Positions 1 to 64,000 of a stretch of DNA of 64,000 nucleotides are shown here, one piece after another (within the stretch, counting starts at the first letter, position 1; every line of letters begins with the position of its first letter). The notes beneath the pieces are model-generated. The model did no database searches. It saw only the letters and a list, made by a program, of their open reading frames with translations, and was not told the DNA's origin. The stretch comes from Paragorgia papillata (Eukaryota > Cnidaria > Anthozoa > Scleralcyonacea > Coralliidae). The stretch spans positions 3,877,001 to 3,941,000 of the forward strand of contig JAWNZC010000234.1 of the NCBI GenBank assembly GCA_035771165.1. The letters run 5' to 3'. Made by a program: the position numbers and the translations under genes.

Positions 1-1215
1 ATTGAATGTTTTTTTCTTGCCAATGTCCGTTGTATTTTTTACCTGTGGCTGCAGTCTTATCTTCTTTTAAATAGTTTTCTTATTGTAAAACTACTTATGA
101 CTAAGCGGTTGTTTATAATTTAGCATAAAAAAAGGAGAAGGAACATTTTTTCTTTTGTAAAACGCAGTACAAATGCTGTTGAAATATTTATTAACATGTA
201 TGTGGAAACATTTTCAGTAATTCAGATTTCGAAATGAAAAATTGCTTTTGTTATATTAGTTTAATTAAATTTAAAATGCCATTAAATTTAAAATAGCTGA
301 GTTAAAACGGAGAAATCTTGAAAATGAAAATTAATATAAATAATATATTGTCTAGAATTGTCTTTGAACGCTAGGACGTTGACATTGTGTCTTTTCTTGG
401 CCACTGTTTATATATATTTTTGAATGAAAATTTGTCATTTGGTTCATCTCGTTTTCGTTTTTTTTTAATATTGACTTTGCATGTTCTTTCGGTGTGTGAA
501 TACATGACTACAGATGAACCTTGCTAAATAATTTTCTGGGATGTTTTCTGATCTTTGTGTCATTATAAAACAAAAAACAGAAATTAGGGGGGGGGGGTTG
601 AGTGGGGTTAAAAAATGCATTTAAAGCGGGCGAAGGGTTGTTGCGTTCATATATTTCTAGTATATAGACCTCACTGGTTCAAACTCTTTCACCACCATTT
701 TGTAAAAATCATACTTCTGCGCCCGCAGTTTATATGAAGTATTTTCAAGTCACGTGAATCATTGCCGAGACCTTAAAGCGGGTTTTCCACTAGGCGAATT
801 CCTTTTTGCGCGAATCTATTTTCTTCCTATTGTTAGAATTAAGTACATTTCTAATTAATTGGTTTAGTCCCAGACCAGAGGCCAGAGCTTATAACTACAA
901 GAGAAAAAGTCGCTTTGCGCAAAAATATTAACGAGGTTGTAGCGGCTTGTTAATGAACAGAATAAGCCATTGCGTTGGGCGACTACAACTACCAGGATGC
1001 TTTGCCAGTATTCTAAGGTTTCGGCTGAAATGGATGCCTCAAAGGGACCCGTCCAGTCCTTTCGCGGCTTTTCCAAAATATGTCGACAAATATGTTTTCC
1101 CAAAAAGGTAGGGGGTAAACCAGATTTCTGATTGGGGTTAGGGTTTATGTTGTGGTTAGGATATTGAAAAGATTGCTAAATTTATTTTTTTTATTTAATA
1201 TGTTTCCAATTAATA
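1..1215. other. No gene recognised; AT-rich intergenic DNA
   Basis: I see no recognisable coding region or RNA. The stretch is AT-rich with a short poly-G run near 586 and a short TTAGGG-like phrase near 1130 that is too brief to be telomeric. A short open frame on the minus strand (864-1103) has no family signature. Confidence 0.6.
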
Positions 1216-1701
1216 TGAGAAGAGTATTTTACTAGTAACTAAAACACTCGTAGAATCCATATTTCACTACATCTGGGAACGGAGTGGCGTATTTCTCGTA
1301 TGTAACGCTCGCGAGTGACATATCGACAAGTCAAAATTCACGTATTTCGCCGTAAGTTTCGAATCAAGTAAATTTGAGCCAATAACTTCTCTTAATTCAG
1401 TTTTTCACGTAAAATGACGTATTCGAAGAAGCTGTTGTATGTTCATTTGTATTTTCAAAACGTTTTTGGTCAAGCGGTTGTAGTTTTTGCATTCAACCCA
1501 GTTTATCAACATCACTTCCACGCATCGTTTCATTGTCCATATAATAAATAGAACATTACACGGTTGCTCAAAGATATGGATTTTATGTTCTTGTGGCAAG
1601 AGCAATATTTCACCCGTTCGCTGCGCTCACTCGTCAGATATTGTCCTTGCCACTCGAACATAAAATCCATATCTTCTCGCCACCGTGTAATATCCCCTTT
1701 A
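1216..1701 (+). repeat. Dispersed ~485-bp foldback repeat, copy 1
   Basis: This segment is nearly the same as 21163-21652, from a shared start (GAGAAGAG.ATTTTACTAG) to a shared end (CCGTGTAATATCCCCTTT). Near the right end is a hairpin: GATATGGATTTTATGTTC is answered by its reverse complement about 80 bases later. The two small open frames here in opposite directions are translations of the hairpin arms, not genes. It has no coding capacity, so I read it as a non-autonomous dispersed element. I found no clear TSD, so the transposon class is open. Confidence 0.75.
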
Positions 1702-1954
1702 TATATGTACAATATCAGGATAAAAAAAAATGACAATAAGAGCACATTAAGGCCACTGGAAACAGAGCAAAGCCCCATTCAAGGCCAGTGACCCAAAATA
1801 TAAGCAAGATTAATACAAAACTTGAGATAAAATTAAATCTTGAGACTCGATGAAACTCGACGACAAATTTGGAAAAAACAAATTTGACGACATATTTTGG
1901 AAACGTCGCGAGAAGACTGTACGGGCCTTTTGAGTCATCCCAGTCATCGCTTTT

Positions 1955-2136
1955 AGGCGAATACCAGTGAACTCTATATATACCTGGAAGGCTGACTCCA
2001 GTCAATAAGTGGACGAAAACTGAGTGAGGCGAAAAATGGGGAAATTTTGGACGTCATCTTGGATGTCAGTCTTAGTCTTTTTTCTCTCGGCCCAACCACA
2101 GGCTGCCCAAACGTACACGCTCTTGCACGCGAGCAG
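1955..2136 (+). repeat. Dispersed repeat A, left copy (inverted copy at 15802-15971)
   Basis: The segment from CCAGTGAACTCTATA to TCTTGCACGCGAGCAG reappears as its reverse complement at 15802-15971 at clearly high identity judged by eye. A second block (5091-5252) also reappears inverted at 15488-15700, in matching order, so the two flanks look like inverted copies of one repeat. Confidence 0.65.
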
Positions 2137-2331
2137 TGTTTGAAATATATACCAAGATCCATAAGAATGTTCTTAACTTGTTTCTGCTTAATTTCTATCT
2201 GTTGATGCTTGCGTCTTTCTGACTTCCGAGTAGAGGTTCAACTATTTTTCGACGAGTTCCAACTCACGGTCAATTATAACCTCTTTATGCTAAAAATAAG
2301 TCAGTATAAAGGCTGGTAACTTTCATATAGA

Positions 2332-5049
2332 CAGGGGCGCCGGAGCCACGGGGGTAGCGGGGGTAGCCTCCCCCCCCCCCCCCCCCCCCATTGCCCTCAC
2401 AGCGCGGGGGCAGCACGGGGGCAGCACGGGGGCAACCAATTGCCCTTTCACGTAAGAGGAATGTTTTCTACAGGAATTGCCATTTGTATTATTGTATTAA
2501 ATGACTTTTGTATATATTAATACCTCAAATGTCTCACAAGCTAACTTATTACTGCAGACCATGCAGCAGCAGCAATCTAATTTTGCCTTAGGTTAGCCGT
2601 GTCCAACCTCGTTCTCAGGGCGTTTTTGAGATTTCGAGGGTGGGAAAAAGCCCTGGCATCTGCTAGTCACAGCACCCAAAAATACTGGGTGTAATAAATT
2701 AGCAATTTAGCTTAGTATGCAAAATCATTTTGAGTAATGGCAGCCCCGTTGGGAGAAGTTCATTGTAATGGCGGTCCTATTCAGTCCCGTTGGCGGTCCC
2801 GTTGAAGCTTTTTGATCATTACTGGCACAAAACTATGCATAAATATGTTTCGCGAGGAATTTTAAGAAAAACAAGCAACCAATGAAAATGCCGAATCCAA
2901 CAGCCGATGCCAGAACGTTTTCCCACCTTACCAATATCAAAAAGGCCCTGGGCACAAGACACAACTCAACCTCGTTCTGACTTTTTTCACTTGGCAGGTG
3001 TTTTCTGATTCATTATAAAGTTGCCATGTTTTCTTAAATGTAAGTAGGGATGTAGCATCAATATGTACAATTCGTTTGTTGAATTTTCTTTCTCAATACA
3101 TTGTCATTCATTATATTATACCATAGCCACTGGAAAGGGAGAGGGCTGTGAAAGTGGGCGTGACTGACATTTATGTTATTGTTCGCCAAATTCAAGATCA
3201 CGTGACGTTGAACCTGCATGATTGAGCACTAAAAAGCAAGGTTTTACATAGGAGCGAGGCGCGTACCTACAAGTGCTACAACGAAGTTCTTCCGTGGTGG
3301 TTTCGATATAAATTCCACTTCATTTGGACATTATATGCATAGATGGTCCGTCATGAAAACTCCCTTTGCAAAGAATATTTAATAAAGTGCAGTAAATTCG
3401 AATAAACGATGAATGGTCGGACCGAACACGGCGAGAGCCGAGGTAAAATAATGATACAATACTGTTTTGCCAACAGTACAACTAAAACTAAAATTCGCTT
3501 TTGTCTTAATATGAATGGTTGTGCTAAATTATATGTCGTAAGTTGAGTTGCCTTCATTGAATATTAAATGCACTAAATGTCTGGTGTATTGCATTTCATA
3601 AACAACGGTGAGGACTGGCAATTGTCGTATGCGTATCAGTTTATTAGAATAACTAAAGTATTAAGAAACATTGCCATCCGACAACAAAAGTGCAAAACTC
3701 CGATTTAATAATGGCACGGAGACGACAAATGCTTTTCGACTGCGTTGTTCCTTGGTTTTCTTTTATTAATAATTTGTAGAAATGCAGCGATTTATGATAA
3801 TTTCAATTTATTCACACTATTTTTAATACTTACAATGAAAAATACAAAGTTTACATAGTGATACATAAATAAATCAGAGTTAAATATAAAACAAAATATT
3901 TTATGAAAGAATATACATATGTGAGAGTGTAATTAAAGTATAAAGCTTTCGAGTTTAATCACTGCCTTGACATATTAATAAGTTGGGATCAGCAGAGGAT
4001 GAAATATTAAGATCGTGTCGAAGTAAGAAAACAGACATTGTATAATACGAGAATGAAATTCAGATCAACCTTGGTGACTTAATATTTTTTACATTGAAAC
4101 AGAAAGGGTTTTTAAATCACTGGGAATATTTTCCCAGATTTTTGTAGCTGAGAATCTTATAAATGTTTGTTTACAATAATTAGTAGTCCGGCGGGGAGAA
4201 AATAGTTCGCGCTACGGCTAATTTGCTCACAATGCCAGAGTGTGAATTATTTGAGTGAGCCATGCATGAGTTAGCGGTTGATACGATTGTGTAATGTTCA
4301 AGGGATGATCATTTTAATGTCACGATAAAGTCCATCATGAAACCGAACGCCGATCATCTACACAACGATGCACCACCATATATTGATATATATTTGTTTA
4401 CGTCTTATTTGAGAAATGCGCGACTTAAAAACTCTCACGGTCCTGTTAAAACCAATCCGATCTTTTTGAGGTGATTTCTTTGTGCACACAATCATATTAT
4501 TAAATAAACTAATATCTAAAATTAACGCAGAATCAATGGAAAATATAAAATTTGTCATAAAAATGACGGACTACAGTATACACTATACAGCACTGTCGCT
4601 GTCTTAAGTTCGTAGGTCGTCAAAAACCGAATTCCTACCGAATTTTGTTAACGAAATACAAGGGTACTCCTTTGGACTTGTAAATATCATGTTTCTTGTG
4701 GATTTTTAGAAGTCACCATAACCGACATCGTGCCGTTTAACGAAGAACAAGGTTTATAATCTAATGTAAGCCATATGAAAGAATACACTGGCCATGCCGG
4801 TTCAAGCTCACGTGACGCTCAGGCGTGAAATTTTTAACATCAAACCGGAAGTTCTATTGTTTCAGAGCGGAGTTTCACAGCCCTCTCCCTTTCCAATGGC
4901 TATGATTATACCGTTATGCTTTTTGGTTATTTTATGCTATAGAGAAAAATTGGCGAACATTATTTACCATATGCAAAAATGAATGCTGAGAAATGGTGCC
5001 CTTTTTATATGGCTGCCCCCGCCACCCTAAGTAGCTTCCGGCACCCCTG
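2332..5049. mobile_element. Non-autonomous hAT-type element with 8-bp TSD
   Basis: The left end begins CAGGGGCGCCGGA and the right end finishes TTCCGGCACCCCTG, which are inverted repeats with one mismatch. The 8 bases outside each end are identical (CATATAGA at 2324-2331 and 5050-5057). A CAGGG terminus with an 8-bp duplication is the hAT signature. No transposase frame is present in its 2718 bp. A poly-C run near 2370-2395 and G-rich short repeats (GGGGGCAGCAC) lie just inside the left end. Another element (3122-4904) is nested in it. Confidence 0.82.
3122..4904. mobile_element. Nested DNA element with ~35-bp TIRs and 7-bp TSD
   Basis: The left end (CATAGCCACTGGAAAGGGAG and onward to GCTGTGAAA) is matched inverted at the right end (TTTCACAGCC through CCAATGGCTATG). 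ATTATAC stands directly outside both ends (3115-3121 and 4905-4911). The 1783-bp body has no recognisable transposase. A 6-7-bp duplication is reported for Dada-type elements, but the family is not proven here. Because it sits inside the hAT element at 2332-5049, it is the younger insertion. Confidence 0.72.
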
Positions 5050-5057
5050 CATATAGA

Positions 5058-5993
5058 GAATATTTCAAACGACCCTCATTTAAAGCTAAAGCTCCGTAAA
5101 ATACACAAAAACCGCTCGATCTCGTGAAAATACAGCCATCACTACATTTGTCAAGAACTTGGCTTTCCGTTCATTGCTTTTTCGTCATCTTTGCAGCTCG
5201 ACTGAAACGTTAAGGTGGTCTTACTATACACCCAGAAAATATTTTTCTTTACATTTAAGTATAAGACAAAATAAAGTTCATATTATTGTAGCATTTTAAA
5301 GGGTAACCCTGAAAACACTCTATTCTACTCTTGTGTTGCCACGGTAACCAAGATAATTGCCCCCTATGGTGAAAAAGAGCCCTTAAATTCAGACCTGATA
5401 ACACATGAAGGAATGCTCTGGGAAATGTTTTTAATGGTTTATTTTATCAATAGATACGTATTCTAGAAGCTAAACCTAAAAAAATGGAACAATTATTAGT
5501 GTTTTCAAAAATTTTGGAGATTCTTCAAAAAAATAGCAATTTTTAAAAATTAAGCGAGCGTACAGTGTACTATAAAGGAAAAAGCTTTACAATACTTCTT
5601 AGTTTTATAGGTTTAGTTCCTAGATACTTGTTGTATCTTCCAATATTGAAAAGTTTATAACAGTTGGTTCAAAAGTCATGGAGATGTGCTGTCTGAAGTA
5701 TACACTTTTTGATGAATTTTACGATTTGGGTAAAATTGCTTTAAAGTTAACATAAAATGTTATGTTGACGTTCATTCGGCAAGTCTTACAGCAGCGGTAA
5801 AATGGATTGAAATGGCATTTAGAACAAGAAAGGACTGAAAGGGAATAGCATTCCCGCGCGAGTGTTATCCCGAGGGACTGGAAGCGCCTTATTAAGCGAG
5901 AGACGTTGTAATGGCGCCAAGACGTAGTTATACGTCAAGGTGTCAGTCCGTCGAAATAAGGTTCCATTTTAATGTTTCGGCTGACTTAAGGGA
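5058..5993. other. Intergenic; contains repeat B (5091-5252)
   Basis: No coding region is recognised. Bases 5091-5252 match 15488-15700 in inverted orientation, sharing the phrase around ACCGCTCGATCTCG and a diverged block beginning GGTCTT. The rest is AT-rich without clear structure. Confidence 0.55.
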
Positions 5994-6549
5994 CAGGGGC
6001 GGATCTAGGGTATGTCAAACACGTCAAGCGACTAACGTAAAAAAAATTGACTAATTAATTCAATTTTAAAAAGCTGACTAATTAATTCAATAAAAAATGG
6101 CTAAATATTAATTACTTTCCAAATTTTTAAAATTTTATTTTAAAACTGATTTCGAGGAGCGAATGCGAGCGCAATAACGCAATAAATCTCTCTACGTCCG
6201 GTCCTATTCATTCCCCCGTGTTGATTGCACGTGAGCTAACTATGCACCAGACCACTAGAGCAGTCTTATACGCTCGGCCTAGGGATAGAGCTGTAAATCT
6301 TTACAAATGGGTACAATTTTATACGTCGAACTGGCCGAAATACGTCGAAATAACGAGCGCTGATTGGTCGAAAACAATGCAAATACGTCGGAAGTGCATG
6401 CAATTACGTCGGAAGTAAAATTTCTTGACGCACTTGGGTTTTGATTGGCTGATACAGAACGGTTTGACTAACTTTGCCGCATTTGCAGCATCATGAACAG
6501 GATTGCTCTGACTCGACTTCAAGCTTATGTTTGAGACGGAGTTCGTATC

Positions 6550-6788
6550 ATGGCTTCTTCGAATGTCGTGGAACGTGTACAAAACGCTCTTAAAGCTAAC
6601 GATGATGAATTTCTGCGACAGATCTATCGCGATTTGTCATCGAAAATCAAGTCTTGTGCCACCCTTTCTAATCGAGAGATTCTGGCGCAGATTGGAAAGA
6701 CCTTGCACAGGGATTTCGGTGCAGAATCATACATTCCTCTGTATGTTAATACAGCTGGAAAGTCAAAGAAGTCTTGTGTTGCTCTAAG
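6550..6788 (+). CDS. hAT transposase gene, exon 1 (N-terminus)
   Basis: An ATG at 6550 opens a 79-codon stretch (MASSNVVERVQNAL...) that ends with two bases of a split codon just before a consensus donor, AAG|GTGAGT, at 6789. The frame resumes exactly in the OTU-like domain at 7139 after a 350-bp intron. The exon is predicted to be helical and supplies the residues KKSCVALR that precede the OTU Cys box. An alternative is that translation begins at the downstream ATG at 7122, but that ATG lies inside the predicted intron and its first codons look unrelated to OTU proteins, so I prefer the spliced form. Confidence 0.75.
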
Positions 6789-7138
6789 GTGAGTGAATAA
6801 TCTATCATTTTAGCGTTCTCATTCAATTATTACTTTTAATGATCGTCTTTGTACCGTGAATTATTTAAATTGAACGGGAAGTCAACTTATTTATGATAAA
6901 TTATTTGAATTGGTAGCTGCGTATGAATAATTCATAATAAGTCTGTCGACAGGCAGAGTTTAGTTGATTTCGAACATTTTACATCTCAACCCACTGTTTT
7001 CGCCCACCTAATATACATAACAGTGATAACACTTATTTTTTCTATCAGAAATGTGCTGTTTTGTTTGTTTCTATGTTTTCTTCCATATCGATTGACTTGG
7101 ATTGAATAATTATTCTGTGTTATGTCTGAATTATATAG
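6789..7138 (+). other. Predicted phase-2 GT-AG intron in hAT transposase gene
   Basis: The donor is AAG|GTGAGT and the acceptor is TTATATAG|ATCTGAAG. Splicing joins AG to A to give an Arg codon and keeps frame with the long downstream reading frame. Confidence 0.72.
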
Positions 7139-9462
7139 ATCTGAAGCCTCTGGGAATTGCTTATACAGCTCTGTTTCTTTGGCAATGGTGGGTGACAATT
7201 CTCTTACTGTGGATCTTCGAGCTTTAACATCGATTGAGCTGTATCTTAATGCTCAATTTTACTGTGACCATCCATATTTCCTATCAGCATATGATAAACA
7301 TAAGGAAAAGGTTTGTCATAGTTTTAAAAATATTCTGCCTTTGTCTGTGTCTCACGGAGCATTTGATTCTGGTCTCTCTGGAGATCAACTAGTTAGAGAA
7401 GAAGCCATTTTAAATTGTCATGATAAGACATGGTCTAGCTTTTTGTGTATTCTTGGTTTAGCTTCTGTTACAAACAGAAACATTTTTTCATATTATCCTG
7501 ATTTTGGGCAAGAAAAATTTAGGTTACTGTTCAATTGTAAAATTGAGCCTTCTGCACCGTTGAAACCCTTGCTGGATCTTCACATATTATTTTGTTTTAA
7601 AGGTGAAGTTAAATCAGGTGAAGTTTTTAAACCAAATCATTTTGTTTCTCTTGTGTTTCATAATGAAGCAGGAGGAGAAAAGAGGAAGCTGCCAACAGTT
7701 TCCCCTACTGCTAGTACCCTTGATGGTCTTCAAAAAAATGCATCTACTGGTGCATCTTTACCAAAGTCGAAAAAAAGTTGCACTGCAAATAATATGGTTC
7801 AATCCAAACTTTCATTTTCCACTTCTGTTAGTGCTTCAAGCCCTAAACCTACATGTATTAACAAACAAGTGACACTTTCTTCCGATTCAGTAACCCTTTT
7901 AGCTAACAAAACAGTGTCTTCTGCACCTACATGTACTACTGGGGGTATTTCCAGTTCACAAGCTACATCTACAACCAGTACTCCTGCTTTGATACATTCA
8001 GCATGCGAGTATGATGTTGCTTCTTATAGGGAGAGAGTCAAAGGTATGAGCAACTTGCAAATTGAGACTTTGATTAAGAATGTTTTTAAACCTGATAAGT
8101 CATATCCTTTTCCAAAAACCAATGGGAGGAGTTTTTTATATAAATGGCTTGAATTACATCCATGGTTATGTTATTCTCCGAGTGTAAATGGTGCTTTTTG
8201 TCTTCCCTGTGTTTTGTTTGGGGATAGGTTCCCGAGGAAAGCTCATCGAATTAAAAAATTATTTTCTGAACCATTTAAATATTGGAATGATGCCACTCGT
8301 TGTTTTAGGTATCATACTGGCACCAAAGGTAGTTCTGAAGAATGCTTGCATGAAAATACATCAGCTATTTTCACATCTATTCTTAGTCAATTGTCAGGAA
8401 AAAGCCAACCAATTGAGGTGATGATGAGTGAAAATAGAAGAAAGACAATTTCAGAGAATAGGAAAAAGCTTATTCCTATTGTAGACACAATTATAACTTG
8501 TGGCCGTTTAGGGCTGTCTTTTCGAGGGCATCGTGATGACTCAAAATATCATCCTGAGGTTGGAGGTTATTCTGAAGGGGGTATAGGCAACTTCATTGAG
8601 CTACTCAATATGAGGGTTCGTGCAGGTGATGTTAATCTTGAAGAACATCTTAAGACCTGTCCAAAGAATGCTTCTTATATTTCCAAGACTACACAAAATG
8701 AACTCATTAACTGTTGTGGCCAGGTAATAACTGAAGAAGTTATTGCTGAAGTTAAGCAAAATAAATTTTTCTCAATTATTGCAGATGAAGCAGCAGATTG
8801 TTCAAATAAGGAGCAAATGTCATTAGTTCTGCGATTTGTTGATAGTGATTTGAACATAAGAGAAGACTTAATTAGGTTTTTACATTGTAAATGGGGACTA
8901 ACTGGTGCAGACCTAGCAGCTGTTATTTTAAAAGCACTAGCTGACCTTTCTTTGAACATTGAGGATTGTAGGGGGCAAGGGTATGATGGAGCTGGTGCTG
9001 TTGCTGGTCATATTAATGGTCTTTCCGCACACATCTTGCGGCTCAACAGAAAAGCCATTTACACCCATTGTTATAGCCACAGATTAAATTTAGTAATTTG
9101 TGATAGTTGTTCTGTACCACTAGTAAGGAATGTATTGGTACAAGTAAAGGAATTGTCATATTTTTTTAACAATTCTCAAAATCGCCAATTGGCTCTTGAA
9201 AGAAATGTTTTAAAGTATAGTCCAGATAGTAAGAAAAAGAAGTTGAAAGATGTATGTCGAACAAGATGGGTAGAGCGTGTAGATGGAATGGATGTATTTG
9301 AGGAGTTGTTCGTACCAATATTTTTTACTTTAAAGGAAATGAGTTTGAATCTGGAGAGGCAGTATAATCCTAACACATCTTCCCAAGCTACATCTTACTC
9401 AGCACTAATTTCTTCTTTCCAGTTTATTGTAGCTCTGGTTATTACTAGAAATATTCTTGATA
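7139..9462 (+). CDS. OTU-like domain + hAT transposase, 5' part of exon 2 (split by insertion)
   Basis: The product begins with an OTU-like cysteine-protease fold: a GNCLYSSVS Cys box and, about 170 residues later, the NHFVSLVF His box. The usual Asp before GNC is Ser here, so protease activity is uncertain. A Ser/Thr/Lys-rich linker follows, then a TTF-type zinc-finger region (WLCYSPSVNGAFCLPCVLFG), a DUF4371-like region and the hAT RNase-H core, with IADEAADCSN, GQGYDGAGAVAGH and the conserved CYSHRLNLVICD. This is the ZMYM1/P52rIPK-like transposase architecture. The frame reaches ...NILD and is then cut by the element at 9463; the frame appears to end 14 bases later only because of the insert. 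The C-terminus continues at 12113. Confidence 0.88.
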
Positions 9463-10148
9463 CACGCCGGGCATAAAAGGCGCCAAAATCGCCGGGATAA
9501 ACGTGCGCGTTCCGCCATGTTGGACGAGCAGCAAATGTGGGAGTTTGGTGACTAATACCGATCTTGCCCGAGTCGTCGAATTTGAAGCCCTCGGATGACG
9601 ATCGTATTTACTCGGAGAAAAATTGAGTGTCAGAAATGAACAGAGCTTATCTAAAGCTTCATTGTGATACCAAACATGCTATGTTTTCTTCAAATGACTT
9701 CTTTGTAGGAAGCGTCAAACTTTATGGATTTTCGAAGAATAGGATGCTGCTCAAAAAAAGGAAATTTTGAGGCTTGTTTTATTTTTTTAACAGTATTATC
9801 CTTGGGTGGAATTCCTCGTTCAACTGATGCCTGGAGTTTTGGTCTCAAATCTGTTCTTTTTTGTTTTGGAAGTTTAAGCTTAGATTTTCGATTATTTGGG
9901 AATTTCAACGAGGCATCTCACGCCAGCAACGTGCGTTTGGACTTATGCATGGACATAAAATACATTAAGAAGCGAAGGGAATATTCACATTATTTGACAT
10001 TTCAAAGTTTGTACTTTGTCTAATGGAGGTGATTTAATAGTATGGTCGACAAATTTAGGCTTAAGGATATGCCAGTCAGTGCCTTACAAAGACAAGAGAG
10101 GTAGCGAAATTTTATAATGTAAGGAATGTAAACAGTCGAAATTATTTG

Positions 10149-10458
10149 CTATTTGTAGCATGGTGCTAGAGTCTTGATACTTTTAATATATTTTAAATAT
10201 TTTCTAATTGTTTCTTTGAGAAATCCACAATAATAGGTTGAAAAAAAACAATATTGGGTTCATTTTAATTGTATGTATCTAGCAGCCAGGCACTGACATC
10301 AGGCTATTTGTAGCATGGTGCTAGACTCTTGATACTTTTAATATATTTTAAATATTTTCTAATTGTTTCTTTGAGAAATCCACAATAATAGGTTGAAAAA
10401 AAACAATATTGGGTTCATTTTAATTGTATGTATCTAGCAGCCTGGCACTGACATCAGG
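10149..10458. repeat. Two tandem 155-bp direct repeats inside the 9463-12109 element
   Basis: The block beginning CTATTTGTAGCATGGTGCTA (10149-10303) is repeated immediately (10304-10458) with only a few substitutions, such as AGAGTC versus AGACTC and AGCCAGG versus AGCCTGG. This is a recent tandem duplication. Confidence 0.9.
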
Positions 10459-10934
10459 ATGTGTATTTTTTTTTTGTTCTGGTTTACATAGTATATGTCT
10501 TTAATAACATTTATGGTGTGACGTTATAACAGTCTGAAAAATGTCTACTTGGTGTCTTTGCCAGATTACCTTAAATCATTTGTTGTGTACAGTACTACAG
10601 ATATATTTTAACAGTACTTGTTTAATGAAGTCAATGGTACAGTCAAAACTAGTGTGGTTTTTGCAAATAAATTCTAGTTGCTGAAGATTGAAATCATATT
10701 TTACTGTCACATGTATATATAAATCAATTTGCATGTATACAAATGCTATTTTGGCCTGCTTTTACAGTTATTGGCATGATCAGTCTAATCGTCAAATATT
10801 ATATGCTAGCCTTTACAGTAGCTGATGGTAACAACGAATGATGGTACATTGATAGATGCATCAACATGTCACAATCTATTTTTCTGGTTCTGGTTGATAG
10901 TAATTCCTGGTTTATTAACTACATGTACATGGAC

Positions 10935-11160
10935 TTGGCTGCAGAGCCACACTATTAATGACTTTGTTGATTCTTAGCCCCATTAATAACATGTGCAGTA
11001 TCAATATGAGCCTGGCTATATGGACATTATTAATACGAGCCTGGCTGCATGTACATATACAGTATCAATATGAGGCTGGCTACATGGACAGTATTAATAC
11101 GAGCCCGGCTACATGTACATGTACATGTACATGTACAGTATCAATATGAGTCTGGCTTCA
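10935..11160. repeat. Degenerate tandem repeat, CAGTATCAATATGAGCCTGGCT type
   Basis: About five to six imperfect units alternate ATTAATACGAGCCTGGCT and CAGTATCAATATGAGCC with ACATGTAC runs. The small open frame across it encodes only this repeat. Confidence 0.75.
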
Positions 11161-12112
11161 GATACCTACATTGGACATGTTGACATAGGCCCAGGCCACT
11201 ATTACTTCATGTTTTAGTTGCTTCTAAGCCCATGTTTATACCAGTATGGCTAAATTGACAGACCCCTCTATTACAATACTGAATTTCCTTGCTAAAATTT
11301 GGGCTGGCCTACTGAGTTAGCTGGCATCTCATTCATGAGCGAGGTTAACCCGGGACAGAAATTTCCCACATGAACTGGTTACATGGTTTTATTATTACAA
11401 AAAATACTAGTGTTAGATATGTATAGCCATTGTTGATGAAAATTTCTTTTTATTATGAACCAATGTTTTTATCAAAAACTGACAGTATAATGTTGTAAAT
11501 GTTAAGTTACTAAATGTAAGTACTGTTTAAGAGTTTATTTGAAAAAAAGTGGGTTTTTTTATATTTCGCACTGTAACCAGGATAGTTTTTCCGCAAACAC
11601 AAATTTTAAAGCCAAACTGCCTGGAATCATTTTAGCCCATACTGTTGTTCATATTTCTAACACTTTAATCGAAACTTATACTCTTAGTTAGACCTCTTAG
11701 TTAGACTATAGATAAAAGCTATACAAGCACATTAGCACAAGGTCAATGCAGTTGTTTCATCGCTTGACTTTAGAAATTTCCCCACCAAACTTCAAATCAA
11801 AATATATAAAGAATGCATAAAACAAAACAAAACATAGAGTTTGAAGCTACACTGTAGAGGTTTTACTGAGCAATTTAATCTGTATTTACTAGCCAAACGT
11901 CTCTGAAATCATAGATACCTTTGTACACCTCAACTCATTTTCAATAAAATGTAATTCATGCTGCTGCATCTAGAAAGAAACGTTACATCGCTCTTTTCGC
12001 GAAAAAGAAACCGCCATCTTTTTTTCTATTTTGGTGCGCGCTTCCGCTGGCCAATAGTAACGTCAACTGTTGAATCCCGGCGATTTTTGGCCCTTTCGTG
12101 CCCGGCGTGATA

Positions 12113-12912
12113 TGACCCTTCCTGTTACTCAGTTGCTACAAGCAAAGAATAATGATATTTTTGATGGTATAGAATTGATTCAGGCACTTAAGAATTTAGC
12201 TATGACAGCACGAAATCAGATCGATCATTATCATGCTCATTGGTATAATCAGGCTGTTTCTTTAGCTTCAAAAGTTGACATTGAGGAATCTATGCCAAGA
12301 GTTGCTCGTAGACAAACCACTAGAGATAATCCTCCTGCTACTGATGCTTCTGAGTACTACAAGCGTGCCATTACAATTCCTGTTCTTGACCATCTAAATT
12401 CAGATCTCAAGACCAGATTTGACTTCACTAGTGTTAATGCCATATATGAGTTAAGCATTGTGCCTAGCAAAATGATATCCATTATTGCTCAGTCTAACAA
12501 TAGTAATGTAAGTTGGAAACAGACATTTAAAAAATTTTCTGATTTTTATGAGGATGATCTTCCTAACTCTCTTGCCTTAGATGCTGAGTTGGAGTTGTGG
12601 CAGACATATTGGGTTGCCTATACAAGTTCACATCCCAGTAGTGTTGCTACAACACTAAAGGCTGTTACTTTTGATTCTTTTGCAAACATTAAAGTTGCCC
12701 TTCGAATTTTAGCTACTCTTCCTGTCACTTCCTGCGAGTGTGAGCGATCTTTTTCAGCCATGCGTAGGTTAAAAAACTACACAAAAAGCACTATGGTTGA
12801 AGATCGCTTTAATGGCTTAGCATTGATGGAAATTCATCAAGAAATAAAGCCTTCTGTTCAGAAAGTCATTGACGAATTTGCAGCTGACAACAGAAGAATT
12901 GAATTGATTTGA
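12113..12912 (+). CDS. hAT transposase, 3' part of exon 2 (RNase-H end and hATC dimerisation domain)
   Basis: This is the rest of the transposase interrupted at 9462. Without the insert, D (GAT) is followed by ATG ACC CTT, giving ...NILDMTLPVTQLLQAKNN. The exon carries the late RNase-H helices and a canonical hATC domain near its end: LPVTSCECERSFSAMRRLKN, followed by RFNGLALMEIH. It stops with TGA at 12910-12912. Exon 1 plus both parts total 3363 bases, or 1121 codons with the stop, with no other stop or frameshift. The gene was therefore intact when the insertion happened. Any internal start codon used in its present state would give only a dimerisation fragment. Confidence 0.87.
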
Positions 12913-13453
12913 TGACTTTTAACACACATTTTAATAATTACATTAATGTTACTGCAGAGATACAGGATTTACTGTATGTCAAATTCAAAGATGTCTTTAA
13001 AGTGGTTTTTTTTTAAAAATTTTCATTGATTTGTTTCTTATTCTATTGTATTAATTTAACCCTTTGAGCCCTGAACATGACTTTTGTTGTTTTACTCTGG
13101 CTAGTGCCTTGTTATTTTACTCTGGCTAATACCAGACGATTTTACTTGTCACTTTGAAAGCTCCAGGCCTTAAAGGAGTTAACTTGAGGAAGATACCCAC
13201 ATTAAGTAGTGACCTCATATTTCTTTATTTACAGTAGGTACTCATTTTTCCTGTTGTGTCTGGCAAACCTTTATCTGATTGATTTTATACAATCATCTAC
13301 ACGCAGTATTATCTGCTGCAATCCATTTGCAATTATCTTTGTCATTAAGTAAATTATACAGATTTACATTTAAGTTGTCTGTGTCTTTCATTAAAATTTA
13401 AAATAATTAAAAATAATACATGTACAGTAGTTAAAAAGATTAAAGGGTTACTG

Positions 13454-13827
13454 TAAGTTGGCTGGGATGATGTAGAGAGTTGAGCATCTCTATGTCCATG
13501 AAATGTCCCATTATGGTCATCAGTAAAAGCTTCTCTTAAACCAGACATTGTCTGCTTGGGTAGAAGTGTAAGAGGCGAGTATCTGGCGCCTTAAAACCAG
13601 ACAGCTCAAAGGTGAAAGTTACTTGGGTTAGGGTGGGTGGGTGTGGGTGGGTGGTGGGTCATTAATTTGGGTTTAAGTTGGCCGGGATGATGTAGAGGAT
13701 TGAGCTCCTCTATGTCCATGAAATGTCCCATTACGGTCACTAATCAAAGCTTCTCCTAACCAGACATTGTCTGTTTGGGTTGAGGTGCAGAAGGCGGGTA
13801 TCTGGCGCCTGAAAACCAGACAGCTCT
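13454..13827. repeat. Two ~154-bp direct repeats spaced 220 bp
   Basis: 13454-13607 and 13674-13827 share AAGTTGGC.GGGATGATGTAG through CCAGACAGCTC. Between them is a G-rich stretch (GGGTGGGTGGGTGTGGGTGG) that could form a G-quadruplex. They lie in the 3' non-coding part of the hAT element, just before the hammerhead motif. Confidence 0.85.
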
Positions 13828-13922
13828 GGGTAGGTGGGGCTCATCAGCCATGGAAGGCAGCCCACCTAGGAGAAGGAAAACTCTAATTTCAAACCCTTGG
13901 ACCTTCACTCATGTGTTGGTCT

Positions 13923-14011
13923 GGCTGTCCATGTCGGATTCACTGAATGCAGCAACGTGTTAATGTGTTTCCTAGGCATGCTGATGAGCTCTGACATAGA
14001 GCGAAACAGCC
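13923..14011 (+). ncRNA. Hammerhead ribozyme, type III (stem III open)
   Basis: All invariant parts are present in order. Stem III 5' strand is GGCTG with the cleavage triplet GTC ending at 13929. Stem I pairs CATGTC (13930-13935) with GGCATG (13975-13980). The core CTGATGA is at 13981-13987. Stem II is GCTCT/AGAGC (13988-13992 and 13998-14002) with a 5-nt loop. GAAA is at 14003-14006 and the stem III 3' strand CAGCC at 14007-14011. Cleavage is predicted after C13929. It lies within the non-coding 3' region of the hAT element, so either the hAT carries it or a small retroelement is nested there. Confidence 0.82.
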
Positions 14012-14275
14012 AACTTTTTTCATAAAATACGACTACATTATCAAAGATCGAATTGGACGGGAAAACATTCTGAAAAATAATAAAATGTTTCCTAAAAACT
14101 TGATTGAAAACGTTAAATAAAATGCTCAAAAGTGCTGTCAGATCGCGGGAAATGCCATTTCAGAGACCCAAATTTCAAAAAAATTCCGGGGGGGCATGCC
14201 CCCGGACCCCCCGAGATATGTGGACGCCGCCATTTTGACTAATGTATAAAAAATCCTAGATCCGCCCCTGAGGGA

Positions 14276-15487
14276 CATCATGTAAAGTCCGAGTAATAGT
14301 CGATCTGCCAATGACTTTTCAAAGAACCGAGAAGTCGAACAACGCGGTATTTTGTCGTTGTTGTTTAATATCTGGTGGAGGTCGCATCAAGGAACCGACG
14401 GAGACCGGAATTTTAGCCTAGCTAAGCCAAAACATTTTTTAAAAAATTTAGACTGGCATATTATTGAGATATGTTAGTAAGTCTCTCGCCTAGGATATGT
14501 TTGGCTTTTTGTTTTTGACCCCGAATTAGACTTTAAGGGGTTAAGTTCCCTAGTTTAAAGAATTGGGGAAGGTCCATGTCGAATTTTCAAAAAGTATATC
14601 CAGAATGCAATTCGAGGGTAGTTTTCAGGGCGGTGATGGGCTCTATGTTATTAGTGTTTATATCCGTTGAATAATACGCAAGTAGCGGAATTTTTTTTAT
14701 TTAGACCATTGATTTTCTTCCTTTCTAACGTTGATGAAATATTGCTGCTAAGTTAAATAAACGACTGAGTCTCTACAGGGCTGGTTTTGATACGATTAAC
14801 AGTTTAACTGAATATTAACACAGTGTACCGCTCCCCCCTGATAAATATATTGATCTTGGTTGTCAATTTCATAACAGTTCATCTCACTGCGGTGTAAACA
14901 ATTCCCGTTGCTTCAAATATCTCGTTGTATGAAGAACTATCCGACCCAAATCTTATATCAAAATAAACCGCGAAATGTGGAGAATATTCTTGTTACGAGA
15001 TGATATCGTACTGAACGTTTCCTAGCCAAAAAATAATCAAAAATGTAACCTGTTTAACTGCCACATTGCTTCTTGTCATAACGAGACAGGAGCATGAGAA
15101 ATATTAATGATTAACAGTTTTTAACATGTATTTTGTGTTTTTGAGAAAGCGAGTCCAGAGATTTTCATTTGGTTATGGAATTTTTAAGAATTGTCAATGT
15201 AGTGACCTTGATATCTCAGCAGTGCCTTAGTTGTAAACCTGACAAGCGAACAAGCGAATAAGCATATTCACGTCACAGATAAATGTCGACCTCATGTAGA
15301 TAAATTCAACGGAATATGTACGTTTTCTAGTGTTTTTAAATTTTAAAGACCCAATCCACCTTGAAATGCAAATTTCGTCGAAAAGTTGTGTTTTTGAGAT
15401 TTTGACACTTTGAAGGGTAAATACGAAAAATCAAAATTTGCAATATAAAAAGGAACATATAGAGAATTGATTTAGCAGATATTTGAA
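14276..15487. other. Intergenic, no gene recognised
   Basis: This is the right flank of the hAT element. It is AT-rich with no coding signature, RNA motif or clear tandem repeat that I could support. Confidence 0.6.
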
Positions 15488-15971
15488 AAAGTGAAAAAAA
15501 TAATTTTTTGGGTGGAAGACCCCCTTAATATACAAACCGGCTTTGGCTTCACAAAAGCTCTCGCCAATACGTACTAACGTTTCTCGAGCTGCGAAGATGA
15601 ATGTTTGGGTCGAAAGACCAATGAACCGGAAGCCAAGTTCTTGACAAATGTATACCGATTACAATTTTGGCGAGATCGAGCGGTTTTTGTGGATTTTACT
15701 AGAGGGCTTAACCAAGTGCAACGCGAACTTCAACTTCAACGTCCTTAATACAATATAATATTCCTTACACAACAAAGAAGATAAATAATTTTTAGTTCCA
15801 ACTGCTCGCGTGCAAGAGGGTGTACGTTTTGGGCTGCCTGTGGTTCGGTCGCGAGAAAAAAGACTAAGACTGACATCCAAGATGATAGAACTGACGTCGA
15901 AAAATTCTCCATTGCCTCACTTTTTTATTGGCAGTCAGCCTTCCAGGTATGTATAGAGTTCACTGGCGAAG
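15488..15971 (-). repeat. Inverted copies of repeats B and A
   Basis: 15488-15700 is the reverse complement of 5091-5252 (diverged), and 15802-15971 is the reverse complement of 1955-2136. Here A and B are about 100 bases apart; on the left they are about 2.95 kb apart, and 2.7 kb of that is the later element at 2332-5049. Confidence 0.65.
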
Positions 15972-16233
15972 ACCTAGAGTACTACATTCTGGAAATATGA
16001 AAAATTCATCGTGCAAATATGGCTTATTGTAATTCTGTCAGTGTGTGGCTTGGGCAGAGTGTTTGTGGTACTTGAAGTATTAACCTAAGGCATCGCGGGC
16101 TCTGAGACTGGATTAGAATCAGATTGCAGGAACTTGGAACCAGTGCTTGGAACTCTGACTATCGAAGTTTTGTTCAAACTCAGGTAGGAATCCTATCAAG
16201 GAAGTAATAACAGTTAATAAAGTGAAGAAATCG

Positions 16234-17229
16234 ATGTCTACCATGACTGGAAAATCTGACAAAGCTTTGGGAAATCTTATTACGAATGAAAAGTCCAATA
16301 GCTGTTCTGTCTGCAACAAGACGTTTGGTTATTTATCAAGTTTAAGACGTCATATGTTAACACATTCCGAAGAGAAACCATTTAATTGTGATATCTGTGA
16401 CATGAAATTTTCTGACTCAAGTAACTTACGAGTTCATAAAAGAACACATACTGGAGAGGAACCATTCAGATGTGATGTCTGTGAGAAGACATTTTCTCAC
16501 TCAAGTAACTTAATTGTTCATAAAAGAACACATACTGGAGAGAAACCATTCAAATGTGATATCTGTGACAAGACATTTTCCCAATCAAGTCACTTACTAG
16601 TTCATAAAAGAACACATACTGGGGAGAAATCATTCAAATGTGATATCTGTGACAAGACATTTTCCCAATCAAGTCACCTACCAGTTCATAAAAGAACACA
16701 TACTGGGGAGAAATCATTCAAATGTGATATCTGTGACAAGACATTTTCCCAATCAAGTCACTTACTAGTTCATAAAAGAACACATACTGGAGAGAAACCA
16801 TTCAAATGTGATGTCTGTGAGAAGACATTTTCTCAGTCAAGTAACTTACTAGTTCATCATAAAAGAACACATACTGGAGAGAAACCATTCAAATGTGATA
16901 TCTGTGACAAGAGATTTTCTGACTCTAGTTCCTTAGTATATCATAAAAGAACACATACTGGAGAGAAGCTATTCAAGTGTGATACATGTGACAAGACATT
17001 TAGCCAATCAAGTGACTTAATGTCACACCAAAGAACTCGTACTAAAGAAAACACCTTCAAATGTGGTTTCTGCAATGGAACATTTGGTAGTGAAATACTT
17101 GATAGACATTTGTTAATCCATGAACTGGAAGCCACCGAACCAACTGGGATGGAATACATATGTTTACAATGTGATGCGAGATTTGACTTAGCCCGTGATT
17201 TGGTAAGTCATGTGAACAAAGGTCATTAA
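16234..17229 (+). CDS. C2H2 zinc-finger protein, 11 fingers
   Basis: The frame from ATG 16234 gives 331 residues. I count eleven C2H2 units separated mostly by the classic linker TGEKPFKC, with the consensus CDICDKTFSQSSHLLVHKRTH. Fingers 4 to 6 are almost identical, a sign of recent tandem duplication. Finger 7 has an extra His (VHHKRTH). Finger 9 ends RTR instead of RTH, so its last zinc ligand is missing. The last two fingers are divergent. Such proteins bind DNA and usually act as nuclear transcription factors; the target is unknown. No KRAB or SET domain is visible. The ATG follows an AATAAAG|TGAAG acceptor-like site, and an upstream AG|GTAGGA donor-like site hints at a 5' non-coding exon. 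It may be a host gene or a domesticated copy. Confidence 0.85.
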   Translation: MSTMTGKSDKALGNLITNEKSNSCSVCNKTFGYLSSLRRHMLTHSEEKPFNCDICDMKFSDSSNLRVHKRTHTGEEPFRCDVCEKTFSHSSNLIVHKRTHTGEKPFKCDICDKTFSQSSHLLVHKRTHTGEKSFKCDICDKTFSQSSHLPVHKRTHTGEKSFKCDICDKTFSQSSHLLVHKRTHTGEKPFKCDVCEKTFSQSSNLLVHHKRTHTGEKPFKCDICDKRFSDSSSLVYHKRTHTGEKLFKCDTCDKTFSQSSDLMSHQRTRTKENTFKCGFCNGTFGSEILDRHLLIHELEATEPTGMEYICLQCDARFDLARDLVSHVNKGH

Positions 17230-17280
17230 AGAGCTAGTGTACTCACTGTACTGTGCTCGCTGTACTGTACTCACTGTAAG

Positions 17281-17351
17281 GATAAAGTCACCCAAACTAT
17301 TGAAATTAATGCATCCCTGGCATACTTTAATAGTTTGGGTGCAACTTTATC
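17281..17351. repeat. Short foldback, 71 bp
   Basis: GATAAAGTCACCCAAACTAT is answered by its imperfect reverse complement AATAGTTTGGGTGCAACTTT at the right, ending 17351. It lies 52 bases after the zinc-finger stop codon and could act as an RNA hairpin in the 3' UTR or be a tiny MITE. Confidence 0.6.
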
Positions 17352-17461
17352 TGGTCCACATGCTTTATCAGTCTTAAGTTTCTTCAGGTTCTATGAAGTA
17401 GCATAATTTGATTGACAATGCAATGTGCATCACTATACATATAACACCAAGAGTGTATAAG

Positions 17462-18260
17462 CAGGGCATGAGATTGGAAATTTTTAGCAGTATCCAGTAC
17501 GATAGTGGCACTTAAAATCTGGTATCCCTCCTTGAAAATTAGCATCCCACATTTGGATAGTAGATATTGCAATAAGCAGTATCCAAACAAGGTTAACTTT
17601 TATTTAATACAACAATAGACTGGAAAGTTTGTACCATACAACAGAGATCTCTGTTGTGCATTTTCAGGCTGACAATTGCCTGCATATGAGAAATATACAT
17701 ATCTCCATTGCGCATTTTACGAACTTTCCTGTCTGGCTGACAACATTATTCATACATGTACTACACTACATTGTAGTGTATGCCTAGCTGTACAATAACA
17801 CATTGATAAGAGTGTTAATACTTTAGTTTATTTACATCTTGAACATAATTGTAAAGTGTCCATGGCATTGTCAAAATCCATCAAATTTAGGACTATGTAG
17901 TGTGACTGTAAAAACAATGAATAACACGAGATCGAAAAAAATACACAGAATATTGTAATCTTGTTCCCAGTGCATTTGATCATTTTCTCCAGCAATGGCT
18001 CCTTGTTGCTGATACTACTTCATGTATGCCTATCATTTAATCCTGGCGTGCACTGGGAATGAGATTTCAGTTTGTCAAATCTTCCGTCAACATTTGCAGA
18101 CAAGAAGCGAAGAACAACAACAATCAAACGGGATAGCTGCTCAACAATTGTTCACTATCCCAATTTTCATGGTATCCCCACAGGATACTGAGCTTATGAT
18201 GCCCAGTATCCAAACTTAAAATCTGGTACCCTCGGGATACCGCAAATCTCTGATGCCCTG
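17462..18260. mobile_element. 799-bp hAT-like MITE with 5-bp TSD ATAAG
   Basis: The left end is CAGGGCATGAGATT and the right end AATCTCTGATGCCCTG (inverse with one indel). ATAAG flanks both sides (17457-17461, 18261-18265). Subterminal phrases CTTAAAATCTGGTA occur near both ends in the same orientation. There is no coding capacity. The CAGGG terminus and 5-bp duplication resemble the larger hAT at 5994-14270. Confidence 0.78.
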
Positions 18261-18265
18261 ATAAG

Positions 18266-18857
18266 CGTGTAATAAGGAAATTGTAATTATAGACTATAGT
18301 TGTAAGATATTTAATAGAATAGGATATAATATAACAATAGAGTTGGTGTTTGCAGGGATAAATATGTTTTTGGCCCAATTCAGGCTCATTTTAGCCTGAG
18401 CCAAAGGTGGGGGTTAAAATTTGCCAAAACATATGACCAAGAACATCAACTGTAGTACTACTATAATAATTTTATTGGCTATTTAGAAAAAATCAAAGTC
18501 AATATACAGTAAACAGTATCTTGAACAGTACCACTTCCATGTCAGTGTGTATTTCATTGCCACAAGTATATACATAACTCATAACTTGGCAGAAAAATGC
18601 AACATTTGTCATCAAAACAATCTTTGCTCCAAAGTTTTGACAAGAAAAGTATACAATTTCATGAACAACAAACCATTAATGATTTAGAGCTGTTAAAACT
18701 GGTAGAAAATTATTCATTTTATGCCTGATAAAATTATTACATGTATAATAAAATGTAGTATATTTTATATTTTAGTTAGGTATTTAGTTTTCAGTTATAC
18801 TGTACATGTAAATACACAACCACATCAGCTAATGCTTATGATGTATAAATAAATAGA
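18266..18857. other. Intergenic, no gene recognised
   Basis: AT-rich DNA without supported features. Confidence 0.55.
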
Positions 18858-19003
18858 GAATAATACATGGATGTGCGGAAATATGAAATTTATTTTGAGT
18901 GTCGACCAGGATATCTCACGAGTGAGCGAAGCAAACGACTGACATATTCTGTTCAACATGAGAAATAAATTTCATATTTCCAAGCATCCATGTATTGTTC
19001 TGT
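18858..19003. repeat. Foldback MITE, ACATGGATG family, copy 1
   Basis: The arms AATACATGGATGTGCGGAAA... and its inverse ...TTTCCAAGCATCCATGTATT extend about 38 bases. The centre has GTGAGCGAAGC and CTGACATATTCTG. A shortened relative lies at 30646-30737. Confidence 0.78.
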
Positions 19004-19059
19004 TTATTATATAAAAAAATTGTCCTATTGCCTTGCAAAAATTACATTAAACTATAATG

Positions 19060-19130
19060 CTGTTTCAGCGATAATCGTCACATGTGCGATTATCATAAAT
19101 AATCGCACATGTGAGATTATCACTTTTATT
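19060..19130. repeat. Small inverted repeat, CACATGTGCGATTATC
   Basis: CACATGTGCGATTATC is followed a few bases later by ATAATCGCACATGTG, and a further GATTATC nearby makes a short perfect hairpin of about 36 bases. Confidence 0.6.
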
Positions 19131-19180
19131 AGTGGCGGGAAAATCAAGAAAACACTATATTTTATATAATAAATATATGT

Positions 19181-19327
19181 TATTTACCAAACTGGAGGTC
19201 CGTACTGGAAAAATATTGCCCGAGGTCTTGACTGTACGGAACGAGGCCGCAGGCCGAGTTCCGTGCAGTCCAGACCGAGGGCAATATTTTTCCAGTACGG
19301 ACCGACAAAGTTTGGTAAATAACTTAT
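19181..19327. repeat. 147-bp palindrome with GGTCCGTAC arms beside the recombinase gene
   Basis: GTTATTTACCAAACT...GGTCCGTACTGGAAAAATAT is mirrored by ATATTTTTCCAGTACGGACC...AGTTTGGTAAATAAC. An inner pair (GTACGGAACGAGGCC/GGCCGAGTTCCGTGC) forms the loop stem. The same GGTCCGTA/TACGGACC word occurs four times at 21053-21135 on the other side of the tyrosine recombinase gene. Confidence 0.75.
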
Positions 19328-19544
19328 TTATTTTTCCCACATTAAAACAAAAGTAATTGTTACAAGTCAACATTTATTATTCAGAACGGCAATGCCAAAT
19401 ATGGAAGTGAGTCACATGACTAAACTAGGGTGTTCGTTCTTCGTTCAAAAGCAAAAGAGACCTCGAGGGGCAGCAACTAAGCTTAAATTTTCAATAACAT
19501 TATTTGTATTTAATGTACAACAAAAGAAAAAAGAAGGAAACAAA

Positions 19545-20987
19545 TCAGTCCGAGTCCGAGTTATCGCTGATGATCACTTTTCGCTTCTTAGCTGGCACTG
19601 ATGTTAGATTTTTGGCTTGATTGTCGTTGGTGTAAAAATTGAACGAACATCTTTCGATTTTTCCAATGTTTGCCCCTGAAAACATACCGTCGATTGCCGA
19701 CCGTTTACAAAGCGAAATATCTTGCTGTTGGAAAGACGATGGAGGTGAAAATGCCGTGACTTGATGTTGTGGTAGTTGCTGTGAAGTTGAAGCGGAAGAT
19801 GTCAAGAGAGAAGTAGAGGAACGACTTAAAACCATGGACATTTTTCGTTGGTGAGTGGTCGAAGCCGACTTGTATGAATCCAAGCTCTTTAAGTTCTTGT
19901 GGCCACTTAGTTGGGCGACGTAATTCTCTGGCACATCAGCATCCATTAGCCTGGAAATACACGTTTTTCTCACAGAGTGATTGGTGATATTCCCAGGCAA
20001 ATTTGCAGCTTTTGCAGCTTTAACGAGGAATTTTCCAATCTCGTTTTTTCCGAGCGGCCCCTTCATATACCAAACTTCGGATTCTGGTGTTCGTCGGCGG
20101 TTTACAGCCAAGAAGAAAGGCGAATCTTGCTGCTTCATTTCGGTTGGACGGTGGGCAGCGAATGATTTGTACAGTTTAACTGGACAACGTTTATTATCGG
20201 TTGCTTGTGCAGTAGGTTTAAAAGCTCTTCTATGTTGACCATCACCGTGCCGTGTTTTGGAGCCTCGTTCAGCGTGCCATATGAGCATTTCATTCCCGGT
20301 TTCTGGATCTTTACCGACTGTGATGTCGCCCCATTTGAGTCGCCTTGCTTCATCGCGAGCCCTAAAACCAAAATGAAGGGCGAGAACCCACCAGACTGTC
20401 CTTTGGAGTACTTCAGGGTCGTGGTCACCAAACAAGTCACGTTGAAACAGAAGGTCTTCTTCGGATTTCGTGAGTTCTCTTGCTGCTTGCGGACGGTTTC
20501 CTTTGGCGTGTTGTTGTACCAGCTGCCGTTTTCTGGCCAGAAGAACTTCTCGAGACTTCGCGAACTCTTGGTCTTGAAAAATGTTCAGGTTTGAACTTTT
20601 GTCATTCAGATATCGTTGTAAACTTCTCTGAAAAGCTGTGAGAGACGAAGGCTCGTAAACGTCGTCATTTTTCTTGCGAGCGTTAACGAAAAATTTGGCG
20701 AGGAGGATGTTTAATTCCTTGGCAGGTATGGTTTGAATTTCTCGTATTTCATTTATAGACAAAAAGTACCTGGTAATGACATTTATATCGTATTCCGTTT
20801 TCTTCTTCGTGTTTTCCGGTCGTTGACTCTCAATATAATTTTGGATGTCAATATCGCTGCCATTGTAACACCCGTTTTCGTTCGCTTTTGGGCCTGAATA
20901 GACTAAATTTCCAGCACTTGTGCTTGGGACGTCGTCTTGGGGATAATAAAATTCGTTCTCACTATGCTCACTATCATCGGAGTACAT
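19545..20987 (-). CDS. Crypton-like tyrosine recombinase
   Basis: The 480-residue frame runs from ATG at 20987. After a disordered acidic N-terminus there is a helical core-binding (SAM-like) region at about residues 65-160 and a catalytic domain at about 195-385. The tyrosine-recombinase set is readable: Arg209 in HFGFRARDE, H337-x-x-R340 in NHSVRKT, His363 in LSGHKN and the nucleophile Tyr372 in LDSYKSAS. This is the DUF3504/Crypton arrangement known from KIAA1958- and QRICH1-like proteins, which cut and rejoin DNA through a phosphotyrosine bond. The tail is Ser/Gln-rich and ends in an acidic motif. No introns or breaks are visible, so it may be an active element. A GGTCCGTA-rich palindrome on each side may be its recombination site. 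Confidence 0.85.
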   Translation of the reverse strand: MYSDDSEHSENEFYYPQDDVPSTSAGNLVYSGPKANENGCYNGSDIDIQNYIESQRPENTKKKTEYDINVITRYFLSINEIREIQTIPAKELNILLAKFFVNARKKNDDVYEPSSLTAFQRSLQRYLNDKSSNLNIFQDQEFAKSREVLLARKRQLVQQHAKGNRPQAARELTKSEEDLLFQRDLFGDHDPEVLQRTVWWVLALHFGFRARDEARRLKWGDITVGKDPETGNEMLIWHAERGSKTRHGDGQHRRAFKPTAQATDNKRCPVKLYKSFAAHRPTEMKQQDSPFFLAVNRRRTPESEVWYMKGPLGKNEIGKFLVKAAKAANLPGNITNHSVRKTCISRLMDADVPENYVAQLSGHKNLKSLDSYKSASTTHQRKMSMVLSRSSTSLLTSSASTSQQLPQHQVTAFSPPSSFQQQDISLCKRSAIDGMFSGANIGKIERCSFNFYTNDNQAKNLTSVPAKKRKVIISDNSDSD

Positions 20988-21050
20988 TTTTCAGCACTTT
21001 TTTGGTTTGAAAACTGTTTTTCACCCCATATTAGTTTTGGCGGGAAAAAT

Positions 21051-21136
21051 TAGAGGTCCGTACTTGTGTGATACGGACCTCGTATTTAGCCAATCAGAAG
21101 CCGGCATTTTGGTTACGGACCTGCAGTTACGGACCT
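21051..21136. promoter_or_regulatory. Cluster of TACGGACC words upstream of recombinase gene
   Basis: GGTCCGTAC, ATACGGACC, TTACGGACC and TTACGGACC occur in 85 bases, the first two as a hairpin. They lie 65-150 bases upstream of the recombinase start codon and mirror the arms of the palindrome past its 3' end. Candidate recombinase binding or crossover sites. Confidence 0.5.
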
Positions 21137-21162
21137 GAGAAAAATAAATACTATTATTATAT

Positions 21163-21884
<722 letters not shown>

Positions 21885-21887
<3 letters not shown>

Positions 21888-24800
21888 CATCGGTCATCTT
21901 AGACGTGCGTCTTGGCGGTAGGGCATTTTTACGTATATGTATCACAAAAATGCCGCCAAGGAGAAAGGATAAGGCCTCTGGCAGAATAAAATGGACTGAC
22001 CAAATGGTAATCGATATATTGGACTGCCGTAAAAGAGCTTTAGATCAATACAGAAGTAACTGTGATGGTATATCCAGTCGTGGAAGAACCGGCTATATGG
22101 AGATTATGAAACGATTGTGGGAAGAAAAAGGGTATGCATTGTTGGGTTTAACAGCTCAGAATTTACGGGACAGAGCAGCTTACTATGAGAAAAATCGGAG
22201 AGATATTGGGGGATCATCCTCTAGTGGAATTGAAGAGCAAGTTCAACAAGAAAGTATTGCCTCCCAAGAAAATGGCGAGTCTGAAGACCCCGAAATAGCG
22301 ATCGTGGAGAATTCAGACGAGATTTGCATAACTGAAAATGCAAATAGCAGCACTTTTTCTGCATCAGTAGAAACAGAACAATTGCAGGATATTCCTAATA
22401 TCGAGAATGAAGGGCACTTTGGAGAATTGAATAATAATGCGAGCAGTTCTTTACCCGATGAGAGCGATTTTCGATGGGATGAAGTACATGGAAGTGTCTT
22501 CTGCCAAAGGATAGATAAAGCATATGAAGAGATTGTTCATTGGAAGCGCAATGTTTTCTTGATACCGTCCGGAAAAGGTGGTAAATCTTTCGTACAAGAG
22601 TTGGCACGGTTATATCAATCGTATGCAGATGCTAATGCACTCGAACGCGTTGCCTTAAAAGCCTGCTCTGTCATGCAATGTCTATTGTTGCAAAAACCAC
22701 ACGCCAAAAGTAAAACAAAGGAACATGTCATTCATTTGGAAAGGAGGATAAAGCTTTGGTCACAAGGGAATGTTGAAGCGCTTCTTCATGAAGGGAAATG
22801 TATTCAAAAACATCTCACATCAAACACACATAGAACGGTTGAGTTGGAGAAGATTGCTCGAGGTTTTAGCCGCCTCATGATGCAGGGTAAAGTTCGTCAA
22901 GCCGTTCGGTTAATTTCTAACGCCGAAAGAGGAGGTCTTCTATCTATTGATGAACTAATACCCATGGGAACTGATGAAAATGGTAATACCAACTGGCAAA
23001 CCACCCGCGACATCTTAATACAGAAACATCCCGAAGGAAAGATTCCACCACCAGAAACGCTTCTCCCAGAACCAGAAAGCGACGAAATCTACCATGATCC
23101 TATCATTTTCGAAAGGATAACTGGAGATAGCATCAAGCAAGCAGCGAATAGGACACAGGGTGCTGCTGGTCCATCAGGGGTAGATGCCTATGCGTGGCGA
23201 CGGTTCTGTTCATCGTTTAAAAGCGCTTCTGTGGATCTGTGTAACGCTATGGCCGGAGTGGCACGACGTTTGTGTACAACACCCGTTCATCCCGATGGAA
23301 TATCAGCATTCGTTGCATGTCGCTTAATCCCACTGGATAAAGATCCAGGAGTACGACCAATCGGGATTGGAGAAGTTCCTAGACGGATAATAGCAAAATC
23401 TATCCTTAAAGTAATCGGTGAAGATGTCAAATCAGCTGCGGGGTGCCTTCAGACATGTGCTGGGCACGAAGCGGGGTGTGAAGCTGCTATTCATGCAATG
23501 AAGGAAATTCAAGCTATAGAAGAAACCGAAGCTATACTATTGGTAGATGCCACAAATGCTTTTAATACCATAAACCGTGAAGCTGCTCTCCATAACATCA
23601 AAGTGATATGTCCTGCTATGTCCACAGTGCTCAACAACACCTATACCAAACCAATTAGACTGTTCGTCACTGGTGGAGGAGAAATCTCATCTATGGAAGG
23701 CATCACACAAGGTGACCCATTAGCGATGGCCATGTATGCTCTAGCTATTACTCCGTTGATCACAAGATTAAGACGAGAAGAACAAGACGTAAAGCAGGTA
23801 TGGTTTGCAGACGACTCCACTGCAGCAGGAAGACTGCGAGCATTAAAAAGTTGGTGGCAAAACCTCACAGCTGTGGGTCCAGGATTTGGATACTTTCCGA
23901 ATGCCAGTAAAACCACACTGGTAGTTAAACCGGAACTTAGCGAAGAGGCCACAGAAATGTTCGAAGGGTCTGGTATCGAAATAACAACTGAAGGTAAGAA
24001 GATACTCGGCGCAGCTCTCGGCACAACTACCTTTGTTGAAGAATATGTAACGAAGAAGGTAGAAGAATGGGCAGAAGAAATTTTAGATCTTGCTAAAATA
24101 GCCGAAATGTACCCACACGCAGCGTATGCTGCCTTTTCTCATGTCATCATGAGAAAATGGCAATATATTATGCGAACAGTTGAAGATGTTGGCAAATTAT
24201 TCCAGCCAATAGAAGATGCCATAAATGAGAAGCTCATTCCAGCCCTTACTGGCAGAGGACAATGTTCTCTCGAAGAAAGGAAATTACTCTCCTTACCGAC
24301 ACGCTACGGGGGACTCAACATTGTGAATCCAACTGAATCTGCAAACATTCAATTTGATGCGTCTAAGAAGATTGCTGAACCTTTGAAAGAGATGATCATT
24401 GACCAGACAGAATCATACAGAAAGCCACAGCTACAAGACATAAAATCAAATTTGCGTCGACAGAAGAATCAATACCATGAGAGTGTGGCGACACAAGTCA
24501 GAGAAAGCCTGCCAACAACGAAGCAACGGGTAATGGATTTACTCAACGAAAAAGGTTCATCGTCGTGGTTAACTAGATTACCATTGAAAGATCAGGGTTT
24601 CAACCTAAACAAGGGCGAGTTTCGTGATGCCCTTAGCTTGAGATATGGATGGCAGTTGAAAAACCTTGCCCACTATTGTGTATGTGGTGCGAGTTTTTCG
24701 ACTGATCATGCCATGATCTGTCCCCATGGAGGAATGACCATTGTTCGTCACAATGAAATTCGAGATTTGACTGCTGATTGGCTGAATGAAGTTTGCACTG

Positions 24801-25566
24801 AGACGGAAAAAGAACCGCAACTACAACCTCTATCTGGTGAGAACATCCTTCCCCGAACAGCAAATCGGCAAGAAGAAGCCAGGGCGGATATCAAAGCAAA
24901 AGGCTTTTGGTGTCGACAGCAAAGCGCATTTTTTGACGTGAGGGTGTTTCATCCAAACGCGCCAAGCTATCGCAACACAAGCATTACTGCTTTATTCCGA
25001 AGACAGGAACAAGCAAAGAAGAGAGAATACGGCGATAGGATTAGAGAAGTCGAGCATGCCTCCTTTACACCTTTGGTTTTTGCAACAACAGGAGGACTCA
25101 GCAAAGAAACAACGATAGCATACAAACGGTTAGCCGAACTATTGGCCATGAAACAAAAAACGGAATACAGCACTACTCTAGCCTGGATGCGATGCTCCCT
25201 CTCATTTGCTCTACTTAGGTCCGCTATTTCATGTATCAGAGGCTCGAGAGCATCATCACATCGAAGTCCGAATACGAACACGAACATTGAACTTAGTATT
25301 GTAGAAAGTCGATTATCTTATACGTAAATTTTTAATTAAATATTTATTTTTTTATTTATTTATTTTTATTTATTTATTTATTATTTTTATATTTATTTTT
25401 TTTTTTTGTCTTTTTTCTTTCTATTTATTTTTAAAATGTAATATTAGTGTAACTATAATTTTATATATATATATAACAGTTAGCCTACAGAACTTTAAAA
25501 TTGTAAATAGTATGCTGTAAAGAAGATTGTTTTTTTCTTTTAAATTTAAAAAAAAAAAATAAAAAA
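21885..25566 (+). mobile_element. RLE-type non-LTR retrotransposon inserted in TAA/TTA microsatellite (Dong/R4-like)
   Basis: The element has a ~65-base 5' leader, one long frame and a 240-base AT-rich 3' UTR ending in an A-rich tail (about 25546-25566). It is bounded on both sides by (TTA/ATT)n. Dong elements of the R4 clade are known to insert in TAA repeats, so the location and the restriction-like endonuclease agree. No TSD can be read inside such repeats. Confidence 0.82.
21950..25327 (+). CDS. Reverse transcriptase with Myb-like N-terminus and restriction-like endonuclease
   Basis: From the ATG at 21950 the product is 1125 residues. Residues about 11-75 (KWTDQMVIDILDCRKRAL...LTAQNLRDRA) look like a Myb/SANT-type DNA-binding fold. 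An acidic linker precedes the reverse transcriptase: LIPLDKDPGVRPIGIGE, motif A VDATNAFNTIN near 532, GITQGDPLAMAMYALA, and the catalytic FADDS near 619. The C-terminal part has a CCHC knuckle (CVCGASFSTDHAMIC, near 909) and a PD-(D/E)XK-like nuclease, ARADI...FFDVRVFHP near 978-996. This order is that of R2/R4/NeSL/Dong proteins, which nick a specific target and prime cDNA there. No stop or frameshift is seen, so it could be active. A GTG upstream at 21905 is less likely as the start. Confidence 0.88.
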   Translation: MPPRRKDKASGRIKWTDQMVIDILDCRKRALDQYRSNCDGISSRGRTGYMEIMKRLWEEKGYALLGLTAQNLRDRAAYYEKNRRDIGGSSSSGIEEQVQQESIASQENGESEDPEIAIVENSDEICITENANSSTFSASVETEQLQDIPNIENEGHFGELNNNASSSLPDESDFRWDEVHGSVFCQRIDKAYEEIVHWKRNVFLIPSGKGGKSFVQELARLYQSYADANALERVALKACSVMQCLLLQKPHAKSKTKEHVIHLERRIKLWSQGNVEALLHEGKCIQKHLTSNTHRTVELEKIARGFSRLMMQGKVRQAVRLISNAERGGLLSIDELIPMGTDENGNTNWQTTRDILIQKHPEGKIPPPETLLPEPESDEIYHDPIIFERITGDSIKQAANRTQGAAGPSGVDAYAWRRFCSSFKSASVDLCNAMAGVARRLCTTPVHPDGISAFVACRLIPLDKDPGVRPIGIGEVPRRIIAKSILKVIGEDVKSAAGCLQTCAGHEAGCEAAIHAMKEIQAIEETEAILLVDATNAFNTINREAALHNIKVICPAMSTVLNNTYTKPIRLFVTGGGEISSMEGITQGDPLAMAMYALAITPLITRLRREEQDVKQVWFADDSTAAGRLRALKSWWQNLTAVGPGFGYFPNASKTTLVVKPELSEEATEMFEGSGIEITTEGKKILGAALGTTTFVEEYVTKKVEEWAEEILDLAKIAEMYPHAAYAAFSHVIMRKWQYIMRTVEDVGKLFQPIEDAINEKLIPALTGRGQCSLEERKLLSLPTRYGGLNIVNPTESANIQFDASKKIAEPLKEMIIDQTESYRKPQLQDIKSNLRRQKNQYHESVATQVRESLPTTKQRVMDLLNEKGSSSWLTRLPLKDQGFNLNKGEFRDALSLRYGWQLKNLAHYCVCGASFSTDHAMICPHGGMTIVRHNEIRDLTADWLNEVCTETEKEPQLQPLSGENILPRTANRQEEARADIKAKGFWCRQQSAFFDVRVFHPNAPSYRNTSITALFRRQEQAKKREYGDRIREVEHASFTPLVFATTGGLSKETTIAYKRLAELLAMKQKTEYSTTLAWMRCSLSFALLRSAISCIRGSRASSHRSPNTNTNIELSIVESRLSYT

Positions 25567-28332
<2,766 letters not shown>

Positions 28333-28924
28333 CAATTCTATTCAACACTTAGTTGTTTCGTACTGTTTGTTTAGACCATTTGTTTAACTTGTTGTTTTAC
28401 CAACTCACTGTATTTTCAAAATAAAATAAGAAAATACAGTCAGAAATTCAGCTTATTTAAATTTAAACATTGTTTGAGCAATTTTGAGCAAGTGATGAAT
28501 GAGAAAAAGACGGTGTTCGAACGCCGTGCGAATGGGGTTCGAACGGTTTCGAAAGATTCTCGTAACGGTGGCTAAAAGGGTTCGAGGGCATTCCGAACGG
28601 TTGGCTACTTCTGATGCTCTATTTTAAGCGTTCTTTCACAAGTTATGCATGCCTAGTTTATAGTTGCTGATCAATATAATTGTTTTATAAGTCTTGCTTC
28701 ATTAGTATAACTTTTATCCGTTTAGCTTTGCAGTAATTATGCTGGATTGTTTGTATTATTATTATTTTTTCCAATATTTTCTTGGTTTCTAATTGTATAT
28801 ATTTTATTTTATTTTTTTATTTTATTTTAAAAATTTATTGAAAATCTGGTCTAAAAAGTTAATACAGAGAAATTTTCGGCTGCAGAACTGTCAGCCTTCG
28901 TCAGCACATAAAAATTATATTACA
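28333..28924. other. Intergenic, no gene recognised
   Basis: AT-rich with a short GGTTCGAACG-rich stretch near 28515-28590. That stretch resembles a tRNA B box only locally; no tRNA fold is visible. Confidence 0.55.
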
Positions 28925-29220
28925 AGATGAATAGTAAAATTTATACCTGTTACAACCTGCAGGATTTTCGGGCTTGTTACAAGCTGTTGGCAAGTTGCAA
29001 CAAGCCTGTTGATTTCATCATGCTCTAACAGACTTGTTACAACAGATCTGTTACAACGTGTTGGCCACAGAGCCGTAACAAGTTGTTAGGACAAGTTGTA
29101 ACAGGCCTGTTGGCAACATGGAATATCAGATCTGATAGAACAACTTGTAGCAAGTCTGATGAAGCCGACAAGGTTGTTCCAACTTGTTCCAACAGGCTTG
29201 TCGCAAGATGTTATTGATCT
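28925..29220. repeat. Degenerate TTGTTACAA-type array, locus 1 (continues at 38038)
   Basis: Imperfect ~25-30-bp units built from CTTGTTACAAG, GCAACAAGCCTGTTG and ACAAGTTGTAACAGG. The array was interrupted by the element 29221-38037 and resumes with TGATCTGTTACAGACC. Sister arrays lie at 39050-39370 and 49935-50270. Confidence 0.82.
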
Positions 29221-29459
29221 GGGGCCGGTTGTATAAAACTCTTAATCACTTTTTAATCACCCGTTTTGTGATTAAAAAGTGATTAAAGTTAACAAGGTGA
29301 TTAAACCCGTTGTATAAAAAAGTGATTAGCGATAATCATGATTAAAATGTCGTTAAAGTTAATCATGGTCCAAAGTATGATTAACTTTCTTAACTATGAT
29401 TAAGAAAAAAAGTTTAATATGGCAGCCATACTTAGGCACTTCCTTTATGACGCTGAATT

Positions 29460-29650
29460 TCGACGAAAATCGCTTACCTCGAGTATTTAAATCGTTATGT
29501 TAATTTCGAAGAGTCAGACGAGTTTCTACGTAGATACCGGTTTGGAAAAGACTCCATACGTTTTATAGCAGCACTAATTACAGAGAAAATCCACCCAATA
29601 TCCCACCATAACCATTCCATTTCTGCAGATCGAGGAACAGCTCTTGGCTG
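29460..29650 (+). pseudogene. PIF/Harbinger transposase N-terminal remnant
   Basis: One frame reads YVNFEESDEFLRRYRFGKDS followed by IRFIAALITEKIHP and ISADRGTALG. This resembles the N-terminal part of HARBI1-like nucleases, where an EFRRRYRF-like helix precedes the DDE domain. An ATG in another frame (MAAILRHFLYDAEF, 29419) suggests a one-base slip near 29455. The DDE catalytic motifs are absent. The reading frame fails shortly before the foldback at 29712. Confidence 0.55.
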
Positions 29651-29711
29651 CTTTTCCTTGTGTTATTAGTTTGGTAGATGGCAACACATGTTCGAGTCCA
29701 GGGTCCCGTGG

Positions 29712-29897
29712 CTGTTTACACTGCAAGCCTTGGCCTGGCCTTGGCCTAACTTTGGCCTGCTTTTTGGCAGTGTAAACACGTCCTGGCTGGGCAGGCCTTG
29801 GACAGAATATCTGGGCTTGCTTCTTTTGTTGGCCTATGCTTTGGCCTTGGCCAGGCTTATGCCAGTGGCCATGCAGGCTTATGCCAGTGTAAACACG
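29712..29897. mobile_element. 186-bp foldback MITE, TGTTTACACTG termini
   Basis: The left end TGTTTACACTGCAAGCC... and right end ...TTATGCCAGTGTAAACA are inverted. The inside is rich in CTTGGCC repeats. Frames on both strands here are only translations of this repeat. Confidence 0.68.
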
Positions 29898-29899
29898 AC

Positions 29900-31690
29900 A
29901 GACACATTTACCCATTCCTATGCCCCACCCCCTGACACAAACCAAATACTCTACAGCATATAACCCCTTAACCATTTTTGGACACAAGTTAAAATAAAAA
30001 TAATTAGAATTTGAGTGGAAATTTTGCCAGTGTTTTTGTATGATCCGGTTATGAACCCCAGGTTATGTGAACCCCCTATGAGGGCATCAATGGCCTAGCA
30101 TGTAAAAGAAAAAATAATAAAGAAAAACAAGCATTTTATTTAAGAAATTATATATAATTTGAATGGAAAAATATAGGTAGGCTAATCAATATAGTGGCAA
30201 AGTGGCCTGGTTCCATTCACGATTCTTTTATATTCCGAACATCAATGGTGGGGAGGACACTTGATGCAGGAGAGCACACCCTGAACAAAATGGCGTGTTG
30301 CTGGGAGATAGTGGATATGCCTGTCATCCTTACTTGATGACTCCCTATCTCAATCCAGCAATCAGGCAGGAAAGAACTAGATACATCACCAGCACACAAT
30401 TACATTATTACAAATACCAATAAAAGTTAAAGCATTGTGGGTAAAATATATGGTATTTTCATGACTGTACTATATAATATAAACTGTACAATGTACAGTG
30501 ACACACAATGACAATTGACAATGAGTAGTAATGATAAAAATTGATAAAACCCAGATTCAGAATTATACAAATTTTTACAGTATAAAAATATTTGTCCTTG
30601 AATTGTTATTTATTGAACATGTACTCATTCCTATAATATACATCGAGAATAATACATGGATGTACGGAAATATGAAATTTATTTTAAGTGCATGAAAAAA
30701 AAGTATATGTTCAAGCTTCCATGCAATGTTCATTATTTAAAAATAAAGCAGTAAATTTCAATGTGTATAACAATAATCAACACATGCAAGAATATGAATA
30801 TTGTAAAAGCTCCATCAAGCCCCACCCAGGTTTTTTTTAATAGAGCTCTTACAGTAATCACACAAGTCAGACTGATATGAATAGTGGCAGCTAGATCAAA
30901 AAACCATTTTATTTTATATATATAATAGATATTTAGTTTGTAACAACTGGGAAAGTAAACCGACACTTGGCATGCATGTAGTTTTCTGGTAAGTCATTCC
31001 TGCTTAGGCCCTTAATAGTATATGGTCACCAAACCATTCCTTAGTTCATTTTTTGATGCTCCTTTTGCTATACAATTGACAGGGCTTGCTTTGCATCCTT
31101 AGTTCCTATGAGATAAATGAAAACCAAAGTTAAACAAAGTTAAAGAAGTCGAGTTCAAGCATGAAGTTACAAAAAATTATTAATGGTTTATTTTGTATAT
31201 TAATGTTAATATTAGAGATTATGCAAGTACAGTGTTTTTTACTGCTGTTTCTTTACAATGACACGGAGCTTCTAAACAAGTTTACTAATAATAACATAAA
31301 ATCAAAATGCTGTTCTTGTTTATTCAAATCAGTCACCTACCAGTTCACTGCTTGGAAAACTGATCGAAAGCTATCCTTATGTAATATTTAAAACACGACT
31401 GCAGTCTGAGTGTGTTATCAGATTTAAAACCACGAGGGTGCAGCCTGAGTGTTTTAGATCTGATAAAACATGTGATGCGAGTGTTTTGAATGGCTTCAAA
31501 AATGATTCGTTATTGGATGTTATGTTCATTAGTATTCTTTATATAAAATTGTATGTTCATTAGTATTTTTTCTGACATCAAGAAGTTTTATCAGGTATAA
31601 AACCATGGACATGGTACTGATTTCCTTTGTGTTTTCCTCATGAATTATTAATGAGTTTTTGAACTATTTTTATTACCCTTGCCAGGTAGA
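29900..31690. other. Element interior without recognised gene
   Basis: No coding signature is seen. A shortened copy of the ACATGGATG foldback lies at 30646-30737, and small inverted repeats around GATCTGATAAAACA lie near 31390-31490. Possible non-coding remains of the 29221-38037 element. Confidence 0.5.
30646..30737. repeat. Foldback MITE, ACATGGATG family, deleted copy
   Basis: GAGAATAATACATGGATG.ACGGAAATATGAAATTTATTTT is as in 18858-19003. The right arm is reduced to AAGCTTCCATGCAATGTTC, so the copy is shortened and diverged. Confidence 0.65.
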
Positions 31691-31695
31691 CATTA

Positions 31696-32142
31696 TGCAC
31701 CAGTCAATATAAACCCCCGCACCCCCCCGGCCGGGACATAGCGGGGCATTACCGGGGAATTTCCTGTGATTTGATAGGAAAAACGTCCGCGCATACCGGG
31801 GTATTTTACTGCTTTTGTACTGTATACAAACAATCAGCGGGGGACAGGACCGGGGCATTTTACCCTGACGGAGAAAAGACTGGTATGGAAATTTCCGGAC
31901 TGTCTCCATTCTCGTCCCCAGAGCCCTTTCATGAAAAGCTAAAACAGTTTTCATTAAAATGTTGTTTTAAATGTTGTGTTGTGTTTTAAAGGGCGGGGGC
32001 ATTTGACCGGGGATTTTTATGCTATTAGAATAAAGAAACTGCCCTGGGATGCGGGGCATTAGACGATATTTGACGTGTGTGAGTCAAATGCCCCGCTATG
32101 TCCCGGCCGGGGGAGGTGCGGGAGTTTATATTGACTGGTGCA
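31696..32142. mobile_element. 447-bp PIF/Harbinger-type MITE, TTA TSD
   Basis: The termini TGCACCAGTCAATATAAAC and GTTTATATTGACTGGTGCA are perfect inverses, and the similarity continues through CGGCCGGGACATAGCGGGGC and its inverse. TTA flanks both ends (31693-31695, 32143-32145), the standard PIF/Harbinger target duplication. It is GC-rich compared with its surroundings and has no coding capacity. Confidence 0.88.
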
Positions 32143-32224
32143 TTACAATTACCAACATAGACGGTATACATATACATATGATGCCTAGTTCAGGATCAGC
32201 TTTTTGTCAATTGTTGCTTATTAC

Positions 32225-32755
32225 GCGTACTAACGTAACAACAAAAATTAACCGCTTTCTCAGCAACGATTTAATCAGTACCAACGTAGTAAGAACTAAC
32301 GTACCAAGAATATAAAAATAAGATAGCTTTTTGACAATTGTTGCTTATTACGCGTACTAACGTACTAAGAATAGAAATAAGATACATATGTCCAAATACT
32401 GCCGTACTAACGTACTTAGAAAATAAAAATAAGATATATATGTCCAAGTACTAACGTACTAACGTACTAACGTACTAAGAAAATAAAAATAAGATATATA
32501 TGTCTAAGAAAATAAAAATAAGATATATATGTCTAAGTACTGCCGTACTAACGTACTAAGAAAATAAAAATAAGATATTTGTATATGTCCAAGTACTGCC
32601 GTACTAACGTACTAACGTACTAAGAAAATAAAAATAAGATATATATGTCCAAATACTGCCGTACTAACGTCCTAAGAAAATAAAAATAAGATATATATGT
32701 CCAAATACTAACGTACTAACGTCCTAAGCAAATAAAAACAAGTACGATCGTACTA
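32225..32755 (+). repeat. ~50-bp minisatellite, GTACTAACGTACTAAG type, left array
   Basis: Units are of the form CCAAGTACTGCCGTACTAACG + TACTAAGAAAATAAAAATAAGATATATATGT, in about nine variable copies. The same unit, in reverse complement, forms the array at 35075-36830. Confidence 0.9.
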
Positions 32756-32838
32756 CTGGACCAGGAACTGGCCGAGTTTGCATGTCTAAGAATGTGTATA
32801 TCTATCTATCTATATATATATCTATATATATATATAAT

Positions 32839-33062
32839 CGAAATATAGTAAGGTTAGAAATTCTGCCGAAAGAGAGAACGTAGGAGTCTAACGTTTCGAG
32901 CCAAGGCCCTTCGTCAGAGAGAAACGTGGTTTCGAGCGAAGGCCCTTCGTCAGAGAGAGCGAAGGCCCTCACGTTTCTCTCTGACGAAGGGCCTTCGCTC
33001 GAAACGTTAGACTCCTACGTTCTCTCTTTCGGCAGTATATCTAACCTTACTATATTTCGATT
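32839..33062. repeat. 220-bp palindrome carrying CTGACGAAGGGCC...CGAAACG motifs
   Basis: TCGAAATATAGTAAGGTTAGA at the left is inverted at the right (TCTAACCTTACTATATTTCGA). Inside, CTGACGAAGGGCC followed by GCTCGAAAC occurs twice on the minus strand and once on the plus strand. The motif resembles the repeat signature and partial hammerhead core seen in Penelope-like element ends, but a pairing stem I is not visible. Confidence 0.7.
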
Positions 33063-33797
33063 GTTGTTTCTACACTGCCTACGCAGCACGCTACTTTTAT
33101 TATATATATATATATATATAATTGCTAATAAACCCTGGTCCTTGGGATATGCGTCGAACTGTATAATAAAACGCCACCTTACATAAATAATATAATTAGC
33201 TTATGTCATTGCGCTCAACCAGAGAGTGAACTCAGCTCTTAGGTGAATCGTTAGTTGGCAGCAATCTTAGTTTGACTGATTATGCTGATCATCCTAGAGG
33301 CACGCATTTAATATCAAAACATGTGAAATGTTTGACATAGTTTAATTTGATTAAACCGTTTGAGAACAATCAGGGGCTGGCTCGCGTCAGCCGGTTCACA
33401 AGCTAGGGTTTTGAAACCGCCTGATGTAACACTGAGACACAGACACGCAGGCACAGATGCATTCGCATATTAAAATATAGGTAATAAAATTACAAAAATT
33501 CGGCAAACATAGCTTAACAACAAATTCGTGCGCAGTGGTAAAAGAAGCTGTAGCTTTTGAGTCAAACTGCGTAACAGTAATAATTCTGACTTTCTAGAAA
33601 CACAGTTTTATATCGTTTTACATGCACGTAAAAATCCAAATACAACATGAATTTATCAATATTTCTTGCATCCAAAATTGACGGTGCCAAGAAAGATGAA
33701 GGCTGTACATTTAACCACAGTGCCCTGCGACCACAAATCAGTTCAAATGACAACTAAACAATAAAGACAAGAGCTTCCTTCCTACTAAAATAATAAA

Positions 33798-33949
33798 TAA
33801 TCTTGCAAAAAGTGGCGCCAGAACTGGCACACCTATATATTGTATTTAGGTATAGTTAGACAGGAAATATCGGCAAAATTGAATCCTAGTTTTTCCTAAA
33901 TAATCTTGTAAAAAGTGGCGCCAGAACTGCCACACCTATATATTGTACA
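33798..33949. repeat. Two direct ~50-bp repeats with AGTGGCGCCAGAACT
   Basis: AATAATCTTG.AAAAAGTGGCGCC followed by CACACCTATATATTGTA occurs at 33798-33846 and 33898-33949. The phrase TGGCGCCAGAACT looks like a tRNA primer-binding site of an LTR retrotransposon, but no LTR or gag-pol is found, so this is only suggestive. Confidence 0.5.
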
Positions 33950-34260
33950 TATATTTAGGTAACGGATGCTGCATCGACGTTAAATTTAATTTGCACCTCA
34001 TTTTATATAGTGATGACATAACCACTGTTTTCTTCACTAACAGTCGACATAACTTAATATATTCGCTGATATATGGTACGGTTGAGCAATTCACAGAGCA
34101 TTCTCTGATTTTCCCCCAGCAATGAAGCGGCAGAAAAGAGGTCAATGCTTTTTGCCCGAATCTTTCGAAAACCTAACTTCAAGGAAAAAAAACGATACAG
34201 GATGGAATTGATTCTGCGTTCGAGAAACTCAAAGATATCGATCTCTCGACAGCCATAGAT

Positions 34261-34911
34261 ATGGACGTGAACCTTACTGAATCACAAGCACTTTTGCTGA
34301 TATCTTCGAAGCTATCATTTATTGGCCTGGTTTACTTAAAGCTAGTTGCGTCTCACATTCCTTCTTCTTACACTATTGTCTCGAAAGGTGAAAAAGTTCC
34401 ATTGAGGTTCACGTTAATGTCACATATTCTAGAACAACAAGGTTTTCTTTTGTCTCCAGCTGATGTTAAAATGCATATCGACTATTTGGACAAATACTGC
34501 CCACATTTCATGACCACAGATCTCAACCTTGTATCATCCCTTTGGAAACTTACTGAGAAAGGGTCATACAACTATAATAGGTTTCTTTCTCCTCCTGTTT
34601 GCTATTGTCTTTTCTGCCAAAGACAGCTCACGATGCAAGCATTTCTTGTTGTCATTCTTTGGTTATATCGTAAATTCAAGCCTTATCTGGATAGTGGACT
34701 GCCTGCCGATAAAGTGATGGAGATAATGTCCGAAACAATATTGGCATACGACAACATGTGCCATCTAGATGGAATGAATGTCGCAAAGCAAGACCTTCCA
34801 TTTCCCCACCCATTAAATAAAATGTGGCTTACGATTGTCAAAGTCATTGACATGTGTCATTGTGATGCGTGTAGTACGAATACGAATATTTATTTAACGT
34901 CGGTGGCATAG
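34261..34911 (+). pseudogene. Transposase-like fragment (possibly KDZ superfamily)
   Basis: ATG 34261 opens a 216-residue frame. The middle has the hydrophobic/Cys pattern FLSPPVCYCLFCQRQL. Near the end is ILAYDNMCHLDGMNVAKQDL followed by MWLTIVKVIDMCHCDAC. This Asp/Cys/His pattern recalls the DDE-type core of Kyakuja-Dileera-Zisupton transposases, where YDN...C-H motifs precede an H-x-x-N-H segment. Here the frame derails right after CHCDACSTNTN, so the end of the domain is missing. It sits between two opposed minisatellite arrays and may be the relic of the element they belong to. The family assignment is weak. Confidence 0.42.
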
Positions 34912-35015
34912 GGAGTGGTTGCCCAGTCTCCCGAGCCAGAGGCTCATACTTCTTGATGAATATTAATGTAATAATTTATGAAAGAATTACAAAAGAAATC
35001 AGTTACGTTGTGACG

Positions 35016-35016
35016 T

Positions 35017-35061
<45 letters not shown>
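35016..35061. repeat. (TA)n microsatellite
   Basis: Pure TATATA run just left of the right-hand minisatellite array. Confidence 0.9.
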
Positions 35062-35133
35062 GAAAACCAACAAATATAATATATCTTATTTTTATTTTCT
35101 TAGTACGTTAGTATGGCAGTACTTGGACATATA

Positions 35134-36151
35134 CCGGGTGGCGCAAAAAAATGTTCCCCCTCTTTGACACATTGTAATTAAAAAACTGAAAAAGCTATCT
35201 TATACAAATAAAATTTATTGAACGTAGTTATGTCTAACTTAAATTTTGATGTATGCCTTGCACATTTCTATAAAATATTAGCCGAGATATAGGCGTTTAC
35301 ACTCAATGTAGCGTTTTTGGAAGAAGCGACAAATGGCAAAAATGGTCTATTAATTTGCATTATGGTAATAAAATGGTAGAAACACGCAAAAGTAAGAACA
35401 AATATTTGTCAGCGTCGTCCGATAAATTCTCATTCATTAGGAAATGCATGCCCATCAACCTCAATACAACGTCTTGCGCGGGAAAGCATGCAGTCGAACG
35501 CATTTTCGATCATTTCCTGCTCCAAGTTGTTACACGCCATAATAATCGCTTCTCGAAGCTCTCTCAAATTGCTTGGCTGTTGCTGAGTAGGCACGTTCCA
35601 AAATTGATCTTTTAAATATCCCCAAAGAAATAAATCACACACGGTCAAGTCAGGGGAGCGTGGAGGCCAGGGCCAATCGCCGCGTTTACTCATGAGCCGA
35701 TCTGGAAATTGGCCACGGAGATAGCGTATGGTTGCATTGCTCGTGTGAGAAGGAGCTCCATCTTGTTGCCAATTTATTCGAACGATGAGCAGTATTATTG
35801 GTATCTTTAAAAGATACTTCTAATGCATTATTCTTCTAATCTTTAAACATGTAAACACCGCATATCTGAAAAAAAACACTTTACTTTAGATTGTTTGTCA
35901 ACACCTATCGTGCAATTTGCAAACAACCTCGTTGAGTCGCCATTTTTGCCATTTGTCTCTTCTTCCAAAAATTCAACCTTGAGTTTAAACGCCTATATCT
36001 CGGCTAATATTTTATAGAAATGTGCAAGGCATACATCAAAATTTAAGTTATACACAACTACGTTCAATAAATTTTATTTGTATAAGATAGCTTTTTCTGT
36101 TTTTTAATTACAATGAGTCAAAGAGGCGGAACCTTTTTTTGCGCCACCCGG
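35134..36151 (-). mobile_element. Deleted mariner-type element, ~170-bp TIRs, TA target
   Basis: The left end CCGGGTGGCGCAAAAAAATG and right end TTTTTTTGCGCCACCCGG are inverted, and similarity continues for about 170 bases including GCCGAGATATAGGCGTTTA and its inverse. TA stands outside both ends (35132-35133, 36152-36153). The 1018-bp copy keeps only the C-terminal part of its transposase. Confidence 0.9.
35430..35785 (-). pseudogene. mariner transposase, C-terminal part
   Basis: The minus-strand frame begins without an ATG, reading INWQQDGAPSHTSNATIRYL, then WPPRSPDLTVCDLFLWGYLKD in two overlapping parts. These are the second and third catalytic Asp motifs of mariner-family DDD transposases (QQDGAP and RSPDLxxxDLFLWG). 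The N-terminal DNA-binding part and first Asp are deleted, so it cannot be active. The frame ends ...RCIEVDGHAFPNE near 35430. Confidence 0.87.
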
Positions 36152-36830
36152 TATATCTTATTTTTATTTTCTTAGTACGTTAGTACGGCAGTACTTGGAC
36201 ATATATATCTTATTTTTATTTTCTTAGTACGTTAGTACGGCAGTACTTGGACATATATATCTTATTTTTATTTTCTTTATAGTACGTTAGTACGTTAGTA
36301 CGGCAGTACTTGGACATATATATCTTATTTTTATTTTCTTAGTACGTTAGTACGGCAGTACTTGGACATATATATCTTATTTTTATTTACTTAGACATAT
36401 ATATCTTATTTTTATTTTCTTAGTACGTTAGTACGGCAGTATTTGGACATATATCTTATTTTTATTTTCTTAGTACGTTAGTACGGCAGTACTTGGACAT
36501 ATATATCTTATTTTTATTTTCTTAGTACGTTAGTACGTTAGTACTTGGACATATATATCTTATTTTTATTTCTTAGACATATATATCTTATTTTTATTTT
36601 CTTAGACATATATATCTTATTTTTATTTTCTTAGTACGTTAGTACGTTAGTACGGCAGTACTTGGACATATATATCTTATTTTTATTTTATTAGACATAT
36701 ATATCTTATTTTTATTTACTTAGACATATATATCTTATTTTTATTTTATTAGACATATATATCTTATTTTTATTTTCTTAGTACGTTAGTACGTTAGTAC
36801 GGCAGTACTTACACATATATATCTTTTTTT

Positions 36831-37830
36831 TTCTTTCTTAGATTTAAGTACATAAAAAACAATTCTAATGTTTGCTATAGCTCTCAAACGCAACCCTTCT
36901 AGTTATATTATATGAGTTATATTACAACATAAAATAATAACATTCAAACAGAAAACAAAACACCCTTAGTACGTTATTCACCGTAACAAGAAAAAAAAGT
37001 AAAAAAGGCATTCCTATTTTGAGCATGGTATAACATTAACATAATTACATACTGCAGGCCCAACACACAAAAAAATAGAAGAGCAAAAAAGAATTCTGTC
37101 ATTCTCATGGCAGCAGAAGGATGCTGTTATTGATGGCCATCCTCTAGGTTGAACCTTCTTGAGAAGACCCAAGCAAATACACAATTACCAGACATTCAGA
37201 GCAGCTGGTACAGCACTGAGTCATCCTGTACATACATGTACAGTGCTATTAAAATGTTACTAATTCGTATGCAGTGATTAAAAAACAAGAGAGTGGTATG
37301 ACAAGAAGGTGATTGTAATCTAAAGCCAAATGAAAGATTTGAGCAAATTACAAGCTATGATGAATGCTTAACAAGAACGAGCATAGTTTTAACCACAAAA
37401 GCACAAGAACCATATGTATTGATTAGAAAGTAAACAAAGATATTTATAACTCATTCACTCCGTTTTATATTGTTAAAATTGTTGAATTAAAATGATTTCT
37501 CTAAACCTACATTGTTTGTAAACTGCTTGCTTGAATCTTTTTCTTTTTCCCGTCTGTTTCATCACTTCGATCGCGATTCATCTCATAATTTATATTCAAG
37601 TGGTGTCTGAAGCAGCATGTCACATCATCATGGCGGCATTGTCATGACCATTTTCCAGCCAAAATTTAATATCTAACTGTTCCAGTGCACACAATCAGAA
37701 TCACTGCATATTTCAAAAATAATATCTCCTTTTACCATGTCATCCGAACTATTTTCCATCCTTAAATCTCAAGAGAACGCCAGTCGCAAGGTTCCAAAAC
37801 AAGGCCACGGTGTTCCAAAAACATCACATG
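36831..37830. other. Interior of 29221-38037 element, no gene recognised
   Basis: I see AT-rich DNA with no coding signature. The last ~200 bases before 38037 contain the TTAATCAC subterminal words. Confidence 0.5.
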
Positions 37831-38043
37831 ACACCCCCGTTAATTTATGTTAATTTATGTTAATCACATTTTAATCACTCGTTGGGGAGTTAAATAGTGG
37901 TTAGTTAATCACTCGACTAATCACCCTTTATACAACGCAATTTTGCCTGGTGATTAACTAATCATGATTAAGAAGTTAATCACTGGTTAACTTCTTAATC
38001 ATGATTAAGTTAATCACTTTTTTATACAACCGGCCCCTGATCT

Positions 38044-38920
38044 GTTACAGACCCTGTTTGTATTTCCAATTCAATGTTTGTGGGCCAAGTTTTGTTTGTC
38101 CGAAAAATCTTTGAGTTTCAAAGTGTTTCTTTCGAACAGCTTGTAAATAAAGTTCGAAGCTTCGAGGCTAAAAACAGGAAGTAATGAGCTTGCATCATCT
38201 TATGCTCAGAGAGCCAATCAGAATGAGATTACGAAAACAAACTTGCGTCACCATGGACGACCGTTGGCTAAATTTTATTTTTCACAGTTTGAAAGATGAA
38301 ACAGACCGAGATCCACGATTCCACGGATAAACGTCTATCTGTTTTAATCGAGACATGATATGTGACTGAAATACGACTCTGGTTCGTGTTAAATCATCAT
38401 ACGTTCACCGTTTGGAAGATGTTCTCAGTGGATTTGCATTTCAGTTTTGAGGAATGATAACAGTCGTTGGCAACATTCAAGATCAAATGTGTCGGGAGTG
38501 GCAGTTCATTTCTATTTTTAATTTACTTTCAAGTATCCATGCAAGTGCGTACTGTTTAAAAGGGACTGAACTGGTCCGCTGGTCCAGCACTCAACGTAAA
38601 GAGCTGTCAACTAAAAAGGGTGATCAGACTGGAACTTTTGTGCCAACCACGAATGAAACTGATGCTGAGGAGTACAAACGTTCAAAAAGAAGCGGTATAC
38701 TTTTATTTCTATGACAAACATTAATTTATCTTATCATCTGTTACTTATACCTTTAGTGCTGAGTTTATTCAGTTAAAGTGAACGTACTAAAACATTCAAA
38801 TGAGTGAGTGAACTCGCTTTCATCGGTGGACCGAATGTATTGAATTGTTTTCTGTAAAATAAAATTGCTTTGATAGATATTAATTTGCAGTTGTGTAAAT
38901 TATATTTGACTTGTCTATAT
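38044..38920. other. Intergenic, no gene recognised
   Basis: Short frames exist but none shows a family motif. Right flank of the 8.8-kb element. Confidence 0.5.
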
Positions 38921-39022
38921 TCTATCTGAATTAGATTCCTTAAGTATAGAAATCACGAAAGTACCACAGGGTGTGAGAATTTCGTTATTTCTATACTTAA
39001 GAAATCCAATAATTCAGATAGA
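38921..39022. repeat. 102-bp foldback element
   Basis: TCTATCTGAATTAGATTCCT followed by TAAGTATAGAAAT is mirrored by ATTTCTATACTTAAG...AATTCAGATAGA. The arms are about 35 bases. Confidence 0.75.
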
Positions 39023-39049
39023 ATCAGTGCACGAACAACGCGAGAATAA

Positions 39050-39370
39050 CGCGTGTTTCATCAAGCTTGTTACAACTTGTCAACTGCAGATTTGTTACGG
39101 CTTGTGTTCACAAGTTGTTACAGGTCTGATGACGACAATATTGTTACGATCTGTTCACAACAAGCTTGCAGCAAGTTGTTGGAACAAGTTGTTACTGGTC
39201 TGATAACGACAATATTGTTCCGGCTTGTCCGAACAACTTGCAACAAGTCTACAAACAACCCGTTGCAGATTTGTCAGGACAAACCGGAACAAGGCATACG
39301 AACGCATCCGGATATCGGCTTGTTCATGACAAGTTGTAACAGACCTGTTACAACATGTGCGTTTCCGGCT
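39050..39370. repeat. Degenerate TTGTTACAA-type array, locus 2
   Basis: Repeats of CAAGTTGTTACAGGTCTG, GACAATATTGTTACGATCTG, CAACAAGCTTGCAGC and the like. The minus-strand Penelope frame runs into it at its 3' end. Confidence 0.82.
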
Positions 39371-39389
39371 GTGTAGCTCGCTACTATAG

Positions 39390-40563
39390 TGTTCCTATGG
39401 GATTTAATTAAAGGCAAATAGTTTGTTGGAAATTCCCTACGCTCGTTTACCGTTTTTACATCTAAAGTGGGATGCCACGACTCCAAAAACATTCTTTGTT
39501 CATAATTTAATACGCCTCGTTCTAAAATTTTGGCATATTTTGGATGTATGTCATGCCCTGATGTCTCCGCGTGCTGCTTAATGGCAGATTCGTTGTTGGT
39601 ACGTCGACCTGGATTATGCTCCTTCCCTCTCGAGTCCCACGAGCGCTTACTTTCTCCAACATACGTGAAGCAACAATCCTTGCACTTGACTTTGTATACG
39701 ATACCCGTCACTTTAAATTCGTCATTCCTGTCCTTTGATATTTTAAAAATACTAGAGAGGGGTTGTAATGGTTTAAGTGTGACCTTAATGTTGACCCGTT
39801 TCAAGGTCCGCTTGATACGCTCCGCTACTCCCTTGACATACGGTAAAACTACAAAACATTCGGCATCCTTTTGCTGTGGTGGAGCTCTTTGACTTTTGCA
39901 TTTGTTTTGGACCGTCTGGATAAACTTACGGTGATACCCATTTACTCTAAGGTCACTACAAACTTTCTCTATTTCCTGTTGACGAAGTTCCTCATTTGTA
40001 GGGATTTCCCCGGCTCTGTGCAATAGCGTGCTAACAACTCCCGCTTTGTGTTGTGACGGATTGTGTGAATCGAAATGCAAATACTTGTTAGTGTGGGTCT
40101 CTTTTCGATAGATAGTTACCTCGACGGGATGGTGTGGTACAGCTGAGATATTACAATCTAAAAATGGTATACATTGCTTTCCTTCAATTTCAACGGGGTG
40201 TTCCATGGTAAACTGTATATGGTGGTTAATAGAATTTAGGTGGGTATAGAAATCTGCAATATGTTTTCGTTTCAGACACACATTAGAGTCGTCAACATAT
40301 CTTCGCCACCAACGTGGTTTTGACGGAAATGTTGCCAAAGCCTTCGTTTCTATAGACTGCATGACGAGCTCAGCAATGACGGCACTGACCGGTGAACCCA
40401 TAGCGCATCCAAAAATCTGGTGGTAGTAGGTGCCCTCGAACACAAAAAAACTGTTTTCGAGTACAAGCCTTAAGAGGTCAATGACATGGTGTTTTTCAAG
40501 ATCAGTATGTTGTTTCCAAGCGTCGTCTTCATTTAACCTCGTTTCCACTACCTGTATAGCCAA
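39390..40563 (-). pseudogene. Penelope-like RT C-terminal half and GIY-YIG endonuclease
   Basis: The frame covers the RT palm end (HQIFGCAMGSPVSAVIAELV, then the catalytic YVDDSNV, IPFLDC) and a linker leading to a GIY-YIG nuclease: VYKVKCKDCCFTYVGESKRS, then H..GRRTNNESAIKQHAETSGH. The nuclease nicks DNA for target-primed reverse transcription. There is no ATG at the start; the frame begins in the middle of RT because of a frameshift at the junction with 40558-40865. After FPTNYLPLI the frame runs on into flanking TTGTTACAA repeat DNA. Confidence 0.86.
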
Positions 40564-40901
40564 GGAAATTGGTATGGATGTATAAACAACGAAACGACAT
40601 CGAAGGATACGATGATTTCATCTTCTTCAATTACATGAGTTGAGACAAAATTTGCTAACTCTTTAGAGTTCTTTATCATGCTTTCACTTTGGTATTTGAG
40701 AAGATTCAAAAGTTTAGTTAGGTATTTCGACACCGAATAGGTGGGAGAACCAACGCAGGAATTAATTGGCCTCATCGGGATGCTGTTGGTGTTGTCTTCC
40801 AGGGTTAAGTGACCTTCCTTAGGTGTTAAGTTGACTTTATGAATTTTGGGAAACCCGTAAAACATCGCTGGCGTCGAGTCGGCAGGTCGTAATGTTCTAT
40901 A
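40558..40901 (-). pseudogene. Penelope-like RT, middle part (fingers)
   Basis: The frame reads FYGFPKIHKVN, MRPINSCVGSPTYSVSKYL, IKNSKELANFV and IIVSFDVVSLF, the RT fingers and motif A region (Asp in SFDVVSLF). A one-base slip in the run TTTGTTTATAC just after it puts the rest of RT in another frame. Upstream it joins the segment at 41321-41465 once the MITE is removed. Confidence 0.84.
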
Positions 40902-41320
40902 CAGTAAATATCCGCTTGTAAGAACCTAGTGATTTAAGAACCTGTAGGCAGAAATTTTGGATTTTAATACCCTAAAATATAAGAACCTGTTTAGCCAACC
41001 AAAGCCACAAGGGTCTTATATGAAGAGTCACTCTGAATAATGAAACAGTGCTGTAGCCAAAATGTGGGACTATAAAATATAAATTTGCTATATATTTGGC
41101 CCTTCCATAAAAATATCATTACAGAAATTACATACATACAGTATAATCTCTCTATAACAAAGTGGTTTATATATGTGGTCATATAGCATTTCCCTTAAAG
41201 AAATTTTAAGAACCTATTAAGAACCTATTTTGCCTAAATTGTCAGTAATTACCCCAAAATATAAGAACCTATTTTGCCAGACTTGAAAAAATCTAGGTTC
41301 TTACACGTGGGTGTTTACTG
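40902..41320. mobile_element. 419-bp MITE with CAGTAAA termini and TA TSD
   Basis: CAGTAAATATCCGCTTGTAA at the left and TTACACGTGGGTGTTTACTG at the right are imperfect inverses, followed by the well-matched GAACCTAG. TA flanks both sides (40900-40901, 41321-41322). Inside, AAGAACCT(A/G)TTTTGCC-like phrases recur. Removing it plus one TA makes the Penelope frame continuous (GFIKEEEY|RTLRPADS), which proves the boundaries. Confidence 0.85.
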
Positions 41321-41465
41321 TATTCTTCTTCCTTGATAAAGCCCGAATTTTTAAGATCAAGAAGTTTGCGCTGTATGACTGAAGTTGTTTTTGAGGTTGG
41401 ATTTCTTCTCTTATCTGTGATAGGTTGGTAAGTATTCCTGTCTTGCAACATGGCTATAATTCCTT
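41321..41465 (-). pseudogene. Penelope-like RT, N-terminal part
   Basis: The minus-strand frame reads MLQDRNTYQPITDKRRNPTS and LQRK-type helices ending LLDLKNSGFIKEEEY. This is the typical start of a Penelope RT thumb-side N-terminus (ILxDxxTYxPI). The 5' end is cut at the head-to-head junction near 41470. Confidence 0.75.
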
Positions 41466-41474
41466 AGTGACTAT

Positions 41475-42030
41475 AAGTGACCTTAGAGTAAATGGGTATC
41501 ACCGTAAGTTTATCCAGACGGTCCAAAACAAATGCAAAAGTCAAAGAGCTCCACCACAGCGAAAGGATGCCGAATATTTTGTAGTTTTACCGTATGTCAA
41601 GGGAGTAGCGGAGCGTATCAAGCGGACCTTGGAACGAGTCAACATTAAGGTCGCACCTAAACCATTACAACCCCTCTCTAGTATTTTTAAAATACCAAAG
41701 GACAGGAATGACGAATTTAAAGTGACGGGTATCGTATACAAAGTCAAGTGCAAGGATTGCTGCTTCACATATATATGTTGGAGAAAGTAAGCGCTGGTGG
41801 GACTCGAGAGGGAAGGTGCATAATCCAGGTCGACGTACCAACAACGAATCTGCCATTAAGCAGCACTCGGAGACATCAGGGCATGACATACATCCAAAAT
41901 ATGCCAACATTTTAGAACGAGGCGTATTAAATTATGAACAAAGAATGTTTTTAGGTCGTGGCATTCCACTTTAGATGTAAAAACGGTAAACGAGCGTAGG
42001 GAATTTCCAACAAACTATTTGCCCAAAATA
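41475..42030 (+). pseudogene. Inverted partial Penelope-like copy (linker + GIY-YIG)
   Basis: The plus-strand sequence matches the minus-strand copy from DLRVNGYHRKFIQTV through the GIY-YIG region with a few substitutions (QRKDAEY versus QQKDAEC). Two extra bases in CATATATATGTTGG shift the frame at the TYVGE motif. Further on, ERRT/ERG-like residues continue in the other frame and stop after MFLG. It lies head to head with the copy at 39390-41465. Confidence 0.85.
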
Positions 42031-42086
42031 TGATTACTTCCCTTCTTGCAGAAACAACTTCTCAACAGCCTCTTCACGCCTTCTCT

Positions 42087-42640
42087 TTAGTTCGTATTAT
42101 AGGCTACGTAAACTATCGGGTTTAGGCAAGGTGACAGATTATATGCACAGTCAACAATAGTCACTACGTTTGGATCAGAAGCTGCTGTCCAAAACTTTTC
42201 ATTGGAAACAAGAAATATTATGGGAGTATATCCATCCACGAAAACCAGTGTGATTAACAACAACATTTTGGTAATTTTTATCTTCTTTGATCTATCGTAC
42301 GGTAGTCCAGTTGTTTGGCTACAAATATTCTTGGTGACGTAAATACCAATGATTATCTTACTGTAGCAAAATTCTATGACGACTACAGGAACAATGAGAG
42401 TCAAAAAGTAATAAAGAAAAACGTATACCAAGTAAGCAAACGCTTGGGCTGATTTGACTTGCCCACCAAACATAAACGCCAAATACAGCGCGATAAATAT
42501 CAAAATCAACGCGCTTATCCAGATAACAAAGATAGCGTTCTTTGTTTGGCGTTTGGTTATAGTCTTCGGTGTATTTTCATCGGATGAACTAAAGCATTGT
42601 AGTGTTCAGTGGCCAATAGAGTCAATCACATTGCTGAAAT
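42087..42640 (-). pseudogene. Class A GPCR relic, TM3 end to TM7
   Basis: On the minus strand the main frame gives membrane segments TM4 (NAIFVIWISALILIFIALYL), TM5 (YFLTLIVPVVVIEFCYSKI), TM6 (KMLLLITLVFVDGYTPIIFL) and TM7 ending CLNPIVYVAY, the NPxxY motif. Upstream, ALVHPMK (the loop after the DRY position) is in another frame and follows an in-frame TGA, so at least one frameshift and one stop are present. The N-terminal half is missing. A rhodopsin-type neuropeptide or amine receptor ancestor is likely; the ligand cannot be told. Confidence 0.72.
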
Positions 42641-42706
42641 ATTAGTGAAGAAAACGCACATCGTCGTGACGATAAATTCATGTTTTCCATGAGAAAAATT
42701 TAAGAC

Positions 42707-43382
42707 ATGCATGTGATGTTAACGCAACATCTGGTGGATTACGAGATTCGTCCAGATTTTCAGCATTTGGCAGTGGATGAGAAAAAATGGAGCAATATGT
42801 CCCACGAGCAAGTTATGGCCAAACTGGAATTGTACGTCAAGAGTGGCATTGACGCGAAGAAAGTCATCGCAAACAAACAAAGAGAAGTGGGTGACCGTTC
42901 AAACGAAGATTCACATTCTTCAAACATGGTCCTCCCGATCACAGCCTCAGACAGTGGTATTACCACCGTTCCAATGCCAATCCTCCGTGCCATGTTTGAA
43001 AAAGCCAACCGGCTTTTACATGCAGAAATACGACAATGTTATTTCAAAACCCAGAGCCACTGATGGATCATTTATTGTCGCAGGTCACGCCAATAGTAAT
43101 ACCATCCATGTCATCACACCTGGGAAAGGGGGATGTCTAAAATATGGCCGGAACTGCGTTAACAGTTCAACTAAGATATGCGAACATATCTTAGCTGTTG
43201 CACAGGTCCGTGAAACATTAGACGAATTCCTGGCTTGGTACCGGAGATCAAAAAGGGGGCCAAAAGTACTAGAAATGACACTCGGAAGTGGTCCGAAGAA
43301 TGCGAGGAAGAAGCCGAGCAGGCGAAAGAGAACGAATGCGATGAAGCCACCTGTAACTGAAGTAGTCGACCTACTTGAATAG
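42707..43382 (+). pseudogene. SWIM zinc-finger protein, 5' part, frameshifted
   Basis: The first frame (from about 42707) carries VDEKKWSNMSHEQVMAKLEL and ends near 43060. The second frame (from about 43040) continues the protein with GSFIVAGHANSNTIHVITPG and a SWIM finger, CLKYGRNCVN...KICEHILAVA, then LDEFLAWYRRSKRGP and a basic tail. SWIM fingers (CxC...CxH type, here C-x5-C...C-x-H) bind DNA or proteins. The pattern recalls a multi-copy SWIM protein family I associate with cnidarians. A one-base shift near 43045 and a TAG at 43380 right before a donor-like GTAAAC suggest a recently damaged gene. Confidence 0.62.
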
Positions 43383-43424
43383 GTAAACACTGGTCCATTT
43401 GCTAATACAGTACCGGTACGTACC

Positions 43425-44217
43425 TTTTGCAGTTCAGACACCGACACAAATCAATTATTGTAATAACTACGTCCATGGAACCGGCCAATTCGCTCAACAC
43501 AATCCTGCGTTTCAAATACCTTCCGCGATTTCTGGAACCGCCCAAGTTGCTCAACACAATCCTGCTTTTTAAATACCTTCCGCGATTTCTGGAACCGCCC
43601 AAGTTGCTCAACACAATCATGCGTTTCAAATACCTTCCGCGATTTCTGGAACCGCCCAAGTTGCTCAACACAATCCTGCGTTTCAAATACCTTCCGCGAT
43701 TTCTGGAACCGCCCAAGTTGCTCAACACCATCCTGTGTTTCAAATATCTTCCGCGATTTCTGGAACCGCCCAAGTTGCTCAACACAATCCTGCGTTTCAA
43801 ATATCTTCCGCGATTTCTGGAACCGCCCAAGTTGCTCAACACAATCCTGCGTATCAAATACCTTCCGCGATTCCGCAACAGTCCTTGTCTTTCAAAATCA
43901 AGTGGGTAACGGGGACACGGGTATCTCGCTGCTATGGATGTAACAGGGAGGTCAGGAATCCTCCAGAAGCTGCACCAGACGACCTGATTGTTGTGTATCG
44001 CGACATACGTCAATATCGAGATCAAAATACGGGGCAAGTGCAGTTTTCAAGCGAGCCACAGAACGTACACTTCCACCTTAGAGCTGCTTGCATCAGAGCA
44101 CGATACCCCAAATTTCCCAGCAACGCTCTTGTCGTACCTACAGATTTCCCACCTCATTTTCGTGCGGAACACATTCAAGACTTACTGCTGAGTTTGGCTG
44201 GGTCCTTTAAGCTGTAA
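43425..44217 (+). CDS. C-terminal exon of SWIM-family protein with 19-residue repeats
   Basis: After an acceptor-like CCTTTTGCAG the plus-strand frame carries a 57-bp minisatellite translated as GTAQVAQHNPAFQISSAIS units, then KIKWVTGTRVSRCYGCNREV, NPP, LIVVYRDIRQYRDQNTGQV and NVHFHLRAACIRARYP, and stops at 44217 after LAGSFKL. This Cys/His-rich tail normally follows a SWIM domain in the same protein family as I recall it. Repeat unit 2 has a TAA in this frame (TTTTTAAATACC), so even if spliced the product would be cut. Because 57 is divisible by 3, all three plus frames are almost open; only this one leads into the conserved tail. Confidence 0.55.
43482..43873. repeat. 57-bp minisatellite, about seven units
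   Basis: Unit: TTCTGGAACCGCCCAAGTTG + CTCAACACAATCCTGCGTTT + CAAATACCTTCCGCGAT, with only 1-3 changes per copy. Within the SWIM-family gene. Confidence 0.93.
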
Positions 44218-44280
44218 CAGATAGTCTAATCAGCGCGAGTATAGTATACGTGACGCAGGTAATTCAATATTTGACTAATT

Positions 44281-45200
44281 TGAGCATGGTTCGAGATTCA
44301 GTTTCAGTTTCAGTTTCAGTTTGTAAAATGAACTATACAAAAATATCTTCTAATCACATTTATGTTTGAAATTTCTACATAAAATTTTAAATAAGCACGT
44401 CTCAATAACAATTTCAGGAATCAAGTTAGTACTTTGCCATAAAGTGGTACACATGATGATTATTATTTATTATAACATGGGTTTGATATAACAACGTTTC
44501 TGATTGGCTGTCGTGCGTGCTCCATAACTCGATGGAGCAAGTTATGGAGCACACCGAAAAAGCGCGGGGGGAAATTTCAAAACAAAAGTGAGTTTTAAAT
44601 GTATTTCTTATGACCTTTTATATTGTCAAAATACTGAGTCATTACATTTATTGAGTAATATAGAACAACGACCCAAAAAACACAAACTATGGGTCTGGGT
44701 AACCGAGCATAAACTGTCCTTTGGTTGGATTTTAGTGAACAAGAAAGACTTGGCTACGAAAATGGCAAAACACAACAACCAAAACGATACGTCAGCTTGT
44801 GAAATGAAATACTATGTTATGAAAGAAATGGCTCATGGTTTAGCGTGTTCCATCGAGTTGGATGTACTCGGCTATCTCCTCGACCATCTCTTACGATTTT
44901 TTCGTGCTCTCCCAATTTCCAGCGTTCATCCATAACTCGATGAAGCACGCTAAACCATGAGTTATTTCTTAACTGGAAAAGTAACCAACCGTCGGAATTT
45001 CGTTTTGCAAATTACCCTCCATGCCATCACCTGCACACAGCGCCGTTTCGATTATTCCTGCAAAGTTAAATTAAGTGAAAAACCAAAAATTTATACCATT
45101 TAGTAATTTCTTACACGATGAAATTTTCATTGATCTGTACGGTTGTTAAAGTGAAGAATATTTAGTTATTTGGTTTTGTTGTATTATTCCAGTAGTGTAA
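44281..45200. other. Intergenic with CAGTTT run and inverted CTCCATAACTCGATG repeats
   Basis: A short TTTCAG run lies near 44299-44323. CTCCATAACTCGATGGAGCA near 44519-44540 (itself palindromic) is matched by GCGTGTTCCATCGAGTTGGA near 44845 and CCATAACTCGATGAAGCACG near 44930, and TCATGGTTTAGCG/CGCTAAACCATGA make a hairpin, so this is probably a degraded foldback element. The frame 44588-44935 shows no family motif. Confidence 0.5.
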
Positions 45201-45204
45201 GTAC

Positions 45205-45735
45205 TCTCTCCTCCGCAGAGGTTAAGTTTCGGAGATTGGAGGTTTCGGGCACAGAATATAGAAATACGACCAGAAGTCCAACTCACGTGACAACTTGTCC
45301 GCATTTCTTTAATGCGCATGCGCGATATTTTACGCCACCAGACGCCATCCCACGCGATCCTACGCAATGTCCTACGCCATCCTATGCAATCCTGGCAAGT
45401 TCCCCCGGCAGTTTTAACCTTCTTTTGAAGGTCCAAACTGCCGGGGGAACTTGCCAGGATTGCGAGGAATCAAGATGCGCGAGGCGACATGCGCGAGGAT
45501 AGAAACGTCAAAGGTTGCGACGCGAGTTGGACTTCTGGTCGTATTTCTATTCTGTGTTCCGAGGGTCGTCGGATATGCTCGGAGGCGTCAGCTGGACATA
45601 AGTAGTGCGGGCGAAACTAGTCCAACGGACCGCCCGCACTCTTTATGTCCAGCTGACGATTTCGACGCATCTCCGACGATCCCCGACATAGCCGATCTCC
45701 AAAAGAACCTCTGCGAAGGAGAGAGGTGTAAGCAT
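45205..45735. repeat. 530-bp compound palindrome (three nested hairpins)
   Basis: The outer arms pair ACAGAATATAGAAATACGAC + CAGAAGTCCAACTC (about 45251-45285) with GAGTTGGACTTCTGGTCGTA + TTTCTATTCTGTG (about 45525-45556). Inside is a near-perfect 68-bp hairpin: CCTGGCAAGTTCCCCCGGCA (45391) and inverse. A third hairpin follows: GTCAGCTGGACATAAG.AGTGCGGGCG with its inverse (45588-45657). No protein motif is present. Confidence 0.8.
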
Positions 45736-45820
45736 ACCTTGAAAACTGCATAATATTATTATTAGCAAAAAACAAAGCGCACAGCCACTAGTCAGATATT
45801 TAAGCTGGTAGACTCTAAGG

Positions 45821-46040
45821 TGCTGATTACATGAGCTGGGCTAGCCTGGTTAACTTGGCTCACGCGATTGATTAGGATCTCACTGTGGTTTTGAAACTCG
45901 CATACACTAAATTTACAAAGAAGGATTGGTTTAGTTTAGATGTAAACAAATCTAAACGTTAATTCAAATCTCCTTTTGCGGCCGAGGAAAGAATTTCGTG
46001 ACACGAGTCAGCCCGGTTAGCACTGGCTCATGTAATCAGC
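45821..46040. mobile_element. 220-bp MITE, GCTGATTACATGAGC termini
   Basis: TGCTGATTACATGAGCTGGG at the left is inverted as GCTCATGTAATCAGC at the right, and GGTTA/CCGGTTAG phrases pair further in. It is flanked by CTAAGG and CTAAAGG, a possible imperfect TSD. Confidence 0.68.
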
Positions 46041-46312
46041 CCCTAAAGGGATGTAATAAATCAGTTATGCAGATGTCTTGTTTGTTTTCCGTGTTCCTGT
46101 AAGAAACTTGTAATGAATTGTTAGTTTCATTACTGTGAATATAGATATAAAAGAGAATATGTGAAAATTTTGCTGATGCACTATTGCATTCCGCAAATGT
46201 TGCATTAAATGATTTTTGAACTCATAAGTTACTATTAATGTATGTATAGTTACCTGTTTGTATTGTTATGTATAGTTATCATTCAACGATGTATGTATAG
46301 CTTATACACTCT

Positions 46313-46440
46313 AAAAAAAGGTGTGTTCAAATAACACACCTTTTTTGTCCAGAAATTGACACGCTTTAAGGTGTGTTATTCAACACACCTTGGTGTGTTA
46401 TTCAACACACCTTGGTGTGTTCAATAACACACCTTAAAGT
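46313..46440. repeat. Palindromic GGTGTGTTATTCAACACACC array, left end
   Basis: Units of AAGGTGTGTTATT and its inverse alternate, so each pair is a small hairpin. The same units lie at 46920-47190 and, less regular, at 51380-51870. Confidence 0.9.
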
Positions 46441-46928
46441 GTTTATGAAACGAAAATTAAGTTTGTCTTATTTGAAAGAACTTTTGAAATGACAAAGTAA
46501 GATCTTTTGCTGTTTTTTGTTTCCTTGCTTCGTTTATGAGATATTTCAGTTTGTTTTATATGTGAAACTAACCAGTGACATCACAAGGTGCATAATGACT
46601 TACTGGGAAAGGTTATATATCTTTTCTGTTATCAAACGGAATCACTTCAAAGCAATTATGTGTGCGTTTTTCCCTTACAACAACAGAAATATACATTTTC
46701 AACTGATTCCGTTTAGTAATAGCAAAGATATATATATATAACCTTTCCCAGTAAGTCATTATGCACGTTGTGATGTCACTGGTTAGTTTCACATATAAAA
46801 CAAACTGAAATATCTCATAAACGAAGCAAGGAAACAAAAAACAGCAAAAGATCTTACTTTGTCATTTCAAAAGTTCTTTCAAATAAGACAAACTTAATTT
46901 TCGTTTCATAAACACTTTAAGGTGTGTT
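46429..46928. repeat. 0.5-kb near-perfect palindrome, ~215-bp arms
   Basis: The arm from AACACACCTTAAAGTGTTTA to TTATCAAACGGAATCA (46644) is inverted from TGATTCCGTTTAGTAAT (46704) to CACTTTAAGGTGTG (46928), with a 59-base spacer. Differences are few, such as AAGGTGC/ACGTGC and a longer TATATA run. The two mirrored 74-codon frames here are the same arm read twice. Confidence 0.93.
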
Positions 46929-47190
46929 TTCCGTTTGTCCAGAATTTTACACGTTTTAAGGTGTGTTTTTAGAAAGGTGTGTTATGCAACACACCAACGT
47001 GTGTTATTCAACACACCAAGATGTGTTATTCAACACACCAAGGTGTGTTATGTAACACACCTTCAGTTGTATTGAATAACACATTATAGGTGTATTATTT
47101 AACACACCATTAGGTGTGTTATGCAACACACCTTTGCAGTAGATGTGTTGTTTAACAAGGTGTGTTACAAATAACACACCTTCAGCTGTG
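46920..47190. repeat. Palindromic GTGTGTT/AACACAC array
   Basis: Eight or more hairpin pairs such as GGTGTGTTATGTAACACACC. Confidence 0.9.
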
Positions 47191-48490
47191 TTAAATAAAA
47201 AATATATGGTAAATACACAGAATGCATATACATGTATGATAAATATATTTATTAAATAATAAACACTAATTTTACATAGTTATAGCTATATATGGCTTAG
47301 TTTAAGTTAATACAACAAAAATAGCAAATCCATACAGGTTTGTCCTTTTTATGATAAAAATATTATGCAGCTAGCACTATAATAATATCCATATACAAGT
47401 GAAGCTAAATAGCAATGAAATGATTATAAATTGTCCTTTTTATAATAAAGGTATAATGTAACTACATGCAGTTGCTGCTGCTTATAAGCAAAAGTCCCTA
47501 ATATGGAAAAGTTGCTTAATATATATAAAGTTTTCGTCCGTTGCCATTTATGCAAAATCCGCTTATAAGCAAAAACCTAGAATAACCACTTAACTATGTT
47601 ACATGTACATATGTGGTTCTGCATCTATATCCAAAATACATCGTTCAGCATTTAGGATACTTGTATTTAGAATGTTGGTATTTTCAAAGTGTACTTAACA
47701 ACAATCCAATCTTGGAGATCAACAATCCTTTTCTTTCGTTGAGAAGTTGGCTTTTGCATCATCACTCAATGTGCACCAGTCCGGTCCTGTAAAATGAAAA
47801 CATTAATTCAACAATTTGTTAACTAATATTTAATAAGATATTCAAAGGGTATACATTAACCACTTTGCAACAAAACTCAAAATTTCAATTTATAAGTTAA
47901 AATTTTGATTTTGTTGTGATTTTTCTTTATTGAAATACATTAGTCACTCCATTTAACCCACTGATGCCTACAATAGGGTGTCTGAGGAATCATCTGCTGA
48001 TAAACAGAGTAAAACAACAAAGGGGACATTTTCGGAGCTGGCTCAGGCACGAATGGGTAATAATTGTTTAGCTCAATACCATTGCTACCACCCCTTAGAG
48101 AGTAAAATCATCTGGAGTGTAAATTAATGTCAATATTAAACTTTATATACAAAGTATATATATGACTTAATCTTCCATCATATACTGCATCACAGATGAG
48201 CTCTCAGTAATGACCTACTACGGCTACCAGCTGACTAGCTTCCCAGGGTCAAGAGTAAGATTCCCGCCAAAGGTCACATACTCACACAATACATTCCTCC
48301 TAACTACAAGATTGCAGTTACCGAACAAACAATTTGGACAGAAAATTCTACTTTCCTAGCAAAATTGTTGTAATTTTGAAGACAATTAGAATATAGGGAT
48401 GTTTAGTAATGATTAAGGAGTATGCAGTATCTGTGTATCACTAAAATCATACCAAATGAATATTATTAGTGTTATACCAGTTTGTGTCTT
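47191..48490. other. Element interior, no gene recognised
   Basis: AT-rich with CCGCTTATAAGC-like phrases near 47470-47580. I see no coding or RNA signature. Confidence 0.5.
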
Positions 48491-48620
48491 ATTTATCAAA
48501 CTGATCAATTTTCTAAAATATCCAGATGTGGGATATGTGTTTTTAGCATATCAATGATACTGATACTGATATATAAATATATAAATATATAAATATATAT
48601 ATATATAATTATATAGTTCA

Positions 48621-48667
48621 ATCTACAGACACGGTGTTTCGCTGTACAACAGCTCATCAGTGTAGCT
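48621..48667 (-). ncRNA. Hammerhead ribozyme, type I, copy 1
   Basis: On the minus strand: stem I CTACA (48665-48661) pairs with TGTAG; CTGATGA at 48660-48654; stem II GCTGT-TGT-ACAGC (48653-48641) is perfect; GAAA at 48640-48637; stem III is short (CA..TG with loop CCG); the cleavage triplet GTC ends at 48628. CAA/TTG extends stem I after a 1x1 mismatch. It heads a ~190-bp unit running to about 48808. Confidence 0.85.
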
Positions 48668-48808
48668 TGGAACAATCTGAATGAATTTCATCAATTACTT
48701 ATACACATGCGATCGTCGGTGACAACCGCATGTGGGACAGCATCGGTGAAGTACATTCAGATAGCGTGAAGTGCGCATGGGCCCAGAGTGCTCAAACTTC
48801 CACAAGGT
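48621..48808 (-). repeat. ~190-bp hammerhead-bearing unit, copy 1
   Basis: On the minus strand the unit runs from CCTTGTGGAAGTTTGAGCAC to the hammerhead at its 3' end and is bordered by TA-rich runs. A near-identical copy lies at 49043-49230 and a diverged inverted copy at 49322-49516. Confidence 0.85.
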
Positions 48809-48985
48809 CAGTGATATTTATATATCAGTATCAGTATCATTGATATGCTAAAAACACATATCCCACATCTGGATATTTTAGAAAATTGATATATATATAT
48901 ATATATATATATATGCTAAAAATATATAAATATGCTAAAAACACATATCCCACATCTGGATATTTTAGAAAATTGATCAGTTTGA

Positions 48986-49040
<55 letters not shown>

Positions 49041-49042
49041 CA

Positions 49043-49089
49043 ATCTACAGACACGGTGTTTCGCTGTACAACAGCTCATCAGTGTAGCT
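49043..49089 (-). ncRNA. Hammerhead ribozyme, type I, copy 2
   Basis: Identical to copy 1 and displaced by exactly 422 bases; all core and stem residues are kept. It heads the second ~190-bp unit (to about 49230). Confidence 0.85.
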
Positions 49090-49233
49090 TGGAACAATCT
49101 GAATGAATTTCATCAATTACTTATACACATGCGATCGTCGGTGACAACCGCATGTGGGACAGCATCGGTGAAATACATTCAGATAGCGTGAAGTGCGCAT
49201 GGGCCCAGAGTGCTCAAACTTCCACAAGGGTAG

Positions 49234-49246
49234 TGAGCGTTGCATG

Positions 49247-49321
<75 letters not shown>
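49234..49321. repeat. (TA)n microsatellite between hammerhead units
   Basis: Pure TA run of about 75 bases separating the second and third (inverted) units. Other TA runs lie at 48890-48914 and 48988-49036. Confidence 0.9.
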
Positions 49322-49328
<7 letters not shown>

Positions 49329-49463
49329 GGAAGTTTGAGCACTCTGGCCCTATACCACCTCATGCTCTCTAGATGTGCGCACTATTTACATTATCGCACA
49401 ATCGTTGTCACCGGCAATTGCTTGGGGTATATATAAGTAGTGTTCTCACATCTAGATTGTTCC

Positions 49464-49510
49464 AAGCTACACTGATGAGCCGTAGTACAGCGAAACACAT
49501 GTCTGTATAT
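49464..49510 (+). ncRNA. Hammerhead ribozyme, type I, inverted diverged copy
   Basis: Plus strand: CTACA 49467-49471, CTGATGA 49472-49478, stem II GCCGT-AGT-ACAGC (one C-A mismatch), GAAA 49492-49495, short stem III CA-CA-TG, GTC to 49503, then TGTATATTG. The stem I pairing is weakened at one position. It ends the unit that starts near 49322 with CTTTGTGGAAGTTTGAGCAC. Confidence 0.75.
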
Positions 49511-49636
49511 TGAACTATATATATATAAAATAGGTTGTGTCTTACCCACGCTGTGATTGGTCAATTACCGTGTTTATATCAGGCTATGTAAACACGGTTG
49601 TGATGTCACGGCACATTTTTTAGCCTTATTCCATAA

Positions 49637-49830
49637 AAGAAATAGAAAATGGATGCCCTGTGTTTATATAACCTGATGCAAACACTCGAGTGAGTTGGGA
49701 GAATTCGAAAGTACTTATGTAAACTCTCGCCTACGGCTCGGGTTCACATAAACTTTCGAATTCTCCCAACTCACTCTCGTGTTTGCATCAGGCTATATAA
49801 ACACAGGCGGCCCTTTTCTATTTCTTAAAT
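49637..49830. repeat. ~190-bp foldback element
   Basis: AAGAAATAGAAAATGG, CCTGTGTTTATATAACCTGA and GTTGGGAGAATTCGAAAGT are all mirrored in order on the right, giving arms of about 85-90 bases. The loop holds CGCCTACGGCTCGGG. Confidence 0.88.
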
Positions 49831-49934
49831 ATATATAGTTAGACCAATATATGATCTGCAATTAGTATTTTGAGATATCAACATGCGTATTGGAATAGAT
49901 CATTATGTCATTAGTCAATAAATAAACTACTACA

Positions 49935-50272
49935 CATGTAAAAAGCTGTTACAAACCTGCAAGCAAGTTGTTACAAGGCTGTTCAACAGGCCGTCACCGT
50001 CACTGATGTGTTTGCACTGCAGGCTGTCCCAGTCTGTTAACATGTCTGTAACAGATTGTTGACAACTTGTAACAAGGTTGATGACTCCAACAGACTGATG
50101 ACAAGTTGTTTCAACAACCTGTTACCGCTCTGCACTTAACAAGTTGTTAATAGGTTGATGCTAACAAGGTTGTAGCAGCTTCTTGAATGAACAGCATTGT
50201 TACAACTTGTTCCCAGGCTTGCTACAAGCCTGTTGCGAACACATCCTGTTGACAAGCTGTGAGATTTTTACG
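49935..50272. repeat. Degenerate TTGTTACAA-type array, locus 3
   Basis: Units such as GCTGTTACAAACCTGCAAGC, AACTTGTAACAAGGTTGATG and ACTTGTTCCCAGGCTTGC. Same family as 28925-29220 and 39050-39370. Confidence 0.82.
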
Positions 50273-51380
50273 TGTGTAGTATATGAATTAAGCTTATTTA
50301 AGGATTTTACTTACCAATAACAGCAAGTTGAATGGTTGAACACAACTGAACAAGGTAACTCTACCCTATGCACTAGAAAACAAGAGAAAATAATATATGA
50401 ATGAATAAGCGAATAAACAAACACACACACAAAACATACTGTTAGTCTGTTACCAACAATTTAATATTTCATGATGATGAATTCTGCCAGTGATTCAGTG
50501 AAAATACACTAATCACAAATAACATTTACTTCAAGGTCTGAATGCTGTAGTTTTACATAAGATAATCCTTATCATGAAAGCAACGGTGGCTAAAGAATGG
50601 AAAAAAAGATAGAATGATTTGAGAGTTTGTTAGGAACCACAATTGACTAAATTGAGAAGAGATTCCAGCCGCCATGTTGACGAGTCAAAACATGATGACT
50701 TTATACTTAATCAACTATAGTAACTTCAGTAGAAAATGGTTTGTATTGGACAATCAAAGAGGAAATTTGACAACGAGAGCCAGAAAAAAATTCACATTAC
50801 AATAAGTAGGAAAATAGAAAACAAACGATAAATACTCAATCTCTTAATACCTTGCTCGTAGCCACGTGCGAGAGAAGCTTCTAGGACTTCTTGGTTCAAC
50901 TGGATTTTCATGGCTTCTAGTTAAATCTTTCCGTAAGAAGAACATGTTACTTCGGTGAAGACTGTCTGCTTGATCTCTTCGCAAACAAAAAGTCTTATTA
51001 CCAAAAGTTTCTATAGCTTGAATCTCAAAAGTCACAATCACAAAAACACCATCACAAACGAATTTCAAACGTGGCGCGCTGATGATGATGATGAGATGAG
51101 ATGAGAATCGAGATGACGCTATCCCAAATATCAATGCGCGCTCGCTAGCTGCGCGGTTTAATGGCTGCATGCGCCTGGGTACGACCACGGTACGACACTG
51201 TTGACGGCGCTGTTTAACCAGAAGTTTTATTAGCCTTTCTTTCTGAATTCTGATATGCTATTCCAGTGTTTCAAAATTACAAACCTATTGATTCGGAATT
51301 ACTTCATGCACATTTAGGTATAGATATAAAGTTTTAAACGAAGGGATATTTAAGCTAAATAAATGTTTTATTATATTTAC
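50273..51380. other. Element interior, no gene supported
   Basis: A 114-codon minus-strand frame (50844-51188) has no motif I recognise and starts in a GC-richer patch. I do not call it a gene. Confidence 0.5.
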
Positions 51381-51870
51381 AAGATGTGTTATTCCAAAGC
51401 GTTTGTTGGTGTTACCGAAATTATTCTGTTTGAAGAGTGAATTATTTCAAAAGATGTGCTGTTTCAAAAAGCGTGTTTTTCGAAAGGTGTATTATTATTG
51501 TGAAAGGTGTGTTATTTGAAAGGTGTGTTTTTTATAAGATGTGTTAGTCAAAAGGTGTGTTATTCTTAAGAAGGTGTGTTAGTGTAAAAGGTGTGTTTTT
51601 CGCAAAGGTGTGTTTTCGACCCAAGGTGTGTTAAAAATAACACACCTTAGTTTTGACAAGGTGTGTTAGTCAAAAGTGTTATTAGAAGGTGTGTTAAAAA
51701 ACACACCCAGGTGTGTAAATCAGCACAACAAGGTGTGTAAATTAACACAGTTTGGTGTGTTTTGTAACACACCATGGTGTGTTTCAAAAGATACACACAA
51801 AAACGTGTGTTAAAATAACACACCTTGGTGTGTTGATTTACACAACTTGGTGTGTTATTTAACACATAGT
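51380..51870. repeat. GTGTGTT/AACACAC array, right end
   Basis: Loosely spaced AAGGTGTGTT words first point one way, then AACACACC hairpins dominate up to the terminal TTTTTTAGAGTG. Confidence 0.88.
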
Positions 51871-52031
51871 TTTTTAGAGTGTACTATATATAGCTTCTTA
51901 ATATTGTTCATGTCGTAGCGTGCATGACCAGGATTTGGTATCACAATAGCTCAGTTGACTATCAGATTTTGAAACCGTTTGAAATTAGAGCTCTTCGAAA
52001 ACTGAATTCCGAATAATCTCGCATTAAGGAT

Positions 52032-52169
52032 ATGTTACACGGGCGACTATTTTAAACGCAACTAAATTTCGTTAAAAATCGTTCAAAAATGGCATGTTAA
52101 ACGAATCAATTTTTTGTAATTTTGTTGCGGCAATATATGTTGCGTTAAAAATAGTCGCCCGTGTAACAT
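52032..52169. mobile_element. 138-bp MITE, ATGTTACACGGGCGAC termini
   Basis: ATGTTACACGGGCGACTATT and its inverse AATAGTCGCCCGTGTAACAT bound a short AT-rich body, with GCGTTAAA/TTTAACGC pairing further in. No clear TSD. Confidence 0.82.
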
Positions 52170-53225
52170 CATTTTTACTTTTAGTTTTGGTGAAAAACCT
52201 GACAATAATTTCTTGGCGACAATTCGAACAAACACCGTAGTCTATATGTCTATACTACAATATAAATTTCGGTGGCTTCTGGTACACGATCACAGAACGT
52301 AACAGATTTACAAAGTTTTATTCTCAAATTATTCAGTCAATAAACAGTAAATAACAATTTGATAGTGACTGAGGGTCCATTTTTGCATAACAGAAACATT
52401 TACTGTAGGAAAGCTGTGTTATCATATAGGCCCCGCACACACACCTGACGCGATTCGGCAATGCGGCGCGATTTTTCAGTTTTTGAAAGCAAATAAAACT
52501 GTCTATGAAAGGAAACTTTAGAGGCCATGTAGACCAGATGAGTCAAGATGTTCTAGACAAGACTGTTTAAACAAGCTATGAGCTTCATGGAGTCTGAAAG
52601 GAAATGCGAAACGCAAAGAAAATATAAAACCACGCATCACGCACGTAACTCTCTGGTGGCTGAGGGTCCATTTTTGCATAAGGTCTGTTTGGCACATTGA
52701 CTAGGCTAGTATATATAGTCAAACTGTATGAACACAAACTCAAGAATATTTTAATGTGCCTATAGTCTACACAATTTTTTTACTACGGGCATCCCGCAAT
52801 TTTCGCGGCAGGTCTAGTTTCCTGATGACAGCTTTTGACAAGGTCTGTTTTATATACCTTCTGATTTAATCACAACTCCGACAGGAATAATAGGCAAAGC
52901 CGATTCTTGTATGTTTTAAACTTTTAATTCGTTTTCTACAACAGAATGAACGGATTCGTTTATCAAATTATGAAATTTTGATTGCAATAATTTGTGATCT
53001 TAAAATATTCCGAGCAAAACGCGTGTCAGATAGATAGTTACTGTAAAGAATACCTTGGTCAGAATAGTATTTCCACGTAAATAAATGTGCGTAAAAGTAA
53101 AGAAAAAAACCCGCAAAGAAAATATAAAACCGCGCACGTAACTCCCTGGTGCATAAGGTCTGTTTGGCACATTGACTAGACCATACAGCAGAAACAAGCG
53201 TACATATATTTTACTTTTAATACTT
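52170..53225. other. Intergenic with imperfect direct duplication
   Basis: The phrase CATAAGGTCTGTTTGGCACA + TTGACTAG occurs at about 52677-52704 and 53152-53179, each preceded by ACGTAACTC.CTGGTG. GAGGGTCCATTTTTGCATAA occurs at about 52371 and 52661. No gene is recognised. Confidence 0.55.
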
Positions 53226-53322
53226 TATTTTACTTTACTTTACTTTACTTTACTTTACTTTACTTTACTTTACTTTACTTTACTTTACTTTACTTTACTT
53301 TACTTTACTTTACTTTACTTTA
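53226..53322. repeat. (TTTAC)n pentanucleotide microsatellite
   Basis: About 19 near-perfect units. Confidence 0.95.
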
Positions 53323-53395
53323 GTCTTTATTATATGTATAAATGCGTAAACAGATTGGTTATTCCTTTGTTTTTGTCTAACCGATTACCCCATTT

Positions 53396-53632
53396 CCCAC
53401 GATTCCCCCATTTCTCCCCAATTCCACCTTTTCTACCCGATTCCCCCTTTTCTCCCCGATTCCCCCTTTTCTCCCCGATTCCCCCTTTTCTCCCCAATTC
53501 CCCCTTTTCTCCCCCATTCCCCCTTTTCTCCCCGATTCCCCCTTTTCCGATTCCCCCATTTCCGATTCCCCCTATTCTCCCCGATTCCCCCTTTTCCGAT
53601 TCCCCCATTCCCTGATTCCCCGTTCCCCCTTT
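53396..53632. repeat. 19-bp minisatellite, GATTCCCCCTTTTCTCCCC
   Basis: About twelve units. The minus strand is G-rich (GGGGAGAAAAGGGGGAATC), so repeated G4/G5 runs could form quadruplexes. Proline- or glycine-rich frames across it are artefacts. Confidence 0.93.
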
Positions 53633-53734
53633 TAAAGATAGCCACAAGGGCTCTAACTATAAACATTCGATTCCTTTCATACATGTTGTAAATCAGATGA
53701 TTCAACGTCATCAATCAACCAAATTACTTACGGA

Positions 53735-54016
53735 TTATATATGACATTCTTTGGCGAAGGTGATGATCATGTCCTTGCACTTTAGACGATTGAGCTTCAT
53801 GTCATTTTCTGTACACCAAATGTTCATTTCATTTATGAGGGATTGTATTTCCCCCTTCTCACCTTTCTTAATGATTTCAGACACTGACGTATCATCTACA
53901 AATTTCCATCGTCGTTGATGGTGAATTGCCAAGTCATTTACCATGATTAAGAAAAGTATAGGTCCGAGCACAGTTCCCTGAGGCACACCACAGTAGATAG
54001 GCCACAGGTATAGCAC
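53735..54016 (-). pseudogene. LINE reverse transcriptase fragment
   Basis: The minus-strand frame reads YCGVPQGTVLGPILFLIMVN followed by the catalytic KFVDDTSVSE and LNRLKCKDMIITF. These are RT motifs B to D of CR1/L2- or jockey-like elements. Both ends are missing; the upstream side stops close to the start of the Polinton-like element, which may have inserted in or beside it. Confidence 0.8.
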
Positions 54017-54286
54017 ACTTTTTTCAGGACCTCTTACCCCTAGTTTTTAGTTACCAGGCTGTCCGCGTGAGTCCTGTGCGCGCGCATGTGAACCGGAAAT
54101 ACGTGTTTGAATAGAGAAACCGGTTTTAACAAGTATGAGGTTTAGAAACGGAAATAGGTTTAATGGAAATTTGTAGCAATGTCTGAGACCATTTTAAAAG
54201 AGTCAAAAAATGAAAAAAGCCTAGTTGTTTTGTGACAAGTGATTAGAACACAACTTCAAAGTTTTGTAAGGAGAATACTGTAAACG

Positions 54287-54703
54287 ATGGCAAGTAACAT
54301 ATGTGAAGTACCTGGCGATGTTGGTGATGAAGGAAGATTCCTGAGTCATCGACAGAAGGTGATTGAAGACAAACTATTAAATTGTTATGCCGACGAAGTT
54401 GCTTCAAACATATCAGGCTTGGTATTGAAGAATTGTAATGGCTGTCGTATCGAGCATCCTTCACAGAGGCAACACGACTGTTTAATGATGGAATCAGACG
54501 AACGAATTTGGTTGTACTTTGACGTGGCGTTGGAAACAGTTTCTGAAGCGAAAATTGTCGAAAAGTTTATGAACTCTTTACATGACATGAAGCCACAAGT
54601 TAATGGACTTGAACTGCTAAAATATACTTGCAAAGACTGGCGAGTATTGTTTTGTTTGAAACAGAGACAACGTCTTAAAATCCAAACTTTTAATCTTGTA
54701 TAA
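54287..54703 (+). CDS. Small Cys-rich Polinton protein of unknown function
   Basis: 138 residues from ATG 54287. The recognisable feature is CNGCRIEHPSQRQHDCLM (about residues 49-66), a Cys/His set that may hold zinc. Similar short proteins with a GC..HPSQ..H.C motif are, as I recall, frequent at this end of Polinton-type elements, but I know no function. It is followed by 0.6 kb without a gene. Confidence 0.6.
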   Translation: MASNICEVPGDVGDEGRFLSHRQKVIEDKLLNCYADEVASNISGLVLKNCNGCRIEHPSQRQHDCLMMESDERIWLYFDVALETVSEAKIVEKFMNSLHDMKPQVNGLELLKYTCKDWRVLFCLKQRQRLKIQTFNLV

Positions 54704-55275
54704 AGTACGATGTTGAAATGTGTCCTGAGCCATGTAATATTCCTAAACATACGATGAAATAAAACATGATTTAATATACTATGACTGGTCTAATTTTGTT
54801 AAACTATGGGGGTAACCGGCTTATTGATGCGAATGTTTTTTTTTTTCTCCAAGTTATATTTTGAACATTCATGCATGTACATGTACAAATTTGAATGAAG
54901 AAAGTTAATTATAGTCAATATTGTGATTTAGCCTTAATCATCCGTGCAGACGCGAAAGACAACAAAGCAAAATAATCAATATCAAAGCTGAATAGAAACA
55001 CATTAAGTTCGATCGTTAAAACTTGTTAATTTTGACCTGTTTAATGACTAATCTTATAACAAATCAAGGTAAAGTCCAGCATTGTACATCCGTGCTCGTA
55101 ATGAACAGATCTTATGTATGAATGTAATATATGTAAGCCCTCTAATGGTTTGAAAATGACATTAAGGTATTTTCCCAGTAATCACAAAATAATGACAAGT
55201 CATTATAATAGAATAGGGTAAAGTTCAAGTTACATTCGTGTTGATAATGATTTGATTTTATGCATGAACATAGAG
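54704..55275. other. Intergenic gap in the Polinton
   Basis: AT-rich, no coding motif. AATAAA near 54758 could end the upstream transcript. Confidence 0.5.
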
Positions 55276-55283
55276 TATAAAAA
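55276..55283 (+). promoter_or_regulatory. TATA box for GRF-finger gene
   Basis: TATAAAAA lies 57 bases before the ATG at 55340, a normal spacing for a short leader. Confidence 0.5.
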
Positions 55284-55339
55284 AGGATGAAATTTATAGT
55301 TGGGGTAGAGAATAATCTTTGGCACGTTCTAACGGAGAA

Positions 55340-55792
55340 ATGGTTTCAGTCGAGAAATATCCGTGTTTTTGTGGTGCTGGACTCAAGCGTTTTGAGTCAA
55401 AAGCTGGACGTGGATTTGTAAAGTGCAAAACGGAGACTTGTACTTTGTTTGTGCCTGAAGAGAAATATAACGCTCTTATAGAGTGTTACCAAAGCAAGGT
55501 TGACCTGGCGTTCAAACCTAACAAGTTCCCGTTATGTGATTGCGACGAAGTTGCAAGCTTGTGGGTGTCCAATTCGGTGGCCAATCCAGGTCGACCGTAT
55601 TTCAGATGTCAGGAGATTAGCGTCGATGAAAAGTGCGACTTTTTCAAGTGGGGGGGCAGCAAACCTAAGAAAAAACCCAAGGGAATGAAAAGAGTTGTAA
55701 AGGAGAGAAAACAGGGAAAAAACAAACCTCCAAAAAAGAAGACACGAGTACAGCCTCTTGAATCTTCTGAAGGTGAACAACAGAACTCTTAA
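55340..55792 (+). CDS. Double GRF-type zinc-finger protein
   Basis: The first ATG is at 55340 (an upstream TTG at 55319 is not a likely start), giving 150 residues. Two GRF-like zinc modules are visible: CFCGAGLKRFESKAGRGFVKCK...C and LCDCDEVASLW...GRPYFRCQ followed by CDFFKWGG. GRF fingers in topoisomerase III and APE2 bind single-stranded nucleic acid. The Lys-rich tail fits nucleic-acid binding. Placed directly upstream of the polymerase gene, it may serve replication; that is inference. Confidence 0.72.
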   Translation: MVSVEKYPCFCGAGLKRFESKAGRGFVKCKTETCTLFVPEEKYNALIECYQSKVDLAFKPNKFPLCDCDEVASLWVSNSVANPGRPYFRCQEISVDEKCDFFKWGGSKPKKKPKGMKRVVKERKQGKNKPPKKKTRVQPLESSEGEQQNS

Positions 55793-56017
55793 AACAATTT
55801 AAATTGCATTTGTCGGGAACTCTTAAAAACAATTTAAATTACATTTGTTACCAGGAACAATTAATCGTATTTGTCATGCGCTTTATTATTTAATTTTTTA
55901 TGGATGTTGAGTGTCAATTAATCAATACAATATTTTTAAAACGTTTTTATTGTGTGGTTTAATGATCAATTTGCAATGTACAATATTGTCATGTGCGCTA
56001 TGAATACATGATGAAAC

Positions 56018-56025
56018 TATAAAAG
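56018..56025 (+). promoter_or_regulatory. TATA box for polymerase gene
   Basis: TATAAAAG is 106 bases upstream of the ATG at 56131. Confidence 0.55.
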
Positions 56026-56130
56026 AGGCTGTCGATGTGAGTTTCTTCACACAATCTGTCACTGAGCAATTGTGAATCTCCGTTTCTTTATTAAACATTA
56101 CATTTTGTTCTCGCGTTTATACTTTTCGAA

Positions 56131-56538
56131 ATGAATTCCACGAGTAACATTGCTGTCCGTTGTGAACGTCTTCACTCAAAAGCTGTGAGTAGTAACAAGA
56201 AGGCTAGCCGTCTTCTCAAAAAAGTTGAGAAAGAGTTGCGGAAGCGAGAACCAGACTTAGCGAAAGTGTTGAAGTATCAAAAGAAGTCTGCCAAAATGGT
56301 AGAACGAGGTATAAAATACCTTGATCAACGCGAGGCTTTGAGATCGGTTCCCGAACCACAACAACCTGTACAAGTGAATTTTAACTTAACCAAAGTATCT
56401 GAAAGATATGTCAAGAAGTTTGGCGCGACGTCGTGCGTGTATCGTGCTTCCATGGAGTCTGTTTCTGATGAAGGAACATTAAAAGTCAAAGACATCATGG
56501 AGGAACTCACAAGCTTGTTCACAGACGCCATCGACAAG
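56131..56538 (+). CDS. DNA polymerase B gene, exon 1 (N-terminus)
   Basis: ATG 56131 opens 136 codons of helical, Lys-rich sequence (KKASRLLKKVEKELRKREPD). Read through, the frame stops after six more codons at 56559. A GT at 56539 follows AAG at a codon boundary, and 131 bases later an acceptor (TTTTATTACTAG, 56669) opens the polymerase frame in phase 0 with 16 codons before the next ATG (56718). I therefore treat it as exon 1 of the polymerase. The alternative is a separate 142-residue protein. Confidence 0.62.
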
Positions 56539-56669
56539 GTATATAGTGAATATCGTTAATTGTGTTATGTGTTGACAAACCCGTAAAAATGTTCTTGGTG
56601 TATGTAGTACTTAATACCTAGTGAATTGTTCAGTTTATATATTAATCGGGGTTTTACTTTTATTACTAG
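56539..56669 (+). other. Predicted phase-0 GT-AG intron, 131 bp
   Basis: The donor is AAG|GTATAT and the acceptor is TTTTACTTTTATTACTAG|GT, with a clear pyrimidine tract. The intron is AT-rich and carries stops in the exon 1 frame. Confidence 0.62.
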
Positions 56670-58163
56670 GTAAAAGACCAGTGTGACTTACAAACACCAC
56701 TCGAGGACCGAATTCGGGTGATGATTCGTTCTGATGCTTTAAAGGCACCTATCAGCACACGACTTCTACCTGCCATCCAGATGACCGCAAATAAAGTGTT
56801 GGCTGAGGTCACCAAAGTTTTGCAGAGTAACGACAATATCCCGTTAGACCAATCTTTTGTCATCGATGTGGTAGCCGTGAAACAGCCAACCGGGTCCGGT
56901 AAAGTTAACAAAAACTCTCTTAAAGTTTTAGATTATTCTAAAGACACTTTAGTTAAAAGATCTATTATTACCATTAAAAATAAGGATAATCTATGTTGTG
57001 GGAGGGCTTTAGCTGTAGGGCAGGCGTTAGCCGATAATCATCCAAAGTTGAAACAAATTAAAGATGGTAGGTTAATTCAGAAAAAATTAGCTTTAGAATT
57101 ATATAAAAAAGCTAATATTTCGCCTGGTCCTTGCGGTCTTCGGGAGGTATCGAAGTTCCAAATGGTCTTGTCGGGTTACCAGATTACTATTATTGATTTT
57201 AATGCTAGAAACACTAGCATTTACGAAGGACCCCGGCGTGATAAACAGATTGTATTGTACAAACACGGTGATCATTATAATGTCATTAATCCGAAGAAAC
57301 TTCCAGCTTTCCACGGTAAACGTTTTTATTGCGAAAAATGTAAGTCTTTTTATTCGGATTACCGTAAGCATCCTTGCTCTGATCCGTGTCGCACTTGCTT
57401 ACGCAAAGAATGTCTTTGGGTTCCATCTGAAAAGCGTACTTGTACCGAATGTTTCAAAATTTCTCGTTCTGTTAAATGTTATGATTTTCACAAAAAGACT
57501 CGTAAGTCTAAAGGCGTTGATCTTCCGTCAAAATGCGATATGTCGTTTCGGTGTCAAAAGTGTTCAGTTACTGTTGATAGAAAACGACAAGACGTACATG
57601 TATGTGGAGAATATAAGTGTGATCTATGTAAAACGTTTGTGTTGTCTGGTCATCTGTGCTACATGCAGCCTGAAACGCCAAAAACGCCTAACGAGAAACT
57701 TATATTTTACGACTTTGAGACAGACTTTTCGACTGGTGAACATGTTGTGAATTTTGCTGTGGCACAGTACGGTGACGGAACTGAGTATGTGTTTAAGGGG
57801 TACAATGCACTAAACGAGTTTTGTGAATTTTTATTTTCGATGGAACACAAAGGTTTTACTGCAATTGCACATAATTCTAAAGGCTTTGACGGGGTTCTTA
57901 TTCAAAGGTGGCTAATAGACAACAGACCAACTGCTGACATGCATGTTATTCATTCAGGGCAAAAAATTATGCAGCTTCATTTAAAAGATTATAAAATTCG
58001 ACTTGTTGACTCCCTTAACTTTCTGCAAATGCCTCTTTCCAAATTTCCTAAGACGTTTGGTTTAGATTTATCGACGTATTCCAAAGGTGATTTCCCATTT
58101 AAATTTAATACTGTTGAAAATCAAAATTATATTGGTCCATTGCCAGATATTATTGCCCATTAG
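56670..58163 (+). CDS. Protein-primed DNA polymerase B, exon 2, up to premature TAG
   Basis: This part has the N-terminal region, a Cys-rich segment with several CxxC pairs (about 57330-57680) and the first two exonuclease motifs: exo I in FYDFETDF (near 57710) and exo II in HNSKGFDGVL (near 57875). These belong to the 3'-5' proofreading domain of family B polymerases. At 58161-58163 a TAG interrupts the frame; the same frame continues with polymerase sequence after it. As it stands only a truncated product without polymerase domain would be made, unless the stop is read through or is a sequencing error. Confidence 0.83.
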   Translation, partial: VKDQCDLQTPLEDRIRVMIRSDALKAPISTRLLPAIQMTANKVLAEVTKVLQSNDNIPLDQSFVIDVVAVKQPTGSGKVNKNSLKVLDYSKDTLVKRSIITIKNKDNLCCGRALAVGQALADNHPKLKQIKDGRLIQKKLALELYKKANISPGPCGLREVSKFQMVLSGYQITIIDFNARNTSIYEGPRRDKQIVLYKHGDHYNVINPKKLPAFHGKRFYCEKCKSFYSDYRKHPCSDPCRTCLRKECLWVPSEKRTCTECFKISRSVKCYDFHKKTRKSKGVDLPSKCDMSFRCQKCSVTVDRKRQDVHVCGEYKCDLCKTFVLSGHLCYMQPETPKTPNEKLIFYDFETDFSTGEHVVNFAVAQYGDGTEYVFKGYNALNEFCEFLFSMEHKGFTAIAHNSKGFDGVLIQRWLIDNRPTADMHVIHSGQKIMQLHLKDYKIRLVDSLNFLQMPLSKFPKTFGLDLSTYSKGDFPFKFNTVENQNYIGPLPDIIAH

Positions 58164-60491
58164 GATTATAGCCCAGATACAAAAGAAGAAGAAATTCGAA
58201 ATAATCTCATTACCTGGCATAATAATTTATCTCAAAGTAATTATATTTTTGACTTTCAAAAAGAAATTTACACGTACTGTTCTCAAGATGTTACGATTTT
58301 ACGTTTATGTTGCATGCAATTTAGAAATTCATTTTTGAGTGAAACAGGAGTTGATCCTTTTTGTTACTGCACGATTGCAGCTTCTGTTATGGCTGTTTAT
58401 CGTTCAAAATATTTAAAAAAAGATACTATAGGTATTGTACCAAAGAACATGTACCATGGAGGTAATAAGCCCTATTCAGAAAGTTCAATTGAATGGTTAG
58501 AATTTGTAGCTTTTCAAACAAATTCGATTATTAGACATGCTATTAGTAACGGTGGTGAAAAGGCAATTGTTGACACGGCGTTAGGTAAGACTTATCACGT
58601 TGACGGTTTTTGTGAACAAACAAACACTATCTACGAATACTACGGCTGTGTGTATCATGCGTGCCCGTTATGTTTTGATGTTAGAGGGGACCACCCATTT
58701 TATAAAGAAAGGAAGATGGAAGACGTTTACAAGGACACAATTCAACGCGAACAACGATTACGCGACCTAGGTTACACTGTTAAAACAATATGGGAACATG
58801 ACTTTAGGAAACTTAGAGAAACGGACGAAATGCAACAGTTTCTGGACACTTTTGACATTGTCACAGACCTCCAGCCTATCGCTAGTTTTTTTGGAGGAAG
58901 AACTGGAGGTTTTAAGTTATTTCGCGAAGCAAAACAAGACGAAACTATTGAGTATGTCGACTTTACTTCTTTGTACCCTTTTGTTAACAAAACAAAAAAA
59001 TACCCAGTCGGTCATCCTACAATTATTCGGGAGAACTTTGATGACATTTCTAATTATTTCGGTCTTGTAAAATGTAGAGTTTTGGCACCGCCTAATTTAT
59101 ATCATCCAGTTTTACCTGTCAGAGCAAAAAGTAAATTATTTTTTCCTTTGTGTAAGCAGTGTGTCATGACAGACTCTGAAGAATGCCGGCATTCAGAGGA
59201 GGAACGTTCTTTCTGGGGTACTTTTACAACTATCGAAGTGTCGAAGGCGATTGAGAAAGGTTACAAAATTTTAGAAATTCATGAGGTCTGGCATTTTGCA
59301 GAGACTTCTGATGATTTATTTAGTGAATATGTGAATTATTTTTTAAGACTAAAACAAGAAAGCTCGGGGTATCCGGATTGGGTGAATACACCCGAGGACC
59401 AGGCGAAATATATTGACGATTACTTTAAACACGAAGGTATACTTTTACGAAGAGAAAAAATTGTGAAAAACCCTGGGTTAAGAGCACTTGCAAAGCTGTG
59501 CTTAAATTCTTTATGGGGGAAATTTTGCCAACGAACAGATAGGTTGAGTACTGAGTTTATTAGTGATCCTTTGTTATTCTATAAACGTCTTAATGGGGCT
59601 GATACAAATGTACACGATTTATGTATTTTAAATGATGACTTAGTGGAAGTTGTCTTTAAACGCAACCATGAATATCAAACTGAAAACAAAATGACTAATA
59701 TTTTTGTAGGAATTTTTACAACTGCATGGGCTCGATTAGAGCTTTATAATGTATTAGATTTGCTTGGGGAGAATGCTTTGTATGTAGATACAGACAGCTG
59801 TGTGTATGTTTCTAAACCAGATAGTCCAAAGCCGCTTTTAGGTGATTATTTAGGAGATTTAACGAATGAGGTTACTGTTAAATATGGTCCGGGCACCTAT
59901 ATTACTCAGTTTGTCTGCGGCGGAGCCAAGAATTACGCTTATAGTGTAAATAATGGAAAGAAACATTGTAAAATACGAGGATTTACTTTAAATTTTAAGA
60001 ATAGCCAAGTTTTAAATTTTAATTCATTAAAAGATATTATTTGTAATTATAATGTAGATAAACCTGTTAGTAAAAAGATAGTAGAATGTAAAATAACTAG
60101 AGAAAAATGGACTAGGCGAATTGTAAATAAGACTCAAACAAAGACTTACCAAGTTGTCTTTGATAAGAGAATTATACTGGACCGCGGGGCTGACACCATT
60201 CCATACGGCTACCACTGGTCACCGTTGAACACTATTCCTATCGACACTCCTGGTTTGACGTTGCCATCGGTTCCTGACGAGATCCTTTACACGTTATCAC
60301 ATTCATCTGTGGTTGAAACATGTCGCGATGATGACATGGAAACAGACGTAGACATTGATCTAATGGAAACCGACTCCGAAGTGGACAATGATTATAGCTC
60401 AGAGAATGAATCTGACAGAGATTTTGTCAATGACAATGTTTATTCTAACGAAGATGTTTCGTTTTACAGACGTTTTGATAACGAATTTTAA
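58164..60491 (+). CDS. Protein-primed DNA polymerase B, catalytic part after the TAG
   Basis: Exo III (YCSQDV, near 58276) comes first, so the break falls inside the exonuclease domain. The palm motifs follow: A in DFTSLYP (near 58960-58980), B in LCLNSLWGKF (near 59500-59525) and C in YVDTDS (near 59781-59798). Length and order fit protein-primed polymerases of Polintons, adenoviruses and related viruses, which replicate linear DNA from a terminal protein. An internal ATG at 58314 would start after exo III. The last ~60 residues are strongly acidic. The gene ends at TAA 60491. No other stop or shift is seen. Confidence 0.86.
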   Translation, partial: DYSPDTKEEEIRNNLITWHNNLSQSNYIFDFQKEIYTYCSQDVTILRLCCMQFRNSFLSETGVDPFCYCTIAASVMAVYRSKYLKKDTIGIVPKNMYHGGNKPYSESSIEWLEFVAFQTNSIIRHAISNGGEKAIVDTALGKTYHVDGFCEQTNTIYEYYGCVYHACPLCFDVRGDHPFYKERKMEDVYKDTIQREQRLRDLGYTVKTIWEHDFRKLRETDEMQQFLDTFDIVTDLQPIASFFGGRTGGFKLFREAKQDETIEYVDFTSLYPFVNKTKKYPVGHPTIIRENFDDISNYFGLVKCRVLAPPNLYHPVLPVRAKSKLFFPLCKQCVMTDSEECRHSEEERSFWGTFTTIEVSKAIEKGYKILEIHEVWHFAETSDDLFSEYVNYFLRLKQESSGYPDWVNTPEDQAKYIDDYFKHEGILLRREKIVKNPGLRALAKLCLNSLWGKFCQRTDRLSTEFISDPLLFYKRLNGADTNVHDLCILNDDLVEVVFKRNHEYQTENKMTNIFVGIFTTAWARLELYNVLDLLGENALYVDTDSCVYVSKPDSPKPLLGDYLGDLTNEVTVKYGPGTYITQFVCGGAKNYAYSVNNGKKHCKIRGFTLNFKNSQVLNFNSLKDIICNYNVDKPVSKKIVECKITREKWTRRIVNKTQTKTYQVVFDKRIILDRGADTIPYGYHWSPLNTIPIDTPGLTLPSVPDEILYTLSHSSVVETCRDDDMETDVDIDLMETDSEVDNDYSSENESDRDFVNDNVYSNEDVSFYRRFDNEF

Positions 60492-61092
60492 ATGTTTTAG
60501 GCGAATCCTTCACCAATGTGTTTGGTGGCGAGAAACGCAAATGATGAATGCATGTAATATTTTTGAGTGAGTAGACGCTAATTAAAAATAGCGTCCTTTG
60601 AAATGTAAATACTTTTATCTGACAAATATCTTTAAAAACTTTCCTTCTTCTTGCTAGTAACTTCTAGAACTCTTGAAAACATTTCAGACAGAAACTTTGT
60701 TGAAAAAAAGAAAGACTATTTCTGACACTCTGAGGAAATGTATATAGCCGTTTTTTAAAAATCTGATGAATTGTTAAGCGAATATACGCTAATTAAAAAT
60801 AGCGTCCTTTAAAATCGGTGTAATTTGTTTCTTACCAATTTATACTAAAAAGAAATTGTTCTTGTCGAGAAAAAACAAATTATTTTCTCTGTTACCCTAA
60901 GAAAGGGTATAGTCATTTTTTTGAAAATGAAGTCTGAAATGAAATGGTTTTTTTGAATAGACTATATTAATAGCATCCTTTGTAAATGTAAATATAGGTG
61001 TGTAATTAAAATTTTCTTTTTAAAAAAAAAAAGTGTTTATAGTCTGATATGCATGCGGCGCTCAGTCATTCCAAAAGTTATCTCCTTCAATT
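60492..61092. promoter_or_regulatory. Non-coding gap with repeated ACGCTAATTAAAAATAGCGTC palindrome
   Basis: GACGCTAATTAAAAATAGCG + TC (60574-60595) recurs at 60786-60806, with a worn third copy near 60958-60977 (TATTAATAGCATCC). Each is followed by CTTT..AA and lies about 175-210 bases from the next. The spacing hints at a triplicated block. The gap separates replication from packaging genes, so the repeats may serve in expression or replication. Confidence 0.6.
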
Positions 61093-61734
61093 ATGGATGT
61101 ACGGTTCAAAACTCCAGCAAACTTTTATATTTGTGGTCAGAGTCAATCTGGAAAATCATATTTAGTCCGGTCAATGCTCCATCATCTTAATGACCTCTTT
61201 GATCCTGTACCGTGCAAAATAATCTATTGTTACGGGGAACACCAATCGTTTTTTAATGACATGAAACGGACAATAGCCAATATCGAGTTTCTCGAAGGCT
61301 TCCCCGACGATTTATATCACAAGCTAGGGGATACCGAAAATTCACTCGTTATTTTGGATGATTTAATGTCACATTGCTCAAAAGATCAGCGCATGTCGGA
61401 TTTGTTCACTCGTGGCTCGCACCACAGGGGTATCTCCGTGATGTATTTGACACAAAATCTTTTTCCTCCAGGTAAACAGTCTCGGACTATTAGTCTAAAT
61501 TCTCATTATATGGTTGTATTCAAGAATCCGAGAGATTCACTGGGAATCACAACATTGGCCCGTCAGATGTACCCGAAACACATCAACTATTTGTTAGACT
61601 CGTTCCACGACGCTACGAGTAAACCGTATGGTTACCTCCTCCTAGACATGCATCAGATGACACCGGAAAACATGCGGTTACGAACAAATATTTTACCAAA
61701 CGAGCGGCAAATTGTTTACACAAAACGTACATAA
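61093..61734 (+). CDS. DNA-packaging ATPase (A32/FtsK-HerA type)
   Basis: 213 residues from ATG 61093. Walker A is GQSQSGKSYL (residues about 14-23) and Walker B is LVILDDLM (about 85-92). A conserved Gln in sensor position, MYLTQNLF, and an Arg-rich stretch follow. This is the small packaging ATPase shared by Polintons, poxviruses and giant viruses, which pumps DNA into the capsid at a vertex. Complete, no break. It overlaps nothing upstream and is followed 34 bases later by the next gene. Confidence 0.88.
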   Translation: MDVRFKTPANFYICGQSQSGKSYLVRSMLHHLNDLFDPVPCKIIYCYGEHQSFFNDMKRTIANIEFLEGFPDDLYHKLGDTENSLVILDDLMSHCSKDQRMSDLFTRGSHHRGISVMYLTQNLFPPGKQSRTISLNSHYMVVFKNPRDSLGITTLARQMYPKHINYLLDSFHDATSKPYGYLLLDMHQMTPENMRLRTNILPNERQIVYTKRT

Positions 61735-61768
61735 ACCAAATCCATATCTTAGTTCACGTCATTTCACC

Positions 61769-62098
61769 ATGTCTAAGCGGATGAGAGACAATCTGCCTTA
61801 CTTGCAAGTTCTTGCAAAAAGCAAACCAAAAGTTCGAAAAATCATTGTGGAGCATGCTCCGGCTGACTTAGTTTTATGTATCTGCGAATGCTCGTTGAAT
61901 TTATTAAAAGGTGTCATTCCATTGACACCTAGTCAAAAGCAAAAACTTTCGCGTTACAAGAAGCATCTCCGTGTTCTAGCAAATAAGAAAGTGTCTCGAA
62001 AAAAGAAAAAACATCTTCTTAATCAAAAAGGGGGAAACCTTTTATCAGTTTTATTACCACCAGTCCTTAACGTGCTGAGCAGTTTATTTACGAAATGA
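61769..62098 (+). CDS. Small basic Polinton protein with adenain-type cleavage site
   Basis: The first ATG is at 61769 (an in-frame TTG at 61712 inside the ATPase gene is not likely), giving 109 residues. The N-terminal half is helical (LPYLQVLAKSKPKVRKIIV), the middle is very basic (SRKKKKHLLNQKGG), and the end is hydrophobic (LLSVLLPPVLNVLSSLF). QKGG|N fits the adenovirus protease consensus (M/I/L/N/Q)xGG|x. It resembles adenovirus core/cement polypeptides such as pX or pVI in design, but I infer this from composition only. Its stop overlaps the next start as ATGA. Confidence 0.7.
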   Translation: MSKRMRDNLPYLQVLAKSKPKVRKIIVEHAPADLVLCICECSLNLLKGVIPLTPSQKQKLSRYKKHLRVLANKKVSRKKKKHLLNQKGGNLLSVLLPPVLNVLSSLFTK

Positions 62099-62838
62099 GT
62101 CATTTCAAGCGTATGGTTCTTGTTCCAGAAGACACACTTCACAGACTTGAACGTAAACAGAAACAAGAAACATCCCCTCTTGTCACAAATCTTATGAACA
62201 TCATTGAGAATATGGATAGTGTTCTGAGACGTACAGACATGAACGACGATGAAAAGCAAAAATTATATTATGCTGATCTTGAACGATATTTAAACCTGAA
62301 ACACCAAAAGAACAACGATTTTCCCACGATTAATGTTAATAGTACAACTTTTAACCCTAACAACTCGGCTGAAGATAAAGAAGGAACGTCAAAAGAAACA
62401 TTGAGCGACTCGGTTATTGTCGATTCTATACCTAAAACTATGCGTGAACGAGCAGTGTCCATCTTGAACAGATTAAAAGCTTATCCTAACGTTATATCTT
62501 GGGACAACACAGGACAAGTAAAGTTAGACGGCAATGATATTCAAGGGTCAAATATTTCAGATCTACTAAGCGACGCTGTGAGAGGGAGAAAAAAATTCAA
62601 TCCGGCTGGTTCAAAGGAATTCTTTCGAGTGTTATCAAAGATTAATATGCCTAAAGAACTTGTGAGAAATGATGAAAGATGGAGACAGGCACAAATTGAA
62701 TCCCCGTCAGAAGATGAAGAACTTCTTTACACAAGTCCACTGCACGGGAGTCCTTTTTTAACGCCCCCAAAGAGGCAGACGCATGCCAAAACAACTAAAT
62801 CTAAGGAAACGCCAAAAACACGCTGGCATAAATATTAA
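62095..62838 (+). CDS. Conserved Polinton hypothetical protein (247 aa)
   Basis: It starts at ATG 62095 within the ATGA overlap, which implies coupled expression with the upstream gene. Charged helical N-terminus (VLRRTDMNDDEKQKLYYADL), a Ser/Thr-rich linker, then a compact domain: RERAVSILNRLKAYPNVISW, DNTGQVKLDGNDIQGSNISD, then KFNPAGSKEFFRVLSKINMP with RWRQAQ. I recall this ILxRLKxxPxVISW...GSNIxDLL domain as recurrent next to capsid genes in animal Polinton-type elements, without known function. A basic tail ends at 62838. Confidence 0.68.
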   Translation: MSHFKRMVLVPEDTLHRLERKQKQETSPLVTNLMNIIENMDSVLRRTDMNDDEKQKLYYADLERYLNLKHQKNNDFPTINVNSTTFNPNNSAEDKEGTSKETLSDSVIVDSIPKTMRERAVSILNRLKAYPNVISWDNTGQVKLDGNDIQGSNISDLLSDAVRGRKKFNPAGSKEFFRVLSKINMPKELVRNDERWRQAQIESPSEDEELLYTSPLHGSPFLTPPKRQTHAKTTKSKETPKTRWHKY

Positions 62839-63002
62839 TCTTTATGTAAACGTTTTTACGATCATTAATAAAATTGCTTTCAAATTATCCAATTATCAGT
62901 CTTTTGTTGTCGTTTTGCGTGGGGAAGCAGGTCTTTTAGGAGAAAACGAGTGGGCCAGTGCAGTGTTCAAGTCGAGATAGAAAAACAAGTCAATGTTGAA
63001 CG

Positions 63003-63016
63003 AATAAAGTTTTATT
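63003..63016. terminator. Overlapping opposed polyadenylation signals
   Basis: AATAAA (63003-63008, plus) and TTTATT (63011-63016, AATAAA on the minus strand) stand between the convergent plus-strand block and the protease gene, a compact bidirectional end. Confidence 0.62.
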
Positions 63017-63046
63017 TTAAAAAAATTTAAAAAGGTATTAAAGTGT

Positions 63047-63571
63047 TTATTGGTTTCTTAATTTTTCAACTAACTTCTTACTAGACTGATTTTCGCCTGA
63101 CATTTTTTTCAACTTATAAAAATGTTTATTGACAAATGTAAACACTTTAGTATCGTTCGATATTTTACTGTTATCGAACATATGTACAATTGTACTTAAA
63201 CTGTGTCCACGTGCTTTATGACTTAGGTAAAACAAACAATATTGTCCACATACATCTGTCCAAATACTTTGTAATTCACGCGTGTTAAAGTTCCACTCGA
63301 CAACATGTTGGTCTAGATAATGTCTAAATGTTTCGTTATAATAGCCAGGGGCTTTGCCGTAGCTATCGAAGAACTGTCCCTCGTGTTCTGATAGAAAGTA
63401 AAAGGCCACCCAATGTGTTCCTGGTTTGTTGCTTGGGTCTGTGTTTGCCACAAATCCACACGGAAAACGTTCTATGACTTTGGGTAGTTGATCGGATGAG
63501 AAGACACCACAAAATATTTTTCTTGTGATAGGATCTAATTCAAGAGCACGAACAATCTGGTTGGTGTTCAT
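63047..63571 (-). CDS. Adenain-like cysteine protease
   Basis: 174 residues from ATG at 63571. The catalytic set aligns with adenovirus protease: His53 in GTHWVAF, Asp69 in FFDSYG, Gln101 seven residues before Cys108 in DVCGQYCLF. The spacing matches adenain (His54, Glu71, Gln115, Cys122) within the usual range. Such proteases cleave virion precursor proteins at (M/I/L/N/Q)xGG|x sites, and the nearby small basic protein carries one. Its ATG directly abuts the stop of the capsid gene. Intact. Confidence 0.87.
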   Translation of the reverse strand: MNTNQIVRALELDPITRKIFCGVFSSDQLPKVIERFPCGFVANTDPSNKPGTHWVAFYFLSEHEGQFFDSYGKAPGYYNETFRHYLDQHVVEWNFNTRELQSIWTDVCGQYCLFYLSHKARGHSLSTIVHMFDNSKISNDTKVFTFVNKHFYKLKKMSGENQSSKKLVEKLRNQ

Positions 63572-64000
63572 TTAGCTTACGTAATCGTAGATCACATTTC
63601 TTTCTGAATCAATTTGAATTAGATTTTCAAATTCTCCGTAACAGACAAGGCTAACAGCATCTGTTGGCGCGGCGGAGAACTGTATGTCAACTGACAAGTT
63701 CCCTTTCTGAATAAGGTTAAAATGAGGAGATGACCCACACATGTCAGGTGTTAAATCAAATGCATATACTGCATACCCTTTAGGAAATTCTTCTCGGGAT
63801 ATACCGTTACCAGTATTGTAATACATTTTCCCTGTACCAGAAAACTGTGTACAGAAAGCTTCAATAAATCTTGCGTTTGCGCCAAAGGAAAGCTGAATAG
63901 GTTTGAAAGGTATGGCTTCTCCATTTACTGTTATCCCAAGAGAAGACATGTTAAAATGTTGAAAGTTAAATGGGTTTTTCTTAAAACCACCATTAAAAGC
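63572..64000 (-). CDS. Major capsid protein, C-terminal part (cut by window edge)
   Basis: The minus-strand frame is open through the right edge; before the internal Met at 63949 it continues with GGFKKNPFNFQHFN, so the gene starts outside the window. The tail has GITVNGEAIPFKPIQLSFG, YAVYAFDLTPD and GNLSVDIQFSA, then VCYGEFENLIQI. This matches the C-terminal jelly roll of double-jelly-roll major capsid proteins of Polintons/adintoviruses. The stop TAA (63572-63574) touches the protease ATG, a tight late gene pair. Confidence 0.8.
   Translation of the reverse strand, partial: AFNGGFKKNPFNFQHFNMSSLGITVNGEAIPFKPIQLSFGANARFIEAFCTQFSGTGKMYYNTGNGISREEFPKGYAVYAFDLTPDMCGSSPHFNLIQKGNLSVDIQFSAAPTDAVSLVCYGEFENLIQIDSERNVIYDYVS

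Follow-up and report, generated by a model that had tools for sequence, protein, structure and literature searches.

Three related non-coding units with a hammerhead motif are present at 48616-48814, 49038-49236 and 49322-49515 of a 64-kb stretch of DNA from Paragorgia papillata (contig JAWNZC010000234.1; hereafter the window). The units are probably copies of an animal-type (non-LTR) retrozyme, which would be cut, circularised and moved via supplied machinery as proposed below. They may be regarded as an addition to the known retrozyme class, perhaps moved by Penelope-type machinery. An earlier note on this DNA had suggested a non-autonomous ribozyme-bearing repeat family. The non-autonomous repeat is still the best reading, although this kind of repeat has already been described under the name of non-LTR retrozymes (PMC7229834).

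The ribozyme sense of unit 1 (48616-48814) and unit 2 (49038-49236) is the minus strand. Both have the same orientation, their starts are 422 bp apart, and 3 of 199 positions differ between them. The conserved part of a unit is ~192 nt long; in unit 1, it covers 48616-48807, and the remaining 7 nt partly match unit 2. Unit 3 (49322-49515) is an inverted and diverged copy with its ribozyme sense on the plus strand and an identity of ~75% to units 1 and 2. Read in ribozyme sense, the units start with CCTT(T)GTGG and finish with GAAC, which is the outer part of stem I, and TA sequence comes directly after. The hammerheads sit at the 3′ ends. This agrees with the earlier note, which had described three units of ~190 bp with a hammerhead at the same end, two of them nearly identical and 422 bp apart with core and stems kept, and the third inverted and diverged.

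The GC contents of units 1, 2, and 3 are 0.467, 0.462, and 0.435, respectively. No open frame overlaps the units in the ORF list, which has a minimum length of 120 aa. Between 47500 and 50600, we found no long direct repeats flanking the units besides the units themselves, the arm copies described below and TA sequence, and hence no LTR. Patterns for RNA polymerase III A and B boxes gave no match in the units and the 30 bp around them. Units 1 and 2 do not form a tight tandem array; the linker between them is made up of TA tracts and arm sequence.

The type I hammerhead of unit 1 occupies 48616-48673 on the minus strand and is predicted to be cut between 48628 and 48627. That of unit 2 (49038-49095, minus strand) is identical, with predicted cleavage between 49050 and 49049. 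In both, all core bases (CTGATGA, GAA, and the cleavage triplet GTC) and all hammerhead pairs are present. Stem I consists of CTACA/TGTAG and, beyond an internal loop, the outer GTTC/GAAC. Stem II can be read as 4 bp (GCTG/CAGC) or as 5 bp closed by a three-base loop. Stem III is looped and has 3 bp; the descriptor output shows four pairs at this place as a one-base loop is allowed, and three is the realistic number. The features that assign a motif to the type I hammerhead, i.e., the core CUGANGA...GAA, an NUH triplet, stems I-III, and an open stem I, were all found in units 1 and 2. Judged from the sequence, the type I secondary structure is complete in these two units, and cleavage is predicted. 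The earlier note had likened the motif to the minimal type with a very short stem III. Stem III is indeed short, but it is present and looped, and together with the internal loop of stem I, it brings the motif nearer to the retrozyme pattern than to the minimal Penelope pattern (PMC7761336). In the diverged hammerhead of unit 3 (49459-49515, plus strand), the core is intact, but stems I and II each have one broken pair (2 of 16 in total).

A strict type I descriptor matched twice in the 64 kb, namely in units 1 and 2 (expected 0.0075 per window), and a relaxed descriptor matched three times, in all three units (expected 0.225 per window). These chance figures come from 400 first-order Markov simulations of the window and are optimistic, as the descriptors and thresholds were drawn up with the motif already known. 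The loosest descriptor, with 7 matches against 2.66 expected, is uninformative. A covariance check had been proposed in the earlier note, and the lack of a hit above threshold had been set beforehand as refuting. Formally, this is the outcome: cmscan of the whole window against Rfam gave no match at the gathering score, and a scan of 6 kb at E ≤ 5 gave 61 matches, none of them a hammerhead. Hammerheads below threshold appear only in scans of 101 and 91 bases. Here, unit 1 matches HH9 with 19.7 bits (E 0.0059; gathering score 52) and unit 3 matches Hammerhead_1 with 16.4 bits (E 0.1; gathering score 34). The gathering score is a detection test and not a defining feature of a hammerhead. In our view, the descriptor result, together with the uneven conservation of the units, carries more weight than the missing covariance match.

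Shuffled sequences fold as well as the isolated motifs, with z = −0.32 for the motif of units 1 and 2 and z = +0.96 for that of unit 3. Such shuffle-level stability is expected because the fold is held by a non-canonical core, and it gives no support either. For the isolated motif of units 1 and 2, the hammerhead has −7.9 kcal mol−1 against −10.8 kcal mol−1 for the minimum-energy fold, which is thus not the hammerhead. The hammerhead of unit 3 is unstable (+1.3 kcal mol−1 against −6.4 kcal mol−1 for the minimum-energy fold). Taken as a whole, unit 1 has a more stable fold than its shuffled versions (z = −2.49; as good in 2 of 200 shuffles), and its middle forms a long hairpin. In circular folds, ~65% of the bases are paired, compared with the 70% quoted for published retrozymes (PMC4918200).

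Conservation between units 1 and 3 is uneven. Of the 58 alignment columns of the ribozyme, 53 are kept, as are 27 of 30 in the 5′ block, which is the first 30 nt of the unit (48778-48807 in unit 1, minus strand). The middle of the unit is less conserved (65 of 108). For ribozyme versus middle, Fisher's test gives p = 1.2e-5 in this one comparison of two copies. At the level of sequence, the pattern shows uneven divergence and falls short of proving selection because it is a single comparison of two copies. In a consensus rod fold of units 1 and 3, 24 of 34 pairs are kept (null 20.7, p = 0.06), and 5 pairs are changed on both sides yet kept (null 3.1, p = 0.14); the rod structure was derived from the same alignment on which it was assessed, which favours it. 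The covariation backing for the rod fold is weak and only suggestive.

TA sequence is found around all three units. A TA-rich tract with the consensus ATATATAA lies left of unit 1 (48569-48615), a (TA)25 tract lies left of unit 2 (48988-49037), and a TA tract of 75 bp lies between units 2 and 3 (49247-49321). Across this last tract, the conserved 5′ blocks of units 2 and 3 face each other in a divergent arrangement (49200-49351). In the 60 bp next to 5 of 6 unit edges, alternating TA makes up 20% or more, a level reached by 1.4% of 60-mers drawn from the window outside the locus. This cut-off was chosen after the fact, and the edges do not count as independent observations, since unit 1 is nearly a copy of unit 2, and one tract borders both unit 2 and unit 3. 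The right edge of unit 3 is exactly at this cut-off. That all units are bordered by (TA)n, as had been claimed, thus applies to most edges but not to the right edge of unit 1, with 10% alternating TA, and 5′ of unit 2, ~14 other bases come before the TA sequence. Inspection by eye indicates that the TA sequence at the edges would mask any target site duplication.

Unit 1 is enclosed by a perfect 77-bp inverted repeat with its left arm at 48504-48580 (plus strand) and its right arm at 48814-48890 (minus strand), which are identical at 77 of 77 positions. Next to unit 2, at 48930-48991 (minus strand), the arm occurs a third time (97% over 62 nt). The locus was probably rearranged recently because the arms around unit 1 are perfect and a third copy is found by unit 2. 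A miniature transposon with the arms as its terminal repeats was considered and rejected, as the third copy matches beyond the supposed end. Just outside unit 3, at 49657-49807, there is a fold-back element with 56-bp arms that are 95% complementary. It matches MIR6217 with 56.2 bits (gathering score 110).

Animal repeats with type I hammerheads that give rise to RNAs of ~170-400 nt have been named non-LTR retrozymes (PMC7229834). They are described as short, low-GC, and non-coding repeats of 150-450 bp that are expressed as linear and circular RNA, and their GC content is given as below 50% in the text and below 45% in the legend of Figure 1 (PMC7229834). Our comparison is with these published descriptions. 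The units resemble metazoan retrozymes in the type I hammerhead, the short non-coding repeat, the same-orientation copies a few hundred bp apart, and the self-paired RNA (PMC7229834, PMC7761336). They further resemble them in having no LTR and no coding capacity (frames of at least 120 aa) and in the presence of a Penelope-like element in the same genome. The 192-nt unit and the 422-nt spacing from cleavage site to cleavage site both lie inside the 150-450 bp range, and the spacing is slightly above the 170-400 nt of the RNAs. All three units are below 50% GC, and one of three is below 45%. Unlike the metazoan retrozymes of these descriptions, the units are separated by TA tracts, form no tight array, and include one inverted copy. 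Plant LTR retrozymes share the non-autonomous, ribozyme-processed logic but have type III hammerheads, ~700 bp between the ribozymes, and LTRs with a PBS and a PPT (PMC4918200).

In a limited literature collection, we found no report of retrozymes in Porifera or of a hammerhead retrozyme insertion in AT-rich DNA. For hammerhead ribozymes in connection with terminal inverted repeats, transposons and microsatellites, it contained one plant review. Neither IMG/VR nor the GTDB contigs gave a match to a pattern for the ribozyme, and IMG/VR gave none to a pattern for the 5′ block. Both collections consist of viral or prokaryotic DNA, so these results are hardly informative on animals. With a looser pattern, four IMG/VR loci matched (L001-L004), three of which share one sequence around the motif. 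These were discarded, as the flanking 40-50 nt are unlike the unit by eye.

The window also contains Penelope-like reverse-transcriptase frames at 39274-40617 and 40548-40925 on the minus strand and, head to head with them, a second Penelope-like fragment at ~41395-42030 on the plus strand. The frames end ~8 kb away from the units (40925), and the further fragment ends ~6.6 kb away (42030). The region 39274-42030 is a degraded Penelope-like element, which may be unrelated to the units. The first ORF (39277-40617) has 311 homologues at E ≤ 0.001, and several of the 120 listed have RT domains. Two of these 120 also have PF01541, the accession of GIY-YIG. GIY-YIG-like residues were recognised by eye in the Penelope-like frames. 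Of the homologues with a species name among the 120 of 311 listed, 14 of 18 are from cnidarians and 4 from fish. Together with the matches of a window transposase given below, this points to an aquatic invertebrate as the source of the DNA. A Pfam scan of the frames gave no family at E 0.001. Near the ORF, neither the strict nor the relaxed hammerhead descriptor had a match, and blastn of the units gave no match at it.

Penelope elements carry type I hammerheads (PMC11167929, PMC7761336), which are described as minimal, i.e., without helix III or loop contacts (PMC7761336). The units share the type I permutation with these pseudo-LTR hammerheads (PMC11167929, PMC7761336). Unlike them, they have a looped 3-bp stem III and a stem I internal loop (PMC7761336), and no RT/GIY-YIG ORF is attached. 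The units are thus probably not solo Penelope repeats, as the presence of helix III sets them apart from the Penelope ribozymes.

This comparison bears directly on one rival explanation, in which the units are solo pseudo-LTR pieces left by an autonomous Penelope-like element that has lost its coding part here. The Penelope-like ORF ~8 kb away fits this, as does the occurrence of type I hammerheads in Penelope elements (PMC11167929, PMC7761336). We nevertheless regard it as unlikely, given the stem III and stem I internal loop of the units against the minimal Penelope hammerheads (PMC7761336) and the lack of any strict, relaxed, or blastn match near that ORF. The units might also be a decayed satellite or dispersed repeat with a relic hammerhead, duplicated at the DNA level in unstable TA tracts and giving no ribozyme-dependent RNA now. 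Such a history would suit the duplicated and inverted arms with their 77/77 identity among TA tracts, the broken pairs and poor fold of unit 3, and also units 1 and 2, which with 3 differences in 199 could be one recent local duplication. It is harder to reconcile with a ribozyme that is among the best-kept parts despite ~25% divergence, and we consider it quite improbable. That an unrelated repeat matches the hammerhead consensus by chance is the least credible explanation and very improbable: the missing Rfam match at the gathering score and the shuffle-level folding of the isolated motif would be as expected, but the ribozyme is preferentially conserved, and 2 strict matches stand against 0.0075 expected, with thresholds set afterwards.

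For the favoured retrozyme reading, we propose the following sequence of events. A minus-strand transcript through units 2 and 1 would be cut by both ribozymes to release a 422-nt RNA of unit, TA, and arm sequence, which a host ligase would close into a circle. The circular or uncut RNA would then be reverse-transcribed and inserted into simple TA-rich DNA. The reverse transcriptase and endonuclease, of the Penelope type or another non-LTR type, would be supplied in trans. Unit 3 would be an older insertion in the opposite orientation, and the flanking arms would have arisen afterwards, by slippage and inverted duplication within the TA tracts.

As to the supplier, Penelope elements were named in 2020 as a strong candidate for moving animal retrozymes, without proof (PMC7229834). 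A preference for simple AT-rich targets has been reported for them (PMC3846280), and a Penelope protein cuts and extends both DNA strands in vitro (PMC11167929). TA-flanked copies in both orientations would fit such AT-rich targeting (PMC3846280) combined with two-strand cutting and extension (PMC11167929), a link that we infer. Since Penelope reportedly uses this type of target (PMC3846280), retrozyme copies lying within TA tracts would be circumstantial evidence for Penelope mobilisation. A more specific version, which we put forward as doubtful, is a retrozyme lineage that prefers TA microsatellites and inserts as single units in either orientation via a Penelope-type endonuclease cutting and extending both strands. 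If this is true, the TA tract is the target and, with stacked copies, part of the 422-nt RNA circle. Such a lineage could explain the inverted 77-bp arms that enclose unit 1 as well, and it would tie retrozymes to their suspected mobilising machinery.

Several other repeats and mobile elements were seen in the window. An array of ~782 copies of ATT (25567-27907; 2.3 kb, 99% match) adjoins an RT-bearing retrotransposon ORF at 21824-25327, for which none of the 120 listed matches has a species name. At 43476-43872, a 57-bp tandem repeat has 7 copies, with several frames open on both strands. The block at 54284-63571, which we take to be Polinton/Maverick-like, has a family-B DNA polymerase (PF03175) in the neighbouring frames 56670-58163 and 58164-60491 and a weak match to a Pox_A32-like ATPase (19.1 bits, cut-off 22.8). 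A transposase in the window has 829 matches, and those with a species name among the 120 listed are from cnidarians (Hydractinia, Hydra, Paramuricea, Dendronephthya, and Xenia).
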